A stretch of DNA of 64,000 nt, taken from assembly GCF_041242975.1 (NCBI RefSeq), contig NZ_CP162488.1, positions 3,400,001-3,464,000 of the forward strand, given 5' to 3'. How positions within the stretch are numbered: position 1 is the first letter of the stretch; the number at the start of each line of letters is the position of its first letter. Position numbers and translations under genes: made by a program. The stretch is from Xanthomonas sp. DAR 35659 (GTDB lineage Bacteria > Pseudomonadota > Gammaproteobacteria > Xanthomonadales > Xanthomonadaceae). The notes beneath the pieces were generated by a model. That model ran no database searches. It had not been told where the DNA came from and saw nothing but the letters and a program-made list of their open reading frames with translations. Below, in pieces: positions 1 through 64,000 of this stretch.

Positions 1-56
1 CGGCTCACGGCGCGGACGCCGTCTTGAGGATCAGCCGGCGATGATAGCCGAGCGCC

Positions 57-1685
57 TCAGCGGCTGCCGCCGGCCACGGTGCCGGCCGCCTCGGCTTCGG
101 CCTGCGCGCGCGCGGCGAACAGCGTGCCCGGCGGCGGCTGCCGGGTGAAGAAGGTATTGACCCCGTCCAGCACCGCGCCGGCCAGGCGCCGCTGGTAGCC
201 GGGATCGGTCAGCCGGCGCTCTTCGTCCGGGTTGGAGATGAAGGCGGTCTCGACCAGCATCGCCGGCATGTCCGAGGTGCGCAGCACGGCGAAGTTGGCG
301 CGCTCGATGTCCGGCTTGTGGTTGTTGCCGATCCGCTTGAGCCCGCCCAGCACGTGCCCGGCCGCGTCCTCGGAGGCCTTCATGTGGCCGCTCTGCGCCA
401 GGTCCAGCAACACGCTGGCCAGGGTGCTGTCGGTCTTCTGCAGGCGCACGCCGCCGACCAGGTCGGCCGCGTTTTCCTTGTCCGCCAGCCAGCGCGCGCG
501 CTGCGAGGAAGCGCCCTTGGTCGACAGTACGTACACCGAGGAGCCGGTCGCGCTGCGGTTCTCGGCAGCGTCGGCGTGGATGGAGATGAAGATGTCGGCC
601 TTGGCCGCGCGCGCCTTCTGCGCACGCATCGGCAACGGGATGAACACGTCGGTGTCGCGGGTCATGTACGCCTTCATGCCCGGCGTGGCGTTGATCTGCC
701 GCGCCAGTTCGCGGCCGATCGCCAGGGTCACGTCCTTCTCGCGCTTGCCGGTGGGGCCGGTGGCGCCCGGGTCCTGGCCGCCGTGGCCCGGATCGATGGC
801 CACGATCAGCGGCCGCATGCCGGGCTTCATCGTCACCCGCGACGGCGCGCTCGGCATCACCGGCCGCGGCTCGACCGCCGCGGCCAGATCGTCGGCGTCC
901 GCCGCCGGATCGGGCTTGGCCGGGACCGGCGCGGCGCCGCCCGGCGCGGCCGGGGCGCTGCCGCCCGGCGCGGCGCCCGGGACCATGGTGCCGGTGGCGG
1001 CGACGGCGGCCTGCACCGCCGTCGCGTTGGGCGTCGTGGCCGGAGCCGGCGCGGCATGAACAGGCGCCGGGGCCGGCGCGGCATGAACAGGCGCCGGGGC
1101 CGGCGCGGGCGCCGCGCTCTGCACCACCGTCGACGTCAGCGCCGCGGTCGCACGGGCCGCTTCCAGGCGCGGGTCGGGCGCGGGTTTGGGCGCGACCGCT
1201 GCCGCTGTGGGAGGCGTCGCCGGTGCGGCGGAAGGAACCGTCGAAGCCGACGTCGTGGCGGCGGCGGCGACCGGCTTGCCCGGGGCGGCATCGCCCGGCC
1301 ACTCGATGACCAGCACCGAACTGCCGCCCACGGTCTGCATCTGCGGCTTGAACGCCACCACCGGGCTGCTCAGGTCGAACACGATGCGCAAGGTGCCAGG
1401 CACCGGATGGCCGGTACGGACCGCAGTGACCACGCCATTGCCCGCGGGCAGCTTGAGCCCCTGGACCGCGGAGGACTCGGGCAGATCGACGACCAGCCGG
1501 TTGGGATTGGCCAGGCTCAGCGTGGTGAAGCCGCCGCTGCCCTGCAGCCGGATCTCGGCGCGGGTACCGGTGGCGCCATTGCCCAGCGACACCGCCTGGA
1601 CCTGGCCGGCAAACGCCGAATGCGCCGCCAGGCACCAGCCTGCGGCGATGGCGGAACAGGCGAAAAATCGGATCCCCAGGCGCAT
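57..1685 (-). CDS. amiC: N-acetylmuramoyl-L-alanine amidase with AMIN domain
   Basis: 542 aa. This periplasmic zinc amidase cleaves the bond between N-acetylmuramic acid and the stem peptide during daughter-cell separation. A cleavable signal peptide covers about residues 1-26, ending near AFAG. An AMIN domain (about 30-130) targets the septum or peptidoglycan. A long Ala/Pro-rich linker (about 140-265) follows, then an Amidase_3 domain (about 290-520). The zinc ligands are visible: His in DPGHGG, Glu in KREKDVT and His in ISIHADA; the catalytic Glu is in VETAFISNP. The linker holds a 27-bp tandem repeat at the DNA level. The gene lies 81 bp downstream of tsaE on the same strand, as in the common tsaE-amiC(-mutL) order. 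The next gene is outside the window. Confidence 0.93.
   Translation of the reverse strand: MRLGIRFFACSAIAAGWCLAAHSAFAGQVQAVSLGNGATGTRAEIRLQGSGGFTTLSLANPNRLVVDLPESSAVQGLKLPAGNGVVTAVRTGHPVPGTLRIVFDLSSPVVAFKPQMQTVGGSSVLVIEWPGDAAPGKPVAAAATTSASTVPSAAPATPPTAAAVAPKPAPDPRLEAARATAALTSTVVQSAAPAPAPAPVHAAPAPAPVHAAPAPATTPNATAVQAAVAATGTMVPGAAPGGSAPAAPGGAAPVPAKPDPAADADDLAAAVEPRPVMPSAPSRVTMKPGMRPLIVAIDPGHGGQDPGATGPTGKREKDVTLAIGRELARQINATPGMKAYMTRDTDVFIPLPMRAQKARAAKADIFISIHADAAENRSATGSSVYVLSTKGASSQRARWLADKENAADLVGGVRLQKTDSTLASVLLDLAQSGHMKASEDAAGHVLGGLKRIGNNHKPDIERANFAVLRTSDMPAMLVETAFISNPDEERRLTDPGYQRRLAGAVLDGVNTFFTRQPPPGTLFAARAQAEAEAAGTVAGGSR
1045..1109. repeat. 27-bp tandem repeat inside amiC linker
   Basis: Two perfect copies of a 27-bp unit (1045-1071 and 1072-1098) plus an 11-base partial third copy. 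In the amiC frame it encodes an Ala/Pro/Val/His-rich repeat (HAAPAPAPV) in the linker between the AMIN and amidase domains. The unit is a multiple of three, so copy-number changes keep the frame and only alter linker length. Confidence 0.85.
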
Positions 1686-1766
1686 GCTGGCGATTCAAGC
1701 ATCACCGCCAGATAAACACAAGCGGTTTTCCCTTAATAATCCATAACCTGCCTACACTTTCTAGTG

Positions 1767-2246
1767 TCAGCCGGAAGAAAAGCCCCGCAAGTCGTCCCGG
1801 TCGGCCAGCCGCGCCAGCCAGGCCTCGCCCACCGCGCTGCCCGCGCCCAACTGCGCCGTCCGCCCGTCCCCCTGCAGCGCGAGCGTCACGGCCAGATCGG
1901 CCGGGGGCAGCACGTCGCCGCCGCGTTCGGGCCATTCCACCAGCCACAGCGTCGCCGCCGCCTCGTCGAGCCCGAGGAAGTCCAGCTCGCCGGCGGCGCC
2001 GATGCGGTACAGGTCCAGGTGCCAGGCCTCGCCATCGGGCAAGGGATAGCGCTCGACCAGGGTGTAGGTCGGGCTGCGGATCGCGCCCTGCACGCCCAGC
2101 GCGCGCAGCAGCGCCCGCGCCAGGGTCGATTTGCCGGCGCCCAAGTCGCCGTGCAGATGCACCGTGGCCAAGGCCGGGCGGGTCGCGGCCAGCGCCTGGC
2201 CCAGGCGCTCGGTAGCCTCGCTGTCGCGCAGATGCAACTGGATCAT
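1767..2246 (-). CDS. tsaE: tRNA threonylcarbamoyladenosine biosynthesis ATPase TsaE
   Basis: 159 aa, the usual length for the family. TsaE is the P-loop ATPase of the TsaB-TsaD-TsaE complex that makes N6-threonylcarbamoyladenosine at position 37 of ANN-decoding tRNAs. The Walker A motif GDLGAGKST is at residues 33-41, followed by the conserved SPTYTLVE and HLDLYR segments and WPERG near residue 105. The ATG at 2244-2246 overlaps the stop of nnrD by four bases (ATGA), which fixes the start and implies translational coupling. amiC follows 81 bp further on. Confidence 0.94.
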   Translation of the reverse strand: MIQLHLRDSEATERLGQALAATRPALATVHLHGDLGAGKSTLARALLRALGVQGAIRSPTYTLVERYPLPDGEAWHLDLYRIGAAGELDFLGLDEAAATLWLVEWPERGGDVLPPADLAVTLALQGDGRTAQLGAGSAVGEAWLARLADRDDLRGFSSG

Positions 2247-3727
2247 CGCCGCGTCTCCGGATTGGCCAGGTGGCGCAGCGCCGGCAGCAGATCCGACGGC
2301 AGCAGGCCGCGCTGGCCCGTGTCGGCGGCGCGGTCGCCGGCCGCCGCGTGCAGCAGCGCGCCGAGGCTGGCCGCCTCGAACGGGTCGTGGCCCTGCGCGC
2401 GCAGCGCCGCGATCACGCCGGTCAGCAGATCGCCCATGCCGCCCACCGCCATGCCGGGATTGCCGGCGGCGATGACCCGCGGCGTCCGCCCCGGCGCGGC
2501 GACGATGCTGCCGGCGCCCTTCAGCACCACCGTCGCCTGGTAGCGTTCGGCCAGCGCCGCGGCGGCGGCGAAGCGGTCGCCCTGGACCTCGGCGGTGGTG
2601 AGCCCGAGCAGGCGCGCGGCCTCGCCGGGATGCGGCGTCAGCACCGCCTCCGGCAGCGCGCGCGGCGCCTGCGCCAGCAAATTCAGTGCGTCGGCGTCGA
2701 GCACCAGCGGCAGGTCCGCCGCCAGCGCCAATCGCCACAGGCCCTGCGCCCAGTCGTCCTGGCCCAGTCCCGGGCCCAGCGCGACCGCGCGCGCGCGCCG
2801 CAGCAACGGCGCCAGCGCGGCGCCATCCTCGATCGCGTGCGCCATCGCTTCCGGACAGCGCGCCAGCAGCGGCGCCACGTGCGGCGCGCGCGTCGCCACG
2901 CTGACCAGGCCGGCACCGCTGCGCAGCGCCGCCTCGCTCGCGAGCATGACCGCACCGCCGCTGCCGAGATTGCCGCCGATGCACAGCACATGGCCGGAAT
3001 CGCCTTTGTGGCTGTCGCGCCGGCGCGGCGCCAGGCGCGTGCCCAGCGCCGCCGCGGTCCAGGCCTGCGCCTGCGGCGCGCAGCCGTCGAACGCGGCGGG
3101 CGGCACGTCCAGCGTCGCCAGCGTGGTGGCGCCGACATGGTTCAGCGCCGCGCCGGTGTGCAATCCGGCATGGGCGACGATGAACTGCACGGTCAGCGTC
3201 GCCGGCAGCGCCGCGCCAGGCACGCTGCCGTGTTCGGCATCCACGCCGCTGGGCACGTCCAGCGCCAGCACCGGCGCGCCGAGCCCGGCCAGCGCGCCGA
3301 GCAAGGCGGCCAGTTCGGCATCCGGCGCGCGGTTGAGACCAAGACCGAGCAGCGCATCGACCACCACGTCGGCCGGCTCCAGCGCCGCGTCGAAGACCTC
3401 GATGCGGCCGCCGACCCCGATGTAGTCGGTGCAGGCGCGCTGCGCCAACGCCGATTGCGGGCCGCGCCCAGGCAGATGCAGCACGCGCACGCGGCGTCCG
3501 GCCGCATGCGCGAGCCGCGCCAGCACGTAGCCGTCGCCGCCGTTGTTGCCGGTGCCGCAGGCCACCAGGATGCGCTGCGCCTGCGGCCAGTGCTGCAGCA
3601 GCGTCTGCCAGGCGGCCTGGCCGGCGCGCTGCATCAGCGTGTAAGCGTCGCCGCCGAGCAGGGCCGTGGCCTGCGCATCGAGGCGCCGCGCGGCGGCGGT
3701 GGCGTAGAGATCGAACGAGTCGGACAT
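2243..3727 (-). CDS. nnrD: Bifunctional NAD(P)H-hydrate epimerase / ADP-dependent NAD(P)H-hydrate dehydratase
   Basis: 494 aa, starting MSDSFDLYA. This repair enzyme acts on damaged hydrated NADH and NADPH. The N-terminal YjeF_N epimerase domain (about 1-210) has the [10 protein letters not shown] motif near residue 60 and DALLGLGL near 125. The C-terminal kinase-like dehydratase domain (about 220-490) has HKGDSGHVL and the signature [15 protein letters not shown] near residue 430. E. coli nnr has the same fusion. The gene is translationally coupled to tsaE. Its ATG is only 23 bp from the divergent queG ATG, so the two promoters must overlap the coding ends. Confidence 0.94.
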
Positions 3728-3738
3728 GCGCGGGATTC

Positions 3739-3744
3739 TATACT
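3739..3744 (+). promoter_or_regulatory. -10 box placing queG start near the transcript 5' end
   Basis: TATACT, a 5/6 match to the sigma-70 -10 hexamer, ends six bases before the queG ATG (3751). A normal 6-8 base distance to the start site would put the mRNA 5' end at or within a base or two of the A of the ATG. This suggests a leaderless queG transcript. No Shine-Dalgarno sequence precedes the ATG. No clear -35 was identified. Confidence 0.45.
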
Positions 3745-3750
3745 TGCGCC

Positions 3751-4878
3751 ATGTCCAGCCGCGTCGCCCCCGCCGATCCGCATGCCGCCGCCGCGCGTAT
3801 CCGCGCCTTGGCGCGCGAGTTCGGCTTCCAGCGCTGCGGCATCGCCGGCATCGACTTGCAGCAGGACGAAGCGCATCTGCGCGACTGGCTGGCGCAAGGC
3901 CTGTACGGCACGATGCAGTGGATGGCGCAGCACGGCGACAAGCGCGCGCGTCCGGCCGAACTGATTCCGGGCACGCTGCGGGTGATCTCGGTCGGCCTGG
4001 ACTACGGCCGCAACGACGACGACTCGGCCTGGGACACGCTGCGCGACGGCGAGCGCGCCTACGTCGCCCGCTATGCGCTGGGCCGCGACTACCACAAGCT
4101 GATGCGCAACCGCCTGCAGAAGCTGGCCGAACGCATCCAGGGCGAGATCGGCCCGTTCGGCCACCGCGTGTTCGTCGATTCGGCGCCGGTGCTGGAGCGC
4201 GCACTGGCGCGCGACGCCGGCCTGGGCTGGATCGGCAAGCACACTTGCCTGATCGACCGCAACGGCGGCTCCTGGTTCTTCCTCGGCGAGATCTACGTCG
4301 ACCTGCCCTTGCCGATCGATCCGCCGGCCAGCGCCCACTGCGGCACCTGCACGCGCTGCATCGACGTCTGCCCGACCCAGGCGATCGTCGCGCCCTATCG
4401 GCTCGACGCGCGCCGCTGCATCGCCTACCTCACCATCGAGCACGACGGCGCGATTCCGGAAGAGCTGCGCCCGGCGATCGGCAACCGCATCTTCGGTTGC
4501 GACGACTGCCAACTGGTGTGCCCCTGGAACAAGTTCGCCAAGCGCAGCGACGAACCGGACTTCCGCGCCCGCAACGAACTGGACAAGGCCACGCTGGCGC
4601 AGTTATTCGCCTGGGAGGAGGACGAGTTCCTGCGCCGCACCGAAGGCAGCGCGATCCGCCGCAGCGGCCACGAGCGCTGGCTGCGCAACCTGGCGGTGGC
4701 GCTGGGCAATGCGCCGACCACGCCACAGGTGCTGGCCGCGCTCGGCGCACGCGCGCAGCACCCCTCGCCGCTGGTGCGCGAGCACGTGCAATGGGCGCTG
4801 GCGCGGCATGCGCAGGCGCCGGCCCCGGCGGTAGCGACTCCGACATCGCCGGCGCCGAAAGCGGACGTGCGAGGATAG
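3751..4878 (+). CDS. queG: Epoxyqueuosine reductase QueG
   Basis: 375 aa. QueG performs the last step of queuosine biosynthesis, reducing epoxyqueuosine in tRNA wobble position 34 with cobalamin and two [4Fe-4S] clusters. The N-terminal cobalamin-binding domain contains [21 protein letters not shown] (about 140-160; D and GWIGKH are family landmarks). The ferredoxin-like cysteines are [12 protein letters not shown] (about 195) and [11 protein letters not shown] (about 250). A C-terminal HEAT-like segment for tRNA binding follows (about 290-350). The gene diverges from nnrD with a 23-bp gap and is followed by xseA 26 bp after its stop. Confidence 0.95.
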
Positions 4879-4904
4879 ACGGCCGTTCCCGCCGCACCGC
4901 CCGC

Positions 4905-6236
4905 ATGCCCGATCGCGACGACCAGATCTTCAGCCCCAGCCAGCTCAACACCCTGGCCCGCGACCTGCTGGAAAGCGCGTTCCCGCTGGCCTGGGTGGAG
5001 GGCGAACTGGGCAACGTCACCCGGCCTTCGTCCGGGCACCTGTACTTCACCCTCAAGGACGCGCGGGCGCAGGTGCGCTGCGCGATGTTCAAGCCCAAGA
5101 GCCAATGGCTGAAGTTCGTGCCGCGCGAAGGCCTGCGCGTGCTGGCGCGCGGCCGGCTGACCCTGTACGAGGCGCGCGGCGACTACCAGTTGGTGCTGGA
5201 CCACCTGGAGGAAGCCGGCGAAGGCGCGCTGCGCCGCGCGTTCGAGGAACTCAAGGCCCGGCTCGCCGCCGAAGGCCTGTTCGCCAGCGAGCGCAAGCGC
5301 GCCCTGCCCGCCTTCGTGCGCCGCCTGGCGGTGATCACCTCGCCCAGCGGCGCGGCCGTGCGCGACGTGCTGAGCGTGCTCGGCCGGCGCCTGCCGCTGC
5401 TGCAGGCGGACATCCTGCCGAGCCTGGTACAGGGCGACAGCGCCGCCGCGCAGATCGTCTCGCTGCTGCAGCGCGCCGACGCCAGCGGCCGCTACGACGC
5501 GATCCTGCTGACCCGCGGCGGCGGCTCGCTGGAAGACCTGTGGGCGTTCAACGACGAACGCCTGGCCCGCGCCATCGCCGCCTCGACCACGCCGGTGGTG
5601 TCGGCGGTCGGCCACGAGACCGACGTGACCCTGGCCGACTTCGCCGCCGACCTGCGCGCGCCGACCCCGTCGGTCGCCGCCGAACTGCTCGCCCCCGACC
5701 AGCGCGACCTCGCCGCGCGCCTGCGCGGCCAGCACGCGCGACTGCTGCAGTGGCAACAGCACCGCCTGCGCCAAGCCATGCAGCGCGCCGACCGCGCCCT
5801 GCTGCGGCTGCAGGCGCAGAGCCCGCAGGCGCGGCTGCAGTTGCTGCAGCGGCGCCAGCGCGACGCCGCGCGCCGCCTGCTGGCGCTGTGGCGGCAGCAG
5901 CACGAACGCCGCGCCGCGCGCCTGCGCCATGCCGGCGCGGTGCTGCGCAGCGCGCAGCCGCAGCGCCGCCTGGCCGCGCTGCGCGAGCGCCTGCTGGCGC
6001 TCGGCCGGCGCCCGCAGGCGGCGATGGCGCGGCAACTGCAGGCCGACACGCAGCGCCTGCGCGCGCTGGCCCGCGCACTGGAAACGGTCAGCCCGCTGGC
6101 CACGGTGACGCGCGGCTACACGATCCTGACCCGGGTCGAGGACGGCGCGCTGGTGCGCTCGGCCGCGCAACTGGCCCCCGGCGACCGCCTGCGCGCCAGG
6201 CTCGCCGACGGCGAGGTGACGCTGCGTACAGAATGA
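4905..6236 (+). CDS. xseA: Exodeoxyribonuclease VII large subunit
   Basis: 443 aa. The catalytic subunit of ExoVII, which degrades single-stranded DNA in both directions with XseB. An N-terminal OB fold (about 8-105, with [19 protein letters not shown]) precedes the catalytic core (about 125-330), marked by [28 protein letters not shown] and [23 protein letters not shown] long Arg/Gln/Ala-rich coiled-coil arm follows (about 245-390), then a C-terminal segment containing TRGYTIL. The chosen ATG starts MPDRDDQIF, the usual N-terminus. The stop overlaps the next gene's first ATG (ATGA), suggesting coupling. xseB is not in the window. Confidence 0.95.
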
Positions 6237-6673
6237 CTGCGGTACATCTGTGGTCCCGCGCTCACCGTTGCCACGCCATGCCACAGCACATTTCCGACGA
6301 ACAGCGCATCAAGGCCGTGCTGCAAGGCATGCGCCGCGCCGAGCGCGACAAGGCCGGGCGCATGGCGCAAGAGCGCGACACGCTGGCGCTGATCGACGGC
6401 GCCACCTACGGCGTCGCCGAGGACGCGCAGCGCGTGATCGACTGGCTGGCGCGCGATGCGGACACCCTGGCGCAGTTGCGCGCCGAGCACCTGGCCGACG
6501 TCGGCGAAATGATCTGCATCGTCTGGAACGGCTGCCGCGGCGACCGCGCCGCGCTGTCGCACTGGCTCAATGACAGCCACGCGCAATTGGACGGGCTGAC
6601 GCCGCGGCAGTTGCTGCGCGACGGTGCCAGCGCGCGGCTGCTCGACGCGGCCCGCGCCACCTTCGCCGCATAG
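6233..6673 (+). CDS. Small DUF2384 (antitoxin Xre/MbcA/ParS C-terminal)-like protein
   Basis: 146 aa from the ATG overlapping the xseA stop, or 131 aa from the in-frame ATG at 6278, which begins MPQHISDEQ and looks more natural. The protein is soluble, with no signal peptide. The C-terminal 45 residues (about [19 protein letters not shown]) resemble the toxin-binding half of DUF2384 antitoxins, where WLN...P..L.G.TP..LL is typical. No helix-turn-helix half is obvious and no RES-type toxin gene follows; the next gene is the convergent lipocalin. Function is not established. It may be a solitary descendant of an antitoxin or an unrelated helical protein. Confidence 0.6.
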
Positions 6674-6712
6674 CGGCGTCCTGCACGCCAATCGACCGAC
6701 GGACGCGTCGAT

Positions 6713-7252
6713 TCAATCCAGCGGCGCGACCACCAGCAACGGATCCAGGTCGTACCCCATCGCTTCCGCCCTGGCCTTGATCTGCCCGAACAGCGCGCGC
6801 GGCATGCTCGGCGAACGCGACAGCACCCACAGGTACTTGCGGTCCGGCGCGCCGACCAGCGCCCACTGGTACTCCGGATCCAGCGCGATCACCCAGTAGT
6901 CGGCCCAGACCATCGGCACCCAGGCCAGCCAGTCGGGCGCGAACCGCACCTGCAGCCGTCCCGGATGGCCGCTGACCCGGCGCGCCACGCCCTCCGCCGC
7001 GAGCAGCGCACCCGTGTGGGTACGGCAGGCGTTGCGCACTCCGACCAGGCTGTCCTCGCGCAGCGTGTAGGCAGCGGTGATGTCGCCTACGCACTTCTTC
7101 TGGAACGACACCGGCAGGTGCGCGATCTCGTGCCACTCGCCGGCGTAACGGCCCAGATCGAGTTCGGCGACGGACGTGACCGGCGCTGCAGGAGCCGGCA
7201 GCGCCAGGCACAGCAGGCACGCCAGCAACAGCGCGGAGAGTGAAAGGCGCAT
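6713..7252 (-). CDS. blc: Lipocalin family protein (Blc-like)
   Basis: 179 aa from MRLSLSALL; an ATG three codons upstream is also possible. An N-terminal secretion signal (about 1-22, ending PAPAAP) precedes the bacterial lipocalin motif GRYAGEWHEIAHLPVSFQKKC (the GxW box and its Glu are intact). Further lipocalin strands follow, with TAAYTLRED, WVPMVWADYWVIALDPEYQWALVG and SRSPSMP. The signal lacks a convincing lipobox Cys at the cleavage point, so the protein may be soluble in the periplasm rather than outer-membrane anchored. Family members bind lipids or lysophospholipids. It converges on the small DUF2384-like gene. Confidence 0.88.
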   Translation of the reverse strand: MRLSLSALLLACLLCLALPAPAAPVTSVAELDLGRYAGEWHEIAHLPVSFQKKCVGDITAAYTLREDSLVGVRNACRTHTGALLAAEGVARRVSGHPGRLQVRFAPDWLAWVPMVWADYWVIALDPEYQWALVGAPDRKYLWVLSRSPSMPRALFGQIKARAEAMGYDLDPLLVVAPLD

Positions 7253-7538
7253 GCGAACCATCCAGCTAGGGAGCTCACCCGCCTTATGCAGGAGCGTGGC
7301 AACGATGTAAAGCCGTACGCCATTGCGTGCGAGACCACACTCGCCATCGATCTCGCTGGCACGAACGCGGTCCACGCGCTCGCAGAACGCGTCACCGCGG
7401 CTGGCGGTACGGCATTCCGCGTCGGCGGCCAGACATGTGAATTGCACGGCGCCCGCAGGCCCAGTTGGAGATCACGCTTTTTTCAGGCCGACGCGCTCGG
7501 CGCGTCCACGGCCACAGCAGCCGGCGACGCCGCCAGCA

Positions 7539-7820
7539 TCAGCGAGACAGATCGGCGACGGCGAGATCGTCGCCCTGGCCCGCGCATTCCACCGGCTCGC
7601 GCAGCACGACCTGCTCGGCGACGCCGTCGTTTTGCTGCAGGTAGACATTGACCAGCACGCAGTCCGTACCGACCTGCTCGATGTAGGGCGCGCCGTGCTC
7701 GCCGCCGGCCGGGCGGGACGGGTTCGGGGCGGCGCCGTTCACTGCATCGGCCGCACCCGCGCCACCGGCCCACGCCAGGGACATGGCGCAAAGGCACATG
7801 CGCAACAGTTGGCTGTTCAT
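7539..7820 (-). CDS. Small secreted hypothetical protein
   Basis: 93 aa. An evident Sec signal peptide covers about residues 1-23 (MNSQLLRMCLCAMSLAWAG, cleavage near GAGAA). The mature part of about 70 residues is polar, with two cysteines (GTDCVLVNVYLQQ and PVECAGQGD) that could form one disulfide, and predicted beta strands (CVLVNVYLQ, QVVLREPVECAG). I do not recognise a family. It lies alone between lipocalin and tRNA-Phe, reading away from the tRNA. Codon use is typical of the neighbours. The first ATG gives the signal peptide, which supports the start. Confidence 0.6.
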   Translation of the reverse strand: MNSQLLRMCLCAMSLAWAGGAGAADAVNGAAPNPSRPAGGEHGAPYIEQVGTDCVLVNVYLQQNDGVAEQVVLREPVECAGQGDDLAVADLSR

Positions 7821-8151
7821 TGGCGTCCCCTTGTGACCGTGTGTCCAATGATTACGACAGCCACGGGCAGGAGTTGAGCCGCAGACCCCAAAAAATCGCC
7901 GTATCTCAACACTTGTCTACGAAATGTGAACATTCGGATGCGTATGCCCAGCGCGCCGCGGCGCCCTGCAAACGAGCCCATCAGGGTCGACCTTGCACCC
8001 GGCAGACCGCAAGCCTCGGTGCGGAAATCCGCACATCCCATGCAGGCGTCGCCAGCGCGGATGTGACGGTCGCCGTCGTGCTAGAAGGCGCTCCCGAAGG
8101 CACCCGAGGCTGCCGCCGCCACGGTGTCCGAATCGCGTCGCAGCGCTTGCG
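7821..8151. other. Gene-free interval upstream of the small secreted protein
   Basis: About 330 bp between the start of the small secreted gene and the tRNA-Phe terminator. It presumably carries the promoter of the small gene on the minus strand. The plus-strand open frame through here has no ribosome binding site or recognisable family. The part near 7890-7940 is more AT-rich than its surroundings. I see no repeat or RNA gene. Confidence 0.4.
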
Positions 8152-8187
8152 GCAAAAAGAAAGGGCCTGCATTGCTGCAGACCCTGG
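8152..8187 (-). terminator. Rho-independent terminator after tRNA-Phe
   Basis: On the minus strand a GC-rich stem (GGGTCTGCA ... TGCAGGCCC, 9 bp with one mismatch) is followed by TTTCTTTTT. It starts seven bases beyond the tRNA 3' end. Confidence 0.85.
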
Positions 8188-8193
8188 ATGAAG

Positions 8194-8269
8194 TGGTGGC
8201 CGAGGACGGAATCGAACCGCCGACACGGGGATTTTCAATCCCCTGCTCTACCAACTGAGCTACTCGGCC
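8194..8269 (-). tRNA. tRNA-Phe (GAA)
   Basis: 76 nt with encoded CCA. On the minus strand the acceptor stem GGCCGAG pairs with CTCGGCC, the D arm contains AGCTCAGTTGGTAGAGC, the anticodon loop is TTGAAAA with anticodon GAA, and the T arm holds GGTTCGATTCC. It is flanked by a good promoter and terminator, so it is a stand-alone transcription unit. Confidence 0.97.
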
Positions 8270-8305
8270 ACTGCGCAACGCGGCAGGACCGGTGCGAGGA
8301 CGCGC

Positions 8306-8334
8306 ATCATAGCGATGCTGTCGGGAATGGGCAA
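8306..8334 (-). promoter_or_regulatory. Sigma-70 promoter of tRNA-Phe
   Basis: On the minus strand TTGCCC (8334-8329), a 17-bp spacer and TATGAT (8311-8306). The start site would fall about 30 bases before the mature tRNA. The region immediately downstream is GC-rich, as expected of a stringent-type discriminator. Confidence 0.7.
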
Positions 8335-8676
8335 GTGCGATGTTTCGGCCCCGTGCCGCTGCCGCCGCCGTGGACGGCAGATGGCCGCACCGGCGCGATT
8401 GGCACGACCATCGCCGGCACGCATCGGCCGCCGACCTGCCAGACGCCCGCGGGCGAGCGGCGCGTCACCCTGTTCCCTTGCCAGGCGTCAGCGAACAGGA
8501 GCGGGCATGCCGCCAACCGCGCCGTCGTACACGCCCTGACCATACACCGGCAAGCGACGCCGGCGGCGAGCGCATGGCCGCAGCCTCACTGGACCAGGCG
8601 ATGCGCCCGCCCCACGCGCGGGATCCGCAGGCGCCGTAGTATTCTTCGCCGTTCTCCACGTCCTGGAACTCCGGTC
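8335..8676. other. Gene-free interval between tRNA-Phe promoter and the lipoprotein gene
   Basis: About 340 bp with no supported gene on either strand. Open frames here are GC-driven and lack ribosome binding sites. It must include the promoter of the LEA-2-like lipoprotein; a weak TAGTAT at about 8637-8642 is the only -10-like element noticed. Confidence 0.4.
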
Positions 8677-9153
8677 ATGCGTCAGCGGCTCCGTCTCGGC
8701 TTGCTCGTGTTGTGCACCGCGCTGCTGAGCGCATGCGGCGACGGCATGGTGCGGCGCGTGTCCGACCCGGCCGCCAGCCTGCAGCAACTCACGGTCAACA
8801 TGGACGGCAGTTGGAAGGTGGAACTGCGGCTGCAGAACTACAGCAGCATCCCGATGCGCTACGACAGCGTGCGCCTGGAACTGGGCGTGGGCGGCGAGGC
8901 CGCCGGCGTCGTGCAGGCCGCGCCCGGCATCTCGATCGGTCCGGAGACGGCGGATGTGGTCAGCGTGGCGCTGCGCCCGAGCTCGGCCGCGCGCATCGCC
9001 GTGGCCGATGCCCTGGCCGGCCGCCGCAGCCTGGAGTACACACTCAAGGGCGGCATCGCCGCGACGCCGGAAGAGAAGAAGCAGCGCAGCTTCGACATCG
9101 ACACGCGCAACATGCTGTCGCCGGCGCCCGGCCTGGACGGCGTCCTGCGCTGA
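8677..9153 (+). CDS. LEA type 2-like lipoprotein
   Basis: 158 aa. A lipoprotein signal peptide ends in LLSAC (Cys at residue 20). The mature part is one beta-sandwich domain with the LEA-2/WHy-like pattern: a hydrophobic strand LTVNMDGSWKVELRLQNYSSIPMRYDSVRLEL, later VVSVALRP and YTLKGGI. Similar short envelope lipoproteins are common in Xanthomonadaceae but their role is unknown. The start follows from the signal peptide. It sits alone between tRNA-Phe and the MarR efflux operon. Confidence 0.7.
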   Translation: MRQRLRLGLLVLCTALLSACGDGMVRRVSDPAASLQQLTVNMDGSWKVELRLQNYSSIPMRYDSVRLELGVGGEAAGVVQAAPGISIGPETADVVSVALRPSSAARIAVADALAGRRSLEYTLKGGIAATPEEKKQRSFDIDTRNMLSPAPGLDGVLR

Positions 9154-9389
9154 CCGCGCGGTGGCGCTGAAGCGCCACCCCACTCCGCTTGCGAAACAGG
9201 CCACACCCCGGACGTCGGGGCGGGGCGTGCACTTGCAGGCCCGTCTGCGCTTCACCGCAGATAGCCACCGCCTCGATGCCCCTCTGCACGCTGAGCGCGC
9301 CGCGCGTTCGGCGCACTGCGGTACGCGCGCTCCCACCGACCGCCCTCCCCGCCCAGCCCATCGCGTTCAGCCGGCATTACCGCAAAATT

Positions 9390-9418
9390 AATACATAAAT
9401 GTATTATTTACATATGTA
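9390..9418. promoter_or_regulatory. Paired palindromes, likely MarR operator
   Basis: AATACATAAATGTATT (9390-9405) is a perfect 7-2-7 palindrome, and TACATATGTA (9409-9418) a second one, 19 bp before the marR ATG at 9437. This is an unusually AT-rich island in GC-rich DNA. The size and position fit the operators by which MarR repressors control their own operon. The motif may also overlap the -10 region (TATTAT). Confidence 0.7.
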
Positions 9419-9436
9419 TCAAATCCCGAGCCGAAC

Positions 9437-9934
9437 ATGAGCCGTTTTTCCGCCACCGAGCAGCGCCTGGACGCGACCGCCCGCAAGCATCCGCGCTTTC
9501 CGCGCGAAGCCGCGCTGGTGCTACGGCTGGTCAAGCTGTTGCACAAGCTCAGCCTGGACCAGAGCAACGAGGTGTTGCGGCCGTATGGCTTGAGCTACGC
9601 CGAATACAACGTGCTGATGATGATCGACGCCAGTCCGGACGGGACCTTGAACCCGTCCCAGCTCAGCGACGCGGCCGGCGAGAAGTCGGCCAACATCACC
9701 CGTCTGACCAGCCAGTTGGTCGACAAGGGCCTGATCCAGCGCATGCCCAGCGCCGAGGACCGGCGCATGCTATTGCTGCACCTGACCGACGCGGGCGAAC
9801 GCCTGATCGAGGCGCTGATCCCGGCCCTGTGCGCCCAGCTCGACACCTACGTGCAGCATCTGGATCCGGCGGCGCTGGCGCAGTTGCAGGCGCTGCTGAA
9901 GACCCTGCTGCGCGGGGTCGAGGACGCCGCATGA
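9437..9934 (+). CDS. MarR family transcriptional regulator
   Basis: 165 aa. Winged helix-turn-helix regulator: the recognition region LSDAAGEKSANITRLTSQLVDKGLIQR (about 75-100) is followed by the wing with SAEDRRMLLLHLTDAGE (the DRR signature), flanked by N- and C-terminal dimerisation helices. It is the first gene of the efflux operon; its TGA overlaps the ATG of the FUSC gene (ATGA). It probably represses the operon through the palindromes at 9390-9418 and is released by an aromatic or phenolic compound. The ligand is unknown. Confidence 0.92.
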   Translation: MSRFSATEQRLDATARKHPRFPREAALVLRLVKLLHKLSLDQSNEVLRPYGLSYAEYNVLMMIDASPDGTLNPSQLSDAAGEKSANITRLTSQLVDKGLIQRMPSAEDRRMLLLHLTDAGERLIEALIPALCAQLDTYVQHLDPAALAQLQALLKTLLRGVEDAA

Positions 9935-12087
9935 GCGCGCCGCAGTCCAACGCCGCCGCAGCCGAGGCGGCGCCCGGCCTGCGCACCCTGCTGGCCGACG
10001 CCTTGCGCGGCGAGGGCGAGGCCTGGCTGTTCGTGCTGCGCACGCTGCTGTCGATCTATCTCGCCGGCTGGATCGCGCTGCGCCTGGATCTGGCCTCGCC
10101 GATGACGGCGATGATCACGGTGATGGTGGTGATGCACCGGCAGACCGGCATGGTGTTCGCCAAGGCCTTCTACCGCGTGCTGGGCACGCTGATCGGCAGC
10201 GTCGCCGCGTTGACGATGGTCGCGCTGTTCCCGCAGGAGCCGGTGCTGTTCGTGCTGGCGCTGGCGATCTGGATCGGCCTGTGCACCGGTGGCGCGCTGC
10301 TGTACCGCAACTTCAAGGCCTACGCGTTCGTGCTGTCCGGCTACACCGTGGCGCTGATCGCGCTGCCGGCGGTGAACCAGCCGCAGAACGTGTTCACGCT
10401 GGTCACCGCGCGCGTCACCGAGGTGCTGCTCGGCCTGCTGGTGACCGGCGTGATCAGCGACGTGGTGTTCCCCAGTCGGCTGCGCCAGACCCTACGCGAC
10501 ACCGTGCGCCGCGCCTACGACGGCTTCCTGGATTTCGTCCGCGACGCCACCGGCGGCCAGTTGCCGCGCACGGCGATGGAGCAGGCGCACCTGCGCTTCG
10601 TGCGCGATGCGGTGGAGATCGAGGACCTGCGCAGTTCGGTGGTGTTCGAGGACCCGGAAGCGCGCGTGCGCAGCGGCCGCCTGCGCCTGCTCAACCAGCG
10701 CTTCATGGCCGTGTCCACCAGCTTCCAGTCGCTGCACCACTACATCAACCGCCTGCTGCGCCAGGCCGAGGGCGATGCCGCCGACGCGTTGATCGGCTTG
10801 TACCGCCCGCTGAAGGCGGCGCTGAGCGAACGCGGCGGGCGCGACCGCACCGCCGAGACCGCGCGCAAGCTGGCCGAGTGCCGCGACGCATTGGCGGCGC
10901 GCGCCGCCGCCGCGCGCGACGCGCTACCGCGCGCGCAGCACGAGGATTTCGACACGGGCGTGTCGCTGCTGCGGCGTTTCTTCGGCGAACTGCACGACTA
11001 CGTCGCCGCGCAGGCCGCGCTGGTCGCCCCGCAGCAATGGCGCACGCCGCAGGCCGATACCGCGGTGTTCCTGCGCGGCAACGACTATGCGACCGCGGCG
11101 CTGACCGCGCTGCGCGCCGCGCTGCTGGTGGTGGCGATGTGCTGGCTGTGGATCCATGCCGGCTGGATCAGCGGCGCCACCGCGGTGTTCCAGGCGGTGG
11201 CGCTGAGCGCGATCCTGTCCTCCAGCGCCAATGCGCCGGCGGCGGCGCGCTCGCTGTTCAAGGGCTTCGTGTTCGGCATCGCGTTGGGCCTGGTCTGCCA
11301 GTTGCTGGTGCTGCCGCAGATGGACGGCTACGGCCTGTTCGTCGCCGGCACCGCGCCGTTCCTGCTGCTGACCGTGTACCTGGCGTCCAAGCCGGCCCTG
11401 TTCGGCTTCGCCACCGGCGCCAACCTCGCCTTCATCTCGATCCTGGCGGTGCAGCCCACCCCGAGCGTCAACGCCGCCGCCACCTTCAACAGCGTGGTGC
11501 CGCTGTTGCTGGGCACGCTCGCGGTCAGCGTGACGTTCGTGTTCGTCCCGCCGGTGATCGGCACGCGCTGGCATCGCCGGCGCCTGCTGGAGCAATTGCG
11601 GCGCCAGGCCACGCTCGCCGCGCAGGCACCGCTGCCGGGACTGCACGCGCGCCTGGAAAGCGTCAATCGCGACCTGTTCCAGCAGATCGTCGCGCATACC
11701 CCGCCGGGCAGCGACGAACTGCGCGCGTTGCTCGGGTGGGCGCTGTCGGTGCACGACACCGGGCGCACGCTGATCGAGCTGCGCCGCGACGCGCGCGACG
11801 GCGACCTGCCGCCCGCGCTGGTGGCCGCGGTGGACGCGGCCGTGCAGGCGCTGGCCGCGCTGTACCAGGCACCCGCGCCGGACCGGCATCGCCTGGCCCT
11901 GCAGCGCATCGACGCGGCACTGGCGGCGAGCCGGATCGAGGACCAGGTGCCGCTGCGCTGGAAACGCACCCGCGAACACCTGCATCTGCTGCGCGGCGCG
12001 CTGCTCGACGCCGATTCCGTGCTGGCCGCGCTGGCGGCCGAACCCGTCCCCACCCCGCCAGGAGCCGCCGATGTCGCTGCCCGCTGA
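9931..12087 (+). CDS. FUSC family inner-membrane efflux protein (AaeB/FusC-like)
   Basis: 718 aa. Fusaric acid resistance/aromatic acid exporter family. Two hydrophobic halves are separated by large cytoplasmic segments: the first membrane bundle is at about residues 30-185 (including MITVMVVMHRQTGMVFAKAFYRVLGT, a family landmark), the second at about 385-550 (with SSANAPAAARSLFKGFVFG and ATGANLAFISIL). The rest is helical and soluble. It works with the small DUF1656 protein and the HlyD adaptor encoded next, as in aaeXAB. The start overlaps the marR stop. No outer-membrane factor gene is in the operon, so a TolC-type channel encoded elsewhere would be needed. Confidence 0.9.
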   Translation: MSAPQSNAAAAEAAPGLRTLLADALRGEGEAWLFVLRTLLSIYLAGWIALRLDLASPMTAMITVMVVMHRQTGMVFAKAFYRVLGTLIGSVAALTMVALFPQEPVLFVLALAIWIGLCTGGALLYRNFKAYAFVLSGYTVALIALPAVNQPQNVFTLVTARVTEVLLGLLVTGVISDVVFPSRLRQTLRDTVRRAYDGFLDFVRDATGGQLPRTAMEQAHLRFVRDAVEIEDLRSSVVFEDPEARVRSGRLRLLNQRFMAVSTSFQSLHHYINRLLRQAEGDAADALIGLYRPLKAALSERGGRDRTAETARKLAECRDALAARAAAARDALPRAQHEDFDTGVSLLRRFFGELHDYVAAQAALVAPQQWRTPQADTAVFLRGNDYATAALTALRAALLVVAMCWLWIHAGWISGATAVFQAVALSAILSSSANAPAAARSLFKGFVFGIALGLVCQLLVLPQMDGYGLFVAGTAPFLLLTVYLASKPALFGFATGANLAFISILAVQPTPSVNAAATFNSVVPLLLGTLAVSVTFVFVPPVIGTRWHRRRLLEQLRRQATLAAQAPLPGLHARLESVNRDLFQQIVAHTPPGSDELRALLGWALSVHDTGRTLIELRRDARDGDLPPALVAAVDAAVQALAALYQAPAPDRHRLALQRIDAALAASRIEDQVPLRWKRTREHLHLLRGALLDADSVLAALAAEPVPTPPGAADVAAR

Positions 12088-12277
12088 AGTCTCCATCGCC
12101 GGCGTGTACGTGCCCGGCCTGCTGGTCCTGGCCGTGCTGCTGCTGATCGCCGCCTGGGCGGTCGATACGCTCGCCGGCCGCAGCGGCCTCTACCACCATG
12201 CCTGGCATCCGCCGTTGTTCCGTCTGGCCCTGTACGTCGGCGCATTCGCCGGCGCCGGCCTGCTCCTCCTGCCGTGA
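12071..12277 (+). CDS. DUF1656 small membrane protein (AaeX-like)
   Basis: 68 aa with two transmembrane segments (about 11-30 and 48-66). DUF1656/AaeX proteins are always encoded beside FUSC and HlyD partners in aromatic acid efflux operons, but their precise role is not known. The start overlaps the end of the FUSC gene by 17 bp, with AGGAGC six bases before the ATG. The stop overlaps a possible GTG start of the next gene. Confidence 0.9.
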   Translation: MSLPAEVSIAGVYVPGLLVLAVLLLIAAWAVDTLAGRSGLYHHAWHPPLFRLALYVGAFAGAGLLLLP

Positions 12278-12285
12278 GTTTCGCC

Positions 12286-13281
12286 ATGAAGACCGCCCCC
12301 CTGATCCGTTTCGCCCTCACCGCCACGGTGGTGCTGATCGCCGCCCTGCTCGCCCATGCCCTGTGGCGGCACTACATGTTCTCGCCATGGACCCGCGACG
12401 GCCGGGTGCGCGCCGAGGTGGTCCGCATCGCCCCGGACGTGTCCGGTCTGGTCGATGCGGTGGCGGTGCGCGACAACCAGCATGTCAAGCGCGGCGACGT
12501 GTTGTTCAGCGTCGATCGGCGGCGCTTCGAACTGGCGCTGGAGCGCGCCCGCGCCGATCTGGCCGCCGCTCAGGCACAGGCGCGCGCGGCCGGCGCCAGC
12601 ATTTCCGCCGCGGCCGCCAGCCAGGCTGCGAGCGAGGCCGAATTCCAGATGCGCCGCGCGCAGGCCGAACGCCGCGCCCGCGCCGCGTCGGTGCTCTCGG
12701 CCGAAACGCGCTCCGATGCCGAGGCCACCGCGCGCTCGGCGCAGGCCGACGTGCACCGCACCGCCGCCCTGCGCGGCCAGGCCAGCGCCGCGCAGGCGCA
12801 GGCGCTGGCCGCGGTGCAGCAGGCGCAGGCCGCGGTGGACCTGGCCGAACTGGACCTGCAACGCACCCAGGTCCGCGCCACCGCCGACGGCTACGTGACC
12901 AATCTGGAGGTGCGCGTCGGCGACTACGCCCAGGCCGGCGGCGCGCGGCTGGCGCTGGTGCGCGACGATGCGATGTGGATCTACGGCTACTTCGAGGAAA
13001 CCAAGCTGCCGCAGGTGCACGTCGGCGATCGTGCCGATATCCGCCTGATGAGCGGCGGGGTGACGCTGCACGGCCGGGTCGAAGGCATCGCCCGCGGCAT
13101 CGCCGACAGCGACAATCCCACCGGCGCCTCGCTGCTCGCCGACGTCAACCCCACCTTCAACTGGATCCGCCTGGCGCAGCGGGTACCGGTGCGGGTGCGC
13201 ATCGACCCGGCCAGCGTGCCGTCGGGCACGATCCTGGCGGCCGGCATGACGGCGACGGTCACGTTGCATGGGAAGTCGTGA
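12286..13281 (+). CDS. HlyD family membrane-fusion protein of the FUSC efflux system
   Basis: 331 aa from the ATG (MKTAPLIRF); a GTG at 12274 overlapping the previous stop would add four residues. One N-terminal membrane anchor (about 5-25) is followed by a biotinyl-lipoyl-like half (RIAPDVSGLVDAVAVRDNQHVKRGDVLFSVD), an Ala/Gln/Arg-rich alpha-helical hairpin (about 80-195), the second lipoyl half (TADGYVTNLEVRVGDY) and a beta-barrel. It would bridge the FUSC pump to an outer-membrane channel. It is the last gene of the operon. Confidence 0.92.
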   Translation: MKTAPLIRFALTATVVLIAALLAHALWRHYMFSPWTRDGRVRAEVVRIAPDVSGLVDAVAVRDNQHVKRGDVLFSVDRRRFELALERARADLAAAQAQARAAGASISAAAASQAASEAEFQMRRAQAERRARAASVLSAETRSDAEATARSAQADVHRTAALRGQASAAQAQALAAVQQAQAAVDLAELDLQRTQVRATADGYVTNLEVRVGDYAQAGGARLALVRDDAMWIYGYFEETKLPQVHVGDRADIRLMSGGVTLHGRVEGIARGIADSDNPTGASLLADVNPTFNWIRLAQRVPVRVRIDPASVPSGTILAAGMTATVTLHGKS

Positions 13282-13380
13282 TTCGGGAGTGGGGAGTGGG
13301 GATTCGCAAAAGCCGAGTCCGATCCCCAGCTCGGCGCCGCGCCGCCTTTGCGAATCCCAACTCCCGAATCCCCAATCCCC
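13280..13380. repeat. Inverted repeat of the GGGATTCGGGA intergenic family
   Basis: The left arm (13280-13312) and right arm (13346-13380) are near-perfect inverted copies built from GATTCGGGAGT and GGGGATT blocks, ending in ATTCGCAAAG. They could fold into a long stem after the efflux operon. Related sequence occurs at 36938-37062 and 39043-39064 in this window. Confidence 0.75.
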
Positions 13381-13450
13381 GCCCCACATCCATACGCCGT
13401 AGTATCCTGCGCGTCTCGGCCGCGCCGCGGCCCCTGTCACGAGCGACCGC

Positions 13451-15235
13451 ATGAGCACTTACCAAGCCCCGCTGACCGATCTCCGCTTCGCGCTGCATGA
13501 CGTGCTGCAGGTCGAGGCGCTGTTCGCCCGCCTCGGCCATGCCGACGCCAACGCCGAACTGATCGACGCGGTGCTGGAGGAAGCGGCGCGCTTCACCGGC
13601 ACCGTGCTTGCGCCGCTGAACCGCGTCGGCGACGAGCACGGCTGCACCCTCGACAAGGCCACCGGCGCGGTCACCACCGCGCCCGGCTTCCGCGAGGCCT
13701 ACCGGCAGTTCGCCGAGGGCGGCTGGACCGGGCTGACCGCCGCCGCCGAGTTCGGCGGCCAGGGCCTGCCGCACACCCTGGGCGTGCCGCTCAACGAAAT
13801 GGTCAACGCCGCCAACCTGGCCTGGGGCAACTTCCCGCTGCTGTCGCACGGCGCGGTCGAGGCGCTCAAGCAGCACGGCGAGGCCTGGCAGCAGGAGGTG
13901 TTCCTCAAGCCGCTGGTGGACGGCCGCTGGACCGGCACCATGTGCCTGACCGAGCCGCACTGCGGCACCGACCTGGGCCTGCTCAAGACCCGCGCCGAAC
14001 CCAACGCCGACGGCAGTTGGTCGGTCAGCGGCACCAAGATCTTCATCACCGCCGGCGAGCACGACTTCACCGACAACATCGTGCACCTGGTGCTGGCGCG
14101 GCTGCCGGACGCCCCGGCCGGCGCCAAGGGCATCTCGCTGCTGGTGGTGCCGAAGTTCAAGGTCGCCCGCGACGGCAGCGTCGGCGAGCGCAACGCGCTG
14201 CGCTGCGGCTCGCTGGAACACAAGATGGGCATCCACGGCTCGGCCACCTGCGTGATGAACTTCGACGGCGCGCAGGGCTATCTGGTCGGGCAGCCGCACA
14301 AGGGCCTGCAGGCCATGTTCACCATGATGAACACGGCGCGCCTGGGCGTCGGCCTGCAGGGCATCGGCCTGTCCGAGCGCGCGTATCAGAACGCACTGCG
14401 CTACGCCCGCGAGCGCCTGCAGTCGCGCTCGCTCAGCGGCGCCAAGCTGCCGGAGAAGCCGGCCGATCCGATCCTGGTGCACCCGGACGTGCGCCGCATG
14501 CTGCTGACGGTGAAGGCGCTGACCGAAGGCAGCCGCCTGCTGGCGCTGCACGCCGCGACCCTGATCGACATCGCGCACAGCACGCAGGACCCGGCCGAGC
14601 GCGAACAGGCCGACGTGCTGGTCAGCTTCCTCACCCCGATCTCCAAGGCCTGCCAGACCGAATGGGCGGTGGAGAACACCTATCACGCGCTGCAGTGCTT
14701 CGGCGGCCACGGCTACATCCATGAACACGGCATGGAGCAGTTGGCCCGCGACGCGCGCATCACCACGCTGTACGAAGGCACCACCGGCATCCAGGCGCTG
14801 GACCTGATCGGACGCAAGACCGCGTCCAGCCAGGGCGCCGGATTGAAGCTGTTCCTGGCGCAGATCGAGGCCTTCCTGACCGAGCATGCCGACAACCCGG
14901 CGGTGGCCGAATTCGTCGCCCCGTTGCGCGAGAAGGCCGGCGAATGGGCGGCGCTGACCAAGCGCATCCTGCAGCGCGCGGCCGGCAACCCGGACGAACT
15001 GGGCGCGGCCAGCTACGACTACGTGTTCTATTCCGGCTACGTGGTGCTGGCCTACTGGTGGGCGCGCAGCGTCGCCGCGGCCGAGGCCTCCACGCAGAGC
15101 GAGGCGTTCAAGCAGGCCAAGCGCGAGACCGCGCGTTTCTACTACGCCAGGCTGCTGCCGCGCACGCTGACCCATGCCGCGGCGATCGAGGCCGGTGCCG
15201 AGCCGCTGATGGCGATGGACGACGCGCGCTTCTGA
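13451..15235 (+). CDS. Acyl-CoA dehydrogenase with C-terminal extension (FadE/DmdC-type)
   Basis: 594 aa, the length of the large acyl-CoA dehydrogenase subclass. Domains: N-terminal helical region (about 1-155), middle beta domain with the FAD signature MCLTEPHCGTDLGLLKTRA (about 160), and C-terminal helices with the catalytic region CFGGHGYIHEHGMEQLARDARITTLYEGTTGIQALDLIGRK (about 415-455; YEGTTGIQ is the usual catalytic-Glu site of this group). A further helical domain follows (about 465-590). It catalyses the FAD-dependent first step of fatty acyl-CoA beta-oxidation; chain-length preference cannot be told. It is monocistronic. Confidence 0.92.
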   Translation: MSTYQAPLTDLRFALHDVLQVEALFARLGHADANAELIDAVLEEAARFTGTVLAPLNRVGDEHGCTLDKATGAVTTAPGFREAYRQFAEGGWTGLTAAAEFGGQGLPHTLGVPLNEMVNAANLAWGNFPLLSHGAVEALKQHGEAWQQEVFLKPLVDGRWTGTMCLTEPHCGTDLGLLKTRAEPNADGSWSVSGTKIFITAGEHDFTDNIVHLVLARLPDAPAGAKGISLLVVPKFKVARDGSVGERNALRCGSLEHKMGIHGSATCVMNFDGAQGYLVGQPHKGLQAMFTMMNTARLGVGLQGIGLSERAYQNALRYARERLQSRSLSGAKLPEKPADPILVHPDVRRMLLTVKALTEGSRLLALHAATLIDIAHSTQDPAEREQADVLVSFLTPISKACQTEWAVENTYHALQCFGGHGYIHEHGMEQLARDARITTLYEGTTGIQALDLIGRKTASSQGAGLKLFLAQIEAFLTEHADNPAVAEFVAPLREKAGEWAALTKRILQRAAGNPDELGAASYDYVFYSGYVVLAYWWARSVAAAEASTQSEAFKQAKRETARFYYARLLPRTLTHAAAIEAGAEPLMAMDDARF

Positions 15236-15246
15236 GGCCCGCGCGG

Positions 15247-15277
15247 GCGCGACCGGCAGTCTCCATGCCGGTCGCGC
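15247..15277 (+). terminator. Stem-loop after acyl-CoA dehydrogenase gene
   Basis: A perfect 12-bp stem (GCGCGACCGGCA / TGCCGGTCGCGC) with a 7-base loop starts 12 bp after the stop. There is no T tract, so termination may be weak or the hairpin may protect the mRNA 3' end. Confidence 0.5.
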
Positions 15278-15295
15278 CACTCCGTCCTGCTTCGA

Positions 15296-15324
15296 TACAC
15301 AAATCGTCAACAATCGGGTATAAG
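15296..15324 (+). promoter_or_regulatory. Candidate promoter of the HNH nuclease gene
   Basis: TACACA (15296-15301), 17-bp spacer and TATAAG (15319-15324). Transcription would begin about 15331, only five bases before the ATG, so the mRNA would have almost no leader. Confidence 0.4.
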
Positions 15325-15335
15325 CTGTTTTCCCG

Positions 15336-15995
15336 ATGGAGACAGACACAACACCGCTTGGTCTGATCGATGCCGGAGCCTTCGCCGCTTCGGACGGCGC
15401 GGCGTCGCCGCCGCCCTCCTGCACGCATCTGCCGTCGGTCCGCCTGCTGTCGCTGGACGCGCACGGCCGGGTCCTGGACTGGATCAACTGGCAATCGGCG
15501 GCCTGCCTGTATGCGCGCGACGCGGTGGCCTGGACCCTGGGCGAGCCCTGCATGCAGATCCACGGCGGCGTGTCGCGCGCCAGTGGCGAGCGCAGCGTGC
15601 TGCACCTGCACCCGATCATCGCCGCGCGCGGACAGGCGCGCTCGCGCGCGCTCGATCCCACCCCGACCCTGACCAACACCGCGCTGTTCGCGCGCGACGC
15701 GCAGCTGTGCCTGTACTGCGGCCAGCAGTTCAGCCGGCCTCAGTTGACCCGCGACCACGTGCTGCCGGTGTCCAAGGGCGGTCGCGACATCTGGGAGAAC
15801 GTGGTCACCGCGTGCTTCCACTGCAACTCGCGCAAGGGCAACCGCACCCCGCAGCAGGCGTCGATGCCGCTGCTGGCGGTGCCGTACCGGCCGAGCTGGA
15901 TCGAGCACCTGATCCTGTCCAACCGCAACATCCTGGCCGACCAGATGTCGTTCCTGAAGGCGCAATTGCCCAAACGCTCGAAATTGTCGCTGTAA
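15336..15995 (+). CDS. HNH endonuclease domain protein
   Basis: 219 aa. The first 105 residues have no recognised domain. The C-terminal half carries an HNH nuclease of the zinc-binding subtype: CLYCGQQF (about 126) and CFHCNSRKGNRTPQQA (about 165) supply the four Cys of the zinc site, and the motif itself is TRDHVLPVSKGGRDIWENVVTAC (DH...N...H). The residues after it, with PYRPSWIEHLIL, match a common family of solitary proteobacterial HNH proteins of unknown role. No methylase or phage genes are next to it, so restriction activity is not implied. Confidence 0.85.
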   Translation: METDTTPLGLIDAGAFAASDGAASPPPSCTHLPSVRLLSLDAHGRVLDWINWQSAACLYARDAVAWTLGEPCMQIHGGVSRASGERSVLHLHPIIAARGQARSRALDPTPTLTNTALFARDAQLCLYCGQQFSRPQLTRDHVLPVSKGGRDIWENVVTACFHCNSRKGNRTPQQASMPLLAVPYRPSWIEHLILSNRNILADQMSFLKAQLPKRSKLSL

Positions 15996-16127
15996 TCACG
16001 CCGCCCTCACGGGCTGCGACGGATTGCCGCACCCCCGTCGAAACAGACCGCGCAAGCGCCTGCCATTGCACGGGTTGCTTGCCCGTGCCCGGAATGGAGA
16101 GGAAAATGACAGGTCCGCTGAACCTCC

Positions 16128-18047
16128 ATGCCGATGATCGACCCCACCCGCTATCCGCGCCTCTCGCGCATCCAGCTCCCCGCCGAACTGCGTCGCTTCG
16201 ATGAATCGGAGCTGCCGGCCATCGCCGAGGAACTGCGCGCCTATCTGATCGAGTGCGTCGGCAAGAGCGGTGGCCATTTCGGCGCCGGGCTGGGCGTGAT
16301 CGAACTCACCGTCGCCCTGCACTACCTCTACGACACGCCGCTGGACCAGGTGGTGTGGGACGTTGGCCACCAGACCTACCCGCACAAGATCCTCACCGGG
16401 CGCCGCGACCAGATCCACACGGTCAAGCAGGCCGACGGCGTGGCGCCGTTCCCCAAGCGCGAGGAGAGCGAATACGACACCTTCGGCGTCGGCCACTCCT
16501 CGACCTCGATCTCCGCGGCGCTGGGCATGGCCATCGCGCTGCAGCGCGCCGGCGACGAGCGCAAGGTGGTGGCGGTGATCGGCGACGGCGCGATGACCGC
16601 GGGCATGGCCTACGAGGCCTTGAACCACGCCGGCGGCATGGAGCCGGAACCGAGCCTGCTAGTGATCCTCAACGACAACCGCATGTCGATCTCCGAGGCG
16701 GTCGGCGGGGTCACCAAGATGCTCGGGCGGATGACCGGCAGCAAGACCCTCAACGCCATCCGCGAAGGCGGCAAGAAGATCCTCGGCGACAAGAAGAGCA
16801 ACCCCACCGCGCGCTTCGTGCGACGCTGGGAAGAGCACTGGAAGGGCATGTTCGTGCCGTCCACGCTGTTCGAGGAAATGGGCTTCCACTACACCGGCCC
16901 GATCGACGGCCACGACCTGCCGGCGCTGCTCGGCGCGCTGAAGACGCTCAAGACCCTCAAGGGTCCGCAGTTGCTGCATGTCATCACCACCAAGGGCAAG
17001 GGCTACGAACTGGCCGAAGGCGACCAGATCGGCTACCACGCGGTGGGGCCGTTCGACCCGAGCAAGGGCCTGGTGGCCAAGCCGGGCGCCAAGGCGCCGA
17101 CCTACACCGACGTGTTCGGCGACTGGATCTGCGACATGGCCGCGGCCGAACCGACGCTGCTGGCGATCACCCCGGCGATGCGCGAGGGTTCGGGCCTGGT
17201 GCGCTTCAGCAAGGAATACCCGCAACGCTATTTCGACGTGGCCATCGCCGAGCAGCACGCGGTGACGCTGGCGGCGGGCATGGCCACGCAGGGCGCCAAG
17301 CCGGTGGTGGCGATCTATTCCACGTTCCTGCAGCGCGGCTACGACCAGTTGGTGCACGACGTGGCGGTGCAGCAGCTCGACGTGCTGTTCGCGATCGACC
17401 GCGGCGGCGTGGTCGGTCCGGACGGCGCCACCCACGCCGGCAACCTGGACCTGAGTTTCCTGCGCTGCGTGCCGCACATGGTGGTGATGGCGCCGGCCGA
17501 CGAGGCCGAGTGCCGGCAGATGCTCAGCACCGGCCTGCGCCATGCCGGTCCGGCGGCGGTGCGCTATCCGCGCGGCACCGGTCCCGGCGTGGCGCCGGGC
17601 ACGGCGCTGGACACGCTGCCGATCGGCAAGGCGCAGCTGCGCGCGAACGGCACCACGCTGGCGCTGCTCGCCTTCGGCGCGACCGTGGCCGCGGCCGAAC
17701 AGGTCGGCCGCGAGCTGGGCCTGAGCGTGGTCAACATGCGCTTCGTCAAACCGCTGGATCGCGCCCTGTTGCTGGAGTTGGCGCGCAGCCACGAAGGCTT
17801 CGTGACCATCGAGGACAACGTCGTCGCCGGCGGCGCCGGCTCCGGCGTGGCCGAGCTGCTCAACGCCGAGGGCGTGCTGCGCCCGGTGCTGCACCTGGGG
17901 CTGCCCGACGCGTTCCAGCACCACGCCAGCCGCGAGCAACTGCTGGCCGAAGCCGGCATCGACGCCGCCGGCATCCGCGCCGCGGTACTGGCGCGCTGGC
18001 CGCAGCTGGCCGCCAGCACCAGCGCACCCCGCACCGCGGCGGGCTGA
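16128..18047 (+). CDS. dxs: 1-deoxy-D-xylulose-5-phosphate synthase
   Basis: 639 aa from ATG 16128, or 637 aa from the ATG at 16134 ([10 protein letters not shown]), which is the more usual N-terminus. It condenses pyruvate and glyceraldehyde 3-phosphate using thiamine diphosphate, the first step of the MEP isoprenoid pathway. Motifs: [15 protein letters not shown] (about 85), the ThDP motif [19 protein letters not shown] near residue 155 ending in LNDNRMSIS, the pyrimidine-binding domain with [18 protein letters not shown] (about 368; catalytic Glu), and the C-terminal transketolase domain with GSGVAELL. It also supplies precursor for undecaprenyl phosphate, the lipid carrier used by the nearby gum genes. 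It is monocistronic. Confidence 0.96.
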
Positions 18048-18061
18048 CCGCCGCGGTCACG

Positions 18062-18098
18062 AGCACGGCACGGCGGTCCGCGCGTGCCGTGCTTGCTT
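18062..18098 (+). terminator. Terminator-like hairpin after dxs
   Basis: An 11-bp stem, AGCACGGCACG (18062-18072) pairing with CGTGCCGTGCT (18083-18093), then TGCTTGC. The T tract is poor. Confidence 0.45.
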
Positions 18099-18165
18099 GC
18101 GCGATGGCACGCGCGCTTCCGCCGCGTCCCAGGCGGCATCGCACCATCCCGACCGTCCTCGCGCG

Positions 18166-19185
18166 CTAGGGCGCGATCACCTCGTAACCGCGGGCCCGAA
18201 GTCGGTCCAGGAGCCCGCCAGGCTCTTGAAGGGTCTGCATCGGCAGGGCCGCGAAACTGGAGCGGTGCTGCGCCAGCGCCCGCTCGGCCGTCTGCAGCCA
18301 CGCCGCCTGCGCGCGCTGGCGCACATCGCCCAGACCCAGCTTGCGGGCGAGCGCCGTTTCGCCGACCGCATCCAGGCAGACCCGGTACTGGTCGTTGGCG
18401 GGCAAGGTGGCCAGTGTGTCCAGATCGCCGATGGACCAGGCGTTGGCGCGTTGGCGCATCGTGTCCAGGTCGCGGTCGATGACCTGCAAGGTGCGCGCGA
18501 AACAGGTGCCGTCGTTCAACGACGTCGCCCGGAATTCCTGCAGCGCGCGCTTGGCATCGGGCACCTTGATCTCCACCACCACCGGCACGATCGGCACCTT
18601 GGCGCGCTTGGCCGCACGCGCGATCACCGGCTGCACGACGCTGCCCAGGCTCAGGCCGGATTTGCGCATCGCCGCCTCGTACAGTTCCTGCGCGGCGAAC
18701 ACCGGCCGCCAGCGTTCCACACCGGCGTCGCGGCCCAGGTAGCGCGCCTTCAGCGGTCGCCAACGCGCATACAGGTCCGCCGGCAGCACCTGTTGCAGGG
18801 TGCGGTCGTCCGGATTGCGCCGCGCCTTGAGCAAGGACGGCAACAGCAACAGGCTGCGGAACATGCCCAGGCCCGAGTCCAGGGTGACGGTCGGCGCCTC
18901 GATCACCTGTTGCGACTGGCCGATCACCCGCTCCACCTCGCCCGACTCCCACCGCATGCGCGTGGGCAGCGGCGATACCGTGCCCAGGATCCACAGCACG
19001 TGGTCGCCACGGCGCACCTGCCACAGTCCGGGACCTGGCTGCTGGCCGGTCACCAGCACCGCTTGCAGATCGACCACCGGCGCGGCGGGCGCCGCGGGAG
19101 GCGCGGCCGGATGCGCGGCGGCCAGGCCCGCGAACGCCAGCAGCAGTGCCGCACACGCGCCTCTCACCGCACTCGTCCAGCGCAT
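18166..19185 (-). CDS. TraB/GumN family protein (gumN-like)
   Basis: 339 aa. A signal peptide (about 1-24) is followed by a Pro/Ala-rich stretch and the TraB/GumN/PrgY domain (about 55-335). Family members elsewhere are metal-dependent hydrolases marked by two GxxH motifs. Here the first reads LWILGTVSPLP, with Ser where His is expected, so the catalytic site may be degenerate. Other family features (VIEAPTV, LLRARGYEV near the end) are present. It lies two genes beyond gumM on the same strand and may correspond to gumN of the classical cluster, with a cupin gene in between. Its function is unknown. Confidence 0.8.
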   Translation of the reverse strand: MRWTSAVRGACAALLLAFAGLAAAHPAAPPAAPAAPVVDLQAVLVTGQQPGPGLWQVRRGDHVLWILGTVSPLPTRMRWESGEVERVIGQSQQVIEAPTVTLDSGLGMFRSLLLLPSLLKARRNPDDRTLQQVLPADLYARWRPLKARYLGRDAGVERWRPVFAAQELYEAAMRKSGLSLGSVVQPVIARAAKRAKVPIVPVVVEIKVPDAKRALQEFRATSLNDGTCFARTLQVIDRDLDTMRQRANAWSIGDLDTLATLPANDQYRVCLDAVGETALARKLGLGDVRQRAQAAWLQTAERALAQHRSSFAALPMQTLQEPGGLLDRLRARGYEVIAP

Positions 19186-19242
19186 CGCGACACTCTCCAG
19201 GCATTCGGACCGACGCCGCAGAGCCGGCGCGGCGCGACGATA

Positions 19243-19713
19243 TCAGCCCGTCAGCCTGGGCAGGTAGTCCGCCAGCGGGTCGGTGGCGGGCAGCAACTCG
19301 AAGCGCTCCCACAGGAAGCCCGGCGACACCACGCAGCGCACCAGCGTGTAGTCGTCCAGCGGCCGCGCCGCCTGCCAGCTGCCGGCCGGGATCACCGCCG
19401 AGGGCAGGCCGCCGCGTCCGCCCGCGTCGAGCCGATAGCGCTGCAGGCCGTGCTGCGGATCGAAACTGAGCAGTTCCAGCGCCCCGCCCTCCTCCCACAG
19501 CCAGGTCTCGTCGGCATCGATCCGGTGCCACGCGCTGACCTGGCCGCACTCCAGCAGGAAGCGGATCGCGGTACAGGCCGGACGCGTGGTGCCTTGGTGC
19601 TGGACCTCCAGGGCGGAGGTGTGCACCCGCGCATAGCGGCCCCCTTCCGGGTGCGGCAGCAACGAGAAATCGCGGATCAGGGCGGCGACGCGAGTGGACG
19701 ATTTCGTAGACAT
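19243..19713 (-). CDS. Cupin domain protein (DUF985)
   Basis: 156 aa, a single small cupin barrel typical of the DUF985/YML079-like family: LPHPEGGRYARVHTS near residue 20, TAIRFLLECGQVSAWHRIDADETWLWEEGGALEL (about 48-80) with the HRID..E metal-ligand pattern, and CVVSPGFLWERFEL near the end. It is cytoplasmic, and the substrate is not known for the family. It sits between gumM and the gumN-like gene on the same strand; the gap to gumM (193 bp) argues against tight co-transcription. Confidence 0.85.
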   Translation of the reverse strand: MSTKSSTRVAALIRDFSLLPHPEGGRYARVHTSALEVQHQGTTRPACTAIRFLLECGQVSAWHRIDADETWLWEEGGALELLSFDPQHGLQRYRLDAGGRGGLPSAVIPAGSWQAARPLDDYTLVRCVVSPGFLWERFELLPATDPLADYLPRLTG

Positions 19714-19906
19714 GACTCAGTGTAGAGGCTGGCGGCGGGCTTGGGCTAGACCAACTTCGGGCCTGCGCCATACCGTCTGTCGGAGACTCCCGGACGACCT
19801 ACGGGCGCGCCCAAGGCGATCGACTCAGCGCGTAAATCGCGACCGATCGCGGCCATGTTCGGGCGGGCGCGGCGCCACTTGGAGCGGCCGCGCAGGCCGC
19901 GCCCAC

Positions 19907-20668
19907 CTACGCCAGGCGCCGGCCGTTGCGCAGGCATACCCCGAAGAACACCAGCAGGTCCCAGCTGTAGCGCTTGAGCAGCCGCCGCGGCTCCCGCAGC
20001 AGACGGTACAACCACTCCAGCCGCAGCCGCCGCACCCAGCCCGGCGCGCGCCGCGCCGTACCGGACAGGAAATCCAGCAGCGCCCCCACCCCGAACAGCA
20101 GCGGCACGCGCAGGCGCGGGGCGTTGTCCAGGATCCAGGTTTCCTGCAGCGGATTGCCGAACGCGACCAGCAGCACATCGGCGCCACTGGCATTGATGCG
20201 CTCGACCAGCCCCGCGCCGGCCGCGGCGAACTCGGCATAGCCGTCGCAGGTGCCGACCACGCTCTGCCCCAGGGTCTGCCGCAGCGTCCGCGCGGCGGCC
20301 TCGGCCACGCCCGGGCGCCCACCCAGCAGGAAGAAGCGCAACGGCCGCCGGCTGTGCCGGCACAGGTACGGAATCAGGTCGGTGCCGTTGAGGTTGCCGG
20401 CGAAGCGGCGGCGATGCACCAGCAGCGCGCCCAGGTCCATGCCGATGCCGTCGTTGACGATGCACACCCCCGGCGCGCGCAGGCGCTGGCGCAAGGCCTG
20501 GCATTGCACCACGAAGTTGGTGTTGGCGAAGAACACCTGGCGCTGCTCGCCGCGCGCCTGCGCCTGGAACAAGGCATGTGCGAACGCCGCCTCGGTGGTG
20601 CGCAGGATCGGATAGCCGCCCAGCGCCATCACCTCCGGGCGCTCTGGCGGCAGATCACCAGAGGTCAT
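19907..20668 (-). CDS. gumM: Xanthan beta-1,4-glucosyl/mannosyl glycosyltransferase GumM (WecG/TagA/CpsF family)
   Basis: 253 aa from MTSGDLPPE, whose ATG overlaps the gumL stop by 14 bp. GT26 family enzyme; in xanthan assembly GumM adds the second glucose of the cellobiose unit onto Glc-PP-undecaprenol. Landmarks are FFANTNFVVQCQALRQRL, VNDGIGMDLGALL, LRFFLLGGRPGVAEAA, VLLVAFGNPLQETWI and LFGVGALLDFLSGTARRAPGWVRRLRLEWLYRLLREPRRLLKR, the strongly conserved C-terminal block. The basic, amphipathic C-terminus fits peripheral attachment to the inner membrane. It is the last clear gene of the operon. Confidence 0.93.
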   Translation of the reverse strand: MTSGDLPPERPEVMALGGYPILRTTEAAFAHALFQAQARGEQRQVFFANTNFVVQCQALRQRLRAPGVCIVNDGIGMDLGALLVHRRRFAGNLNGTDLIPYLCRHSRRPLRFFLLGGRPGVAEAAARTLRQTLGQSVVGTCDGYAEFAAAGAGLVERINASGADVLLVAFGNPLQETWILDNAPRLRVPLLFGVGALLDFLSGTARRAPGWVRRLRLEWLYRLLREPRRLLKRYSWDLLVFFGVCLRNGRRLA

Positions 20669-21464
20669 GGGGGAAGCTGTCCAGCAGCCCGCGCTGCACG
20701 CCGTGCAGATCGAACGGCGCATTGCCGCCCAGCGCCAGGCATTCATCGACGGTGTGTCCGGCATGCCACTGCATGCGCCCGGTGCCGTGGTAGTAGTCGT
20801 CGTACTTGAAGCGGTCCTCGCCGTTGCCCCAATCCAGGTAGACCGACGGCACGCCGTAGGCCTCGGCCAGGATCAGGCCATGCAAGGAACTGGACACCAC
20901 CAGTTCCGCGCCCAGCAATTGCCGCACGAAGCCGGCCGGCTGCCGGTTCGGCAACACCAGCCTGTCCTTGTAGCCGGCGTACTTCTCCGATGGCTCGTTG
21001 AAGTGCGGCACGATCAGGAACGGCTGACGCGTCGCCGGCGGCGCCAGCGCCTCGCGCGGAAAGAACAGCGGCATCAGCAGGCCGGGGTCGCCGTAGATCT
21101 CCGGCGCGTCGATCCCGCGTTCGCGCAGGAACGCGCGGGTCTTGGGGCCGCGCACGGCGCGCACGTCGAGACTGCGGAAGCGGTGCCGGTCGGCCGGGAT
21201 CTTGCCGTTGACGCCGCTGCCCCAGACCGTGTCGCCGTCGCTGGCGAAATGCAGCACCGAGCCGATTGCGATCAGCCGCTTGCGCTTGTCGCGCTTGTCC
21301 AGCAGGGTGCGGTCGCGCTGCCCCAGCACGTTGGAGACGATGATCTTCGACAAGTGATCGCCGACGTTGATCTCCCCGTTCTTGGGCTTCCACCAGAACA
21401 GCGCGCGGCGCTCTTCGTAATCGATCCAGCGTTGCAGGGCGGACCATTTTGGCAGTGCGGACAT
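20655..21464 (-). CDS. gumL: Xanthan ketal pyruvate transferase GumL
   Basis: 269 aa, close to the classical 264. It transfers pyruvate from phosphoenolpyruvate as a ketal onto the terminal mannose of the xanthan side chain. Family landmarks of the polysaccharide pyruvyl transferases are NVGDHLSKIIV (about 32), RLIAIGSVLHFASDGDTVWGSG, VRAVRGPKTRAFLRERG, YGDPGLLMPLF, and VVSSSLHGLILAEAYGVPSVYL (about 188-210, with the conserved SLHG). A strong AAGGAG ribosome binding site lies about ten bases before the ATG. It overlaps gumM and follows gumK by 53 bp. Confidence 0.94.
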   Translation of the reverse strand: MSALPKWSALQRWIDYEERRALFWWKPKNGEINVGDHLSKIIVSNVLGQRDRTLLDKRDKRKRLIAIGSVLHFASDGDTVWGSGVNGKIPADRHRFRSLDVRAVRGPKTRAFLRERGIDAPEIYGDPGLLMPLFFPREALAPPATRQPFLIVPHFNEPSEKYAGYKDRLVLPNRQPAGFVRQLLGAELVVSSSLHGLILAEAYGVPSVYLDWGNGEDRFKYDDYYHGTGRMQWHAGHTVDECLALGGNAPFDLHGVQRGLLDSFPHDLW

Positions 21465-21517
21465 GCGCAGGACTCCTTTTGCCGCGCGGACGGCGGTGGA
21501 TGGGCGGAAGTGCGGGG

Positions 21518-22705
21518 TCAGGCGGCGTCGCCGGCGAACAGCCGGGTTTCCGGATAGGCCGACGGATCCAGCACGCGATCGGTAGTCTCCGACCAGCTCA
21601 GGCATTGCCGGTGGCGCACATGCGGCGCCTCCAGCGCCTTGCCGATGGCCGCCACGATCGAAGCCTCGTCGCCCGGCGTATAGCCGAAGCGCGACGGGTA
21701 GCTGCCGACCACCGCATTCGGGCACACCGCCGGCAAGCCGAAGAAATCGTATTGCAGCAGCTTCATCGAACTGTCGGCCAGGTACGCCGGCACCTGCTCG
21801 GAGGCGTAGGGCGCGATGCCGAAGCGCGCGTGCTTGATGTAGCCGATGGTCTCGGCGTGCTTCATCTCGCCGTACACCACCACGTTGTCGCCATAGCCCG
21901 GCGCGCGGCCCATGCCCGAGCCGATCACGTGGAAGGCGACCTGCGGGAAGGCGCGGCTGGCGGTGACGAAGAAGGTTGGATCGAACAGCATCGAGCCGAC
22001 CGCCACCGCATGGATGCCCTCCGCGTACGGCGAAGGATCGCCGAGCTCGCCCAGGTTGTGGTCCACCCCGTGGCCGACGTGGAACACGTTGTGGCGGCTG
22101 GAAATCTCCCGGGCCATCGCCGGCGACACCAGTGCGATCACGTCCAGGCTCGGCGCCACCCGCTCGAACTCGCGCTCGATGAAATCGGCGACGTTGATCG
22201 TGCTCAGCCCGTCGGAGGCGCGATAGACCTTGCGTGCGGTCGGGTTGATCCGCGCCGCCAGTTCGATGAAGGCGACCGCGATTCCGCTTTCGAACACGAT
22301 CACGTCCGCCTCCCGCATCCAGCGCAGCAGCGTGGCCGGCGGCTTGGCCGCGTAGAGCCTGAACATCAGGTCTTCGAACGGGCGCAGCCAGGGCCGCCGC
22401 GTGTTGAACGGATGCAGCGGCGCGCGCCACAGGTAGCAGTCCACGCCGTTGTGCTTGACCACCGTATTGGCGGTGGCGTCCAGGGGCAGGCGCAGGTCGC
22501 CCTTGAGCCGCGACAGCAGGCTGTAGCGCAGCGAGAAGAAGCGCGTGGTGCCGCGCTTGGCCAGCTCGTCGGCGATGAAATGGATGTTGGCGCGGCGCGG
22601 CGTGCGGTAGTCGTGCGCCGACAGCACCAGGTAGCACGGCGGGCGGCCGGCCATGGCCGCGGCCGGTGCCGCGGCGAGCGTCGCCGATGCGGAAGAATCG
22701 CTCAT
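21518..22705 (-). CDS. gumK: Xanthan beta-1,2-glucuronosyltransferase GumK
   Basis: 395 aa, GT70 family, GT-B fold. GumK adds glucuronic acid from UDP-GlcA to the alpha-mannose of the lipid-linked trisaccharide. The N-terminal Rossmann half (about 20-200) includes [23 protein letters not shown], where D in SAHD corresponds to the known catalytic-base region. The C-terminal nucleotide-binding half includes [37 protein letters not shown] and [23 protein letters not shown] precedes the ATG by about ten bases. It lies 52 bp after gumJ. Confidence 0.95.
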
Positions 22706-22757
22706 GCCATCGCTCCTTTGCGAAATAGGGTCTCGGGAAACCTCACGGCGCCGCGCG

Positions 22758-24263
22758 TCATCGTTTGGCCCTGGCGTCGCGCAGCAAGGTACGCATGTGC
22801 AGGATCGCCAGCACGTCGCGACGGAACGCCGGCCACAGCGCGAACACCAGCACGCAGCCCAGCGCCATCGCCGCGGCGCCCACCGCCAACTGCTGCCACA
22901 GCGACACGCCGCCCCACTGCCGCGCGGCGACATACGCCGCCGCGCCGGCCGCGCCGTAGCCGACGATCGCGCGCAGCCCGTTGTTGAACAACTCCATGGC
23001 CGGCACCCGCGGCGCCACCTTGGCGATCCAAATCACCGACAGCGGCCACATCGCCAGCAAGCCCAGCGTATAGCCCACGGTCACGCCCATCACGCCCCAC
23101 ACCGAGCCGGCGAAGATGCAGGCGATCAGCAGCACCCGCCCGACCACCGAGTACACCAGTTGCTGGCGCATCAGCCCCAACGCCAGGAACACCCAATAGG
23201 TCGCGTAGGACGCGGTCTGGAAGATGCCGCCCAGGGTCAGCACCTGGAACAGCGGCACCGCCGGGCGCCATTGTTCGCCCAGCACCAGCACGATCAGCGG
23301 CAGCGCCAGCGCGCAGGCGAACGAGAACAGGGCCACGATCAGATGCACCATCACCGTCTGCCCGCGCAGCAGGAAGTTGCCGAAGCGCTCCGGCTGATCC
23401 TGCAATTGCGACAACACCGGCAGGGCCACCGAGGTGGCCGGCGCATTGATCTGGTTCAGCGGCATCATCAGCAGTTGGAACGCGCGGTTGTACAGGCCCA
23501 GCGCCTCGGCGCCGATGCGATGGCCGATGATCACCTGGCCGACGTTGCGGCTGGCGTAGCCCAGCAACTGCGCGGCCATCAGGTTCCAGCCGAAGCTCAG
23601 GAACGCGCGCATCGGCGCGTCGCGCCGGTAGCCGCGCGGCAGCCAGCGCGCGCAGGCGCCGGCGATGACCAGGTTGACCAGCGCCTGCACCACCTGCTGC
23701 CAGACCAGCGCCCAGTAGCCGTGGCCGGCCAGGGCCACGCCGACGCCGGCGAGCAGGCCCAGCACCTGCGCGCCGACGTCGCTCAACGACACCTGGCCGA
23801 ACCGCAGCCCGCGGCTGAGATGCGCGCGGTACTGGGTGGTCATGCCGTTGAGCAGGAAGGTCACCGCCAGCGCCTGCGAGATGCCCAACAGCGCCGGCTC
23901 GCGATAGAAATGCGCGATCCACGACGAGGACAGGAACACCACGATCGCCAGCACCAGGCCGATGCCGCTGTTGATCCAGAACAGATTGTCGCGCTGCTCG
24001 CGGCTGACGTGCTTGGCCTGGATCGCGGCCGAGGACAGGCCGAAGTCGCGCAGGATCTCGGCCATGCCGACGATCGCGGTGACCATCGCCATCAGGCCGT
24101 AGTCGTAGGGCGTCAGCAGCCGCGCCAGCAGCACGATGCCGCCGAACTGCACCACCATCTTGGCCAGCTGCCCGGCCATGGTCACCGCCGCGCCGCCGGC
24201 CGCGCGCGCGCCCAGGCTGGGCTGCGGCGGCGGCGCGGACGAAGGCGTCTGCGCCGCGCTCAT
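22758..24263 (-). CDS. gumJ: Xanthan repeat-unit flippase GumJ (Wzx-like)
   Basis: 501 aa, MATE/polysaccharide-transport superfamily with about a dozen hydrophobic segments between residues 30 and 480. The N-terminal region [30 protein letters not shown] is characteristic of the Wzx/RfbX group. GumJ moves the completed lipid-linked pentasaccharide across the inner membrane. The ATG overlaps the gumI stop by four bases, so translation is coupled. Confidence 0.94.
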
Positions 24264-25309
24264 GGCCGCGCCTCGCCGCGTCGGCCGAGCGCATCCAGAT
24301 AGCTGCGGTAGTGCTGCACGCCGATCGCGCTCCAGTCGCGCCGCGACAGGTCCGGCACCGCGTCGGCGGGCAGGCCCCGCGCCCGCTCCAGCGCGTCCGC
24401 CAATTGCGCCGCATCCAGCTCGCCGCGATACAGCAGCACCCATTGCGGCCCGACTTCCGCGGCGATCGCCGCATTGGCCTCGTTCCACGGCGCCAGCACC
24501 GGTCGCGCCAGCGACAAGGCCAGCAACAGCGTGCCGGAGTTGTGCATCTGCCGGTACGGCAACACCACCAGCTCGGCCTCGCCGACCTCGCGCGCCAGCA
24601 CCTCGTCCTCCACGTACTGCAGGCGCGCGCTGATCCGCGGATCGGCGGCGCAGGCCTGCTCGACCACGGCGCGGATCTGCGCATCGCTCGGATTGCCGGC
24701 GATGCGCAGGCTCAGCTCCGGATCGGGCAAGGCCTGCACCGTCGCGACCAGCGTCTCCACGCCCTTGTACGGGCGCAGCAAGCCGAAGTGCAGCAGGCGC
24801 CCGCGCACCCGCGGCGGCTGCGGCATCGCCGCGTACCAGTCGCGGTAGTGGCCGTGCAGGATGGTGTCGGTGGCCGGCGCGCGTTCGGGCGTGGTGGCGT
24901 TGATGCGGATCCAGCGCGCGGTCAGGCGGTCGGTCCAGCGCAGCAGCAGGCGTTCGCGCCAGCCCTTGTCCTCGTGCGGGGCGACGTTGTGCAAGGTGCG
25001 CAGCAACGGCACGCCGCTCAGCCGCAGCCGCAACAGCAGCAGCGCCATGCACACCTGCTTGGCCAGCGTGCCCAGCGCGGTGCGGTGGCGCATCATGTAT
25101 TCGGGCCAATGCACGTGCAGCACGTCGTAGCGCGACAGCAGCGCTGCGCGCATCGAGAAGAAGCGCAACTGCACCTGCTGCGGCAGCGCGGCATACAACT
25201 GGGTCAGATACGGGTTGGTGGTCGCGGCCGGCCGTTCGGTCGACAGCAGCACGGTGACCGGCGGGCCCGGCACGCGCGCATCGCCGCTGCAACGCGGTTC
25301 GCCGCTCAT
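24260..25309 (-). CDS. gumI: Xanthan beta-1,4-mannosyltransferase GumI
   Basis: 349 aa, GT94 family. It adds the terminal beta-mannose to the glucuronic acid, completing the pentasaccharide. GT-B layout: an N-terminal domain with STERPAATTNPYLTQLYAALP and DVLHVHWPEYMMRHR, and a C-terminal domain with LLHFGLLRPYKGVETLV, ELSLRIAGNP and VLPYRQMHNSGTLLLALSLARPVLAP. The stop overlaps the gumJ start (ATGA) and the start overlaps the gumH stop, so H-I-J form one coupled block. Confidence 0.94.
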   Translation of the reverse strand: MSGEPRCSGDARVPGPPVTVLLSTERPAATTNPYLTQLYAALPQQVQLRFFSMRAALLSRYDVLHVHWPEYMMRHRTALGTLAKQVCMALLLLRLRLSGVPLLRTLHNVAPHEDKGWRERLLLRWTDRLTARWIRINATTPERAPATDTILHGHYRDWYAAMPQPPRVRGRLLHFGLLRPYKGVETLVATVQALPDPELSLRIAGNPSDAQIRAVVEQACAADPRISARLQYVEDEVLAREVGEAELVVLPYRQMHNSGTLLLALSLARPVLAPWNEANAAIAAEVGPQWVLLYRGELDAAQLADALERARGLPADAVPDLSRRDWSAIGVQHYRSYLDALGRRGEARP

Positions 25310-26436
25310 CGCGCCGCTCCCGTCGCCAATGCGGCGCGATACTCGTCCAGATAGGCGCCGACGACGTGATCCCAGTCGTAGCGTTGCGCATAGGCCATGG
25401 CCGCCTGCCTCTGCGCGGCGAAGCGCGCGTCGGTCGCGCCCGCATAGGCCTGCACCGCGGCCGCGGCGCGCGGCGCGTCGGCCGGATCCACCAGCACGCC
25501 CTGCGCCGATTCGCGCACCAGCCGCGCGAACGGCGGGATGTCGCTCAACACCGGCAGCAGGCCGGCGCTCATCGCCTCGACCGCGGCCAGGCCAAAGCCC
25601 TCATGGCGCGACAGGCAGACGAAGTACTGGGCGCTGCCGAGCAACTGCGCCAAGGCCTCCTGCGACGGCGCCACGTGCAGTTGCACACGCTCCTGCAGCC
25701 CGCGTTCGGCGATCGCCCGCAGCAGATCGGCCTGGCTGAAATCGTATTCGCGCCCGGCCACGATCAGCCGCCACGCCGGATCCTGCGCCGCCAGCGCGCG
25801 CAACAGGTCCAAGGTTTCCAGCAGGCCCTTGTTCACCGACCAGCGTCCGAAGTAGATCAGCGTGCGGCCCGGCGTGGCGCTGCCCTGCCCGGCGAACTTG
25901 CCCACGTCCACGCCGTTCTCGATCACCCGCAGCCGCTGCGGCGCGACCACCGCGGAAAACACCTGGCCGTCGTTCTCGCTGGTCGCCACGACCCGCGCAT
26001 AGGCGAGCGCCGAGGCCCGGGTCAGCGTCTTGAACCACAGCATCTTCAAGCGCGAGGCATAGGTGGTGTGGAAGAAGCCCCCGTGCGTGGACACGAGCAT
26101 CGGCGTGCGGTGCAGCAGCCGGGTCGCGGCCAGGAAGTCGTAGAAGAAATCGATGCCGTGCACGTGCACCAGATCGGCCCCGCGCAGCGCGCCGAGCACC
26201 TTCGGCGCCAGCGGATAGCGCGAGGAGCCGCGGTACGGCAGGCGCACGATCGGCACGCCCTGATACGTCTCGTGCTGCGCCAGCCGCTCCTGCGGCCGGG
26301 TGAAGACCCGGTCCAGGGTCACCACCTCGACCTGGTCGCGGCCCTGCTGCAGATGCCGCCGCGCGATATTGAGCACGACCTCCTCCATCCCGCCCACGGA
26401 GGGATGGAACTGGCGCACGACATGGACCACCTTCAT
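25306..26436 (-). CDS. gumH: Xanthan alpha-1,3-mannosyltransferase GumH
   Basis: 376 aa from MKVVHVVRQF, the conserved start; upstream in-frame ATGs are unlikely. GT4 family; it transfers mannose from GDP-Man to the cellobiose-PP-lipid. Visible motifs are FHPSVGGMEEVVLNIA (about 10), DLVHVHGIDFFYDFLA (about 85), VIENGVDVGKF, LIYFGRWSVNKGLLETLDLL and the EX7E-type donor-binding region SRHEGFGLAAVEAMSAGLLPVLSDIP (about 285-310). Separated from the acetyltransferase gene by 43 bp. Confidence 0.95.
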   Translation of the reverse strand: MKVVHVVRQFHPSVGGMEEVVLNIARRHLQQGRDQVEVVTLDRVFTRPQERLAQHETYQGVPIVRLPYRGSSRYPLAPKVLGALRGADLVHVHGIDFFYDFLAATRLLHRTPMLVSTHGGFFHTTYASRLKMLWFKTLTRASALAYARVVATSENDGQVFSAVVAPQRLRVIENGVDVGKFAGQGSATPGRTLIYFGRWSVNKGLLETLDLLRALAAQDPAWRLIVAGREYDFSQADLLRAIAERGLQERVQLHVAPSQEALAQLLGSAQYFVCLSRHEGFGLAAVEAMSAGLLPVLSDIPPFARLVRESAQGVLVDPADAPRAAAAVQAYAGATDARFAAQRQAAMAYAQRYDWDHVVGAYLDEYRAALATGAAR

Positions 26437-26479
26437 CGCGCGCTCCCGCGCCACGGCGCACGGCGTTGCGATCGCGCCA

Positions 26480-27580
26480 TCAGTTCGCCTCCTGTCTGGC
26501 CGGTTCACGGCGCAGCCCGATCATCCACGGCGCCACGCGCACGATCACCGCGCGGATCGGCACGCTGGCCAGCACCGCGAGCACGCCCACCGACACCGCC
26601 CAACCCGGTCCCCAGGCATCGCCGCGGACCAGGCCGGTGCGGCTGGCGACGCCCGCCATCACCGAGAACAGCAATGTATGCGTGCACAGGATCAGCAAGG
26701 TGTTGCGACCGATCCACTGCACCCATGCCCACTCCTGCACGAGACGCGCCGCGCACAGCGCCATCGCGCTGCCGAGCAGGCTCGCGGCCAGGAACGCCAG
26801 CGGCGAATCGCCGAACTTCATCATGTTCACGTCCACCCGGCCGTTGTTCCAGGCGATCGCGCCCCAGGCCAGGCCCAGCAGCAGCGCCGCCAGCGCGTTG
26901 CCCATGCGGCCGCGCGGCAGGCGCGCGCTGCGCGTGGCCGCGGCCGCGCCGACCGCGAAGAAGCACAGCGCCACCGGCAACACGTCCAGCGCGAACGGGA
27001 GCCGGTAGTCCTGGCCCGGGAACCACGTCGCCCACCCCCAGGCCAGCGGCAACGACAGCAGCGCCAGCACGTCCAGCGACAGCAGACGACGCAGGTACAG
27101 ATACGCCAGCGTGGTCACGAACAGCGCCGGCAGGAACCACAGCGCCGGCATCACGTAGAGCTTGGGACCGATGCCGCTGAGCAGGCCCAGCAACGGCTCC
27201 CACCACGGCCGGTCGCCCCACAGCTGCGCCTTGCTGCCGATGTGCCGGGTCAGCATCCAGTACGCGTAGGCGACCACGAAGAACGCCAGGTACGGCAGCA
27301 ACAGCGTGCGCGCCAGCTTGGTCCAGGTCGCCATGCCCAGCGGCCGCTTGCCGAATGCCTCCCCGACCCAGCCGGACAGCAGGAAGAACATCGGCACATG
27401 GAAGCTGTAGGCCAGGATCACGTAGGCATGCGGAATGCCCTTGGCGTGGCCGAACACCACCAGCAGGATCGCCAGCGCCTTGGCCGCGTCGATGCGCGCA
27501 TCGCGCGCGCCGCGGGTGCCGTGCGCGCCGGTCCGGGTCGGCGCTTCGGTCAGCGCCGTCTGCAAGGTCGTCGCGCTCAT
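26480..27580 (-). CDS. gumF: Xanthan acetyltransferase GumF/GumG (acyltransferase family 3)
   Basis: 366 aa. A multi-pass inner-membrane O-acetyltransferase of family 3 with about ten hydrophobic segments. Near the N-terminus IDAAKALAILLVVFGHAKGIPHA provides the family His, and FHVPMFFLLSGWVGEAFGKR the second landmark. In the classical cluster GumF acetylates the internal mannose and GumG the terminal one. Only one such gene is present between gumE and gumH here, and I cannot tell from sequence alone which paralogue it descends from; gumF is assigned by position. Its ATG overlaps the gumE stop. Confidence 0.85.
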   Translation of the reverse strand: MSATTLQTALTEAPTRTGAHGTRGARDARIDAAKALAILLVVFGHAKGIPHAYVILAYSFHVPMFFLLSGWVGEAFGKRPLGMATWTKLARTLLLPYLAFFVVAYAYWMLTRHIGSKAQLWGDRPWWEPLLGLLSGIGPKLYVMPALWFLPALFVTTLAYLYLRRLLSLDVLALLSLPLAWGWATWFPGQDYRLPFALDVLPVALCFFAVGAAAATRSARLPRGRMGNALAALLLGLAWGAIAWNNGRVDVNMMKFGDSPLAFLAASLLGSAMALCAARLVQEWAWVQWIGRNTLLILCTHTLLFSVMAGVASRTGLVRGDAWGPGWAVSVGVLAVLASVPIRAVIVRVAPWMIGLRREPARQEAN

Positions 27581-28851
27581 GTCGCCACCGCCGGTAGCCG
27601 CGGCGCACCGGCCGCGGGCGCCGCCGCATCCAGTTCCTGGCGCCGCGGCTGCATCTGCCACAGGCAGCCGCAGACGAACCACCACAATGCCGCCGTCTTG
27701 ATCGAGAAATAGCCGTTGGATACCAGCAGGCTGAGCGCGAAGGCGAAGATCAGCAGGTTCTTGAACAACTGACCCTCGATCGTGCGCATCAGCATGACGA
27801 ACGAATACGCGAGCAGGAACGCCAGCACCATCAGCACCGATTGCGAGGAGATGAAATAGGCGATGCCGCTGTCGAAATACTTGTAGGGCACATCGAAATC
27901 CAGGCCCAGCCACGCGTCGGCGGTCATGTTGCGGATCGAGTAGACGCTGAAGAACACCCGCCCCAGCATGGTGTCCTCGTAGCTCTGGATGCCCGACGCC
28001 CACACCATCAGCCATGCGCCCAGCATCACCCCGAAGAAGATCAGGAAGCCCAGGCGCTGGTCCATGCGCAGCAGCAGCGGGCTCAGCAGCACCATCATCA
28101 CGCATGTGCCGGCGGCCAGGCGCCCGTCCGAGGCCACGATCAAAAAGCCGATCATCGCCACCGACGCGGCGATGCCCAACGGCCGCATCCAGCGCCAGAA
28201 GGTCAGCAGGATCGCGGTGAAGAAGATGATGAAGTTGCCCATCGTCACCGGCTCGATGAACACCGAGGACGCGCGCGGCAGGTTGGAGGACGGCAGGAAG
28301 TTGCGCGCGCCCGGCCGCGTCGCGCTGACGAACAGGTTGCTGTCCTGGTTCCAGAAGCTGGCCGCGCTGGCCCCGCGCGCGTTGACGAAGTAGCTCTTGG
28401 GATTGACCACGTCGCCGTACAGCTTGGGCAGCGCCAGTTCGAACAGCGCCACCAGCGATACGACCAACGCCATGCGCAGGAACAGCTTGGGCAGCGAGCC
28501 GGTGTAGGCCGCGCCCAGCACCAGGAACGCGAACGGGATCAACGCGTCGCGGAAGAACTTGGGATCGATCGACCAGACCAGGAACAGCCGCACCAGCATC
28601 AGCAGCGCCAATGCCGCGATGCCGGTGAACACGATCGCGGTGCGCTTGCGGTCCAGCGACCACAGGCCGATCACGAAGCAGGCCGCGTACACCCCCAGTT
28701 CTGCGACATAGGTCATCGCCGGGCTGACCCGGAACAGCTTGGCGTTGACCACGGCGAGCAGGAAGTTGTAGCCGATGGCGAACAGCAGCAACAGTTCGAT
28801 CAACAGATTGCGGCGCTGCTCGCGCAGCGTCATCACCGGCGCGGTCAGCAC
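27577..28851 (-). CDS. gumE: Xanthan polymerase GumE (Wzy-like)
   Basis: 424 aa. An integral inner-membrane protein with 10-12 hydrophobic segments. It polymerises lipid-linked pentasaccharides on the periplasmic side. Conserved GumE stretches are NAKLFRVSPAMTYVAELGVYA, WSIDPKFFRDALIPFAFLVLG, NLPRASSVFIEPVTMGNF, VASDGRLAAGTC, FDSGIAYFISSQS and LVSNGYFSIKTAALWW. The start could also be the internal ATG seven codons later. A 211-bp gap with a strong hairpin separates it from gumD; the stop overlaps gumF. Confidence 0.93.
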   Translation of the reverse strand: MLTAPVMTLREQRRNLLIELLLLFAIGYNFLLAVVNAKLFRVSPAMTYVAELGVYAACFVIGLWSLDRKRTAIVFTGIAALALLMLVRLFLVWSIDPKFFRDALIPFAFLVLGAAYTGSLPKLFLRMALVVSLVALFELALPKLYGDVVNPKSYFVNARGASAASFWNQDSNLFVSATRPGARNFLPSSNLPRASSVFIEPVTMGNFIIFFTAILLTFWRWMRPLGIAASVAMIGFLIVASDGRLAAGTCVMMVLLSPLLLRMDQRLGFLIFFGVMLGAWLMVWASGIQSYEDTMLGRVFFSVYSIRNMTADAWLGLDFDVPYKYFDSGIAYFISSQSVLMVLAFLLAYSFVMLMRTIEGQLFKNLLIFAFALSLLVSNGYFSIKTAALWWFVCGCLWQMQPRRQELDAAAPAAGAPRLPAVAT

Positions 28852-28983
28852 GCGAGGCCTCCCGGCGCGGCACGCCAGTTAGCCACGCGCGGCCAACGCG
28901 CCTGGCGCGACAGGCCGGCGACACGCCGCGCAAGGCGGCCCACGCGCTTACCGGCGAGACGGCCAAGTACGCCCCGCCAGCCG

Positions 28984-29034
28984 CCGCACCCGCTGCCGGC
29001 GGCGACGACGGGGCGGCGCCGGCAGCGGGTGCGG
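28984..29034. repeat. Long perfect hairpin between gumD and gumE
   Basis: CCGCACCCGCTGCCGG (28984-28999) is repeated in inverted form at 29019-29034, and two more inner pairs extend the stem to 18 bp with a 15-base loop. No T tract follows on the minus strand, so it is not a standard intrinsic terminator. In the 211-bp gumD-gumE gap it could stabilise the upstream gumBCD message or attenuate expression of gumE and later genes. Confidence 0.75.
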
Positions 29035-29062
29035 TCGGCGGGAAAACGGCACATCGGGCGCA

Positions 29063-30523
29063 TCAGTAGGCGGTCTTCTGCCCGAGCACCTTCACCGCGG
29101 TCAGCACGATGATGCGCGTATCCAGCCACAGCGACCAGCGCCGGATGTAGTCCAGGTCGTACTGGATGCGCTTCTTCATCGTCCGCAGTTCCGGCGTCTC
29201 GCCGCGAAACCCGTTGACCTGGGCCCAGCCGGTGATGCCCGGCTTGACGTAGTGCCGCTGCATGTAATGGTTGATCAGCTTTTCGTAGTGGGTGTTGTGC
29301 TGCGCCGCATGCGGGCGCGGCCCCACCACCGACATGCTGCCGCCGAGCACGTTGAACAGCTGCGGCAACTCGTCCAGGCTGGTGCGGCGCAGGAACGCGC
29401 CGAACGGCGTGACCCGGCTGTCGCCACGCTTGGCCTGCACCACCACGTCGGTGGGCTCCTGCTGCACGCGCATGGAGCGGAACTTGTACATGTAGAACTC
29501 GCGCCCGCCCAGCCCGTGGCGGCGCTGGCGGAAGAACACCGGGCCGGGCGAGCTCAGCTTCACGCCCACCGCGATCGCCAGCATCACCGGCCACAGCAGC
29601 GCCAGCGCGGCCAACGCGACCAACTTGTCCTGCAGCGCCTTGGCGACCACGAAGTAGGTGTTGCGGTCGACCCCGCCCTGGCGCAGGTTGATCACCGGCA
29701 CGTTGCCGATCTGGTCGCCGGACTGGTTGAGCATGCCGAAATCGAACAGGTCCGGGATCAGCCGCACCTGGATCGGATAGCGGTCCATCTGCTGCAGCAG
29801 TTGCTTGATGTGGTCGCGCTCGCCCAGCGGCAGCGAGATCCACACCTGCTCCACCTCGTTGTTGTTGAGGTAGTCGATCAGCGACTCCGGCGTGCCGGCC
29901 CCCAGGCACTGCAGCTTCTTCGGATGGTCGGCCACCGACAGGTCGTAGTCGCTGCTGAAATAGCCGACCACCTGCATGCCGACCCACGGATTGCGGCTCA
30001 GGTAGTTGTGGATCTTGACCACCGGATGACGCAGACCGACCACGACCACGCGCTGCACGTCCACGCCTTCCGAGCGCAGGTGGTTGAGCACGCCGCGGAC
30101 CGCGGTGCGCGACAGCAGCAGCGTGGCCAGGCTGCCGGCGAACCACAGCCCGATCCACAGCCGCGACACCTGCTGGCCGAACTGCACCACGAAGGCGTGC
30201 ATCGCGAACAGCGCGAACACGCCGCCGCAGGCCAGGCTCAGCACCACCATCTCGCGCAGCAGGCCGCGTCCGCGCCAGCTGCGGTACAGCGGGAACAACG
30301 CGAAGCAGATCACCGCGTACAGCAAGGTGGTGCCGATCGCGACACGATAGGACGCCTCGGGCATCCAATTGCCGAACAACAGGCGGTGGCTGACCAGCGC
30401 ACCGGCGACGATCACCGTCAGATCCGAAACGCGGAGCAGGATATCCGCCGCGGCTGCGTACTTGGACAGCAGGCGGGGGGACGAGGTTGTATAGGTGGCG
30501 CTACTCAGGTCTGCCAAAAGCAT
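29063..30523 (-). CDS. gumD: Undecaprenyl-phosphate glucose phosphotransferase GumD
   Basis: 486 aa from [11 protein letters not shown]; a further ATG five codons upstream is less conserved. GumD primes xanthan synthesis by moving glucose-1-phosphate from UDP-Glc to undecaprenyl phosphate. Four N-terminal membrane helices (about 25-145), a CoA-binding-like linker ([22 protein letters not shown]), a fifth hydrophobic segment (about 290-310), then the C-terminal catalytic domain with KFRSMRV, the [12 protein letters not shown] block and [20 protein letters not shown] polyisoprenyl-phosphate hexose-1-phosphate transferase of the PssY/WcaJ type. Confidence 0.95.
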
Positions 30524-30803
30524 GGTCGGGATTCCCATCCAAACCCGGTCGGTGGCATGCGGGGGAACATGCGACGTCTCCGGGCCTCGATCTCATCTGC
30601 CTGTGGACCGCTGCGGTGCCTCCCTCACCGACCCCAGGTCCACGGCAGCCCGTGTTCACTTCAACAGAAGAACGACTGCATACGACCGATCGGGAAAATA
30701 ATGGATCACCTGCCTGGTTAGCTGAATCACGTATCACCTCGCTGAAGAAATTGCGTAGAACTCATGACCTGTGTCAGCCTCGACACGATGGCCGCGATCG
30801 CGG
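30524..30803 (-). other. 280-bp gumC-gumD gap
   Basis: No supported gene. It is locally more AT-rich than its flanks (30660-30770), which would suit an internal promoter for gumD onward. I could not identify a -35/-10 pair with good spacing. The 78-residue open frame here has no ribosome binding site and no recognisable domain. Confidence 0.4.
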
Positions 30804-32216
30804 TCACGCCGTGGCCGCCGCCTGCGCCTCGCGCAGGAAGTAGCGGATCAACGCGACGGAGATCGCCAGGAACAGGCCGAACACGAACGCCAGCGCGAGG
30901 TTCAGCAAGGTCTTGGGCGAACTCGGCCGCCCCGGCACGTCGGCGCGGTCCACGATCGACACGTTGTTGGTGCCGACGTTGCCGGCCACGCCGATCTCCT
31001 TGTAGCGCTGCAGCAGCGCATCGTAGAGCTGGCGATTGGTGTCGGCCTCGCGCCTGAGCATGGTGTAGCGGATGCTGCGCGTCTGCAGGTCCAGTTCCTC
31101 GTTCTTCAGGCTGGAAATGCGCTCGGAAAGCAGGGTCTCCTGCTGCCGCGCCGCTTCGTAGTCGTTCTTCAGCGCGCTGCGGATGTTGGCGACTTCGTTG
31201 CCGATCTGGCGCTTGATCTCGGCGATCTGGTTCTGCAGCCGCTGCATTTCCGGATAGCCGGGCTGGAACGTGGCCAGCTTCTGCTGATAGTCGGCGGTGA
31301 GCTTGACCTGCTCCGAGCGCAGGCTCTGGATCAGCGGACTGCTGACCACCTGCGGCAGGCCCATGCCGTCGCCGATGCCGGCCTGGCGCCAGGCCGCTTC
31401 GGCCTTGATCCGCGCATCCTGGGCCGCGGCCAGGCGCATGTTGAGCTCGCTCAGGTTCTGCGACGGCAGCGAGGGCTTGTCCTCGCCCAGCGACACGATC
31501 TGTTCCTGGCTGGAATAGTCGACCGCGTTCTTCTCCGATTCCTCGACCTTGTTGCGCAACTGCTCCAGCCGCTCGGACAGATACTTGGCGGCGAAGGAAG
31601 ACGCCTGCAGGCGCCGCTCCTGGGTCGAGGCGATGAACATCTTCGCGTAGGTGTTGGCCACGCGCGCGGCCAGCACGCGGTCGGGCGAATCGAAGTTGAT
31701 CCGGACCAGGCGCGAATCGCGCACCGGCTCGATCTGCAGCGCGTCCAGCACCGGGCCGACCAGCGCGTTCTCGGCGGCGGCCGCGCGTGCCTGCGGCGAC
31801 GGCGCCGGGCCATCGCCATTGTCCTGCAGCTTCTCCAGCGCCTCGTCGACGAACGGCTTGAACGCCGGCGCCTTGGTCAGCTGCGCCTCGCGGATCACCA
31901 CGCGCGCGAGCGAACGACTGCCCAGCAATTCGTACTGGGTCTGGTAGAAGTCGCGGTCCTGCGGCGACTCCACCGGCATCAGGTTCGCCACATTGGTGAC
32001 GTTCAAGGACTCGCGCTCGATCTGCAGCACGCTGGTGGCGCGGTACTTGGGCGTCATCAATAACGTTACCAACAGCGCCAGCAAGACGATCGCCGCGGTG
32101 ATGCCGACGATCAGCCAGCGCTGCCGATACAGGGCATTCCAGTAGTCCAGCAGGCTGATGTCGGCCGGGCTCAAAGGCGCGGAGGAGGAACGGGTATGCA
32201 TGCGCGAAGGACTCAT
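30804..32216 (-). CDS. gumC: Xanthan chain-length/export protein GumC (Wzz/PCP family)
   Basis: 470 aa. A polysaccharide co-polymerase without the C-terminal tyrosine kinase. First transmembrane helix at about 33-55 (LIVGITAAIVLLALLVTLL), then MTPKYRATSVLQIE, a large periplasmic coiled-coil region (about 175-400, rich in Glu, Gln, Arg), and the second helix with the Pro-rich lead-in PGRPSSPKTLLNLALAFVFGLFLAI (about 430-460). With GumB it forms the envelope-spanning export path. The start overlaps the gumB stop by four bases (ATGA). A 280-bp gap follows before gumD. Confidence 0.94.
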   Translation of the reverse strand: MSPSRMHTRSSSAPLSPADISLLDYWNALYRQRWLIVGITAAIVLLALLVTLLMTPKYRATSVLQIERESLNVTNVANLMPVESPQDRDFYQTQYELLGSRSLARVVIREAQLTKAPAFKPFVDEALEKLQDNGDGPAPSPQARAAAAENALVGPVLDALQIEPVRDSRLVRINFDSPDRVLAARVANTYAKMFIASTQERRLQASSFAAKYLSERLEQLRNKVEESEKNAVDYSSQEQIVSLGEDKPSLPSQNLSELNMRLAAAQDARIKAEAAWRQAGIGDGMGLPQVVSSPLIQSLRSEQVKLTADYQQKLATFQPGYPEMQRLQNQIAEIKRQIGNEVANIRSALKNDYEAARQQETLLSERISSLKNEELDLQTRSIRYTMLRREADTNRQLYDALLQRYKEIGVAGNVGTNNVSIVDRADVPGRPSSPKTLLNLALAFVFGLFLAISVALIRYFLREAQAAATA

Positions 32217-32914
32217 CGGTAGGCCCGCCAGACCATGACGAACGGGGTCAGCTGCACCACCGTGCGCAGCAACACCAGCGCGTCGGAGCGGTACACCACG
32301 ACGATGTCGCCGCCGTAGATTTCGGGATCGGGCGCGGCGCCCTTCTGGATGTCGCGAAGATCGAAGCGGGCCAGCATCTTCTGTCCACCGACATTGCGGA
32401 ACACCACGACATTGCCGCGGCTGGCCACGTCGCTGACGCCCTTGCCCAGCGACAGCGCCTGCTGCAGGGTCAGCGCCGGACCGACGATCGGATAGATGCC
32501 CGGCTCGCTCACCGCGCCGGTCACGGTGACCCGGTTGCCGGTGAACTCGTCCACCAGCACCGACACCTGCGGATTCTGCAGATAGCCGTTGCGGTAGCGC
32601 TCGGTGATGTCCTTCTGCAGCGCGTTGACGCTGAGCCCGGCCGCCTTGATGTCGCCGATCAGCGGCAAGGAGATGCGGCCCGCATTGTCCACGCGCACCT
32701 GGCGCTCGAGATCGTCCACCTGGAACACCTTGACCGTCAGCAGGTCGCCAGGGCCGAGCAGGTACTCGGGCTGGCCCATCGAGCCGGCCAGCGGATCGCC
32801 AGGCGGCAATTCCTTGGCCATCCTGGCGCCGCCGCTGCTGCAGCCGGCCAGGAAGACCAGACAGGAAAGGGCCAGACACAATGCCCAGTTGAACGTACCG
32901 GAGAGTTTACCCAT
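32213..32914 (-). CDS. gumB: Outer-membrane polysaccharide export protein GumB (Wza/OPX family)
   Basis: 233 aa (classical GumB 232). A lipoprotein signal with lipobox LAGC (Cys near 24) is followed by the Poly_export domain with EYLLGPGDLLTVKVFQVDDLERQVRVDNAGRISLPLIGDI (about 49-90) and a SLBB domain with VTVTGAVSEPGIYPIVG (about 130). It is short, lacking the C-terminal membrane helix of Wza. It is the first gene of the xanthan operon; the ATG is chosen from the signal peptide. Confidence 0.95.
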   Translation of the reverse strand: MGKLSGTFNWALCLALSCLVFLAGCSSGGARMAKELPPGDPLAGSMGQPEYLLGPGDLLTVKVFQVDDLERQVRVDNAGRISLPLIGDIKAAGLSVNALQKDITERYRNGYLQNPQVSVLVDEFTGNRVTVTGAVSEPGIYPIVGPALTLQQALSLGKGVSDVASRGNVVVFRNVGGQKMLARFDLRDIQKGAAPDPEIYGGDIVVVYRSDALVLLRTVVQLTPFVMVWRAYR

Positions 32915-33068
32915 GCGCGATGCGATGCCCTCTGTCGAGTGGTTTTGGGAACGCCGCACTCCTCCGGCCGGCCAGTGCTCCATCACCGGTCGGGCAAGAC
33001 GATTGCAGTGTCGAATTCCAGCCTCGGGCGACGGCCCGGGCCAACAGCGAAGCCTCGTGTTGCACCGC

Positions 33069-33097
33069 ACTATGGCACAGCTGCGAGACCTCACCAA
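33069..33097 (-). promoter_or_regulatory. Candidate gum operon promoter
   Basis: On the minus strand TTGGTG (33097-33092), a 17-bp spacer and CATAGT (33074-33069). The predicted start is near 33062, about 150 bases before the gumB ATG. This is the best sigma-70-like pair I found in the 300 bp upstream, but it is a moderate match only. Confidence 0.35.
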
Positions 33098-33107
33098 GGC
33101 ATCAACC

Positions 33108-33680
33108 GACATTTTTTTGACGCCATACCAGCAGGATTCAACTACATGTCCGGGCATTCAGCATTCGGGCGAGACAGCGCAACAAAAAGACGCGACGTTA
33201 ACGTGACGCATGTCAACGCCTTGACGGCCCTCCTCCGCAGTTCTCCGCCAAATTCCCGTTTCCAGCGGCCTTTCCTGACTTCCCGGTGGACACAGGTGGT
33301 GCGCGCGCTCCGCTGAGGGCTCAGCCTTTGTCTACACCCTCGTCCGCCCCGGCCGCCTGCGCGCCGGGGGGACGGACGCCCGATCGCAGCGCCGAGCCGG
33401 GTCGAACCTCGACGCCAGCATCCCTAGCGTCGTTTGCCAGGCACCCGCTCCGTTCTTTGCGGCGCGGCTTGTGCGCGAGCACCGCGCCGCCGGGCGCCGC
33501 CGCAAGGGTGCACGCGCACCTTGCCTTGGACCGGGGCAGGCATGGATCGGGGCATGCGCTCGTCCAGAGAAGAGCCCCGCTGCGCGAAGGCCACGTTGCG
33601 CGGGAGCGCTGGCGCGGCACCGTCCTTCGTCGCCGGCATCCGGTCGGACATCCGACGAATGGCGAGGGCGCAAAACGAAG
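33108..33680. other. Gene-free region between gum promoter and tRNA-Pro terminator
   Basis: About 570 bp without a supported gene. 33105-33215 is relatively AT-rich, with a T7 run (33112-33118) and a stretch around TTAACGTGACGCATGTCAACG, possible regulatory territory for the gum operon. The remainder is GC-rich with open frames on several strands, none with a ribosome binding site or a recognisable family. Confidence 0.4.
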
Positions 33681-33707
33681 AAGGCCCATGTCGCTGACAT
33701 GGGCCTT
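33681..33707 (-). terminator. Rho-independent terminator after tRNA-Pro
   Basis: A stem of AAGGCCCATGTC and GACATGGGCCTT (12 bp) with a three-base loop, followed on the minus strand by CTTCGTTTTG. It begins six bases after the tRNA 3' end. It also separates tRNA-Pro transcription from the gum operon. Confidence 0.85.
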
Positions 33708-33713
33708 CGAAGA

Positions 33714-33790
33714 TGGTCGGGGTAGCCGGATTCGAACCGACGACCACTAGTCCCCCAGACTAGTGCGCTACCAGGCTGCGCTATACCCCG
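33714..33790 (-). tRNA. tRNA-Pro (GGG)
   Basis: 77 nt with encoded CCA. On the minus strand acceptor CGGGGTA pairs with TACCCCG; the D arm is GCGCAGCCTGGTAGCGC; anticodon stem CTAGT/ACTAG encloses loop CTGGGGG, anticodon GGG; the T arm has GGTTCGAATCC. A tRNA at this point just upstream of gumB is typical of Xanthomonas. Confidence 0.97.
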
Positions 33791-33841
33791 GTGTGTTGCG
33801 TCTCCGCCGTCGTGGCGGACCCGCCTCGCGGCGAGCTGGCG

Positions 33842-33847
33842 ATTATA
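33842..33847 (-). promoter_or_regulatory. -10 box of tRNA-Pro
   Basis: A perfect TATAAT on the minus strand, about 50 bases before the mature tRNA 5' end. No good -35 hexamer is visible at 16-18 bp. The downstream sequence is GC-rich, as for stable RNA promoters. Confidence 0.55.
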
Positions 33848-33893
33848 GCGGGTTTGCCGCGGCCATTCCTAGCGGCTGCCGCGCCGCCGCCGC

Positions 33894-34250
33894 TCAACGC
33901 CGCAGCAGCTGCAGCACTTCTTCCAGTTCCTGGCGCACCTGCTTGATGATCTGGTTGCTCAGCGCCGACTCCTGCCGCGCGCCCTCGCCTTCCAGGCGCA
34001 GCCGCGCGCCACCAATCGTATAGCCCTGTTCGTACAGCAGGCTGCGGATCTGGCGCACCATCAGCACGTCGTGGCGCTGGTAGTAGCGTCGGTTGCCGCG
34101 GCGCTTGACCGGCTCCAGGCTGGGAAACTCGGTCTCCCAATAGCGCAGCACGTGCGGCTTGACGTCGCACAGCTCGCTGACCTCACCGATGGTGAAGTAG
34201 CGCTTGGCCGGAATCGGCGGTAGTTCGCGGTTACTGCCCGGGTCCAGCAT
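33894..34250 (-). CDS. MerR family transcriptional regulator
   Basis: 118 aa. An N-terminal MerR winged helix: [42 protein letters not shown] (about 16-57), then [20 protein letters not shown] and a short C-terminal coiled coil (about 90-117, [16 protein letters not shown]). No effector domain or metal-binding Cys. This protein always accompanies ihfA in many proteobacteria; its target is unknown. The first 20 bp overlap the 3' end of ihfA, indicating co-transcription. Confidence 0.93.
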
Positions 34251-34530
34251 AGGCCTCCACTCGCTCCTTGAGCTTCTGTCCCGGGCGGAAGGTCACCACC
34301 GTCCGCGCCGAGATCGGAATTTCTTCGCCAGTCTTGGGATTGCGACCGGGCCGTTGGTTCTTGCGGCGCAGATCGAAATTGCCGAAGCCCGACAGCTTCA
34401 CCTGCCGCCCCTGCTCCAGCGCATCGCGCAGCACATCGAAGAAAGCATCGACGAACTCCTTGGCCTCGCGCTTGTTCAGCCCGACTTCGTCGAACAACCG
34501 TTCGGCCATTTCCGCTTTGGTCAACGCCAT
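34231..34530 (-). CDS. ihfA: Integration host factor subunit alpha
   Basis: 99 aa. A DNA-bending protein of the HU/IHF fold: [31 protein letters not shown] dimer helices, then [26 protein letters not shown] (beta arms with the intercalating Pro) and the [11 protein letters not shown] tail. It forms IHF with IhfB, encoded elsewhere. In early gum literature this gene was called gumA. It follows pheT by 22 bp, the usual pheST-ihfA order. Confidence 0.96.
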
Positions 34531-34552
34531 TGCCCTGCTATCCCCGTACGTC

Positions 34553-36931
34553 TCAACCGCGAATCCGCGCATCGTGTTCGCGCGCCAGCGCCGCCACTGC
34601 ATCGGCGACCACGGCATCCACATCGCGATCCGTCAGAGTGCGCGAGTTGTCCTGCAAAATCAAGCCCATAGCGAGACTCTTGAAACCCGCCTCGACCCCC
34701 GGCCCGACGTAGCGATCGAACAGCACCACATCGCGCAGCAACGGCCCGACCGCGCCGCGCACGCTGCTCGCCAGCGCCGACCAGGCCACCGCCTCCGGCA
34801 CCAGGAAGGCCAGGTCGCGGCGCACCGACGGGAACCGCGATAGTTCGGCGGCGCGCGGCAGCGCGCGCGCGGCCAGCGGCGCCAGATCCAGCTCGAACCC
34901 CAGCACGTCCACGTCGATCTGCATCGCCTGCAGCAGGCGCGGATGCACCTGGCCGATCCAGCCGAGCAGCGTCCCGTCGCGGTAGACGTCGGCCGAGCGG
35001 GTCGGATGCGCGTAGGCGCGCGCCGACGGACGGTACTCCAGACGCGCCCCGGCGGCGCTGGCCAGCGCGTCCAGGTCGCCCTTCAGGTCATGGAAATCGG
35101 CCTTGCGCGCGGGCAGGCCCCATTGCAGCGCATCGGCGTCGCCGCACACCGCCGCGGCCACGCGTTGCGTTTCCACCGGCGCCGCGCCAGCCGCCGCGGC
35201 CGCCGCGAACGCCTTGCCCAGCTCGAACAGGCGCACCCGGCCGGCCTGTCGCGCGACGTTGCGGCCCAGCGCCGCGACCAGCCCGGGCAGCAGCGACGGC
35301 CGCATCACCGCCAGTTCGGCACTGAGCGGATTGGCCAGGGCGACACGCCCCTCGACCAGGCCCCACTGATCCAGCAGCGCCGCATCGACGAAGGCGTAGT
35401 TGATGGTCTCCAGCATCTCGCGCGCGACCAGTTGCCGGCGCACGCTGCGCTCGTCCAGCCGGGTCTCGCTGTCCATGGCGATGCGCGAGGCGCCGCCCGG
35501 CAGCGTGGTCGGCAGCCGGTCGTAGCCGTGGATGCGCGCCAGTTCCTCGATCAGATCCTCTTCCAGCGCGATGTCGAAGCGCCGGCTCGGCGCGGTGACC
35601 TGCCAGCCGTCGGCCCCGGCGATCACGACCATGCCCAACGCGCGCAGGATGCGCTCGACCTCGGCATCGGCGATCTCGATGCCGAGCACGCGCCCGATGC
35701 GCGCGCGGCGCAGCGCGATCGGCGCCGGCGCCGGCAGGTATTCGGGCAACTCGGCCTCGACCACCGGACCGGCGCGGCCGCCGGCCAGTTCCAGCACCAG
35801 CCGCGTCGCCAGCTCCAGCGCCTGCCGCGGCAACGCCGGGTCCACGCCGCGCTCGAAACGGTGGCCGGCATCGGTGTGCAGGCCGAGCTTGCGGCCGCGG
35901 CCCATGATCGCCGCCGGCGCGAAATGCGCCGCTTCCAGGAACACGTGCCGGGTCGCGTCGGTGACGCGGGTGGCGTGGCCGCCCATCAATCCGGCCAGCG
36001 CGACCACGCGGTCGGCGTCGGTGATGGCCAGGAAGCCCTCGTCCAGCGCCGCATCGCGGCCATCGAGCAGTCGCAGCGTCTCGCCGACGCGCGCGCGGCG
36101 CACGCCGATCGGTCCTTGCAGCGTGTCCAGGTCGAAGGCATGCATCGGCTGGCCCAGTTCCAGCATCACGTACTGGGTGATGTCCACCAGCAGCGACACC
36201 GGGCGCACGCCGCTGCGGCGCAGCCGCTCGGCCATCCACAGCGGCGTCTTCGCCGCCGGATCCAGATCCTCGACCACGCGGCCGCAATAGCGCGGCGCAT
36301 CGGCGCCGGCGTCCAGGCGCACCTCGAGACGGCGCTCGCTGGTCACCGCGGCCATCTCCGCGGCGAGCGGCAGCACATCGCTGGCGCAGGCCGCGGCCAC
36401 GTCGTAGGCGATACCGCGCACACCGAAGCAGTCGGCGCGGTTGGGGGTCAGCTTGATCTCGATGCTGGCGTCGGGCAGGCCCAGGTACTCGGCCAGCGCC
36501 TGGCCGACCGGCGCCTCGTCGGGCAGCTCGAACAGGCCCGACGCATCGCTGTCCAGGCCCAGTTCCTTGGCCGAGCACAGCATGCCGTTGGAGTCCACGC
36601 CGCGCAGCTTGGCCGCCTTGATCGCGATGCCGCCGACCTGGGCGCCGACCAGCGCCAGCGGCGCGACCAGTCCGGCGCGCGCGTTCGGCGCGCCGCAGAC
36701 GATCTGCAGCAAGCCGCCCTGCCCGGCATCGACCTGGCACACCTGCAAACGGTCGGCCTCCGGATGCCGTACCGCCTCGACGATGCGCGCCACCACCACC
36801 TGCTGCAGCGACTCGCCGAGCGGCGTGACCTCCTCGACCTCCAGACCGATGGCGGTCAGGGTCGCGGTCAGTTCGTCGCGCGAGGCCTGAGTGGGGACGT
36901 GGCTGCGCAGCCAATTTTCACTGAATTTCAT
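34553..36931 (-). CDS. pheT: Phenylalanyl-tRNA synthetase beta subunit
   Basis: 792 aa, full length. Domain order: N-terminal EMAP/tRNA-binding fold (about 40-150, with [24 protein letters not shown]), B3/B4 editing domain (about 215-385, with [14 protein letters not shown] at its end), B5 DNA-binding-like domain (about 405-475), the catalytic-like core (about 480-690) and the anticodon-binding FDX-ACB domain (about 700-790, with [14 protein letters not shown]). Pairs with PheS as alpha2-beta2. The gap to pheS holds an inverted repeat, unusual inside this operon. Confidence 0.97.
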
Positions 36932-36937
36932 GGAGAG

Positions 36938-37062
36938 GCCGGGAATCGGGAATGGGGAATGGGGAATCGAAAGAGCGGCTTACCGGGGCGGAAACGGATG
37001 CGAGGAACGAGCCTTGGTGTTGCTTTTGCCCATTCCCGATTCTCGTTTCCCGACTCCCAGCC
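36938..37062. repeat. Inverted repeat between pheS and pheT
   Basis: Blocks of GGGAATCGGGAATGGGGAAT (36940-36968) are mirrored by CCCATTCCCGATTCTCG...GACTCCCAG (37030-37060), enclosing about 60 bp. Related to the 13280-13380 and 39043-39064 sequences and so part of a dispersed Xanthomonas intergenic family. It lies within a transcribed operon and could form a long mRNA hairpin. Confidence 0.75.
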
Positions 37063-38070
<1,008 letters not shown>

Positions 38071-38151
38071 TTACCTGCTCCGGCCGAACCGTGGCCACCG
38101 TGTCCGCCGATGCGGAACCTCGCCTACCTGCGGCATCCCGTCGCCGGGACC

Positions 38152-38193
38152 CTAAAACGCAAAAGGGGAAGGACTTGCGCCCTTCCCCTGCAT
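38152..38193 (-). CDS. Candidate pheST leader peptide
   Basis: 13 codons, MQGKGASPSPFAF, ending TTT-GCG-TTT-TAG inside the terminator at 38154-38188. An in-frame ATG 11 codons upstream (38226) would make it 24 residues. The position, between rplT and pheS, and the two Phe codons recall E. coli pheM, the attenuator leader of pheST, though pheM has more Phe codons. There is GGGAG about 12 bases before the ATG. Coding status is not proven. Confidence 0.4.
   Translation of the reverse strand: MQGKGASPSPFAF
38154..38188 (-). terminator. Intrinsic terminator/attenuator upstream of pheS
   Basis: A perfect 8-bp stem GGGGAAGG/CCTTCCCC with an 8-base loop, followed on the minus strand by TTTTGCGTTTT. 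It sits between rplT and pheS, so read-through must be allowed for pheST. A second hairpin (CCCGCACAT/ATGTGCGGG, 38219-38238) lies just upstream. Confidence 0.8.
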
Positions 38194-38256
38194 GACTGCG
38201 ATTGCTCCCGCCGAACACCCGCACATGGATGTGCGGGTTTCTGCTGGGACTCGCAC

Positions 38257-38616
38257 TTATGCCGCCAGCGCGCCCTTCGCCTTCTCCGCCAGGGCGGCAA
38301 AGCCCTGCGCGTCGTGCACGGCGATGTCCGCCAGCACCTTGCGGTCGAGGGTGATGCCGGCCTTGAGCAGGCCGTTCATGAAACGGCTGTAGCTCATGCC
38401 GTTGATGCGGGCCGCCGCATTGATGCGGGTGATCCACAGCGAACGGAAATTGCGCTTCTTCTGCTTGCGGCCGATGTAGGCGTACTGCTGCGCCTTGATC
38501 ACCGCCTGCTTGGCGACGCGGAAGACCTTGCGACGGGCGTTGTAGTAGCCCTTGGCGAGGTTCAGAACTTTCTTATGACGACGGCGCGCCTGGACGCCAC
38601 GCTTGACTCGAGCCAT
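38257..38616 (-). CDS. rplT: 50S ribosomal protein L20
   Basis: 119 aa, basic, with the standard sequence beginning [25 protein letters not shown], then [39 protein letters not shown] and the globular C-terminal half. Needed for early 50S assembly and, in many bacteria, the autorepressor of the infC-rpmI-rplT messages. Ten bp after rpmI. Confidence 0.98.
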
Positions 38617-38626
38617 GGTTCAGTCC

Positions 38627-38824
38627 TCAGAGGTAGGGAAGCATACGGTCAAGACGGCCTGCGTCCTCGGCACGGACGTGGTTCGTCTGCCGCAGGTTGC
38701 GCTTCCGCTTGGTCGCTTTCTTGGTGAGGATGTGGCTACGGTTGGCGTGGCCAGCCTTGTACTTGCCGGAGGCGGTCTTGCGGAAACGCTTGGCCGCCGC
38801 CCGGTTGGTCTTGATCTTGGGCAT
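38627..38824 (-). CDS. rpmI: 50S ribosomal protein L35
   Basis: 65 aa from [14 protein letters not shown], the universal start; the ORF extends nine codons further upstream but that part is not conserved. Very basic, with [23 protein letters not shown]. Between infC and rplT as expected. Confidence 0.97.
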
Positions 38825-39200
38825 TGCAATGTCCTTGATGGTGTTTGTCACTGGTCAGGGCGGTGGCTGCGCCACACTTTCCGTCCGTGCCCGTACCGGC
38901 TTGTAAGCCCTTGATCCTCAACGGATCGGGGCGGGTCCTGTTGCCGCGCGAACGGCAAACCCGATGAACTGGGCCGAGCATTATGCCAGGGCTTGGAATA
39001 CCTTGCAAATCATGCAGTTTGGGCGTGGCGCTTGCGCGCCGGGATTCGGGATTCGGGATTCGGCAAGGCTGCGTGACTCGCGGCCACGACGCAACCGCGC
39101 AGCAGCGCTGCGCCGGGAGGTCAGAAAGGGCTGGCCACAGGCACTGGAGAACCGCGCACCCACCAGTGGCGGGGCGCGATCCTGGGCTGCGGTTCGCGGA
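38825..39200 (-). other. 376-bp infC-rpmI gap
   Basis: Longer than usual for this operon. It contains a (GGGATTC)x3 block at 39043-39064 of the same repeat family as 13280-13380, and a small hairpin TTGCCG/CGGCAA at 38940-38957. It may carry an rpmI promoter or an L20-responsive leader, but I cannot see a defined structure for either. No gene is supported. Confidence 0.45.
39043..39064. repeat. Short GGGATTC direct repeat
   Basis: Three consecutive copies of GGGATTC (39043-39063) in the infC-rpmI gap. They share the core of the inverted repeats at 13280-13380 and 36938-37062 but have no visible partner arm nearby. Confidence 0.7.
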
Positions 39201-39725
39201 TCAGCGCTTCTTCGGCGCGATCATCATCACCATCTGCCGGCCTTCCAGGCGCGGACGCGATTCGATGACGATGTCCTCGCCCAGGTCGGCCTCGATCCGC
39301 GCGGCCATTTCGCGACCGAGCTCCTGATGGCTCATCTCGCGGCCACGGAAGCGGATGTTGACCTTGACCTTGTCGCCCTCTTCGAGGAAGCGGCGCATGT
39401 TGCGCAGCTTGATCTGGTAATCGCCCTCGTCCGTGACCGGACGGAACTTGATTTCCTTGATCTCGACCTGCTTGGTCTTCTTCTTGGCTTCGTTGGCCTT
39501 CTTCTGCTGCTCGAACTTGAACTTGCCGAAGTCCATGATCTTGCAGACCGGCGGATCGGCCTGCGGCTGGATCTCGACCAGATCCAGGCCGTCTTCCTCG
39601 GCCATCGCCAGCGCTTCGTCGCGGCTCAACACGCCGATCATCTCGCCGTCTGCGCCGATCACGCGCACGCGCGGCACGCGGATCTCTTGGTTCTTGCGGT
39701 TCTGTTTGTTGTCAGGGGTACTGAT
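39201..39725 (-). CDS. infC: Translation initiation factor IF-3, AUC start codon
   Basis: 174 aa. There is no ATG at the right place. The conserved N-terminus ([20 protein letters not shown]) is preceded by ATC at 39725-39723, with GGGAG about eight bases upstream. infC genes characteristically use AUU, AUC or AUA so that IF-3, which rejects non-canonical starts, represses its own translation. The first ATG/GTG-type start in frame would delete this N-terminal region. Landmarks include [36 protein letters not shown] and [13 protein letters not shown]. 63 bp after thrS. Confidence 0.95.
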
Positions 39726-39788
39726 GTTGCAATCTCCCAGGGGAATCGGACTGGCACGGACGGAGGTTCCGCCCGCGCCAGGGTAATG

Positions 39789-41693
39789 TCACGCCAACTG
39801 CTCGGCGCGCAGCCGTTCGGCGAAGGCGGCGACGGACATGGTGCCCAGATCCTCCCCCGATCGCGTACGGACCGCAATGGCGCCGTTTTCCTTCTCACGG
39901 TCGCCCGCGACCAACAGGTACGGCACCCGCTGCAGCGTGTGTTCGCGAATCTTATAGCCGATTTTTTCGTTCCGCAAATCGGCCTCGATGCGGAAGCCTT
40001 GATTTGCAAGGAGTTTCCGCACGCTGTCTACGTAGTCGGCCTGGGCATCGGTGATGTTCATCACGATTGCCTGCACCGGCGACAGCCAGGCCGGGAACGC
40101 ACCGGCATGGTGTTCGATCAGGATGCCGATGAACCGCTCCATCGAGCCGACGATGGCCCGATGCAGCATGACCGGGTGCTGCTTCTGGCTGTGCTCGTCC
40201 ACGTACTCGGCGCCGAGCCGGCCCGGCATCATGAAATCGACCTGCATGGTGCCCAGCTGCCAGGTACGACCGATCGCGTCCTTCAGGTGGTACTCGATCT
40301 TCGGGCCGTAGAAGGCGCCCTCGCCCGGCAGTTCCTGCCACTCCACGCCGCAGGCACCCAGCGCCGCGCGCAGCGCGGCCTCGGCCTTGTCCCAGGTGGC
40401 ATCGTCGCCGAGGCGCTTTTCCGGGCGCAAGGCGATCTTGATCTGGATGTCGTCGAAACCGAAGTCGGCGTACACCTTCAGCGCCTGCTGGTGGAACGCG
40501 GTGACCTCGGCCTCGATCTGCTGCTCGGTGCAGAAGATGTGGCCGTCGTCCTGGGTGAAGCCGCGCACGCGCAGGATGCCGTGCAGCGCGCCGGACGGCT
40601 CGTTGCGGTGGCAGGCGCCGAACTCGCCGTAGCGGATCGGCAGGTCGCGGTAGCTGTGCAGGCCCTGGTTGAACACCTGCACGTGGCCCGGGCAGTTCAT
40701 CGGCTTGACCGCGTAGGTGCGCTTTTCCGACTCGGTGAAGAACATGTTGTCCTGGTAGTTGTCCCAGTGGCCGGATTTCTGCCACAGCGACACGTCCAGG
40801 ATCTGCGGGCAGCGCACCTCGCCGTAGCCGCTGTCACGGTAGACCTTGCGCATGTACTGCTCGACCACCTGCCAGATCGACCAGCCCTTGGGATGCCAGA
40901 ACACCAGGCCCGGACCTTCTTCCTGCAGGTGGAACAGGCCCTGCTGCTTGCCGATCTTGCGGTGGTCGCGCTTGTCGGCTTCCTCCATGCGCAGGATGTA
41001 GGCGTCGAGCTGCTTCTTGTCCGCCCAGGCAGTGCCGTAGATGCGCTGCAACTGCTCGTTCTTGGCGTCGCCGCGCCAGTAGGCGCCGGAGATGCGGGTC
41101 AGCTTGAAGGCCTTGAGGAAGCGCGTGTTCGGCACGTGCGGGCCGCGGCACATGTCCACGTATTCCTGGTGGTAGTACAGGCCCATCGCGGTGACGTCGT
41201 CGGGCATGTCCTCGATCAGGCGCAGCTTGTAGTCCTCGCCGCGCTGCTTGAACAGTTCGACCACCTCGGCGCGCGGGGTGACCTTCTTGATCACGTCGTA
41301 GTCCTGCGCGATCAGTTCCTGCATGCGCTTCTCGATCGCCGCCATGTCCTCGGGGGTGAACGGGCGCTCGCTGTAGATGTCGTAGTAGAAGCCCTCGGCG
41401 ATGACCGGACCGATCACCATCTTGACCTCGGGGTACAGCTGCTTGACCGCGTGACCGACCAGGTGCGCGCAGGAGTGGCGGATGATCTCCACGCCCTCGG
41501 CGTCCTTGGCGGTGATCAGGCGCAGGCTGGCGTCGTGATCGATGACGTCGCAGGCGTCGACCAGGCGGCCGTCGACCTGGCCGGCGATGGTCGCCTTGGC
41601 CAGGCCGGGACCGATGGACTGGGCCACGTCCATGGGGCTGACGGGGTGTTCGAATTCGCGGCGGCTGCCGTCGGGGAGCGTGATCGTGATCAT
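39789..41693 (-). CDS. thrS: Threonyl-tRNA synthetase
   Basis: 634 aa from [10 protein letters not shown]. Domain order: TGS domain (1-60), N2 editing domain with [16 protein letters not shown] (about 73) and the SAD cysteine/His region ([13 protein letters not shown], about 180), then the class II catalytic core with motif 2 around [41 protein letters not shown] and motif 3 [20 protein letters not shown], and a C-terminal anticodon-binding domain (about 535-630). First gene of the thrS-infC-rpmI-rplT-pheST-ihfA run. A Thr-rich leader peptide and terminator lie 90-160 bp upstream. Confidence 0.97.
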
Positions 41694-41776
41694 GGGAGTC
41701 GGCAAGAAGAAGAAGCGAGGCGGGTCGGGCATTTCCCGCTGCGCGCCGGAGATCGGCGGCGCCAGGCGCGGGATAC

Positions 41777-41800
41777 AAAGAAGGCGCCACAAGGGCGCCT
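41777..41800 (-). terminator. Terminator-like hairpin in the thrS leader
   Basis: On the minus strand AGGCGCC, 5-base loop, GGCGCCT, then TCTTTGTAT. It lies 24 bases after the stop of the leader ORF and about 90 bases before the thrS ATG, where a transcription attenuator would be. Confidence 0.6.
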
Positions 41801-41823
41801 GCTCGGACAGCCTTGGACGGGGT

Positions 41824-41850
41824 TCATGCTTGGGCGGTGGTAGTGCTCAT
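41824..41850 (-). CDS. Candidate thrS leader peptide MSTTTAQA
   Basis: An eight-codon ORF, ATG-AGC-ACT-ACC-ACC-GCC-CAA-GCA-TGA, with three consecutive Thr codons, followed 24 bases later by a terminator-like hairpin and then thrS. This is the layout of a classical amino-acid attenuator: scarce Thr-tRNA would stall the ribosome on the Thr codons and favour read-through into thrS. The ribosome binding site is weak (GAGCG), and no alternative antiterminator pairing has been proven. Confidence 0.6.
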
Positions 41851-41981
41851 GTCGCACGCTCGGCCGGCGTTGCCGCGGGCCACCCAGAGTTCCGCATCGA
41901 AGAGTCATCAATGGTAACCCAAGTCGCCGCATGTTTGGGTTCGTCGGCCACCGGCGCGCGCAGCTCCAGGGCCGGTCGCGC

Positions 41982-43088
41982 ATGCACGCTGCACCGCAGC
42001 AAGTGCTATCCCGTACGCCATGGCATGCTGCCCCCTGTCCCCCGCACTGCGAGCGCCCCGTCATCAAAGGCAAGGCCACATCGCTCGATATCGCCTATCT
42101 GGCGGGCGTATCGCAGCCCACCGTCTCGCGCGCGCTGCGCGGCAGCCCGGCGGTCAACGAGCAGACCCGGCGCAAGATCCTGGCGATCGCCAACGAACTG
42201 AACTACAAGGTCGACAAGCACGCCTCCAGCCTGCGCCTGCGCAATGCCGGCACCCTGGCGCTGCTGTTCTTCGAGGACCCGACCACCGACGACTCGCTGA
42301 TCAACCCGTTCTTCCACTCGATGCTGGGTTCGATCACCCGCGCCTGCGCGCGCCACGGCTACGACCTGCTGGTCTCGTTCCAGCAGTTGTCGGACGACTG
42401 GCGTGCCGACTACGGCGACAGCCAGAAGGCCGACGGCCTGATCCTGCTCGGCTACGGCGACTACCTGCAGGCGCAGCAGCGGCTGCAGCACCTGGTCGAG
42501 CAAGGCACGCACTTCGTGCGCTGGGGCGCGGTGCTGGCCGAGCAGCCGGGCGTGTCGATCGGCAGCGACAACTTCCAGGGCGGGCACGACATCACCGCGC
42601 ACCTGCTGGCGCAGGGCTGCAGGCGCGTCGCCTTCCTCGGCGACGCCTCCAATCACTACCCGGAGTTCCTCGAACGCTATCGCGGCCACGCCGAGGCCCT
42701 GCGCACGGCCGGGTCGGCATTGGATCCAGGCCTGCAGGTCGATGCGATCACCACCGAACAGTCCGGCTACGAGGCGGCGCTGGCGTTGCTGGAGAGCGGC
42801 GAACGCTTCGACGCGATCTTCGCCGCCAGCGACCTGATCGCGATCGGCGCGCTGAAGGCGCTGCGCGAGCACGGCCTGCGCGTGCCCGAGGACGTGGCCC
42901 TGGCCGGCTTCGACGATATCCCCGTCGCCGCCTGTGTGGCGCCGGCGCTGTCCACCGTGCAGCAGGACACCAAGCTGGCCGGTGCGGTGCTGGTGGAAAC
43001 CCTGCTGGCGCAGATCGCCGGACAGCCGGTCAGCAGCCGCACCCTGCCGGTGACGCTGGCCCTGCGCGGCTCCTCGCTGCGCGGCTGA
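41982..43088 (+). CDS. LacI family transcriptional regulator
   Basis: 368 aa from the ATG at 41982. The real start is uncertain: an upstream ATG (41931) and a downstream in-frame GTG (42003) also precede the conserved region. The LacI helix-turn-helix TSLDIAYLAGVSQPTVSRALRGSPAVNEQTRRKIL is followed by NELNYKVDKHASSLR (minor-groove hinge) and a periplasmic-binding-protein-like sugar domain to the end (DGLILLGYGDY, GGHDITAHLLAQGCRRVAFLGD, FDAIFAASDLIAIGALKALREHGLRVPEDVALAGFDDI). Diverges from thrS. It is the only LacI-type gene in the window and so a candidate regulator of the maltodextrin genes downstream. Confidence 0.9.
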   Translation: MHAAPQQVLSRTPWHAAPCPPHCERPVIKGKATSLDIAYLAGVSQPTVSRALRGSPAVNEQTRRKILAIANELNYKVDKHASSLRLRNAGTLALLFFEDPTTDDSLINPFFHSMLGSITRACARHGYDLLVSFQQLSDDWRADYGDSQKADGLILLGYGDYLQAQQRLQHLVEQGTHFVRWGAVLAEQPGVSIGSDNFQGGHDITAHLLAQGCRRVAFLGDASNHYPEFLERYRGHAEALRTAGSALDPGLQVDAITTEQSGYEAALALLESGERFDAIFAASDLIAIGALKALREHGLRVPEDVALAGFDDIPVAACVAPALSTVQQDTKLAGAVLVETLLAQIAGQPVSSRTLPVTLALRGSSLRG

Positions 43089-43501
43089 CGGCCGCGCGGC
43101 GCGCACGCCGGCTCGCCTCACGGGCCAGGCGGCACCGGCTCCTTGATCGGCGACTCGCTGCACCACCGCCGTCGGCTCTGCGAACAGCCAACGCTCTGCC
43201 GCCCGCGTGCCGGCACGCGGGACGCCGCGCGCCCACCTGACAACGACAACCCACCATCGCCCGCACTGGATCGTGCGGCGACCACGCCCGCCCGCACTTC
43301 CATGCGAAAGCAGAATCATTATCATCTACGCCGACTGCGACGCGATGTGCCGCCAGCGCTCACGCCCACCGGAATCGTCGATGCCCCCTGCCCGCTCCGT
43401 TGTCCGCTCCTCCTGCGCCGGCCCGCGTATCGCCACGGCATGCCCAGGCTCGACGCCAGCGGCGGCCTGGTGCGGCGCCCGATGAGGCACCGTCCCTGGC
43501 C
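43089..43501. other. Gene-free interval upstream of the DUF3325 cluster
   Basis: 413 bp. Apart from the Fur-box-like sequence at 43311-43329 I find no supported feature. The overlapping plus-strand open frames run through the Fur-like site and encode Arg/Pro-rich sequence without similarity to known families. A siderophore receptor gene, often found here in related clusters, is absent. Confidence 0.45.
43311..43329. promoter_or_regulatory. Fur-box-like site
   Basis: The minus-strand reading GTAGATGATAATGATTCTG matches 13 of 19 positions of the E. coli Fur consensus, with an intact TGATAATGATT core. It is an AT-rich patch in GC-rich surroundings, about 170 bp before a gene cluster of a type frequently tied to iron uptake. 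Confidence 0.5.
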
Positions 43502-43783
43502 ATGATCGTGGTCGCCACGGCGTGTGCGCTGCTATCGGCATTGGCCCTGTACGCGGGCTCGCCGCATTGCCGGGTGGCGCCATTGCGGCGCCTGCGCGCC
43601 GTCGGCACCTGGCTCGGCCTGGCCTTGGCGACCGCCTCGTTGGCGGCCTGGATCGCACAGTTGGGCATCGGCGCCGGACTGTGCGCGATGCTCGCCGCCT
43701 GGATGCTGGGCCTGATGCTGGTGCCGACCGTCGGGGCGCTGCGCGGCGACGCCGATGCTGCTGCGCGGGGCCGCCCACGATGA
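43502..43783 (+). CDS. DUF3325-like small membrane protein
   Basis: 93 aa with three hydrophobic segments (about 1-18, 32-52, 57-78). Matches in size, topology and gene order the DUF3325 proteins encoded with DUF3649 and PepSY-domain proteins near ferric-siderophore receptors. Molecular function unknown. Its TGA overlaps the ATG of the next gene (ATGA). Confidence 0.65.
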   Translation: MIVVATACALLSALALYAGSPHCRVAPLRRLRAVGTWLGLALATASLAAWIAQLGIGAGLCAMLAAWMLGLMLVPTVGALRGDADAAARGRPR

Positions 43784-44046
43784 TGTGGAGCCGCGGCCTG
43801 GCCGGGCTGATTCCCGGCTTCTTCCTCGCCGCCGCGCTGACCGGACTGGCCTGCTGGCTGCCGCCGGGGCCGTGGCAGCGGGCGCTGGTGCCAGCGCTGA
43901 TCGCGTTCGTGCCGTTGTGGGTGGGCGTTGCGGTCGGCGCCTTCGCGTTCGCCAGCGGCCGCCGCGCATGGGCGTGGCTGAGCGGCGCGGCGCTCGCCGG
44001 CTTCGCCCTGTTGTGGGCGCTCAAGACCCTGGGCTGGGCGCAATGA
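43780..44046 (+). CDS. DUF3649-like small membrane protein
   Basis: 88 aa, with hydrophobic segments at about 7-27, 33-55 and 62-83. The pairing with the PepSY membrane protein and the preceding DUF3325-like gene fits DUF3649 of iron-uptake clusters. Function unknown. Ten bp before the PepSY gene; presumably one operon. Confidence 0.65.
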   Translation: MMWSRGLAGLIPGFFLAAALTGLACWLPPGPWQRALVPALIAFVPLWVGVAVGAFAFASGRRAWAWLSGAALAGFALLWALKTLGWAQ

Positions 44047-44056
44047 GGACACCCGC

Positions 44057-45628
44057 ATGAAACTGCACGCCGCCACGCTGCGCACCTTCACCGCGCTGCA
44101 CACCTGGATGGGTCTGATCGCCGGCTTCGCGCTGTTCGTGGCCTTCTACGCCGGCGCGATCACCGTGTTCCACCACGATCTGCCGCACTGGCAGTCGCAG
44201 CAGCCGGAGCCGGTGCAGACCGTGGACGACGCCCAGCGCCTGCTCGATGCGACCCTGGCACGGCACCCGCAGGCCAGGCCGATGCTCGGCATGCTGTTCC
44301 CGAGCAGCGAGTTCCCCAAGGCACTGATCTACTGGCCCGACAGCAAGGGCGAGTGGCAGATGGCCACGCTGGACGACCTGGATGGCGGGCCGACCGTGCC
44401 GCAGGCCGAACTGGCCACGCTGGTCAACGAGTTGCACTACACGCTGGGCCTGCCGGTGGCGGGCGTCTACCTGATGGGCATCGTCAGCCTGCTGTACGCG
44501 GTGGCGATCGTGTCCGGGCTGATCATCCACCTGCCCAAGCTGCTCAAGGACCTGTTCGCGCTGCGGCCGGGCCGCAATCTCAAGCAGTTCTGGCTGGATG
44601 CGCACAACGTGGTTGGAGTGCTGAGCCTGCCGCTGCACCTGATGTTCGCGGTGACCGGGGCGGTGCTTTGCCTGTCGCTGGTGCTGATGGCGGCGCTGAA
44701 TCCGCTGGTGTTCGACGGCAAGCTGCCGGAAGCGGTGCCGGTGGCGATGGACACCGCGCCGGTGCGCAGCGCCAGCGGCACCCCGGCGCCGCTGGGCACG
44801 CTGGCCGATTGGCGCGCGCGCGCCATCGCCGAAGCGCGGCGGCAGGGACTGGCCGAGTTCGAGCCGGTGTACATGAAGCTGCAGCATGCCGGCGACCGCA
44901 ACGCCACGGTGGAGATCAGCGGCGAATCGCCCGGCACCCTGGGGCCGACCGGCACGGTGGCGCTGGAGGCGGCCAGCGGCAAGGTCATCGCCACCCAATT
45001 GCCCGGACGCCGCGATGCCAACCATGCCACGCTGACCTCGGCCTACGCCCTGCATTTCGGCGAGTACGGCAACGCGCTGGTGGCGTGGTTGTACTTCCTG
45101 CTCGGGATCGGCGGCGCGTTCCTGTTCTACTCGGGCAACCTGCTGTGGATCGAATCGCGGCGCAAGCGCCGCCAGGCGCAGCAGGGCCGCGCGCAGATCA
45201 ACATGGCGCGGGCCACGGTCGGCGTGTGCATCGGCCTGTGCGTGGCGGTCTCGGCCGCGTTCGTCGCGGTGCAGGTGCTGGAACGGATCGCGCCGGAGGC
45301 GGTGAACGCCGGCATGCGCTTGGCCTGCTTCGGCAGTTGGGCGCTGTGTGCGCTGTGGGCCGCGATGCGCACGCCCGCCCAGGCCGCGCGCGAACTGCTG
45401 TGGCTGGCGGCGGCGGTGACCGCGGCGATCCCGCTGGCGCATGGCCTGGCCAGCGGCTGGTGGATGTGGACCAGCGCCGCCGCCGGGCAATGGGCGTTGT
45501 TCTGGGTCGACGGCGTGTCGCTGGCGATGGCGGCGGGCTTCGCGGCGCTGGCGCGCGCCACCGCGCGCCGCGCACGCCACGGCGAACCGAACAGCGTGTG
45601 GGCCGAGCCGCAGCCGGCGGCGGCGTGA
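44057..45628 (+). CDS. PepSY-associated transmembrane protein (putative iron-uptake reductase)
   Basis: 523 aa. PepSY_TM family: N-terminal TM helix with HTWMGLIAGFALFVAFYAGAI, periplasmic PepSY regions, further helices (about 140-165, 195-220, 335-355, 380-405, 425-450 and beyond) and conserved membrane His residues (HLPKLLKDLFALRPGRNLKQFWLDAHNVVGVLSLPLHLMFAVTGA). Proteins of this family act in periplasmic reduction or handling of ferric siderophores (e.g. FoxB/PiuB types). The upstream Fur-like site supports an iron role, but the substrate is unknown. Last gene of its operon. Confidence 0.85.
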   Translation: MKLHAATLRTFTALHTWMGLIAGFALFVAFYAGAITVFHHDLPHWQSQQPEPVQTVDDAQRLLDATLARHPQARPMLGMLFPSSEFPKALIYWPDSKGEWQMATLDDLDGGPTVPQAELATLVNELHYTLGLPVAGVYLMGIVSLLYAVAIVSGLIIHLPKLLKDLFALRPGRNLKQFWLDAHNVVGVLSLPLHLMFAVTGAVLCLSLVLMAALNPLVFDGKLPEAVPVAMDTAPVRSASGTPAPLGTLADWRARAIAEARRQGLAEFEPVYMKLQHAGDRNATVEISGESPGTLGPTGTVALEAASGKVIATQLPGRRDANHATLTSAYALHFGEYGNALVAWLYFLLGIGGAFLFYSGNLLWIESRRKRRQAQQGRAQINMARATVGVCIGLCVAVSAAFVAVQVLERIAPEAVNAGMRLACFGSWALCALWAAMRTPAQAARELLWLAAAVTAAIPLAHGLASGWWMWTSAAAGQWALFWVDGVSLAMAAGFAALARATARRARHGEPNSVWAEPQPAAA

Positions 45629-45650
45629 GCGCAGCTCGCGTTCTGTAGAA

Positions 45651-45753
45651 GCGACTCTGCGCGGCCTCGGCCCTCCGTCGGGACGAACCGGGCCGTCCAC
45701 TACTCCAGCTTCGGAAACCGTCGGGACTGAAGTCCCTCCTACAGCGCACCGCG
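45651..45753. repeat. Degenerate REP-like sequence
   Basis: TGTAGAAGCGACTCTG near 45643 and CGGGACTGAAGTCCCTCCTACAG (ending 45744) look like decayed arms of the same family as the perfect element 30 bp downstream. Confidence 0.5.
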
Positions 45754-45771
45754 CCGATGCTCGGAGATCCC

Positions 45772-45839
45772 TGTAGGAGCGGCTTCAGCCGCGACAGGCG
45801 CTACGGAGAACGCCTGTCGCGGCTGAAGCCGCTCCTACA
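45772..45839. repeat. REP-type perfect inverted repeat
   Basis: Two perfect 29-bp arms beginning TGTAGGAGCGGCTTCAGCCG (45772-45800 and 45811-45839, inverted) around a 10-base loop. It lies between two converging genes and could serve as a bidirectional terminator or mRNA stabiliser. A second member is at 57788-57858. This family is widespread in Xanthomonas and Stenotrophomonas intergenic DNA. Confidence 0.9.
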
Positions 45840-45859
45840 AAAAGCGATCAACGCAGGCG

Positions 45860-47539
45860 CTAGTGCGGCGGTTCCACGCCATCCTTGGCGGTCATCAACC
45901 ACCCCAGCCTGGCGCGCAGGTCCGGGCGCACGATCGGCGCGTCGGACAGGAACACGCGCACGCCATGCGCCGGCACCTCGGCCCGCAACACGTCCGCGAC
46001 CTCGATCGCGCTGCCGTCGAAGCCGTCGTGCCAGATACCGGGCTGCAGGTAGCGGCGCACTTCCAGTGTCTTCGCCGTGTCGCCCTTGTTGAGCAGCACC
46101 AGCGCGGTCTGGGTCGTGCCGGCGTGCTGGTACACGCGGTAGAACACCGCCTCGTCGCCGGACAGGCGCAGGTTGAGCTGCAGCCCGCGCTGCAGCGCCG
46201 GCGTGCGCTGGCGCAACTGCGCGATGCGCTGCAACGGCGCGAAGATCGGACTCTGCGGCGCGGCATCCACCCGCTCCTGGCCGAAGTAGTTGCGGTTGCC
46301 GGCATGCTCGGCGCGACCCCGCATGAAGCCGGTCTCCGAGCCGTAGTAGAGCACCGGAATGCCGCGCGCGGTGAACAGCCAGTTGTGCGCATCGATGAAA
46401 CCGGCGTCGCTGGCGTCCAGCCGTGCCATGTCGTGGTTGTCGTAGAAGGTCATCAGTTCGTACGGATTGGCGTACGGACCGCGCTCCAGGAACAGCGGCG
46501 CCTGCAGCGTCTCGAACCCGCGCTGTTCGTGTCCGAACACCGCCGCCAGCCCCTGTTTCAGCGGGAAATCCAGCACGCTGACCCCGGCGTTGCGCGCCCA
46601 GGTATGCCCGGCGATCTTGCGCGCGTCGTAGTCGAAGGCCTCGCCGAACATGAACATGCCCGGGCGCTGCGCGCGGATGCGGCGTACGAACTCGTGCCAG
46701 AAGCTGTCGGGCATCCAGCCGATGGTGTCGATGCGGAATGCGTCGGCGCCCTGCCCCAGCCACTGCGAGTACGCGCCGACCAGGTACTCCATCACCGCCG
46801 GATTGCGCTCGTTGAAATCGGACAGTTCGGCCAGATTGCCGCCGGTGTTGTAGAACGCGTGCAGCGGGTTGTGCGCCGGGTCCAGCTTGGACGGCGGCAG
46901 GTTCTGGTGGTCGGCGATCAGCGTGCCGTCGCGGTCGAACACCTGCCCGAACATCGGCTGCCGCTTGGGCATGGTCCAGGCCGGCGAGCCGTGGTTGCCG
47001 ACGATGTCCAGCACCACCTTGAGCTGTTGCGCATGCATCGCCTGGGTGAAGCCGGCGAAATCCAGGCCCGGACTGGGCAGGTGTTCGTCCAGCTTGTAGA
47101 AATTGACGCCCCAGTAGCCGTGGTAGCCGGTCTTGCCGCGATCGCTGAGGTTGCTGCCCCAACTGATCGGCTTGCCGCCGGTGAACGCTTCGTCCGGATT
47201 GTCGACGATCGGCGTGATCCACACGGCGCCGAAGCCCAGGCCGCGGATGTAGCCGGCATTGTCGACCACGCCCTTGAAGTCGCCGCCGAGGTAGCCGATG
47301 TTGTCGCTCTCGCCCGGCGGCGCCGGCAGCGGGATATCGAAGGTGCGATGCGCGCCGCCCTGGTCGCGTTGGTCGTTGCCGGGGTCGCCGTTGACGAAGC
47401 GGTCGGTGACGACGAAATACACCGCCTCGCTGGCGAACGGCTCCAGCGTGCCGTAGTACTCGGCGGTGGTCTGCGCGCGCGCCGCCGGCGCCGCCGCGCC
47501 CAGCAACGCCAGCGCGAGCAGCGAGATCCGATACGTCAT
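45860..47539 (-). CDS. Secreted GH13 alpha-amylase/cyclomaltodextrinase-like enzyme
   Basis: 559 aa. A signal peptide (1-22, ending AARAQ) exports it. The GH13 barrel has region I VVLDIVGNHGSP (about 178), region II GADAFRIDTIGW (catalytic Asp, about 265), region III MFMFGEAFD (catalytic Glu, about 300) and region IV YDNHDMAR (third acid, about 365). A C-terminal beta domain follows. The aromatic N-terminal region YFVVTDRFVNGDPGND, with the Ca-binding-like Asp/Asn cluster, resembles CGTase and maltogenic amylase relatives. It would cut maltodextrins or starch in the periplasm. The ATG overlaps the MFS gene stop; last gene of the operon starting at the glucoamylase-like gene. Confidence 0.9.
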   Translation of the reverse strand: MTYRISLLALALLGAAAPAARAQTTAEYYGTLEPFASEAVYFVVTDRFVNGDPGNDQRDQGGAHRTFDIPLPAPPGESDNIGYLGGDFKGVVDNAGYIRGLGFGAVWITPIVDNPDEAFTGGKPISWGSNLSDRGKTGYHGYWGVNFYKLDEHLPSPGLDFAGFTQAMHAQQLKVVLDIVGNHGSPAWTMPKRQPMFGQVFDRDGTLIADHQNLPPSKLDPAHNPLHAFYNTGGNLAELSDFNERNPAVMEYLVGAYSQWLGQGADAFRIDTIGWMPDSFWHEFVRRIRAQRPGMFMFGEAFDYDARKIAGHTWARNAGVSVLDFPLKQGLAAVFGHEQRGFETLQAPLFLERGPYANPYELMTFYDNHDMARLDASDAGFIDAHNWLFTARGIPVLYYGSETGFMRGRAEHAGNRNYFGQERVDAAPQSPIFAPLQRIAQLRQRTPALQRGLQLNLRLSGDEAVFYRVYQHAGTTQTALVLLNKGDTAKTLEVRRYLQPGIWHDGFDGSAIEVADVLRAEVPAHGVRVFLSDAPIVRPDLRARLGWLMTAKDGVEPPH

Positions 47540-49026
47540 TGCCTTGCTCCCGGTTCGGCCGGAACCCGCAGCACGCACAGCGCCGCCAGCAACAGGCTGG
47601 CGCCGCCGACGCCCAGCGCGTACAGCGGCTTGCCGTCCAGCCAGTGCCTGAGCACGAAGCCCAGCACGCTGACCGCGACCAGCTGCGGGATCACGATGAA
47701 GAAATTGAAGATGCCCATGTACACGCCCATCTTCGCCGCCGGCACGCTGTCCGACAGCAGGGCGTACGGCAGCGACAGGATCGACGCCCAGGCGAAGCCC
47801 ACCCCCAGCATCGACAGCAGCAGCCAGCGCGGGTCGCCGATCCACAGGAACGACAGCAAGCCGGCCGCGCCCAGGCACAGGTTGATCATGTGGCTGACGC
47901 GCAGGCCCAGCGCCCGCACCAGCAGCGGAATGCAGATCGCCGCCAGCGCCGCGAACCCGTTGTAGGCACCGAACAGCACGCCGACCCAGTTGGCGCCGTC
48001 GTTGTAGGCCGCCGAGCCGGTGTCGGTGGCGCCGTAGTGCGTCTGCGTCACCGCCGCGGTGGTGTAGATCCACATCGCGAACAGCGCGAACCAGGAGAAG
48101 AACTGCACCCAGGCCAGGCGCCGCATCGCCAGCGGCATCGCCTGCACGTCGCGCATGATCGTGGCCAGCATGTGCCCGGGCCGCAGCCGCGGCGCCACCC
48201 ATTGCAACAGCCCATAGGCCGCAAACAGGCCGGCCAGCACGTACAGCATGCGGTCGCCGCCGCTCCAGGCGATCGCCGCCGCGCCGGCCGCGCCGAGCGC
48301 CAGCCAGATCGCCGCGGCGGCATCCGCGCGCGGCAGCGCCGCTGCGTCGGCGTCATGCGACGGCGGCGCGTCGTCGAAGCCGTGCAAGGTTTCCGGCGGA
48401 TACTCGCGCGTGCGCAGCACGGTCCAGCCGATCGACAGGAACAGCACCGCGCCACCCAGGTAGAAGGCGTAGCGCACCGTGTCCGGCACATGCTTCGGCG
48501 CGGCGGTGTTGCTCACGCCCCATTGCGCCAGCAACCACGGCAGCAGGCTCGCCACCACCGCGCCCACGCCGATGAAGAAGCTCTGCATCGCGTAGCCGGT
48601 CGCGCGCTGGCGCTGCGGCAACTGGTCGCCGACGAAGGCACGGAAGGGCTCCATCGAAATGTTGATCGAGGCGTCCAGGATCCACAGCGTGCCGGCGGCC
48701 ACCCACAACGCGGGCGAGTTCGGCATCACCAGCAGCGCCAGCGTGGTGAACAAGGCACCGACCATGAAATACGGGCGGCGCCGGCCGAAGCGGTTCCAGG
48801 TGCGGTCGGACAGGTAGCCGACGATCGGTTGCACGATCAGCCCGGTCAGCGGCGCGGCGATCCACAGCCCCGGCACCTGCTCCATGTCCGCGCCCAGGGT
48901 CTGGAAGATGCGGCTGGCGTTGGCGTTCTGCAGCGCGAAACCGAACTGGATGCCGAGGAAGCCGAAGCACATGTTCCAGATCTGCCAGAACGACAGCGCC
49001 GGCTTGGCGCGCGGCACCGCGCTCAT
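47536..49026 (-). CDS. MFS sugar transporter (GPH/SLC45-like, maltose type)
   Basis: 496 aa. A twelve-helix major facilitator with the motif GYLSDRTWNRFGRRRPYFMVGA between helices 2 and 3 (about 66-87). FGFLGIQFGFALQNANASRIFQTLGA near the N-terminus is typical of the proton-sugar symporter group often annotated as sucrose/maltose transporter in Xanthomonas maltodextrin loci. Likely imports maltose or short maltodextrins across the inner membrane. Starts and stops overlap its neighbours by four bases on both sides. Confidence 0.88.
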   Translation of the reverse strand: MSAVPRAKPALSFWQIWNMCFGFLGIQFGFALQNANASRIFQTLGADMEQVPGLWIAAPLTGLIVQPIVGYLSDRTWNRFGRRRPYFMVGALFTTLALLVMPNSPALWVAAGTLWILDASINISMEPFRAFVGDQLPQRQRATGYAMQSFFIGVGAVVASLLPWLLAQWGVSNTAAPKHVPDTVRYAFYLGGAVLFLSIGWTVLRTREYPPETLHGFDDAPPSHDADAAALPRADAAAAIWLALGAAGAAAIAWSGGDRMLYVLAGLFAAYGLLQWVAPRLRPGHMLATIMRDVQAMPLAMRRLAWVQFFSWFALFAMWIYTTAAVTQTHYGATDTGSAAYNDGANWVGVLFGAYNGFAALAAICIPLLVRALGLRVSHMINLCLGAAGLLSFLWIGDPRWLLLSMLGVGFAWASILSLPYALLSDSVPAAKMGVYMGIFNFFIVIPQLVAVSVLGFVLRHWLDGKPLYALGVGGASLLLAALCVLRVPAEPGARQ

Positions 49027-51224
49027 CGGCGCACCTGCGCGGTCGCGGCCGGCGCGATCAGCAGCGCGGCGACGGCGGCATCGTTGACCACGCCATCGGC
49101 GCCGCCCTGGCCGCCGGTGTAGCGCGCGAAGTGCTGCAGTGCGCTCATGTTGGCCGCCGGCGCCAACCGGATGCGGCAGGCCTGCCCGGCCTTCAGCGCG
49201 AACACGGCGGCGGTGGACTCCTGTTCGCCGACGCTGTGCGGCATCACCACCGGCATCCGTTGCGGTGCGGCATCGCCGCATTGCAGCTGCAGTTGCTTCA
49301 CCGCGGCGGTGACGCCGGTGTTGATCGGACCATGTGCGTTGGCGTAGCGCAGGCTCAACCGGTAGTCGCCGTCGTGCGGAGCGGTCCAACGCCAGTCGTC
49401 GTCTCCGGCGAGGCGGACCACATCACCGATGCAGACGCTGGGGCTGTGCAGCGATTCCCAATGGGCATCGCGACGGGTCAGGCTCAGGCATTGCACCTGC
49501 TCGCGCAGCGGCAGTCGCGTGCCATCCGCCGCGCCCGGACGACGCTGGCCATCGACATACAGCACCGTGCCGGCGGGAGCGGCCACGCGCCAGCCCTGTG
49601 CGTCGCGTTCGACGCGTGGAGCGACCGGTGCCGACGGCGCGAACGCCTCGGCGGAGGTGAGCAGCGGCACCGGCGTACTTCCGGTCGCGCGGCCGACCAA
49701 TTGCACCGTGGTCACACCAGCCGCGTTGCGCGTATCGCCGGCCACCAGGAGATCGCCCTGCAACCGCGCAGGCCGCCGCAGCACGATGCGCCGGTCGTGC
49801 AGTTGCAGCGCGATCTCCTGGCGGTCGCCGAACAGCATCGGCACCAGGCTGGCCGGCAACTTGGGCGCCACGCGGCCATCCTCCTCCACGCCGAACACGC
49901 CTTCGATCACCATCGCCAGGTAGCCCGCCACCGACCACAGCTGCCGTGGCGAATTGACCACCGGGCCGCTGAGCGGACCATCGTCCACGTGCGCGGCCTG
50001 GCTCAGGAACTCGTAGTTCTCCATGTTCGATCCCGCAAGCGCCGCGCCGCGCATCAACGACTGCACCTCGAAGGCGATCCGCGCGCTGTCGTCGGTGTGC
50101 CGCGCCGCGCGCAGCGCATAGGCGCTGACGAACGGCCAGATCGCGCGGTTGTGGTAGATCGGCACGTCCCGCTGCTGCGGCCACACCACCGGGCTGCCGG
50201 CCTCGACTGCCGGATAGCGCGCCAATGCCTGGCGCGCGCGCGCGCGCGGCAGCACGTCGGCCAGCACCGCCAGCGACAGCCCGAGCAGATCATAGCTTTC
50301 GTAGGCCACCGGATGCGCGGCGCTGCCGATGTAGCTGACATAGGTGCCGCGGTCCTCGCGCCAGAAGCGCTGCGCGATCGCCTGCTTGAGCGCATCGGCC
50401 CAGCCGGCATAGCGCGCCGCGCGGGTGGCGTCGCCCTGCTCGCGCGCCAGCCGTTCGCCCAGGCGCAGCGCCTGGTAATGCAGCACGTTGGTGGACAGTG
50501 CGAACGACTCGGCGATGAAGCGCACGTCGTCGCGGGTCCAGGCCGGATAGGTCTGTTCGCGCCAGTCCAGGAACGAGGTCTCGCCGCGGTACAAGCCGAT
50601 GCGCGGGTCGAACGCGAACGCGCGGTCCTGCGCCAGGGTCGCATCGAGCGCGGCGCGGGTGTCGGCGGCGAACGCCGCGTCGTCGAGCAGGTGCCGCGCG
50701 GCCAGGAACCAGACCACGCGGTCGCTGCTCACCGGCCAGCTGCCGCCGGAGCCGGTGTCCTGCGCCACGAACAGGCCCGGCAGCGCGTCGGGACCGCGCA
50801 TCGCCGACAGCTTGAAGTGAAGCGAGCGCCGCGTGCGCTGCGGATCGAGCCGTGCCAGCGCCAGATCGGCCGCATAGCTGACGTCGCGGGTCCACACGTA
50901 GGGCCAGCGCTCGCCGGTCTGGTAGCAGTCGCATGGCAGCGGCTTGCCGTGGTCGAAGGCGGGATCGCGGATCGCGTCGACCTGGTCGTCGCGCAGCTCC
51001 TGCTGCGCCAGCGCGAACAGCGCATCGAACAGCGGGCTGGCGGTCTCGCTGCGCAGCGGTTGCGGCGCCAGCGTGCGCTTGCCCTGCGTCGAGCTCAGCA
51101 CGAAGCCGCCATCGGCGGCGGCCGCGGCGTGCGCGGTCTGGCCGCGCCATTGCAAAGACGCCTGCCACGCAGGCGCCGACACCGCGGCACCCAAGGTGGC
51201 GGCCAAGCAGATCATCTTCAGCAT
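49023..51224 (-). CDS. Secreted six-hairpin glycosidase, glucoamylase-like
   Basis: 733 aa from MLKMICLAATL, which gives a signal peptide (about 1-20); the longer ATG at 51392 would read through the operator. The central domain has the alpha/alpha six-barrel look of GH15/GH63-type enzymes: YVWTRDVSYAADLAL, SDRVVWFLAARHLLDD, YPAWTRDDVRFIAESFALSTNVLHYQALRLGERL, YHNRAIWPFVSAYALRAA, NMENYEFLSQ and NSPRQLWSVAGYLAMV. A C-terminal beta-rich part (about 520-733) may bind carbohydrate. Probable exo-acting alpha-glucan hydrolase in the periplasm; precise specificity not determined. First gene of a three-gene operon. Confidence 0.8.
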   Translation of the reverse strand: MLKMICLAATLGAAVSAPAWQASLQWRGQTAHAAAAADGGFVLSSTQGKRTLAPQPLRSETASPLFDALFALAQQELRDDQVDAIRDPAFDHGKPLPCDCYQTGERWPYVWTRDVSYAADLALARLDPQRTRRSLHFKLSAMRGPDALPGLFVAQDTGSGGSWPVSSDRVVWFLAARHLLDDAAFAADTRAALDATLAQDRAFAFDPRIGLYRGETSFLDWREQTYPAWTRDDVRFIAESFALSTNVLHYQALRLGERLAREQGDATRAARYAGWADALKQAIAQRFWREDRGTYVSYIGSAAHPVAYESYDLLGLSLAVLADVLPRARARQALARYPAVEAGSPVVWPQQRDVPIYHNRAIWPFVSAYALRAARHTDDSARIAFEVQSLMRGAALAGSNMENYEFLSQAAHVDDGPLSGPVVNSPRQLWSVAGYLAMVIEGVFGVEEDGRVAPKLPASLVPMLFGDRQEIALQLHDRRIVLRRPARLQGDLLVAGDTRNAAGVTTVQLVGRATGSTPVPLLTSAEAFAPSAPVAPRVERDAQGWRVAAPAGTVLYVDGQRRPGAADGTRLPLREQVQCLSLTRRDAHWESLHSPSVCIGDVVRLAGDDDWRWTAPHDGDYRLSLRYANAHGPINTGVTAAVKQLQLQCGDAAPQRMPVVMPHSVGEQESTAAVFALKAGQACRIRLAPAANMSALQHFARYTGGQGGADGVVNDAAVAALLIAPAATAQVRR

Positions 51225-51378
51225 CGAAGCGGCGGACCGGCTCGCGCCCGTCGGCCTCCCTCCCTCTTTGCCTGCATTGTGGGTTCGCGGTGCCGGCAGG
51301 CCGGCGCCACGGTCGCGGCCTCTTCTTCGAGAGGCGCTGCGGACATGGTAGACGCGCCGCATCGCACCGCGTGCATCT

Positions 51379-51391
51379 GCATACGTATTCA
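51379..51391. promoter_or_regulatory. Shared maltodextrin operator, site 1 (divergent promoter region)
   Basis: GCATACGTATTCA, part of CTGCATACGTATTCAT, containing the symmetric core ATACGTAT. It lies 155 bp before the glucoamylase-like gene and 75 bp before the GH97 gene, in the only divergent spacer of the locus. The same 12-bp core occurs at 53960-53971 and 59588-59599, each in front of a maltodextrin gene. Confidence 0.75.
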
Positions 51392-51465
51392 TTGCGTGGG
51401 CTGCGGCCGCGCCGCGGCGCCTCGCTATAGTCGCCGCACCTGCAACGGCCGCCTTGGGAGGGGAG

Positions 51466-53574
51466 ATGCCGCAGCTTCATGCCATGCCACTCGTGCGCTG
51501 GACGCATCGCCTGCCGCTGCTGCTCGCCGCCGCGCTGTTGTGCACCGCACCGCTGCTGCGCGCCGAACCGAAGACCGTGGCCAGTGTGGAATCGCCCGGC
51601 AAGGTGCTGCAGGTCGCGCTGCAGCTGGATGGCGGCAAGCCGAGCTACCGCGTGCAGCGCCTGGGCGACACCGTGATCGGCGAATCCCGGCTCGGCTTCC
51701 AGTTGCGCGACGGACGCCTGGACCGCGACCTGGACGTGCTGGCGCAGGCGACCCGCAGCGTGGACGAGACCTGGGAACAACCCTGGGGCGAGCGCCGCTT
51801 CGTGCGCAACCACTACAACGAACTGCGCGTGGATCTGGGCGAGCGCAGCGGCCAGCGCCGCCGCTTCGCCGTGGTGTTCCGGGTCTACGACGACGGCCTG
51901 GGCTTTCGCTACAGCTTCCCCCAGCAGCCAGGCCTGCGCGAGGCGATCATCGACGAGGAACTGACCGAGTTCGATATCGCGCCGGAGGCGACCGCCTGGT
52001 GGATCCCGGCCGGCGAGCCGATCCACTACGAATACCTGTACCGGCAGACGCCGTTGAACCAGGTCGCGCTGGCGCACACGCCGATCACCTTGCGCAGCCG
52101 CGACGGCCTGCACATCGCCCTGCACGAAGCCGCCCTGGTCGACTACGCCGGGATGTGGCTGCGCCGCGGCGACGGCCAGCGCCTGCATGCGCAGCTGTCG
52201 TCCTCGGCGCAAGGCTGGAAGGTCAAGCGCCGCCTGCCGTTCGAGACGCCGTGGCGCACCGTGCAGGTCGCCGACCATGCCGGCGGCTTGGTGGACTCGG
52301 ACCTGATCCTCAACCTCAACGAACCCAACGCGCTCGGCGACGTGAGTTGGGTGCACCCGGCCAAGTACGTGGGCGTGTGGTGGTCGATGCACCTGAACCA
52401 GCAGACCTGGGCGACCGGCCCCAAGCACGGCGCGACCACCGCCAACACCCGCCGCTACATCGACTTCGCCGCCGCGCACGGCTTCCGCGGCGTGCTGGTG
52501 GAAGGCTGGAATCCCGGCTGGAACGGCGAGTGGTTCGGCCATGGCGACAGCTTCGACTTCACCCGGCCGACCCCGGATTTCGACATCGCGCAACTCTCCG
52601 CCTACGCGGCCGGGAAAGGCGTGCACCTGATCGGCCACCACGAAACCGGCTGCGCGGTGCAGCATTACGAGGACCAGCTCGACGCCGCCCTGGATCTGTA
52701 CGCGCGGCTGGGCGTGGACACGTTCAAGACCGGCTACGTCTGCGACGACGGCCAGGTGGACCGGCGCAATCCGGCCGGCGGGCCGCTGTGGCGCGAATGG
52801 CACGATGGCCAGTTCATGGCCCAGCATCACCTCAAGGTGGTGCGCGAAGCGGCGGCGCGGCACCTGTCGGTCAACGCGCACGAGCCGATCAAGGACACCG
52901 GCCTGCGTCGCACCTATCCCAACTGGCTCTCGCGCGAAGGCGCGCGCGGCATGGAGTACAACGCCTGGGGCCAGCCGCCGAACCCGCCCGAGCACGAGGT
53001 CAACCTGGTGTTCACCCGCATGCTGGCCGGCCCGATGGACTACACGCCCGGCATCCTCAGCCTCGAGGGCCGCGACGGCCAGCCGATCCCCAGCACGCTG
53101 GCGCGGCAGCTGGCGCTGTACGTGACGATCTACAGCCCGATCCAGATGGCCGCGGACCTGCCCGAGCACTACCTGCAGCACCGCGACGCGTTCCGCTTCA
53201 TCGAGGACGTGGCGGTGGACTGGGACGACAGCCGCGTACTCGACGGCGAGGTCGGCGACTACGTCACCATCGTGCGCAAGGACCGTCACAGCCGCGACTG
53301 GTACCTGGGCAGCATCACCGACGAACACGGCCGCGTGCTGCCGGTGGCCCTGTCGTTCCTGGAGCCGGGCGTGCGCTACCGCGCCGAGATCTACCGCGAC
53401 GGGGATGCGGCGGACTACCGTAGCAACCCGTTCGCCTTCGTGCGCGAGCAGCGCGAGGTCACCAGCGCCGACCGGCTGCAGCTGAAGCTGGCGCCGGGCG
53501 GCGGCCAGGCGATCCGGTTCGTGCCGCTGGACGCCGCGGCGGACGCCCACGGCAGCACGCCGATGCGCCCCTGA
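51466..53574 (+). CDS. GH97 alpha-glucosidase (SusB-like)
   Basis: 702 aa from the ATG 51466; a later ATG (51484) is also possible. Signal peptide to about residue 30 (LLRAEP). GH97 layout: N-terminal beta-sandwich (about 40-290), catalytic barrel (about 300-590), C-terminal beta domain. The two carboxylates fit the inverting GH97a subgroup: Glu in VNAHEPIK and Glu in RGMEYNAWG are exactly 24 residues apart, as are Glu508 and Glu532 of Bacteroides SusB. Would release glucose from maltodextrins in the periplasm. Transcribed away from the glucoamylase operon. Confidence 0.93.
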   Translation: MPQLHAMPLVRWTHRLPLLLAAALLCTAPLLRAEPKTVASVESPGKVLQVALQLDGGKPSYRVQRLGDTVIGESRLGFQLRDGRLDRDLDVLAQATRSVDETWEQPWGERRFVRNHYNELRVDLGERSGQRRRFAVVFRVYDDGLGFRYSFPQQPGLREAIIDEELTEFDIAPEATAWWIPAGEPIHYEYLYRQTPLNQVALAHTPITLRSRDGLHIALHEAALVDYAGMWLRRGDGQRLHAQLSSSAQGWKVKRRLPFETPWRTVQVADHAGGLVDSDLILNLNEPNALGDVSWVHPAKYVGVWWSMHLNQQTWATGPKHGATTANTRRYIDFAAAHGFRGVLVEGWNPGWNGEWFGHGDSFDFTRPTPDFDIAQLSAYAAGKGVHLIGHHETGCAVQHYEDQLDAALDLYARLGVDTFKTGYVCDDGQVDRRNPAGGPLWREWHDGQFMAQHHLKVVREAAARHLSVNAHEPIKDTGLRRTYPNWLSREGARGMEYNAWGQPPNPPEHEVNLVFTRMLAGPMDYTPGILSLEGRDGQPIPSTLARQLALYVTIYSPIQMAADLPEHYLQHRDAFRFIEDVAVDWDDSRVLDGEVGDYVTIVRKDRHSRDWYLGSITDEHGRVLPVALSFLEPGVRYRAEIYRDGDAADYRSNPFAFVREQREVTSADRLQLKLAPGGGQAIRFVPLDAAADAHGSTPMRP

Positions 53575-53927
53575 TGTTCAAAGCGCCAGTCGCCCGCCGG
53601 CGCTTACCGCCGCCGGCGCGTGCTCGCGTATCGGGCGACGCGCTGGCCGATGCCTGAAGTGGCCCAACTCGTTCATCGCTGCAAGGGCACATCGCCGTGC
53701 CGCGTCCGCGCCGCCCTGCCGGCGAAGCCGCCATACGTCTCTGGCCGCCTCCTCCAAGTCCGTCCTGCCCACATCCGCGCGCATGCGGCGGACACGGCGG
53801 GACGCCCGAGTGTTGACCATCGCCATGGGATGGCCCCGTCGCCGCCACGCCGACGATGCGCTGCATCCCAAGCGCCGACGAGTTCCCAGTGCACGCTGCG
53901 CACATCGCCGCCTGCGCCAGTACGCCC
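53575..53927. other. Gene-free interval after the GH97 gene
   Basis: About 350 bp of GC-rich sequence with no supported gene, repeat or terminator. Open frames on both strands are spill-over of the neighbouring codon bias. Confidence 0.4.
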
Positions 53928-53943
53928 TTGGAATCGATTCCAA
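53928..53943. promoter_or_regulatory. Perfect 16-bp palindrome upstream of the TonB receptor
   Basis: TTGGAATCGATTCCAA, 16 bp centre to the left of the shared operator and about 163-178 bp before the receptor ATG. Its size and symmetry suit a second regulator binding site. I do not find it at the other maltodextrin promoters. Confidence 0.55.
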
Positions 53944-53958
53944 TGCGATGAAAACCAG

Positions 53959-53972
53959 TGAATACGTATGCA
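53959..53972. promoter_or_regulatory. Shared maltodextrin operator, site 2 (TonB receptor)
   Basis: TGAATACGTATGCA on the plus strand, the reverse complement of the 51379 and 59588 sites, extending to GTGAATACGTATGCAG. Located 134 bp before the receptor ATG. Confidence 0.75.
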
Positions 53973-54105
53973 GCCCGCGTTCGCGGCGGACCGCCGTGTC
54001 TACCATACGTCGCAGTCGCGTCACCTGGAAACGCTGCGCGATCTCTATATCCGGCCGACGCGCCGGACCGAAAATTTGCACGACAACATTGCCTGGGAGG
54101 GGAAA

Positions 54106-56868
54106 ATGTTGAACCACAAGCGCAATGCGCTGACCCTGGCGCTGGCCATCGCCATGACGCCGATGCTGGCCGCCGCACAATCCGACACGCAGACCGGCGG
54201 CACCGCCGAGCCGGCGCAGAATCCAGTCACCGAACTGGACAAGGTCCAGGTGACCGGCATCCGTCGCGGCATCGAGAACGCGATCGCGATCAAGCAGGAT
54301 TCCACGTCCATCGTCGAGGCGATCTCGGCCGAGGACATCGGCAAGCTGCCGGACGTGAGCATCGCCGAATCGCTGGGGCGCCTGCCCGGCCTGGCCGCGC
54401 AGCGCGTGGCCGGTCGTGCCCAGGTGATCAGCGTGCGCGGCCTGTCGCCCGACTTCGCCACCACCCTGCTCAACGGCCGCGAGGTGGTCAGCACCGGCGA
54501 CAACCGCAGCGTCGAGTTCGACCAGTATCCGTCGGAACTGGTCAATGGCGTGACCGTGTACAAGACGCCCGACGCCGGCCTGGTCGGCCAGGGCCTGTCG
54601 GGCACCATCGACATGCAGACCGTGCGTCCTCTGAGCTTCCCTGATCGGGTGATCGCGGTGAGCGGCCGCCTGCAGAAGAGCTCGCTGGGCAAGGCCGCCG
54701 ACGTCGATGCCTACGGCAACCGTTTCAGCGCCAGCTACATCGACCAGTTCCTCGACAAGACCCTGGGCATCTCGATCGGCTACGCCCACAGCGACATGCC
54801 GATCCAGGAAAACCAGGTCGGCCTGTACGAGCCGTGGACCACGCAGAACACGGACAGCGGCAGCCGTCCCGGCGTGGCCGCCGGCACCTATTTCTCCGAC
54901 GGCATCAAGGCGCTGCGCCGTACCGGCAACAACAAGCGTGACGGCGTGATGGCGACCGTGCAGTTCCGCCCGTCCAGCACTTGGACCAGCACCTTCGACG
55001 CGTTCCACACCGAAGCCGAGCAGATCGACACTGCCAATCAGTTCGAGGTCAATCTCAGCAACTACAACGGCGGCTACACGCCCGGCCTGTTGATCACCAA
55101 CCCGCAGGTCGACGCCAGCGGCAGCTTCACCGGCGGCACCGCCAGCGGCGTGTATCCGCTGGTGCGCGGCATGTACAACAAGCGCAAGGACAAGATCGAC
55201 GCGTTCGGCTGGAACAACGAATTCAACCTCGGCAGCGTGCGCCTGGTCGCCGACCTGAACTACTCCAAGGCCACCCGCAAGGAGTTGAACCTGGAGAACA
55301 ACCTGCAACTGGTGCCGATGCCGCAGCTGGATACCGTCGGCCTGGCGATCAAGCCCAACGACTTCTCGCAGATCACGCCCGGCCGCGACTATTCCGATCC
55401 GAACAACCTGTTCCTGACCAACACCATCTACGGCTCCGGCTACGGCAAGGTGCCGGAAGTCGAGGACCGCCTGAAGGGCGGCCGCCTGGCGGCGACGCTG
55501 CCGGCGCCGCAGGCGCTGACCTGGTTCTCGGACATCGACGTGGGCGTGAACTACGCCGACCGCCGCAAGCAGAAGGCCCAGGCCGAAGGCAACATCCTGC
55601 TCGGCGCGCAGGGCGACACCAGCATCGCCAGCGACCTGCAGTACGACCCGGTCAATCTGGGCTTCGCCGGCATCGGCACCATCCCGGCCTGGAATGTGCC
55701 GGCGGCGGTCTCGCGCTACATGACCTTCGATCCGGTCACCAACCTGGACTATCTGATCCCGAAATCGTGGACCGTGCAGGAGAAGATCACCACGGCCTGG
55801 GTCCGCGCCAACATCAACACTGACATCGGCGAGGTCGGCGTGCGCGGCAACATCGGCGTGCAGTTGCAGCGCGCCGATCAGAGCTCGCAGTCCAGCTACT
55901 TCGACCAATCCCGTCCCGCCGGCCAGAACGTGCTGCCGATCGATGCCGGCAAGACCTACAACGACTGGCTGCCGAGCCTCAACCTGGCCTTCCTGTTTCC
56001 TCACCAGCAGACCCTGCGCTTCGCCGCGGCCAAGCAAGTAGCGCGTCCGCGCGTGGACCAGATGCGCGCCGGCCTGGATTTCGGCGTCGACACCTCCACC
56101 GGCAAACCCGGCGGCAGCGGCGGCAACCCCCTGCTCGACCCGTGGCGTGCCAACGCGCTGGACCTGTCGTACGAGAAGTACTTCGGCGAGAAGGCGTACG
56201 TGGCCGCCGCGGTGTTCTACAAGGACCTGAAGAGCTACATCTATACGCAGTCGCGCGACGATTACGATTTCTCCGCCCTGCTCGCCAGCTATGTGCGCCC
56301 GCCCAGCATGACCGTGCCGGTGCAGACCACCGGCACCTTCTCCTCGCCGCAGAACGGCAAGGGCGGTACCCTGCGCGGCCTGGAGTTGACCGCGTCGCTG
56401 CCGCTGGACATGGTCACCGACAGCCTGCGCGGCTTCGGCATCCAGGCCAGCGCCACGTTCAACGACAGCGACATCAAGATCGTCGATCCGGACAGCGTCT
56501 CCAGCGTCGGCTCGGCGCCGATCGACCTGCCGGGCCTGTCCAAGCGCGTGTACAACTTCACCGCTTACTACGAGCGCAACGGCTTCGAGGCGCGCGTCAG
56601 CCAGCGTCGGCGCTCGGACTTCATCGGCGAGATCGGCAACTTCAACGGCAACCGCACCTTGCGTTACGTGGTCGGTGAGAACGTGACCGACGCGCAGCTC
56701 AGCTACACCTTCGCCGACGGCAGTACCCTGGCCGGACTGAGCCTGCTATTGCAGGCCAGCAACCTGACCAACTCGCCCTACCGCACCTACGCCGGCACCA
56801 AGGACCGCCCGCTGGAATACGTCGAATGGGGCCGCACCTACATGCTCGGGGTGAACTACAAATTCTAG
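54106..56868 (+). CDS. TonB-dependent receptor, maltodextrin type
   Basis: 920 aa. Signal peptide (1-23), TonB-box region with TELDKVQVTGIRRG (about 45), plug domain (about 60-190; EDIGKLPDVSIAESLGRLPGLAAQRV, VISVRGLSPDFATTLLNGREVVS) and a 22-strand barrel ending in the aromatic C-terminus WGRTYMLGVNYKF. The plug sequence is of the TonB-Xanth-Caul group, whose members include Caulobacter MalA for maltodextrin. It would take maltodextrins through the outer membrane. A strong GGGAGGGG ribosome binding site precedes the ATG. Monocistronic, with a terminator. Confidence 0.93.
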   Translation: MLNHKRNALTLALAIAMTPMLAAAQSDTQTGGTAEPAQNPVTELDKVQVTGIRRGIENAIAIKQDSTSIVEAISAEDIGKLPDVSIAESLGRLPGLAAQRVAGRAQVISVRGLSPDFATTLLNGREVVSTGDNRSVEFDQYPSELVNGVTVYKTPDAGLVGQGLSGTIDMQTVRPLSFPDRVIAVSGRLQKSSLGKAADVDAYGNRFSASYIDQFLDKTLGISIGYAHSDMPIQENQVGLYEPWTTQNTDSGSRPGVAAGTYFSDGIKALRRTGNNKRDGVMATVQFRPSSTWTSTFDAFHTEAEQIDTANQFEVNLSNYNGGYTPGLLITNPQVDASGSFTGGTASGVYPLVRGMYNKRKDKIDAFGWNNEFNLGSVRLVADLNYSKATRKELNLENNLQLVPMPQLDTVGLAIKPNDFSQITPGRDYSDPNNLFLTNTIYGSGYGKVPEVEDRLKGGRLAATLPAPQALTWFSDIDVGVNYADRRKQKAQAEGNILLGAQGDTSIASDLQYDPVNLGFAGIGTIPAWNVPAAVSRYMTFDPVTNLDYLIPKSWTVQEKITTAWVRANINTDIGEVGVRGNIGVQLQRADQSSQSSYFDQSRPAGQNVLPIDAGKTYNDWLPSLNLAFLFPHQQTLRFAAAKQVARPRVDQMRAGLDFGVDTSTGKPGGSGGNPLLDPWRANALDLSYEKYFGEKAYVAAAVFYKDLKSYIYTQSRDDYDFSALLASYVRPPSMTVPVQTTGTFSSPQNGKGGTLRGLELTASLPLDMVTDSLRGFGIQASATFNDSDIKIVDPDSVSSVGSAPIDLPGLSKRVYNFTAYYERNGFEARVSQRRRSDFIGEIGNFNGNRTLRYVVGENVTDAQLSYTFADGSTLAGLSLLLQASNLTNSPYRTYAGTKDRPLEYVEWGRTYMLGVNYKF

Positions 56869-56893
56869 TTCCCGCTCCGCATGCCGAAACGAG

Positions 56894-56923
56894 CCCGCCG
56901 ACGCCCTGTCGGCGGGTTTTTTT
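56894..56923 (+). terminator. Rho-independent terminator of the TonB receptor gene
   Basis: A perfect 9-bp stem CCCGCCGAC/GTCGGCGGG with a 5-base loop followed by seven T, 26 bp after the stop. Confidence 0.93.
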
Positions 56924-57787
56924 ATGGTTCGGATCGCCCGCGAGCAGCGTTGGGAACGCATTGGTGCGGCAACGGATGGACCGTACGCGCCAGACACGAT
57001 CTGCGCAGTTTTTATGGAAGTCCGCACGCGACATTGGAATCGCATCCCTGCGGTAGCGGGTCTGGGCGCCGCAAGCGTCCGGCAGATCCGCACCAGCCAT
57101 GACTCGGAAGCTTGCACGCGGTGCTGTGACAGCATCCGCGGCAAAGCAGGACTGGACCCCGCAGGCATCCGGCATGATCTGCGCCAAGTTCGCGGCGTTG
57201 ATTACCCAGGCAGTGATCGCGGAATCGCTTTCACCAGCGCCTGGCAGTACTCGCCGCCGCGGGTTGCCGAACCCAAGCGGTCACTGCCAGGTCGCCGATC
57301 GATGACCCACGCGAACAAAAGCGTGAACTGGCTGCCTGCATGATGTGAATGTCGAAAGCGATGACGACCTGGCATGGCCGGCGCCTCCGGCGCGCTCGCG
57401 CAGATGTGCTGCGCAAGGATTAGCACCTGGAGCATGCGCCAGCAGGAGAAGCCCAAAAAACCTCGGCATCGCAGAGACTTCCATGCCGAACCTCCCGCCG
57501 GCGCGCAAACCAAGTCGCCTTTGGGCAGGACCATGCCGCCGCGCGCCCACGCGCACCCATCGGATAACTGCTCCGCATCGCACACGGCCACGCGCATCGG
57601 AGTGGCGGAGTGCTTACGGCCCCAATTTGGCACCGGGCCGGACACCAAAGGATCGACGAGCTACAGCGCCTTCGCTGCTGGCAGCCGGCAGCCGGCAGCC
57701 GGCAGCGAGTCAAACTGCGGCGATGACTCGACTACAGTGCGCCTCTGACAACTACTTTCGCCACAATCGAGTCAGATGCAGTTTGCC
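56924..57787. other. Gene-free 860-bp region with degenerate repeats
   Basis: No gene is supported on either strand. The first 270 bp hold three degenerate repeats (listed separately). 57679-57706 contains nearly four tandem copies of GGCAGCC. Base composition is lower in GC than the coding neighbours. A possible remnant of a lost gene or of an inserted element; I could not recognise which. Confidence 0.5.
56958..57190. repeat. Three degenerate ~55-bp repeats spaced 84-90 bp
   Basis: Copies at 56958-57010, 57042-57097 and 57132-57190 share the pattern GCAT..., GCGGCAA..G, TGGACC, GC.TCCGGCA.GATCTGCGCCA. Copies two and three are about 70-75% alike by eye. Read on the minus strand they give a repeated peptide-like pattern (PDACG.Q), but the frame is not a convincing gene. 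Confidence 0.6.
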
Positions 57788-57858
57788 CTGTAGGAGCGGC
57801 TTTAGCCGCGACGAGGCGTTCCCTGTAAAGCCCGTCGCGGCTAAAGCCGCTCCTACAG
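57788..57858. repeat. REP-type inverted repeat, second copy
   Basis: Perfect 26-bp arms starting CTGTAGGAGCGGCTTTAGCC (57788-57813 and 57833-57858 inverted) around a 19-base loop. Same family as 45772-45839. It follows the alpha-glucosidase gene by 26 bp. Confidence 0.9.
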
Positions 57859-57884
57859 AACACTTTCCGAGGCGACTAGGTGCC

Positions 57885-59495
57885 CTACACGCGCTCCAGG
57901 CACACCATCGCATAGCCGGGCAAACGCACGCCGCCGTCGACACTGCCCAACTCCACACCCGGAACCGCCACCGCGCGCCAGTCGCCGTCGGGCAACGCGG
58001 CCTCGGCGAGGTGCGCGGAAAGATTGAACGCCAACAGCAAGGTCTGCTGCGCCTGCCGGCGCACGAACATGAGCACCGGCTCCGCGGTCTCGACGAACGC
58101 GATGTCGCCTTCGCGCAGGGCCACGTGCCGCTTGCGCCACGCCTGGAACTGCTGGAACGCGCTCAACACCGACTGCGGATCGGCCAACTGCGCGGCCACC
58201 GACAGCGCGCGATGCGCTGGCGACACCGGCAACCATGGCTCGCCCTGGGTGAAGCCGGCATGCGCGCTGGCGTCCCACGGCATCGGCGTGCGGCAGCCGT
58301 CGCGGCCCTTGAAGCTTGGCCAGAAGGCGATGCCGTACGGATCCTGCAAGGCCTCGAACGGCACCTCGGCCTCGCCCAGGCCCAGTTCCTCGCCCTGGTA
58401 GATGCACACCGACCCGCGCAGCGAGCACAGCATCGCGGTCAGCAGGCGCGCGAACGCCGGCGTTTCCGCGCCCCTGCCCCAGCGCGTCACCGCACGCTGC
58501 ACGTCGTGATTGGAGATCGCCCAGCACGGCCAGCCCTCGGTCATCGCCACCTCCAGGCGCGATACCGTCTCGCGGATGTAGGCCGCGCTGAAATCGTCGG
58601 TCAACAGCTCGAAGCTGTAGCCCATGTGCAGATGCCCCGCGCGTGTGTATTCGGCGGTGGTGGCGAGCGAATCCTCAGACGAGATCTCGCCCAGGCTCAC
58701 CGTCCCAGGATAGCGATCGAGCAGGCCGCGCAGCTTCTGCAGGAACGGCAGATTCTCCGCCTGCGTGTTGTTGTAGTAGTGATACTGGAACGCGTACGGA
58801 TTGTCAGGACTGAACCCCCGCCCGACACGCTTCTCCACCGGCTTGGGCGGATTGTCGCGCAGCAGCGGATCGTGGAAGCAGAAGTTGATCGCATCCAGCC
58901 GAAAGCCGTCCACCCCGCGCGCCAGCCAGAACTCGACGTTGTCCAGCGTCGCCTGCTGCACCTCGGGATGGTGGAAATTCAGATCCGGCTGCGACGCCAG
59001 GAAGTTGTGCAGATAGTACTGGCCGCGGCGCGGCTCCCACTGCCAGGCGACACCGCCGAAGATCGACATCCAGTTGTTCGGCGGCGTCCCATCCTCGCGC
59101 GCATCCGCCCACACATACCAATCGGCCTTGGGATTGTCGCGGCTTTCCCGGCTCTCCTTGAACCAGGCATGCTCCACCGAAGTGTGGCTGAGGACCTGAT
59201 CGATCATCACCTTCAGGCCCAGCGCATGCGCCTTGGCCAGCAGCCGATCGAAGTCGTCCATCGTGCCGAACAGCGGATCGACTTCGCGGTAATCGGCGAT
59301 GTCGTAGCCGAAATCGGCCATCGGCGATTTGAAGAACGGCGAGATCCAGATCGCATCCACGCCCAGCGCGGCGATGTAGTCCAGCTTCTGCACGATGCCC
59401 GGCAAATCGCCGACGCCATCGCCGTTCGCATCGAGAAAGCTGCGCGGGTAAACCTGATAGATGACGGCACCGCGCCACCATGGAGCCTGGGTCAT
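57885..59495 (-). CDS. Cytoplasmic GH13 alpha-glucosidase (XgtA-like)
   Basis: 536 aa, no signal peptide, starting MTQAPWWRGAVIYQVYPRSF. Very like the X. campestris transglucosylating alpha-glucosidase XgtA (538 aa). Catalytic regions: DQVLSHTS (region I, about 99), DGFRLDAINF (nucleophile Asp, about 200), SLGEISSED (acid/base Glu, about 271) and AISNHDVQRA (third Asp, about 328). Hydrolyses maltose and short alpha-glucosides to glucose inside the cell. Its promoter region carries the third shared operator. Transcribed toward the TonB receptor gene, with the repeat region between. Confidence 0.94.
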   Translation of the reverse strand: MTQAPWWRGAVIYQVYPRSFLDANGDGVGDLPGIVQKLDYIAALGVDAIWISPFFKSPMADFGYDIADYREVDPLFGTMDDFDRLLAKAHALGLKVMIDQVLSHTSVEHAWFKESRESRDNPKADWYVWADAREDGTPPNNWMSIFGGVAWQWEPRRGQYYLHNFLASQPDLNFHHPEVQQATLDNVEFWLARGVDGFRLDAINFCFHDPLLRDNPPKPVEKRVGRGFSPDNPYAFQYHYYNNTQAENLPFLQKLRGLLDRYPGTVSLGEISSEDSLATTAEYTRAGHLHMGYSFELLTDDFSAAYIRETVSRLEVAMTEGWPCWAISNHDVQRAVTRWGRGAETPAFARLLTAMLCSLRGSVCIYQGEELGLGEAEVPFEALQDPYGIAFWPSFKGRDGCRTPMPWDASAHAGFTQGEPWLPVSPAHRALSVAAQLADPQSVLSAFQQFQAWRKRHVALREGDIAFVETAEPVLMFVRRQAQQTLLLAFNLSAHLAEAALPDGDWRAVAVPGVELGSVDGGVRLPGYAMVCLERV

Positions 59496-59586
59496 GCAAC
59501 GCCCCCCTCGGGCAGAAATCGCGTGCGCAAGGGGCGCACGCAAAGCTGCGTTAGGTTAACGTCGGTACGCGCATTGACCAGATGCT

Positions 59587-59600
59587 TGCATACGTATTCA
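59587..59600. promoter_or_regulatory. Shared maltodextrin operator, site 3 (alpha-glucosidase)
   Basis: TGCATACGTATTCA, identical over 13 bases to the site at 51379-51391. It lies 92 bp before the alpha-glucosidase ATG and 117 bp after the virB4 stop. Confidence 0.75.
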
Positions 59601-59671
59601 GCAGTTTGCAGCCCCGACAGCAAGGCTGCCTTCCGCTTGGGCCATCGCGGCGCTGCCGCACCCACATGCAT

Positions 59672-59708
59672 CGAAGAAGGCGCCCATCGAAGAGCCGCCT
59701 TCTTCCAA
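59672..59708 (-). terminator. Terminator-like hairpin after virB4
   Basis: GAAGAAGGCG (59673-59682) pairs with CGCCTTCTTC (59697-59706) on a loop of 14 bases containing further pairing. It starts about ten bases after the virB4 stop. The minus-strand downstream flank lacks a clean T tract. Confidence 0.55.
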
Positions 59709-59716
59709 CGCTGCGG

Positions 59717-62188
59717 TCACGCCGTCGTCGCGGTCCCGCGGCTGTCCGAAGACGACGACTTGCCGGACGCGGATTTACCGGAACCCTTGCGCTTGGCGTA
59801 GAACTCGCTCAACCACTGCTCCGGCCGCAGATCGTTCGGCGCGACGCCGTGCATCTTGGCCTTCTGCTGCAGCACCTCATGCATGATCTCGATATTGTCG
59901 GTGGACGCGGAGATCACGGCCAGCGCGTCGTCCATGCCGCGCAAGTTGAGCTGGCATACCGATGAGCCGTGACCTTGCTTGACCAGGAAGCAACGCGAGC
60001 GCTCGTCGAGATTGACCACCACCTGATACTCGGCTTCGGTCAGCTTGAGCCCCTCGATGTAATCCTCCTTGCTGGCGTTCGGATTCGGCAGCAAGATCAT
60101 GGTCGCGGTCTGCTCGACCAGCGCCGCGGAGATGTCGCTGGCAAGCGCGTCCTCCGGGCTCTGCGTGGCGAAGATGCCCAGGCCGTTCTGCTTACGGATG
60201 GTCTTCTGCTTGTTCTTGGCGAACTCCTTGAGGCCGCCCTTGCCGTCCAGGATTTTCCAGAACTCGTCCATCACATAGATCAGCGGACGGCCATCGATCA
60301 AGGCCTCAAGCCGGTGCAGCAGATAGTTGATGACCGGCGCGCGCACTTCCGGATTGTCGATGATGTCGGTGTAATCGAAGCCGATGATGCTGGCCTTTTC
60401 CAGGTCGATGGTATCGACCGGGTTGTCGAACACCCAGCCATGCGAATTGCCCGCGGTCCACTTGCGCATGCGCGCATACAGACCGTCGTCGCCCATGTTC
60501 GGCAGGCTCTTGCGGAAATTGGTCATGCTGCGCAGATGCGGCGGCGTATCCAGCATGCCTTCCACGCCGCGGAAAATGTCTTCCTCGTCGCGCGAGGTGT
60601 ATTCGATCTTGCCGGCCAGGAGCTTGATGAGCTCGGCCAGAAACTGCACGTTGGCCTCGTTGCGCTCGCACTGGAAAGGATTGAAGCCGGTGGGCATGCC
60701 ATTTTCGAGCGCGAGATAATTGCCACCGCAGGCACGGACGAAGATCTCCGCACCGCGATCCTTGTCGAAAAAGAAGATGGTCGGAACGGGATCGAATTTC
60801 TGCACCTGGCTGAGCAGAAAATTGATCAGCGCCGTCTTACCGGTACCGGATTTACCGATGACCATGGTGTTGGCGATCGCCTTCTCGCCCAACGAATTCT
60901 CCGCCGGATGGGTGGCGTGGAAATTGAAGTAATACGGCTGGCCATTGGTGGTCTGCAGCGTGGTGACGCACTCGCCCCACGGGTTGTTGTCGCGCTTGCC
61001 CTGGGCGAAGTTGTGCAAGGGGGACAGGCCGAGAAAATTCAACGAACTGACATTGGCCAGGCGGGTGCGGTACTTCCAGTTGCCCGGGAGCTGCGCATAG
61101 AACGACGACGCGACGGCCAGATCCTCCTTGGTGGAGACGAAACCGGCGTTGGACAACTCCGCCCGTGTCGACGCGATCTGCTGCGATAGCTTTTCCTGGG
61201 TATCAGCGTAAACGGCGATGGTGAAGTGATACTCGCCCAGCACGAAGTTGCCCGAGGACAACTGATCCATCGCCAGGTCCAGTTCGTGGATCTGGCTGAC
61301 GGCCTTGTCGCCCGACGAGATCATCATGCCCTTGGTCCGGTCCAGGACCTTCAGCGCGTCGTGACGCCCCATGGGAGTGAAGGAATGGGTCACCACGTAC
61401 TCGAAATCGAGATACTTCAGGCCATTCAAGATGCCCGGATAGGTGCCATCGGTGTACTCCTTGATATTGAGGATCGCACCGAAATGATTGACGCCCTCGG
61501 GAGTCTTGATCACGTAATCGCCGGTCTTGCTGGCGAACATGTGCTTGCTGACCGGAAGATAGGCCGGAACCGGCGCCTGCAGCACCGGCACGGGCTCGTC
61601 GATGCGATTGATGAGGTAACCGAAGAACTCGAGCGCCTCGGAGAAGACGACGCCATTGCTGGCTTCGTACATGCTCAGCCGATAAGGCGAATAGTCCTTC
61701 AACACCGCTTCGACGTTGCCGGCCAGTTCCAGGATCTTGGCGATGGCCTGATCCTGCTCGGTCTGCAACTGGGAGACGTTGGACGACTTGTCCATCAGTC
61801 GCTTCCCCGAGACGACAGGGCGATAGATCATGGTCAGATACAACTCGTTCTGCATGATCTTCTGCGACGAAAGCGTTCCGTAATACCTGTCGGAAAGCTC
61901 CTGATTGAACGCCTGGCGGAACTTGCCGCTCGACTTGATCCGGCGGCGGCGGCGCACGTCATGGACCCAGAAGGCCACATTGGTGTAATCCGGAGCGCGC
62001 AGGGTCTGCAGCATCCGATTGAACGTGTTGTGGCGGTGCTCGATCTCCCACTCTTCGCGCCCGACGAACGGCAAGCCTCCCAGATGCCAGGTCAACATGA
62101 AGTCTCCCCCCGTCGTCTTGAGCACCGAAGGCGCCACATGCGTGGAGAGGGAAATGAACTCACTGATCGAGGTGTCTGGGATGAACAT
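59717..62188 (-). CDS. virB4: Type IV secretion ATPase VirB4
   Basis: 823 aa from MFIPDTSIS. Large AAA+ ATPase that powers pilus and substrate steps of T4SS, docked at the inner membrane with VirB3. The N-terminal CagE/TrbE/VirB domain (about 20-420) is followed by the C-terminal nucleotide-binding half with Walker A VIGKSGTGKTALINF (about 440) and Walker B PLIYVMDEFWKILDG (about 635), then NKQKTIRKQNGLGIFATQSPEDA. A short, Ser/Gly/Lys-rich tail ends the protein. Codon use is slightly less GC-biased than the flanking maltodextrin genes. Confidence 0.95.
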   Translation of the reverse strand: MFIPDTSISEFISLSTHVAPSVLKTTGGDFMLTWHLGGLPFVGREEWEIEHRHNTFNRMLQTLRAPDYTNVAFWVHDVRRRRRIKSSGKFRQAFNQELSDRYYGTLSSQKIMQNELYLTMIYRPVVSGKRLMDKSSNVSQLQTEQDQAIAKILELAGNVEAVLKDYSPYRLSMYEASNGVVFSEALEFFGYLINRIDEPVPVLQAPVPAYLPVSKHMFASKTGDYVIKTPEGVNHFGAILNIKEYTDGTYPGILNGLKYLDFEYVVTHSFTPMGRHDALKVLDRTKGMMISSGDKAVSQIHELDLAMDQLSSGNFVLGEYHFTIAVYADTQEKLSQQIASTRAELSNAGFVSTKEDLAVASSFYAQLPGNWKYRTRLANVSSLNFLGLSPLHNFAQGKRDNNPWGECVTTLQTTNGQPYYFNFHATHPAENSLGEKAIANTMVIGKSGTGKTALINFLLSQVQKFDPVPTIFFFDKDRGAEIFVRACGGNYLALENGMPTGFNPFQCERNEANVQFLAELIKLLAGKIEYTSRDEEDIFRGVEGMLDTPPHLRSMTNFRKSLPNMGDDGLYARMRKWTAGNSHGWVFDNPVDTIDLEKASIIGFDYTDIIDNPEVRAPVINYLLHRLEALIDGRPLIYVMDEFWKILDGKGGLKEFAKNKQKTIRKQNGLGIFATQSPEDALASDISAALVEQTATMILLPNPNASKEDYIEGLKLTEAEYQVVVNLDERSRCFLVKQGHGSSVCQLNLRGMDDALAVISASTDNIEIMHEVLQQKAKMHGVAPNDLRPEQWLSEFYAKRKGSGKSASGKSSSSDSRGTATTA

Positions 62189-62359
62189 AGTGGGATGACG
62201 TTGAATCCATTTCCTGTTGCCAAGGCCCGGCTCGGACGAGTCGGGAACAGTCGAACAATACAAGCCTACGCGCTGGCTGAGCCAGTGCGCCGTGAAAACC
62301 AAACAACCCCATGCACGACACGCGTCGTGCATGGGGTCGAGGACATCCGCCAATCCCGG
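62189..62359 (-). other. 171-bp virB3-virB4 gap
   Basis: Unusually long for a virB operon, and it contains the hairpin at 62308-62337. No gene is supported. Confidence 0.6.
62308..62337 (-). terminator. Terminator-like hairpin between virB3 and virB4
   Basis: A perfect 13-bp stem (CCCCATGCACGAC/GTCGTGCATGGGG) with a 4-base loop. On the minus strand it is followed by TTGTTTGGTTTTC, a U-rich tail. Being inside the operon it would reduce transcription into virB4 or set virB1-3 versus virB4 stoichiometry. Confidence 0.75.
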
Positions 62360-62671
62360 TCAGCGCTTGGCGCCGGGCACTTCCTTGCGGTACTCGTTGG
62401 GAGAAAACACCCACATACCCGAGTAGCGCTGCAGGTTGCGCACGCGCATCCTGACCATCCAGCGCAACCCCAGCATCCTGAAGATCATCTCGTCCCGCTT
62501 GGTCATCTGCTGCATGATGAAAACGATCACCGGGATCAGCAGCAGGAACCAAAAATTGAAATAGATACTCAACAGGAAGCCGCCGCCCGCCCCGACGAAA
62601 AATGGGATGTAGGGCACCCCAAAGAACATTGGTGGCCGCGTGCAGCCGCGGAAGAGCACGTTCTTATGCAT
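62360..62671 (-). CDS. virB3: Type IV secretion protein VirB3
   Basis: 103 aa. Small inner-membrane protein with a conserved start (LFRGCTRPPMFFGVPYIPFF) and one long or two short hydrophobic stretches (about 18-55). It associates with VirB4. The ATG overlaps the virB2 stop by eight bases. Confidence 0.93.
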   Translation of the reverse strand: MHKNVLFRGCTRPPMFFGVPYIPFFVGAGGGFLLSIYFNFWFLLLIPVIVFIMQQMTKRDEMIFRMLGLRWMVRMRVRNLQRYSGMWVFSPNEYRKEVPGAKR

Positions 62672-63074
62672 ATTGCATGGCGTGCTGAACGAAATTGATG
62701 CCCGCGGTGCAAGCGGTCTGGCCGGTATCGCCGATCAGCATCTTGGCGAGCTGGCCGGCGGCGCCAATCAACACGCCACCAAGCAAGACCGGGGTGACTT
62801 CGGAAACGCGCTTGTGCGCGAACGCGATCTGGTAGCCAGCGAAGACGACGGCGATGGTGACAACGACAACCGATGCCATGTTGAGAATGTTGTTGGTCTT
62901 ACCCAGGAAGCCGCACACCTTGTCATTGGTTCCGGCATAGCCCCCGTCCCCGCCGGGGTTGGTGGCCATCGCCGCACCACAGGCCAGCACGGCCGCGGTG
63001 AAGAGAAGGGCTTGCAATGCGGCCTTGCCGACCACCTTGGCATTCCCGGCGACTTCATTTTTCTTGTGCATCAT
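62664..63074 (-). CDS. virB2: Type IV secretion major pilin VirB2
   Basis: 136 aa. Long signal region (to about 37, AAMATNPGG), then two hydrophobic helices (about 63-86 and 93-115) with the short loop AHKRVSEVTP between, the VirB2/TrbC pilin architecture. Three cysteines in the mature part (KVCGFLG, TACTAG). A C-terminal tail beyond the second helix (about 20 residues, INFVQHAMQYA) is typical of the Xanthomonas-type T4SS pilin. 69 bp after virB1. Confidence 0.92.
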   Translation of the reverse strand: MMHKKNEVAGNAKVVGKAALQALLFTAAVLACGAAMATNPGGDGGYAGTNDKVCGFLGKTNNILNMASVVVVTIAVVFAGYQIAFAHKRVSEVTPVLLGGVLIGAAGQLAKMLIGDTGQTACTAGINFVQHAMQYA

Positions 63075-63143
63075 GGCGTATCTCCTGATTTGGAACAGAG
63101 GGATGATCAGATACCATTTACATGGCAGGACTGCTGCAACCGG

Positions 63144-64000
63144 CTAGAACACGAAAGCTCCGTCGCCAGGGGGAGGCGGCGGAAGGTTGGAGCCGGTAAC
63201 TACCGCTCCGGCGACGGGTTGTGGCCCTGCCGCAGAAGCGCGCGAAGCTGGATCGGCTCCGCCACCAGCAGGCACGGCCACTCCTTTGCCCCCGCCTGTC
63301 GGTCGTATGAGATAGAGATCTGACCTGCCTGCCTGCGACGCGACGGCAGGACTACCGCCACCCGGTTGCGTTGCCGCAACTGCGTCGCCTTGATAAGACA
63401 TGGAAGGCGCAGGCTGCGCGACTGGTCTGTTCGCGATGCGACTGTTCGACTCGATTCGCCGGGATACGACCGAATCGAGTTCGCGTACCAGCGCTGCTTT
63501 TGCCGTGTCCGCAACAGCCCTGCGCACACCGGGCGCAGCCAGGGGAATCGCACCGGCGGGAACCTCTACCTGCTGCGCCCGTCCCTGGTTGATGGACGCA
63601 TAGATCTTCTGCACGTAACCGTGCTTGAAGCCGGTCTCGAAATTTCCGGAGTAGTAGCAACTAAAGGACTTTCCCCAATTGCCACCGGAACGGCTATAGC
63701 ATTCCGCGAGAATCCTGGAGGCCGCCTGCAGGTTCGGGCAGGTGTTGAATGCCTTTTCGTACGAGTCGAGCCCGTACTTCACCAGGTTGTAGCGATTCAC
63801 CTGGCCCAGACCGAGCGAGAAATTGTAGCCCTTCTGCTCCAGCATCCGCGCCGTGGCGACGGCTTCGGAAATGTTCTGCGGTTGCCGCACCAGGCGGCCG
63901 CCGACCACGCCGATTGCAAAAGGATTGTGCGAAGACTCAACGCGCACGACGTGCTGCATCACTTCAGCCGGAACCGCCATTTCAGGACAGCTCAGTAGTT
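63144..64000 (-). CDS. virB1: Type IV secretion lytic transglycosylase VirB1 (5' end cut by window edge)
   Basis: At least 285 aa; the frame stays open to the edge (reading LSCPEMAVPAEVM), so the true start probably lies outside, although the ATG at 63980 is possible. The SLT domain (about 5-140 of the visible part) has the catalytic Glu in VVRVESSHNPFAIGVVGG and the substrate motif GLGQVNRYN. A long Ala/Pro/Gly-rich C-terminal tail (about 150-275, ending PPPPPGDGAFVF) follows, like the VirB1* region of other T4SS. It opens the peptidoglycan layer for assembly. Confidence 0.9.
   Translation of the reverse strand, partial: LLSCPEMAVPAEVMQHVVRVESSHNPFAIGVVGGRLVRQPQNISEAVATARMLEQKGYNFSLGLGQVNRYNLVKYGLDSYEKAFNTCPNLQAASRILAECYSRSGGNWGKSFSCYYSGNFETGFKHGYVQKIYASINQGRAQQVEVPAGAIPLAAPGVRRAVADTAKAALVRELDSVVSRRIESNSRIANRPVAQPAPSMSYQGDAVAATQPGGGSPAVASQAGRSDLYLIRPTGGGKGVAVPAGGGADPASRASAAGPQPVAGAVVTGSNLPPPPPGDGAFVF

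Follow-up and report, generated by a model that had tools for sequence, protein, structure and literature searches.

The closest described systems are the XCC2469 locus of Xanthomonas campestris, whose receptor gene is induced by maltose (PMC1790865), and the cluster XAC2595-XAC2602 of X. citri, which is induced by starch (PMC10714752). The available portions of these two accounts give no operator and call or presume the regulator a repressor. A literature search that lay largely outside the subscription journals returned no maltose LacI motif or activator for Xanthomonas or Stenotrophomonas. Among LacI-family proteins, the X. campestris sucrose regulator SuxR is a repressor according to mutant data, whereas Cra/FruR, in the part of its literature available, activates some genes. 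CcpA, also of the LacI family, activates from sites upstream of the -35 element with an effect that depends on the helix face, and blocks an activator at the lev operon, according to the accessible text of PMC3463425.

The 64-kb stretch of Xanthomonas sp. DAR 35659 DNA analysed here (the window) contains a locus that resembles the two Xanthomonas clusters, as far as the available text describes them, in having a LacI-type gene, a GH13 gene, an MFS gene, an unassigned glycosidase gene, a GH97 gene, a TonB receptor gene and an XgtA-like gene. Its combination of receptor, glycosidases, inner-membrane transporter and regulator is that of a TonB-receptor carbohydrate-utilisation (CUT) locus. Beyond the published accounts, we propose for it an operator, a regulon and an activator-type promoter layout.

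Organization of the locus and the shared operator

The genes of the locus are as follows.

41982-43088, plus strand: LacI-family regulator gene with HTH and sugar-binding domain, the proposed operator binder (Pfam LacI, Peripla_BP_3; co-occurrence; helix/operator covariation)
45860-47515, minus strand: GH13 gene (Alpha-amylase domain; start approximate, from the ORF)
47536-49110, minus strand: MFS sugar transporter gene (MFS_1; start approximate)
49023-51224, minus strand: weakly classified glycosidase gene that seems to correspond to X. citri XAC2598 (weak matches, GDE_C and related; PMC10714752)
51466-53574, plus strand: GH97 glycosidase gene (Glyco_hydro_97)
54106-56868, plus strand: TonB-dependent receptor gene (TIGR01782, Pfam)
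57885-59495, minus strand: XgtA-like GH13 alpha-glucosidase gene (Alpha-amylase domain; named by analogy with the X. citri paper)

The initial annotation had set the LacI-type gene 8-16 kb from the operator copies, behind an unrelated iron cluster. An unrelated insert encoding a PepSY_TM protein does exist, but it covers only ~2.8 kb (43088-45860), and the maltodextrin operon accounts for most of the 8-16 kb. The gene is, as had been noted, the sole LacI-type gene in the window, and 13 LacI-family genes were found in the genome.

All three reported copies of the core word GCATACGTATTC are present, at 51379-51390 (plus strand), 53960-53971 (minus strand) and 59588-59599 (plus strand). The conserved unit read at the three sites is 14 bp long (TGCATACGTATTCA = TGAATACGTATGCA), and a second palindrome lies beside one of them.

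51378-51391, minus strand: operator 1, TGAATACGTATGCA, between the divergent 49023 operon and the GH97 gene
53959-53972, plus strand: operator 2, 5' of the TonB receptor gene
59587-59600, minus strand: operator 3, TGAATACGTATGCA, 5' of the XgtA-like gene
53929-53942, no strand assigned: second palindrome, TGGAATCGATTCCA, centred 30 bp 5' of operator 2

Read from the sequence, the distance from operator to start codon is ~74 bp for the GH97 gene, 153 bp for the 49023 gene, 133 bp for the TonB receptor gene and 91 bp for the XgtA-like gene, which matches the 75-155 bp given earlier. The second palindrome, considered as a further copy of the operator, differs from it in sequence. No Rfam RNA element was matched at the gathering threshold between 51000 and 60000.

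Only one further place in the window (7936-7947) lies within 2 mismatches of GCATACGTATTC; the 7 strand-matches at ≤2 mismatches compare with a shuffle mean of 1.74, and none of 100 shuffles reached 7. Across the 5,415,250 bases of the genome, TGMATACGTATKCA occurs 3 times without mismatch, nowhere with 1 mismatch and at 9 places with 2 mismatches. Its reversed control gives 11 places with ≤2 mismatches, which puts the two-mismatch matches, taken together, at the level expected by chance. The claim that the window holds no other full copy is thus borne out, and extends to exact and one-mismatch copies in all 5.4 Mb; abundant random genomic copies, named beforehand as fatal to the idea, did not appear. 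The three promoters originally listed stand as targets, but the list was incomplete: the alpha-amylase gene at genome position 4410838 has a degenerate fourth operator upstream, a 2-mismatch copy. Among 198 family genomes, 129 carry the operator, and the reversed control gave 0 in all 198.

Symmetry had been taken as the essence of the site, a view that the counts do not support: 222 of the 230 copies of the 14-mer are asymmetric (the tally represents 96 of the 129 site-bearing genomes; for the other 33, places are among the matches listed). With symmetric copies in only 8 of 230, a simple symmetric operator was rejected. The core ATACGTAT nevertheless has the central CG expected of the LacI/GalR family, though the 14-mer is mostly asymmetric.

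Promoter geometry

Four -10 elements were predicted in the three operator regions.

51345-51350, minus strand: predicted -10 TACCAT of the 49023 operon, position 42 from operator 1
51426-51431, plus strand: predicted -10 TATAGT of the GH97 gene, position 49 in the mirror direction
54001-54006, plus strand: predicted -10 TACCAT of the TonB receptor gene, position 43
59553-59558, minus strand: predicted -10 TAACCT of the XgtA-like gene, position 43

Across the family, a -10-like TANNNT (consensus CTACCAT), probably the -10 itself, starts 42-45 from the first base of the operator at 116 of the 125 sites that have a recognised gene in the forward direction. It does so in all 31 genera (31/31), and at 0 of 10 sites without such a gene; the remaining 9 of 125 forward sites are exceptions to the lock. 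Because orthologous promoters descend from common ancestors, the genera in these counts are not independent. Target classes were assigned by tblastn to 14 reference proteins. The spacing tally took TGAATACGT[AT]TGCA sites only, symmetric sites lying outside it, and merged sites of the same genome with the same 50 bp downstream; in the survey of predicted -10 elements identical windows were merged (121 to 115), and loci L004-L025 and L056-L075 lay outside both tallies. In one further tally, some sites at the ends of loci fell outside the scoring. In the mirror direction, a -10-like element at 48-50 was seen at 10 of 15 GH97-facing sites and at none of the Sugar_tr (0/6), XgtA (0/23) or GH13x (0/18) sites. 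The -10 of the receptor gene starts at exactly 43 in 24 of 27 genera; when a single such site was taken from each of these genera, spacer identity was no more than 36%, versus 27% in shuffles.

A TTG at the canonical -35 distance occurs in just 9 of 116 sites. No full sigma-70 consensus promoter was found in the three regions, a weak test in that shuffles also give almost none. Overlap with the promoter core, the layout of the sux-like contrast and a mark of a local sugar repressor, is absent: the operator lies ~28-31 bp 5' of the predicted -10 at the 116 of 125 forward sites. It is placed 5' of the -35 position at a fixed distance, as in the activator mode, with the start site predicted from sequence. 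The predicted -10 at 42-45 would set the operator at about -54 to -41, where LacI-family activators bind, oriented so that the TGCATA half is turned to RNA polymerase and the TGAATA half lies on the upstream side.

Activation or repression

We consider it probable, at roughly 0.7, that the 41982-43088 protein binds the 14-bp element and mainly activates the starch/maltodextrin regulon. Activation is preferred to the repression first proposed because of the fixed distance and direction of the operator relative to the promoter, features that, as predicted from sequence, fit an activator better. Since the promoters have CTACCAT-type -10 elements and a canonical -35 is rare, the bound regulator, at fixed distance and direction, may recruit or position polymerase, and would do so when maltose or a malto-oligosaccharide is present. 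A wider generalisation, to which we give even odds, is that a dedicated, sugar-induced LacI-family activator uses one promoter blueprint for this regulon throughout the Lysobacterales. An oriented, asymmetric operator 27-30 bp before a CTACCAT-type -10 would replace the -35, and its asymmetry would persist through a double role of the proximal half, used by regulator and polymerase alike. Such a protein would be like CcpA and Cra/FruR, as partly described, in that LacI-family regulators activate as well, and unlike these global regulators of both modes in being pathway-specific, with an operator oriented and locked to the -10 at most targets.

LacI-family sugar regulators usually leave DNA on binding sugar; for an activator to mediate induction the reverse would have to hold, which counts against activation. 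An unlikely though substantial alternative is that the same protein at the same sites represses from -54/-41 when sugar is absent, blocking or trapping polymerase or blocking another activator, until malto-oligosaccharide releases it. Such repression would follow the family habit and the case of the paralogous SuxR; it is named or presumed in the available text of the X. campestris and X. citri papers (PMC1790865, PMC10714752), and an upstream site may repress too, as CcpA does at the lev operon in the accessible part of PMC3463425. It sits poorly with the close and directional tie to the -10 at unrelated genes, the rarity of a canonical -35, the lack of overlap between operator and -10, and the different geometry of sux-like operators. 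Like the locus studied here, that of SuxR combines a LacI-family protein with TonB receptor, MFS and GH13 genes, and the sux-like LacI of the same genome is 41% identical to the 41982-43088 product. A 14-mer is common to 5 of 6 sux-like loci, and this candidate palindrome, assigned in the present analysis, contains its own -10-like TACAAT, unlike the maltodextrin operator. Of these results the shared 14-mer is free of search bias; the 9 of 11 counted for the -10-like element is partly built in by a search pattern that began TACAA.

It is routine to annotate LacI-family sugar regulators as repressors. Should activation through a fixed blueprint be correct, the control of starch uptake would have to be given the opposite sign in Xanthomonas, Stenotrophomonas and relatives, and regulon members could be read from sequence as an operator with a -10 at 42-45. 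Two paralogs with different operator layouts could then be compared within one genome, the proposed activator and the sux-type protein, which has a repressor as its counterpart in X. campestris, and the basis of LacI-type activator conversion would be directly testable.

The LacI-family gene as the candidate regulator

The 41982-43088 product belongs to the LacI/GalR family by its domains, with PF00356 (LacI HTH) and PF13377 above cut-off, and solved LacI-family structures match it by sequence. A strong ortholog is encoded in 142 of the 198 family genomes, and the operator or a one-base variant is present in 141 of these; it is present in 3 of the 56 others. The LacI gene directly adjoins the GH13 gene in 15 of 20 loci of relatives. 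Of 21 loci with the recognition helix SQATVSRVL (or close), 18 have the variant operator TGAATACGTTTGCA close to the LacI gene, against 0 of 19 with SQPTVSRAL or SQSTVSRAL; A-type regulators use the standard site too, so this covariation is one-sided. Co-occurrence, adjacency and covariation support both the idea of one LacI-family-type operator common to the maltodextrin promoters and the candidacy of this gene, which is very probably the regulator at the shared operator. Autoregulation is common, though not universal, in local LacI-family sugar repressors; no exact or one-mismatch operator was found near the LacI gene in its own genome.

It is very improbable that another regulator binds the operator and that the LacI gene is simply carried along with the locus. 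Loss of the whole locus could remove sites and gene together, and the second palindrome points, in some genera, to another factor acting on the receptor promoter, but genomes with dispersed sites keep the ortholog even far from them (for example G022 and G004), the operator covaries with the recognition helix, and CG-centred palindromes are LacI-like in the available text of PMC4052901. That a 12-14-bp word merely recurred by chance within 64 kb is refuted by the window shuffles, the genome-wide counts and the reversed control in 198 genomes, which leave it a negligible probability. Dispersed copies of the operator in the family genomes sit 5' of amylase, pullulanase, GH97 and transporter genes.

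Operator copies and the maltodextrin locus

The genes around the operator copies are a maltodextrin locus, with GH13, MFS, weakly classified glycosidase, GH97, TonB receptor and XgtA-like GH13 genes. In the genes it holds and in their order, this locus is similar to the X. citri starch cluster XAC2595-XAC2602 (available part of PMC10714752) and to XCC2469 and its neighbours in X. campestris, where maltose induces the receptor gene (available part of PMC1790865).

41982-43088 (+), LacI-family gene, proposed regulator
45860-47515, GH13 gene
47536-49110, MFS gene
49023-51224, glycosidase-like gene
51379-51390, operator copy
51466-53574, GH97 gene
53960-53971, operator copy
54106-56868, TonB receptor gene
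57885-59495, XgtA-like gene
59588-59599, operator copy

The product of 49023-51224 matches the GDE_C, Bac_rhamnosid6H and MGH1-like families only weakly, is nevertheless kept in starch loci, and likewise carries no assigned activity in the available part of PMC10714752. Directly after the locus, 59717-63980 encodes a VirB4-type conjugation ATPase and a lytic transglycosylase domain; the locus therefore borders a type IV secretion cluster.

A search of the window confirmed the three operator copies where the initial annotation had placed them. Conservation extends over 14 bp, TGCATACGTATTCA, which reads TGAATACGTATGCA in the opposite direction. The check for stray copies proposed by that annotation found exact TGMATACGTATKCA at these three places alone in the 5.4-Mb genome, with 0 one-mismatch copies. 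Two-mismatch matches to TGMATACGTATKCA (9 places in the genome) showed no excess over the reversed control, and because as a set they are at chance level, one of them, TGAATACGTATGTG at 4410838 (L012, outside the window), is singled out by its arrangement: an alpha-amylase gene lies downstream and TAGCAT starts at position 45 from the operator's first base, as in other genera. This alpha-amylase is probably a fourth regulon member with a degenerate operator; we infer that its X. citri counterpart is XAC0798, which is starch-induced (available part of PMC10714752). Genes behind dispersed sites in other genera encode alpha-amylases, pullulanase, isoamylase, Sugar_tr and SSF transporters, GH97, XgtA-like proteins and the TonB receptor, and two sites are off-pattern, one upstream of a DeoR-type regulator gene (L101) and one, symmetric, within a small ORF (L132).

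Orientation, spacing to a predicted -10 and proposed mode of action

The symmetry ascribed to the operator was not borne out, as 222 of 230 copies, counted in 96 of the 129 genomes with the site, are asymmetric. The spacing set covers 33 genera and 135 distinct sites, of which 125 face a recognised gene when read as TGAATACGTATGCA. Alignment of 115 sites revealed a CTACCAT-like element from near position 43; a -10-like TANNNT starts at 42-44 in 87 of these 115, other three-position windows averaging 0.45 and reaching at most 3. When position 45 is included, which adds ten sites, six of them alpha-amylases, TANNNT is found at 116/125 sites with a recognised forward gene (31/31 genera) and at 0/10 sites without one.

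Sites with TANNNT at 42-44, by forward gene
TonB receptor: 44/45
MFS: 26/30
XgtA: 13/16
XAC2598-like: 12/13
alpha-amylase: 6/13
pullulanase: 2/2
GH97: 2/2
SSF: 1/1
isoamylase: 0/2
DeoR: 0/1

At the receptor, the predicted -10 lies at exactly 43 in 24 genera, with a spacer identity of 36% vs 27% in shuffles and an approximate operator-to-start-codon distance of 68 to 226. A -35 TTG at canonical distance occurs at 9/116 sites and a weak TTG at -33 at 21. Among named loci 53/80 have the site, and the -10 spacing is kept in 62/79 sites, one of them in Ferrimonas balearica, a count not fully independent because these loci partly overlap the survey genomes. In the mirror direction, TANNNT at 48-50 accompanies GH97 (10/15) and SSF (2/2) but not XgtA (0/23), GH13x (0/18) or Sugar_tr (0/6); a few targets are therefore arranged differently.

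The sux-like locus of the same genome and of five relatives served as a contrast. Its LacI protein is 41% identical to that of the window and is encoded beside genes for a sucrose-symporter-type MFS, a TonB receptor and a GH13 protein; according to mutant data, X. campestris SuxR acts as a repressor (available part of PMC1790865). The palindrome TACAATCGATTGCA, with an internal -10-like TACAAT, is common to 5/6 of these loci (L256 at 7175 and the relatives L258-L261, with two copies each in the latter) and is a candidate SuxR operator. Internal TANNNT is kept in 9/11 copies collected with a TACAA-anchored pattern; downstream TANNNT starts at 42-45 in 0/11, at 27 in four and at 46 in two, and one copy has it at 43 in the mirror direction.

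With -12 set by convention at the first T of the predicted -10, the operator would span about -54 to -41 relative to the predicted start. Fixed spacing, fixed orientation and the rare -35 are traces that an activator would leave, and the LacI-family protein is proposed to bind the operator and to activate the starch/maltodextrin regulon (probability about 0.7). Most LacI relatives release DNA when sugar binds, so that induction by way of an activator would require the reverse behaviour. A repressor acting from the upstream position, which must be weighed against the same traces, is unlikely; it has a precedent in CcpA, which at the lev operon obstructs an activator from an upstream site and so represses, as activation has one in CcpA sites upstream of -35, whose effect varies with helix face (available part of PMC3463425).

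Regulator and operator in relatives

Among 198 family genomes, TGMATACGTATKCA is present in 129 (reversed control, 0/198) and a strong LacI ortholog (E at most 4.2e-106) in 142, three more having only a weak match near 1e-67. Both occur in 127 genomes, the ortholog only in 15, the exact site only in 2 and neither in 54. TGAATACGTTTGCA is found in 14 of the 15 genomes with the ortholog but no exact site, and in the remaining one, the 85% complete G114, the locus carries sites with one mismatch. In either form, the operator occurs in 141/142 genomes with the strong ortholog vs 3/56 without (G024, 83% complete; G193, 81% complete; G180, with a symmetric-form site), an association for which Fisher values are not true probabilities because the genomes are related. 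Twelve genera (g1, g3, g4, g6, g9, g10, g17, g26, g32, g33, g46 and g51) mix genomes having regulator and site with genomes having neither, suggesting repeated joint loss or gain.

The LacI gene directly adjoins the GH13 gene in 15/20 fetched loci; genes intervene in L076, L077, L082 and L087, and no such GH13 turned up in L089. In the window, an insert with a PepSY_TM gene (43088-45860) parts the two; L076, L077 and L082 also carry inserts, and L078-L081 none.

In genera with the TGAATACGTTTGCA operator, the recognition helix SQATVSRVL (A-type) replaces SQPTVSRAL (P-type). Across 60 loci, 40 with flanks, TGAATACGTTTGCA occurs in 18/21 A-type vs 0/19 P- or S-type (SQSTVSRAL) loci. This pairing holds in one direction only, since L152 and L153 combine an A-type regulator with the standard site. 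The variant word is also present somewhere in G012 and G033, both scored as S-type; among same-genus genomes it occurs in 0/9. Given this helix change, binding by another regulator is highly improbable.

TGAATACGTATGCA was found in 44/151 sampled genomes of the order (one control match). The named proteins nearest the window LacI are from Xanthomonas, with up to 94% identity. In Ferrimonas balearica (L245), a member of another order, the operator recurs with a -10-like element starting at 44, and the LacI ortholog there is 67% identical, which suggests transfer outside Lysobacterales.

At the receptor promoter, a second LacI-type palindrome, TGGAATCGATTCCA (53929-53942), has its centre 30 bp upstream of the operator's centre. 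TGRAANCGNTTYCA occurs there at 13/45 receptor sites from 5 genera, 12 of them spaced at 30 bp and one at 31 bp, and at 0/90 other sites; across the genome the motif shows no enrichment, with 7 places at up to 1 mismatch vs 20 for the reversed control. A second regulator, perhaps for catabolite control, is possible.
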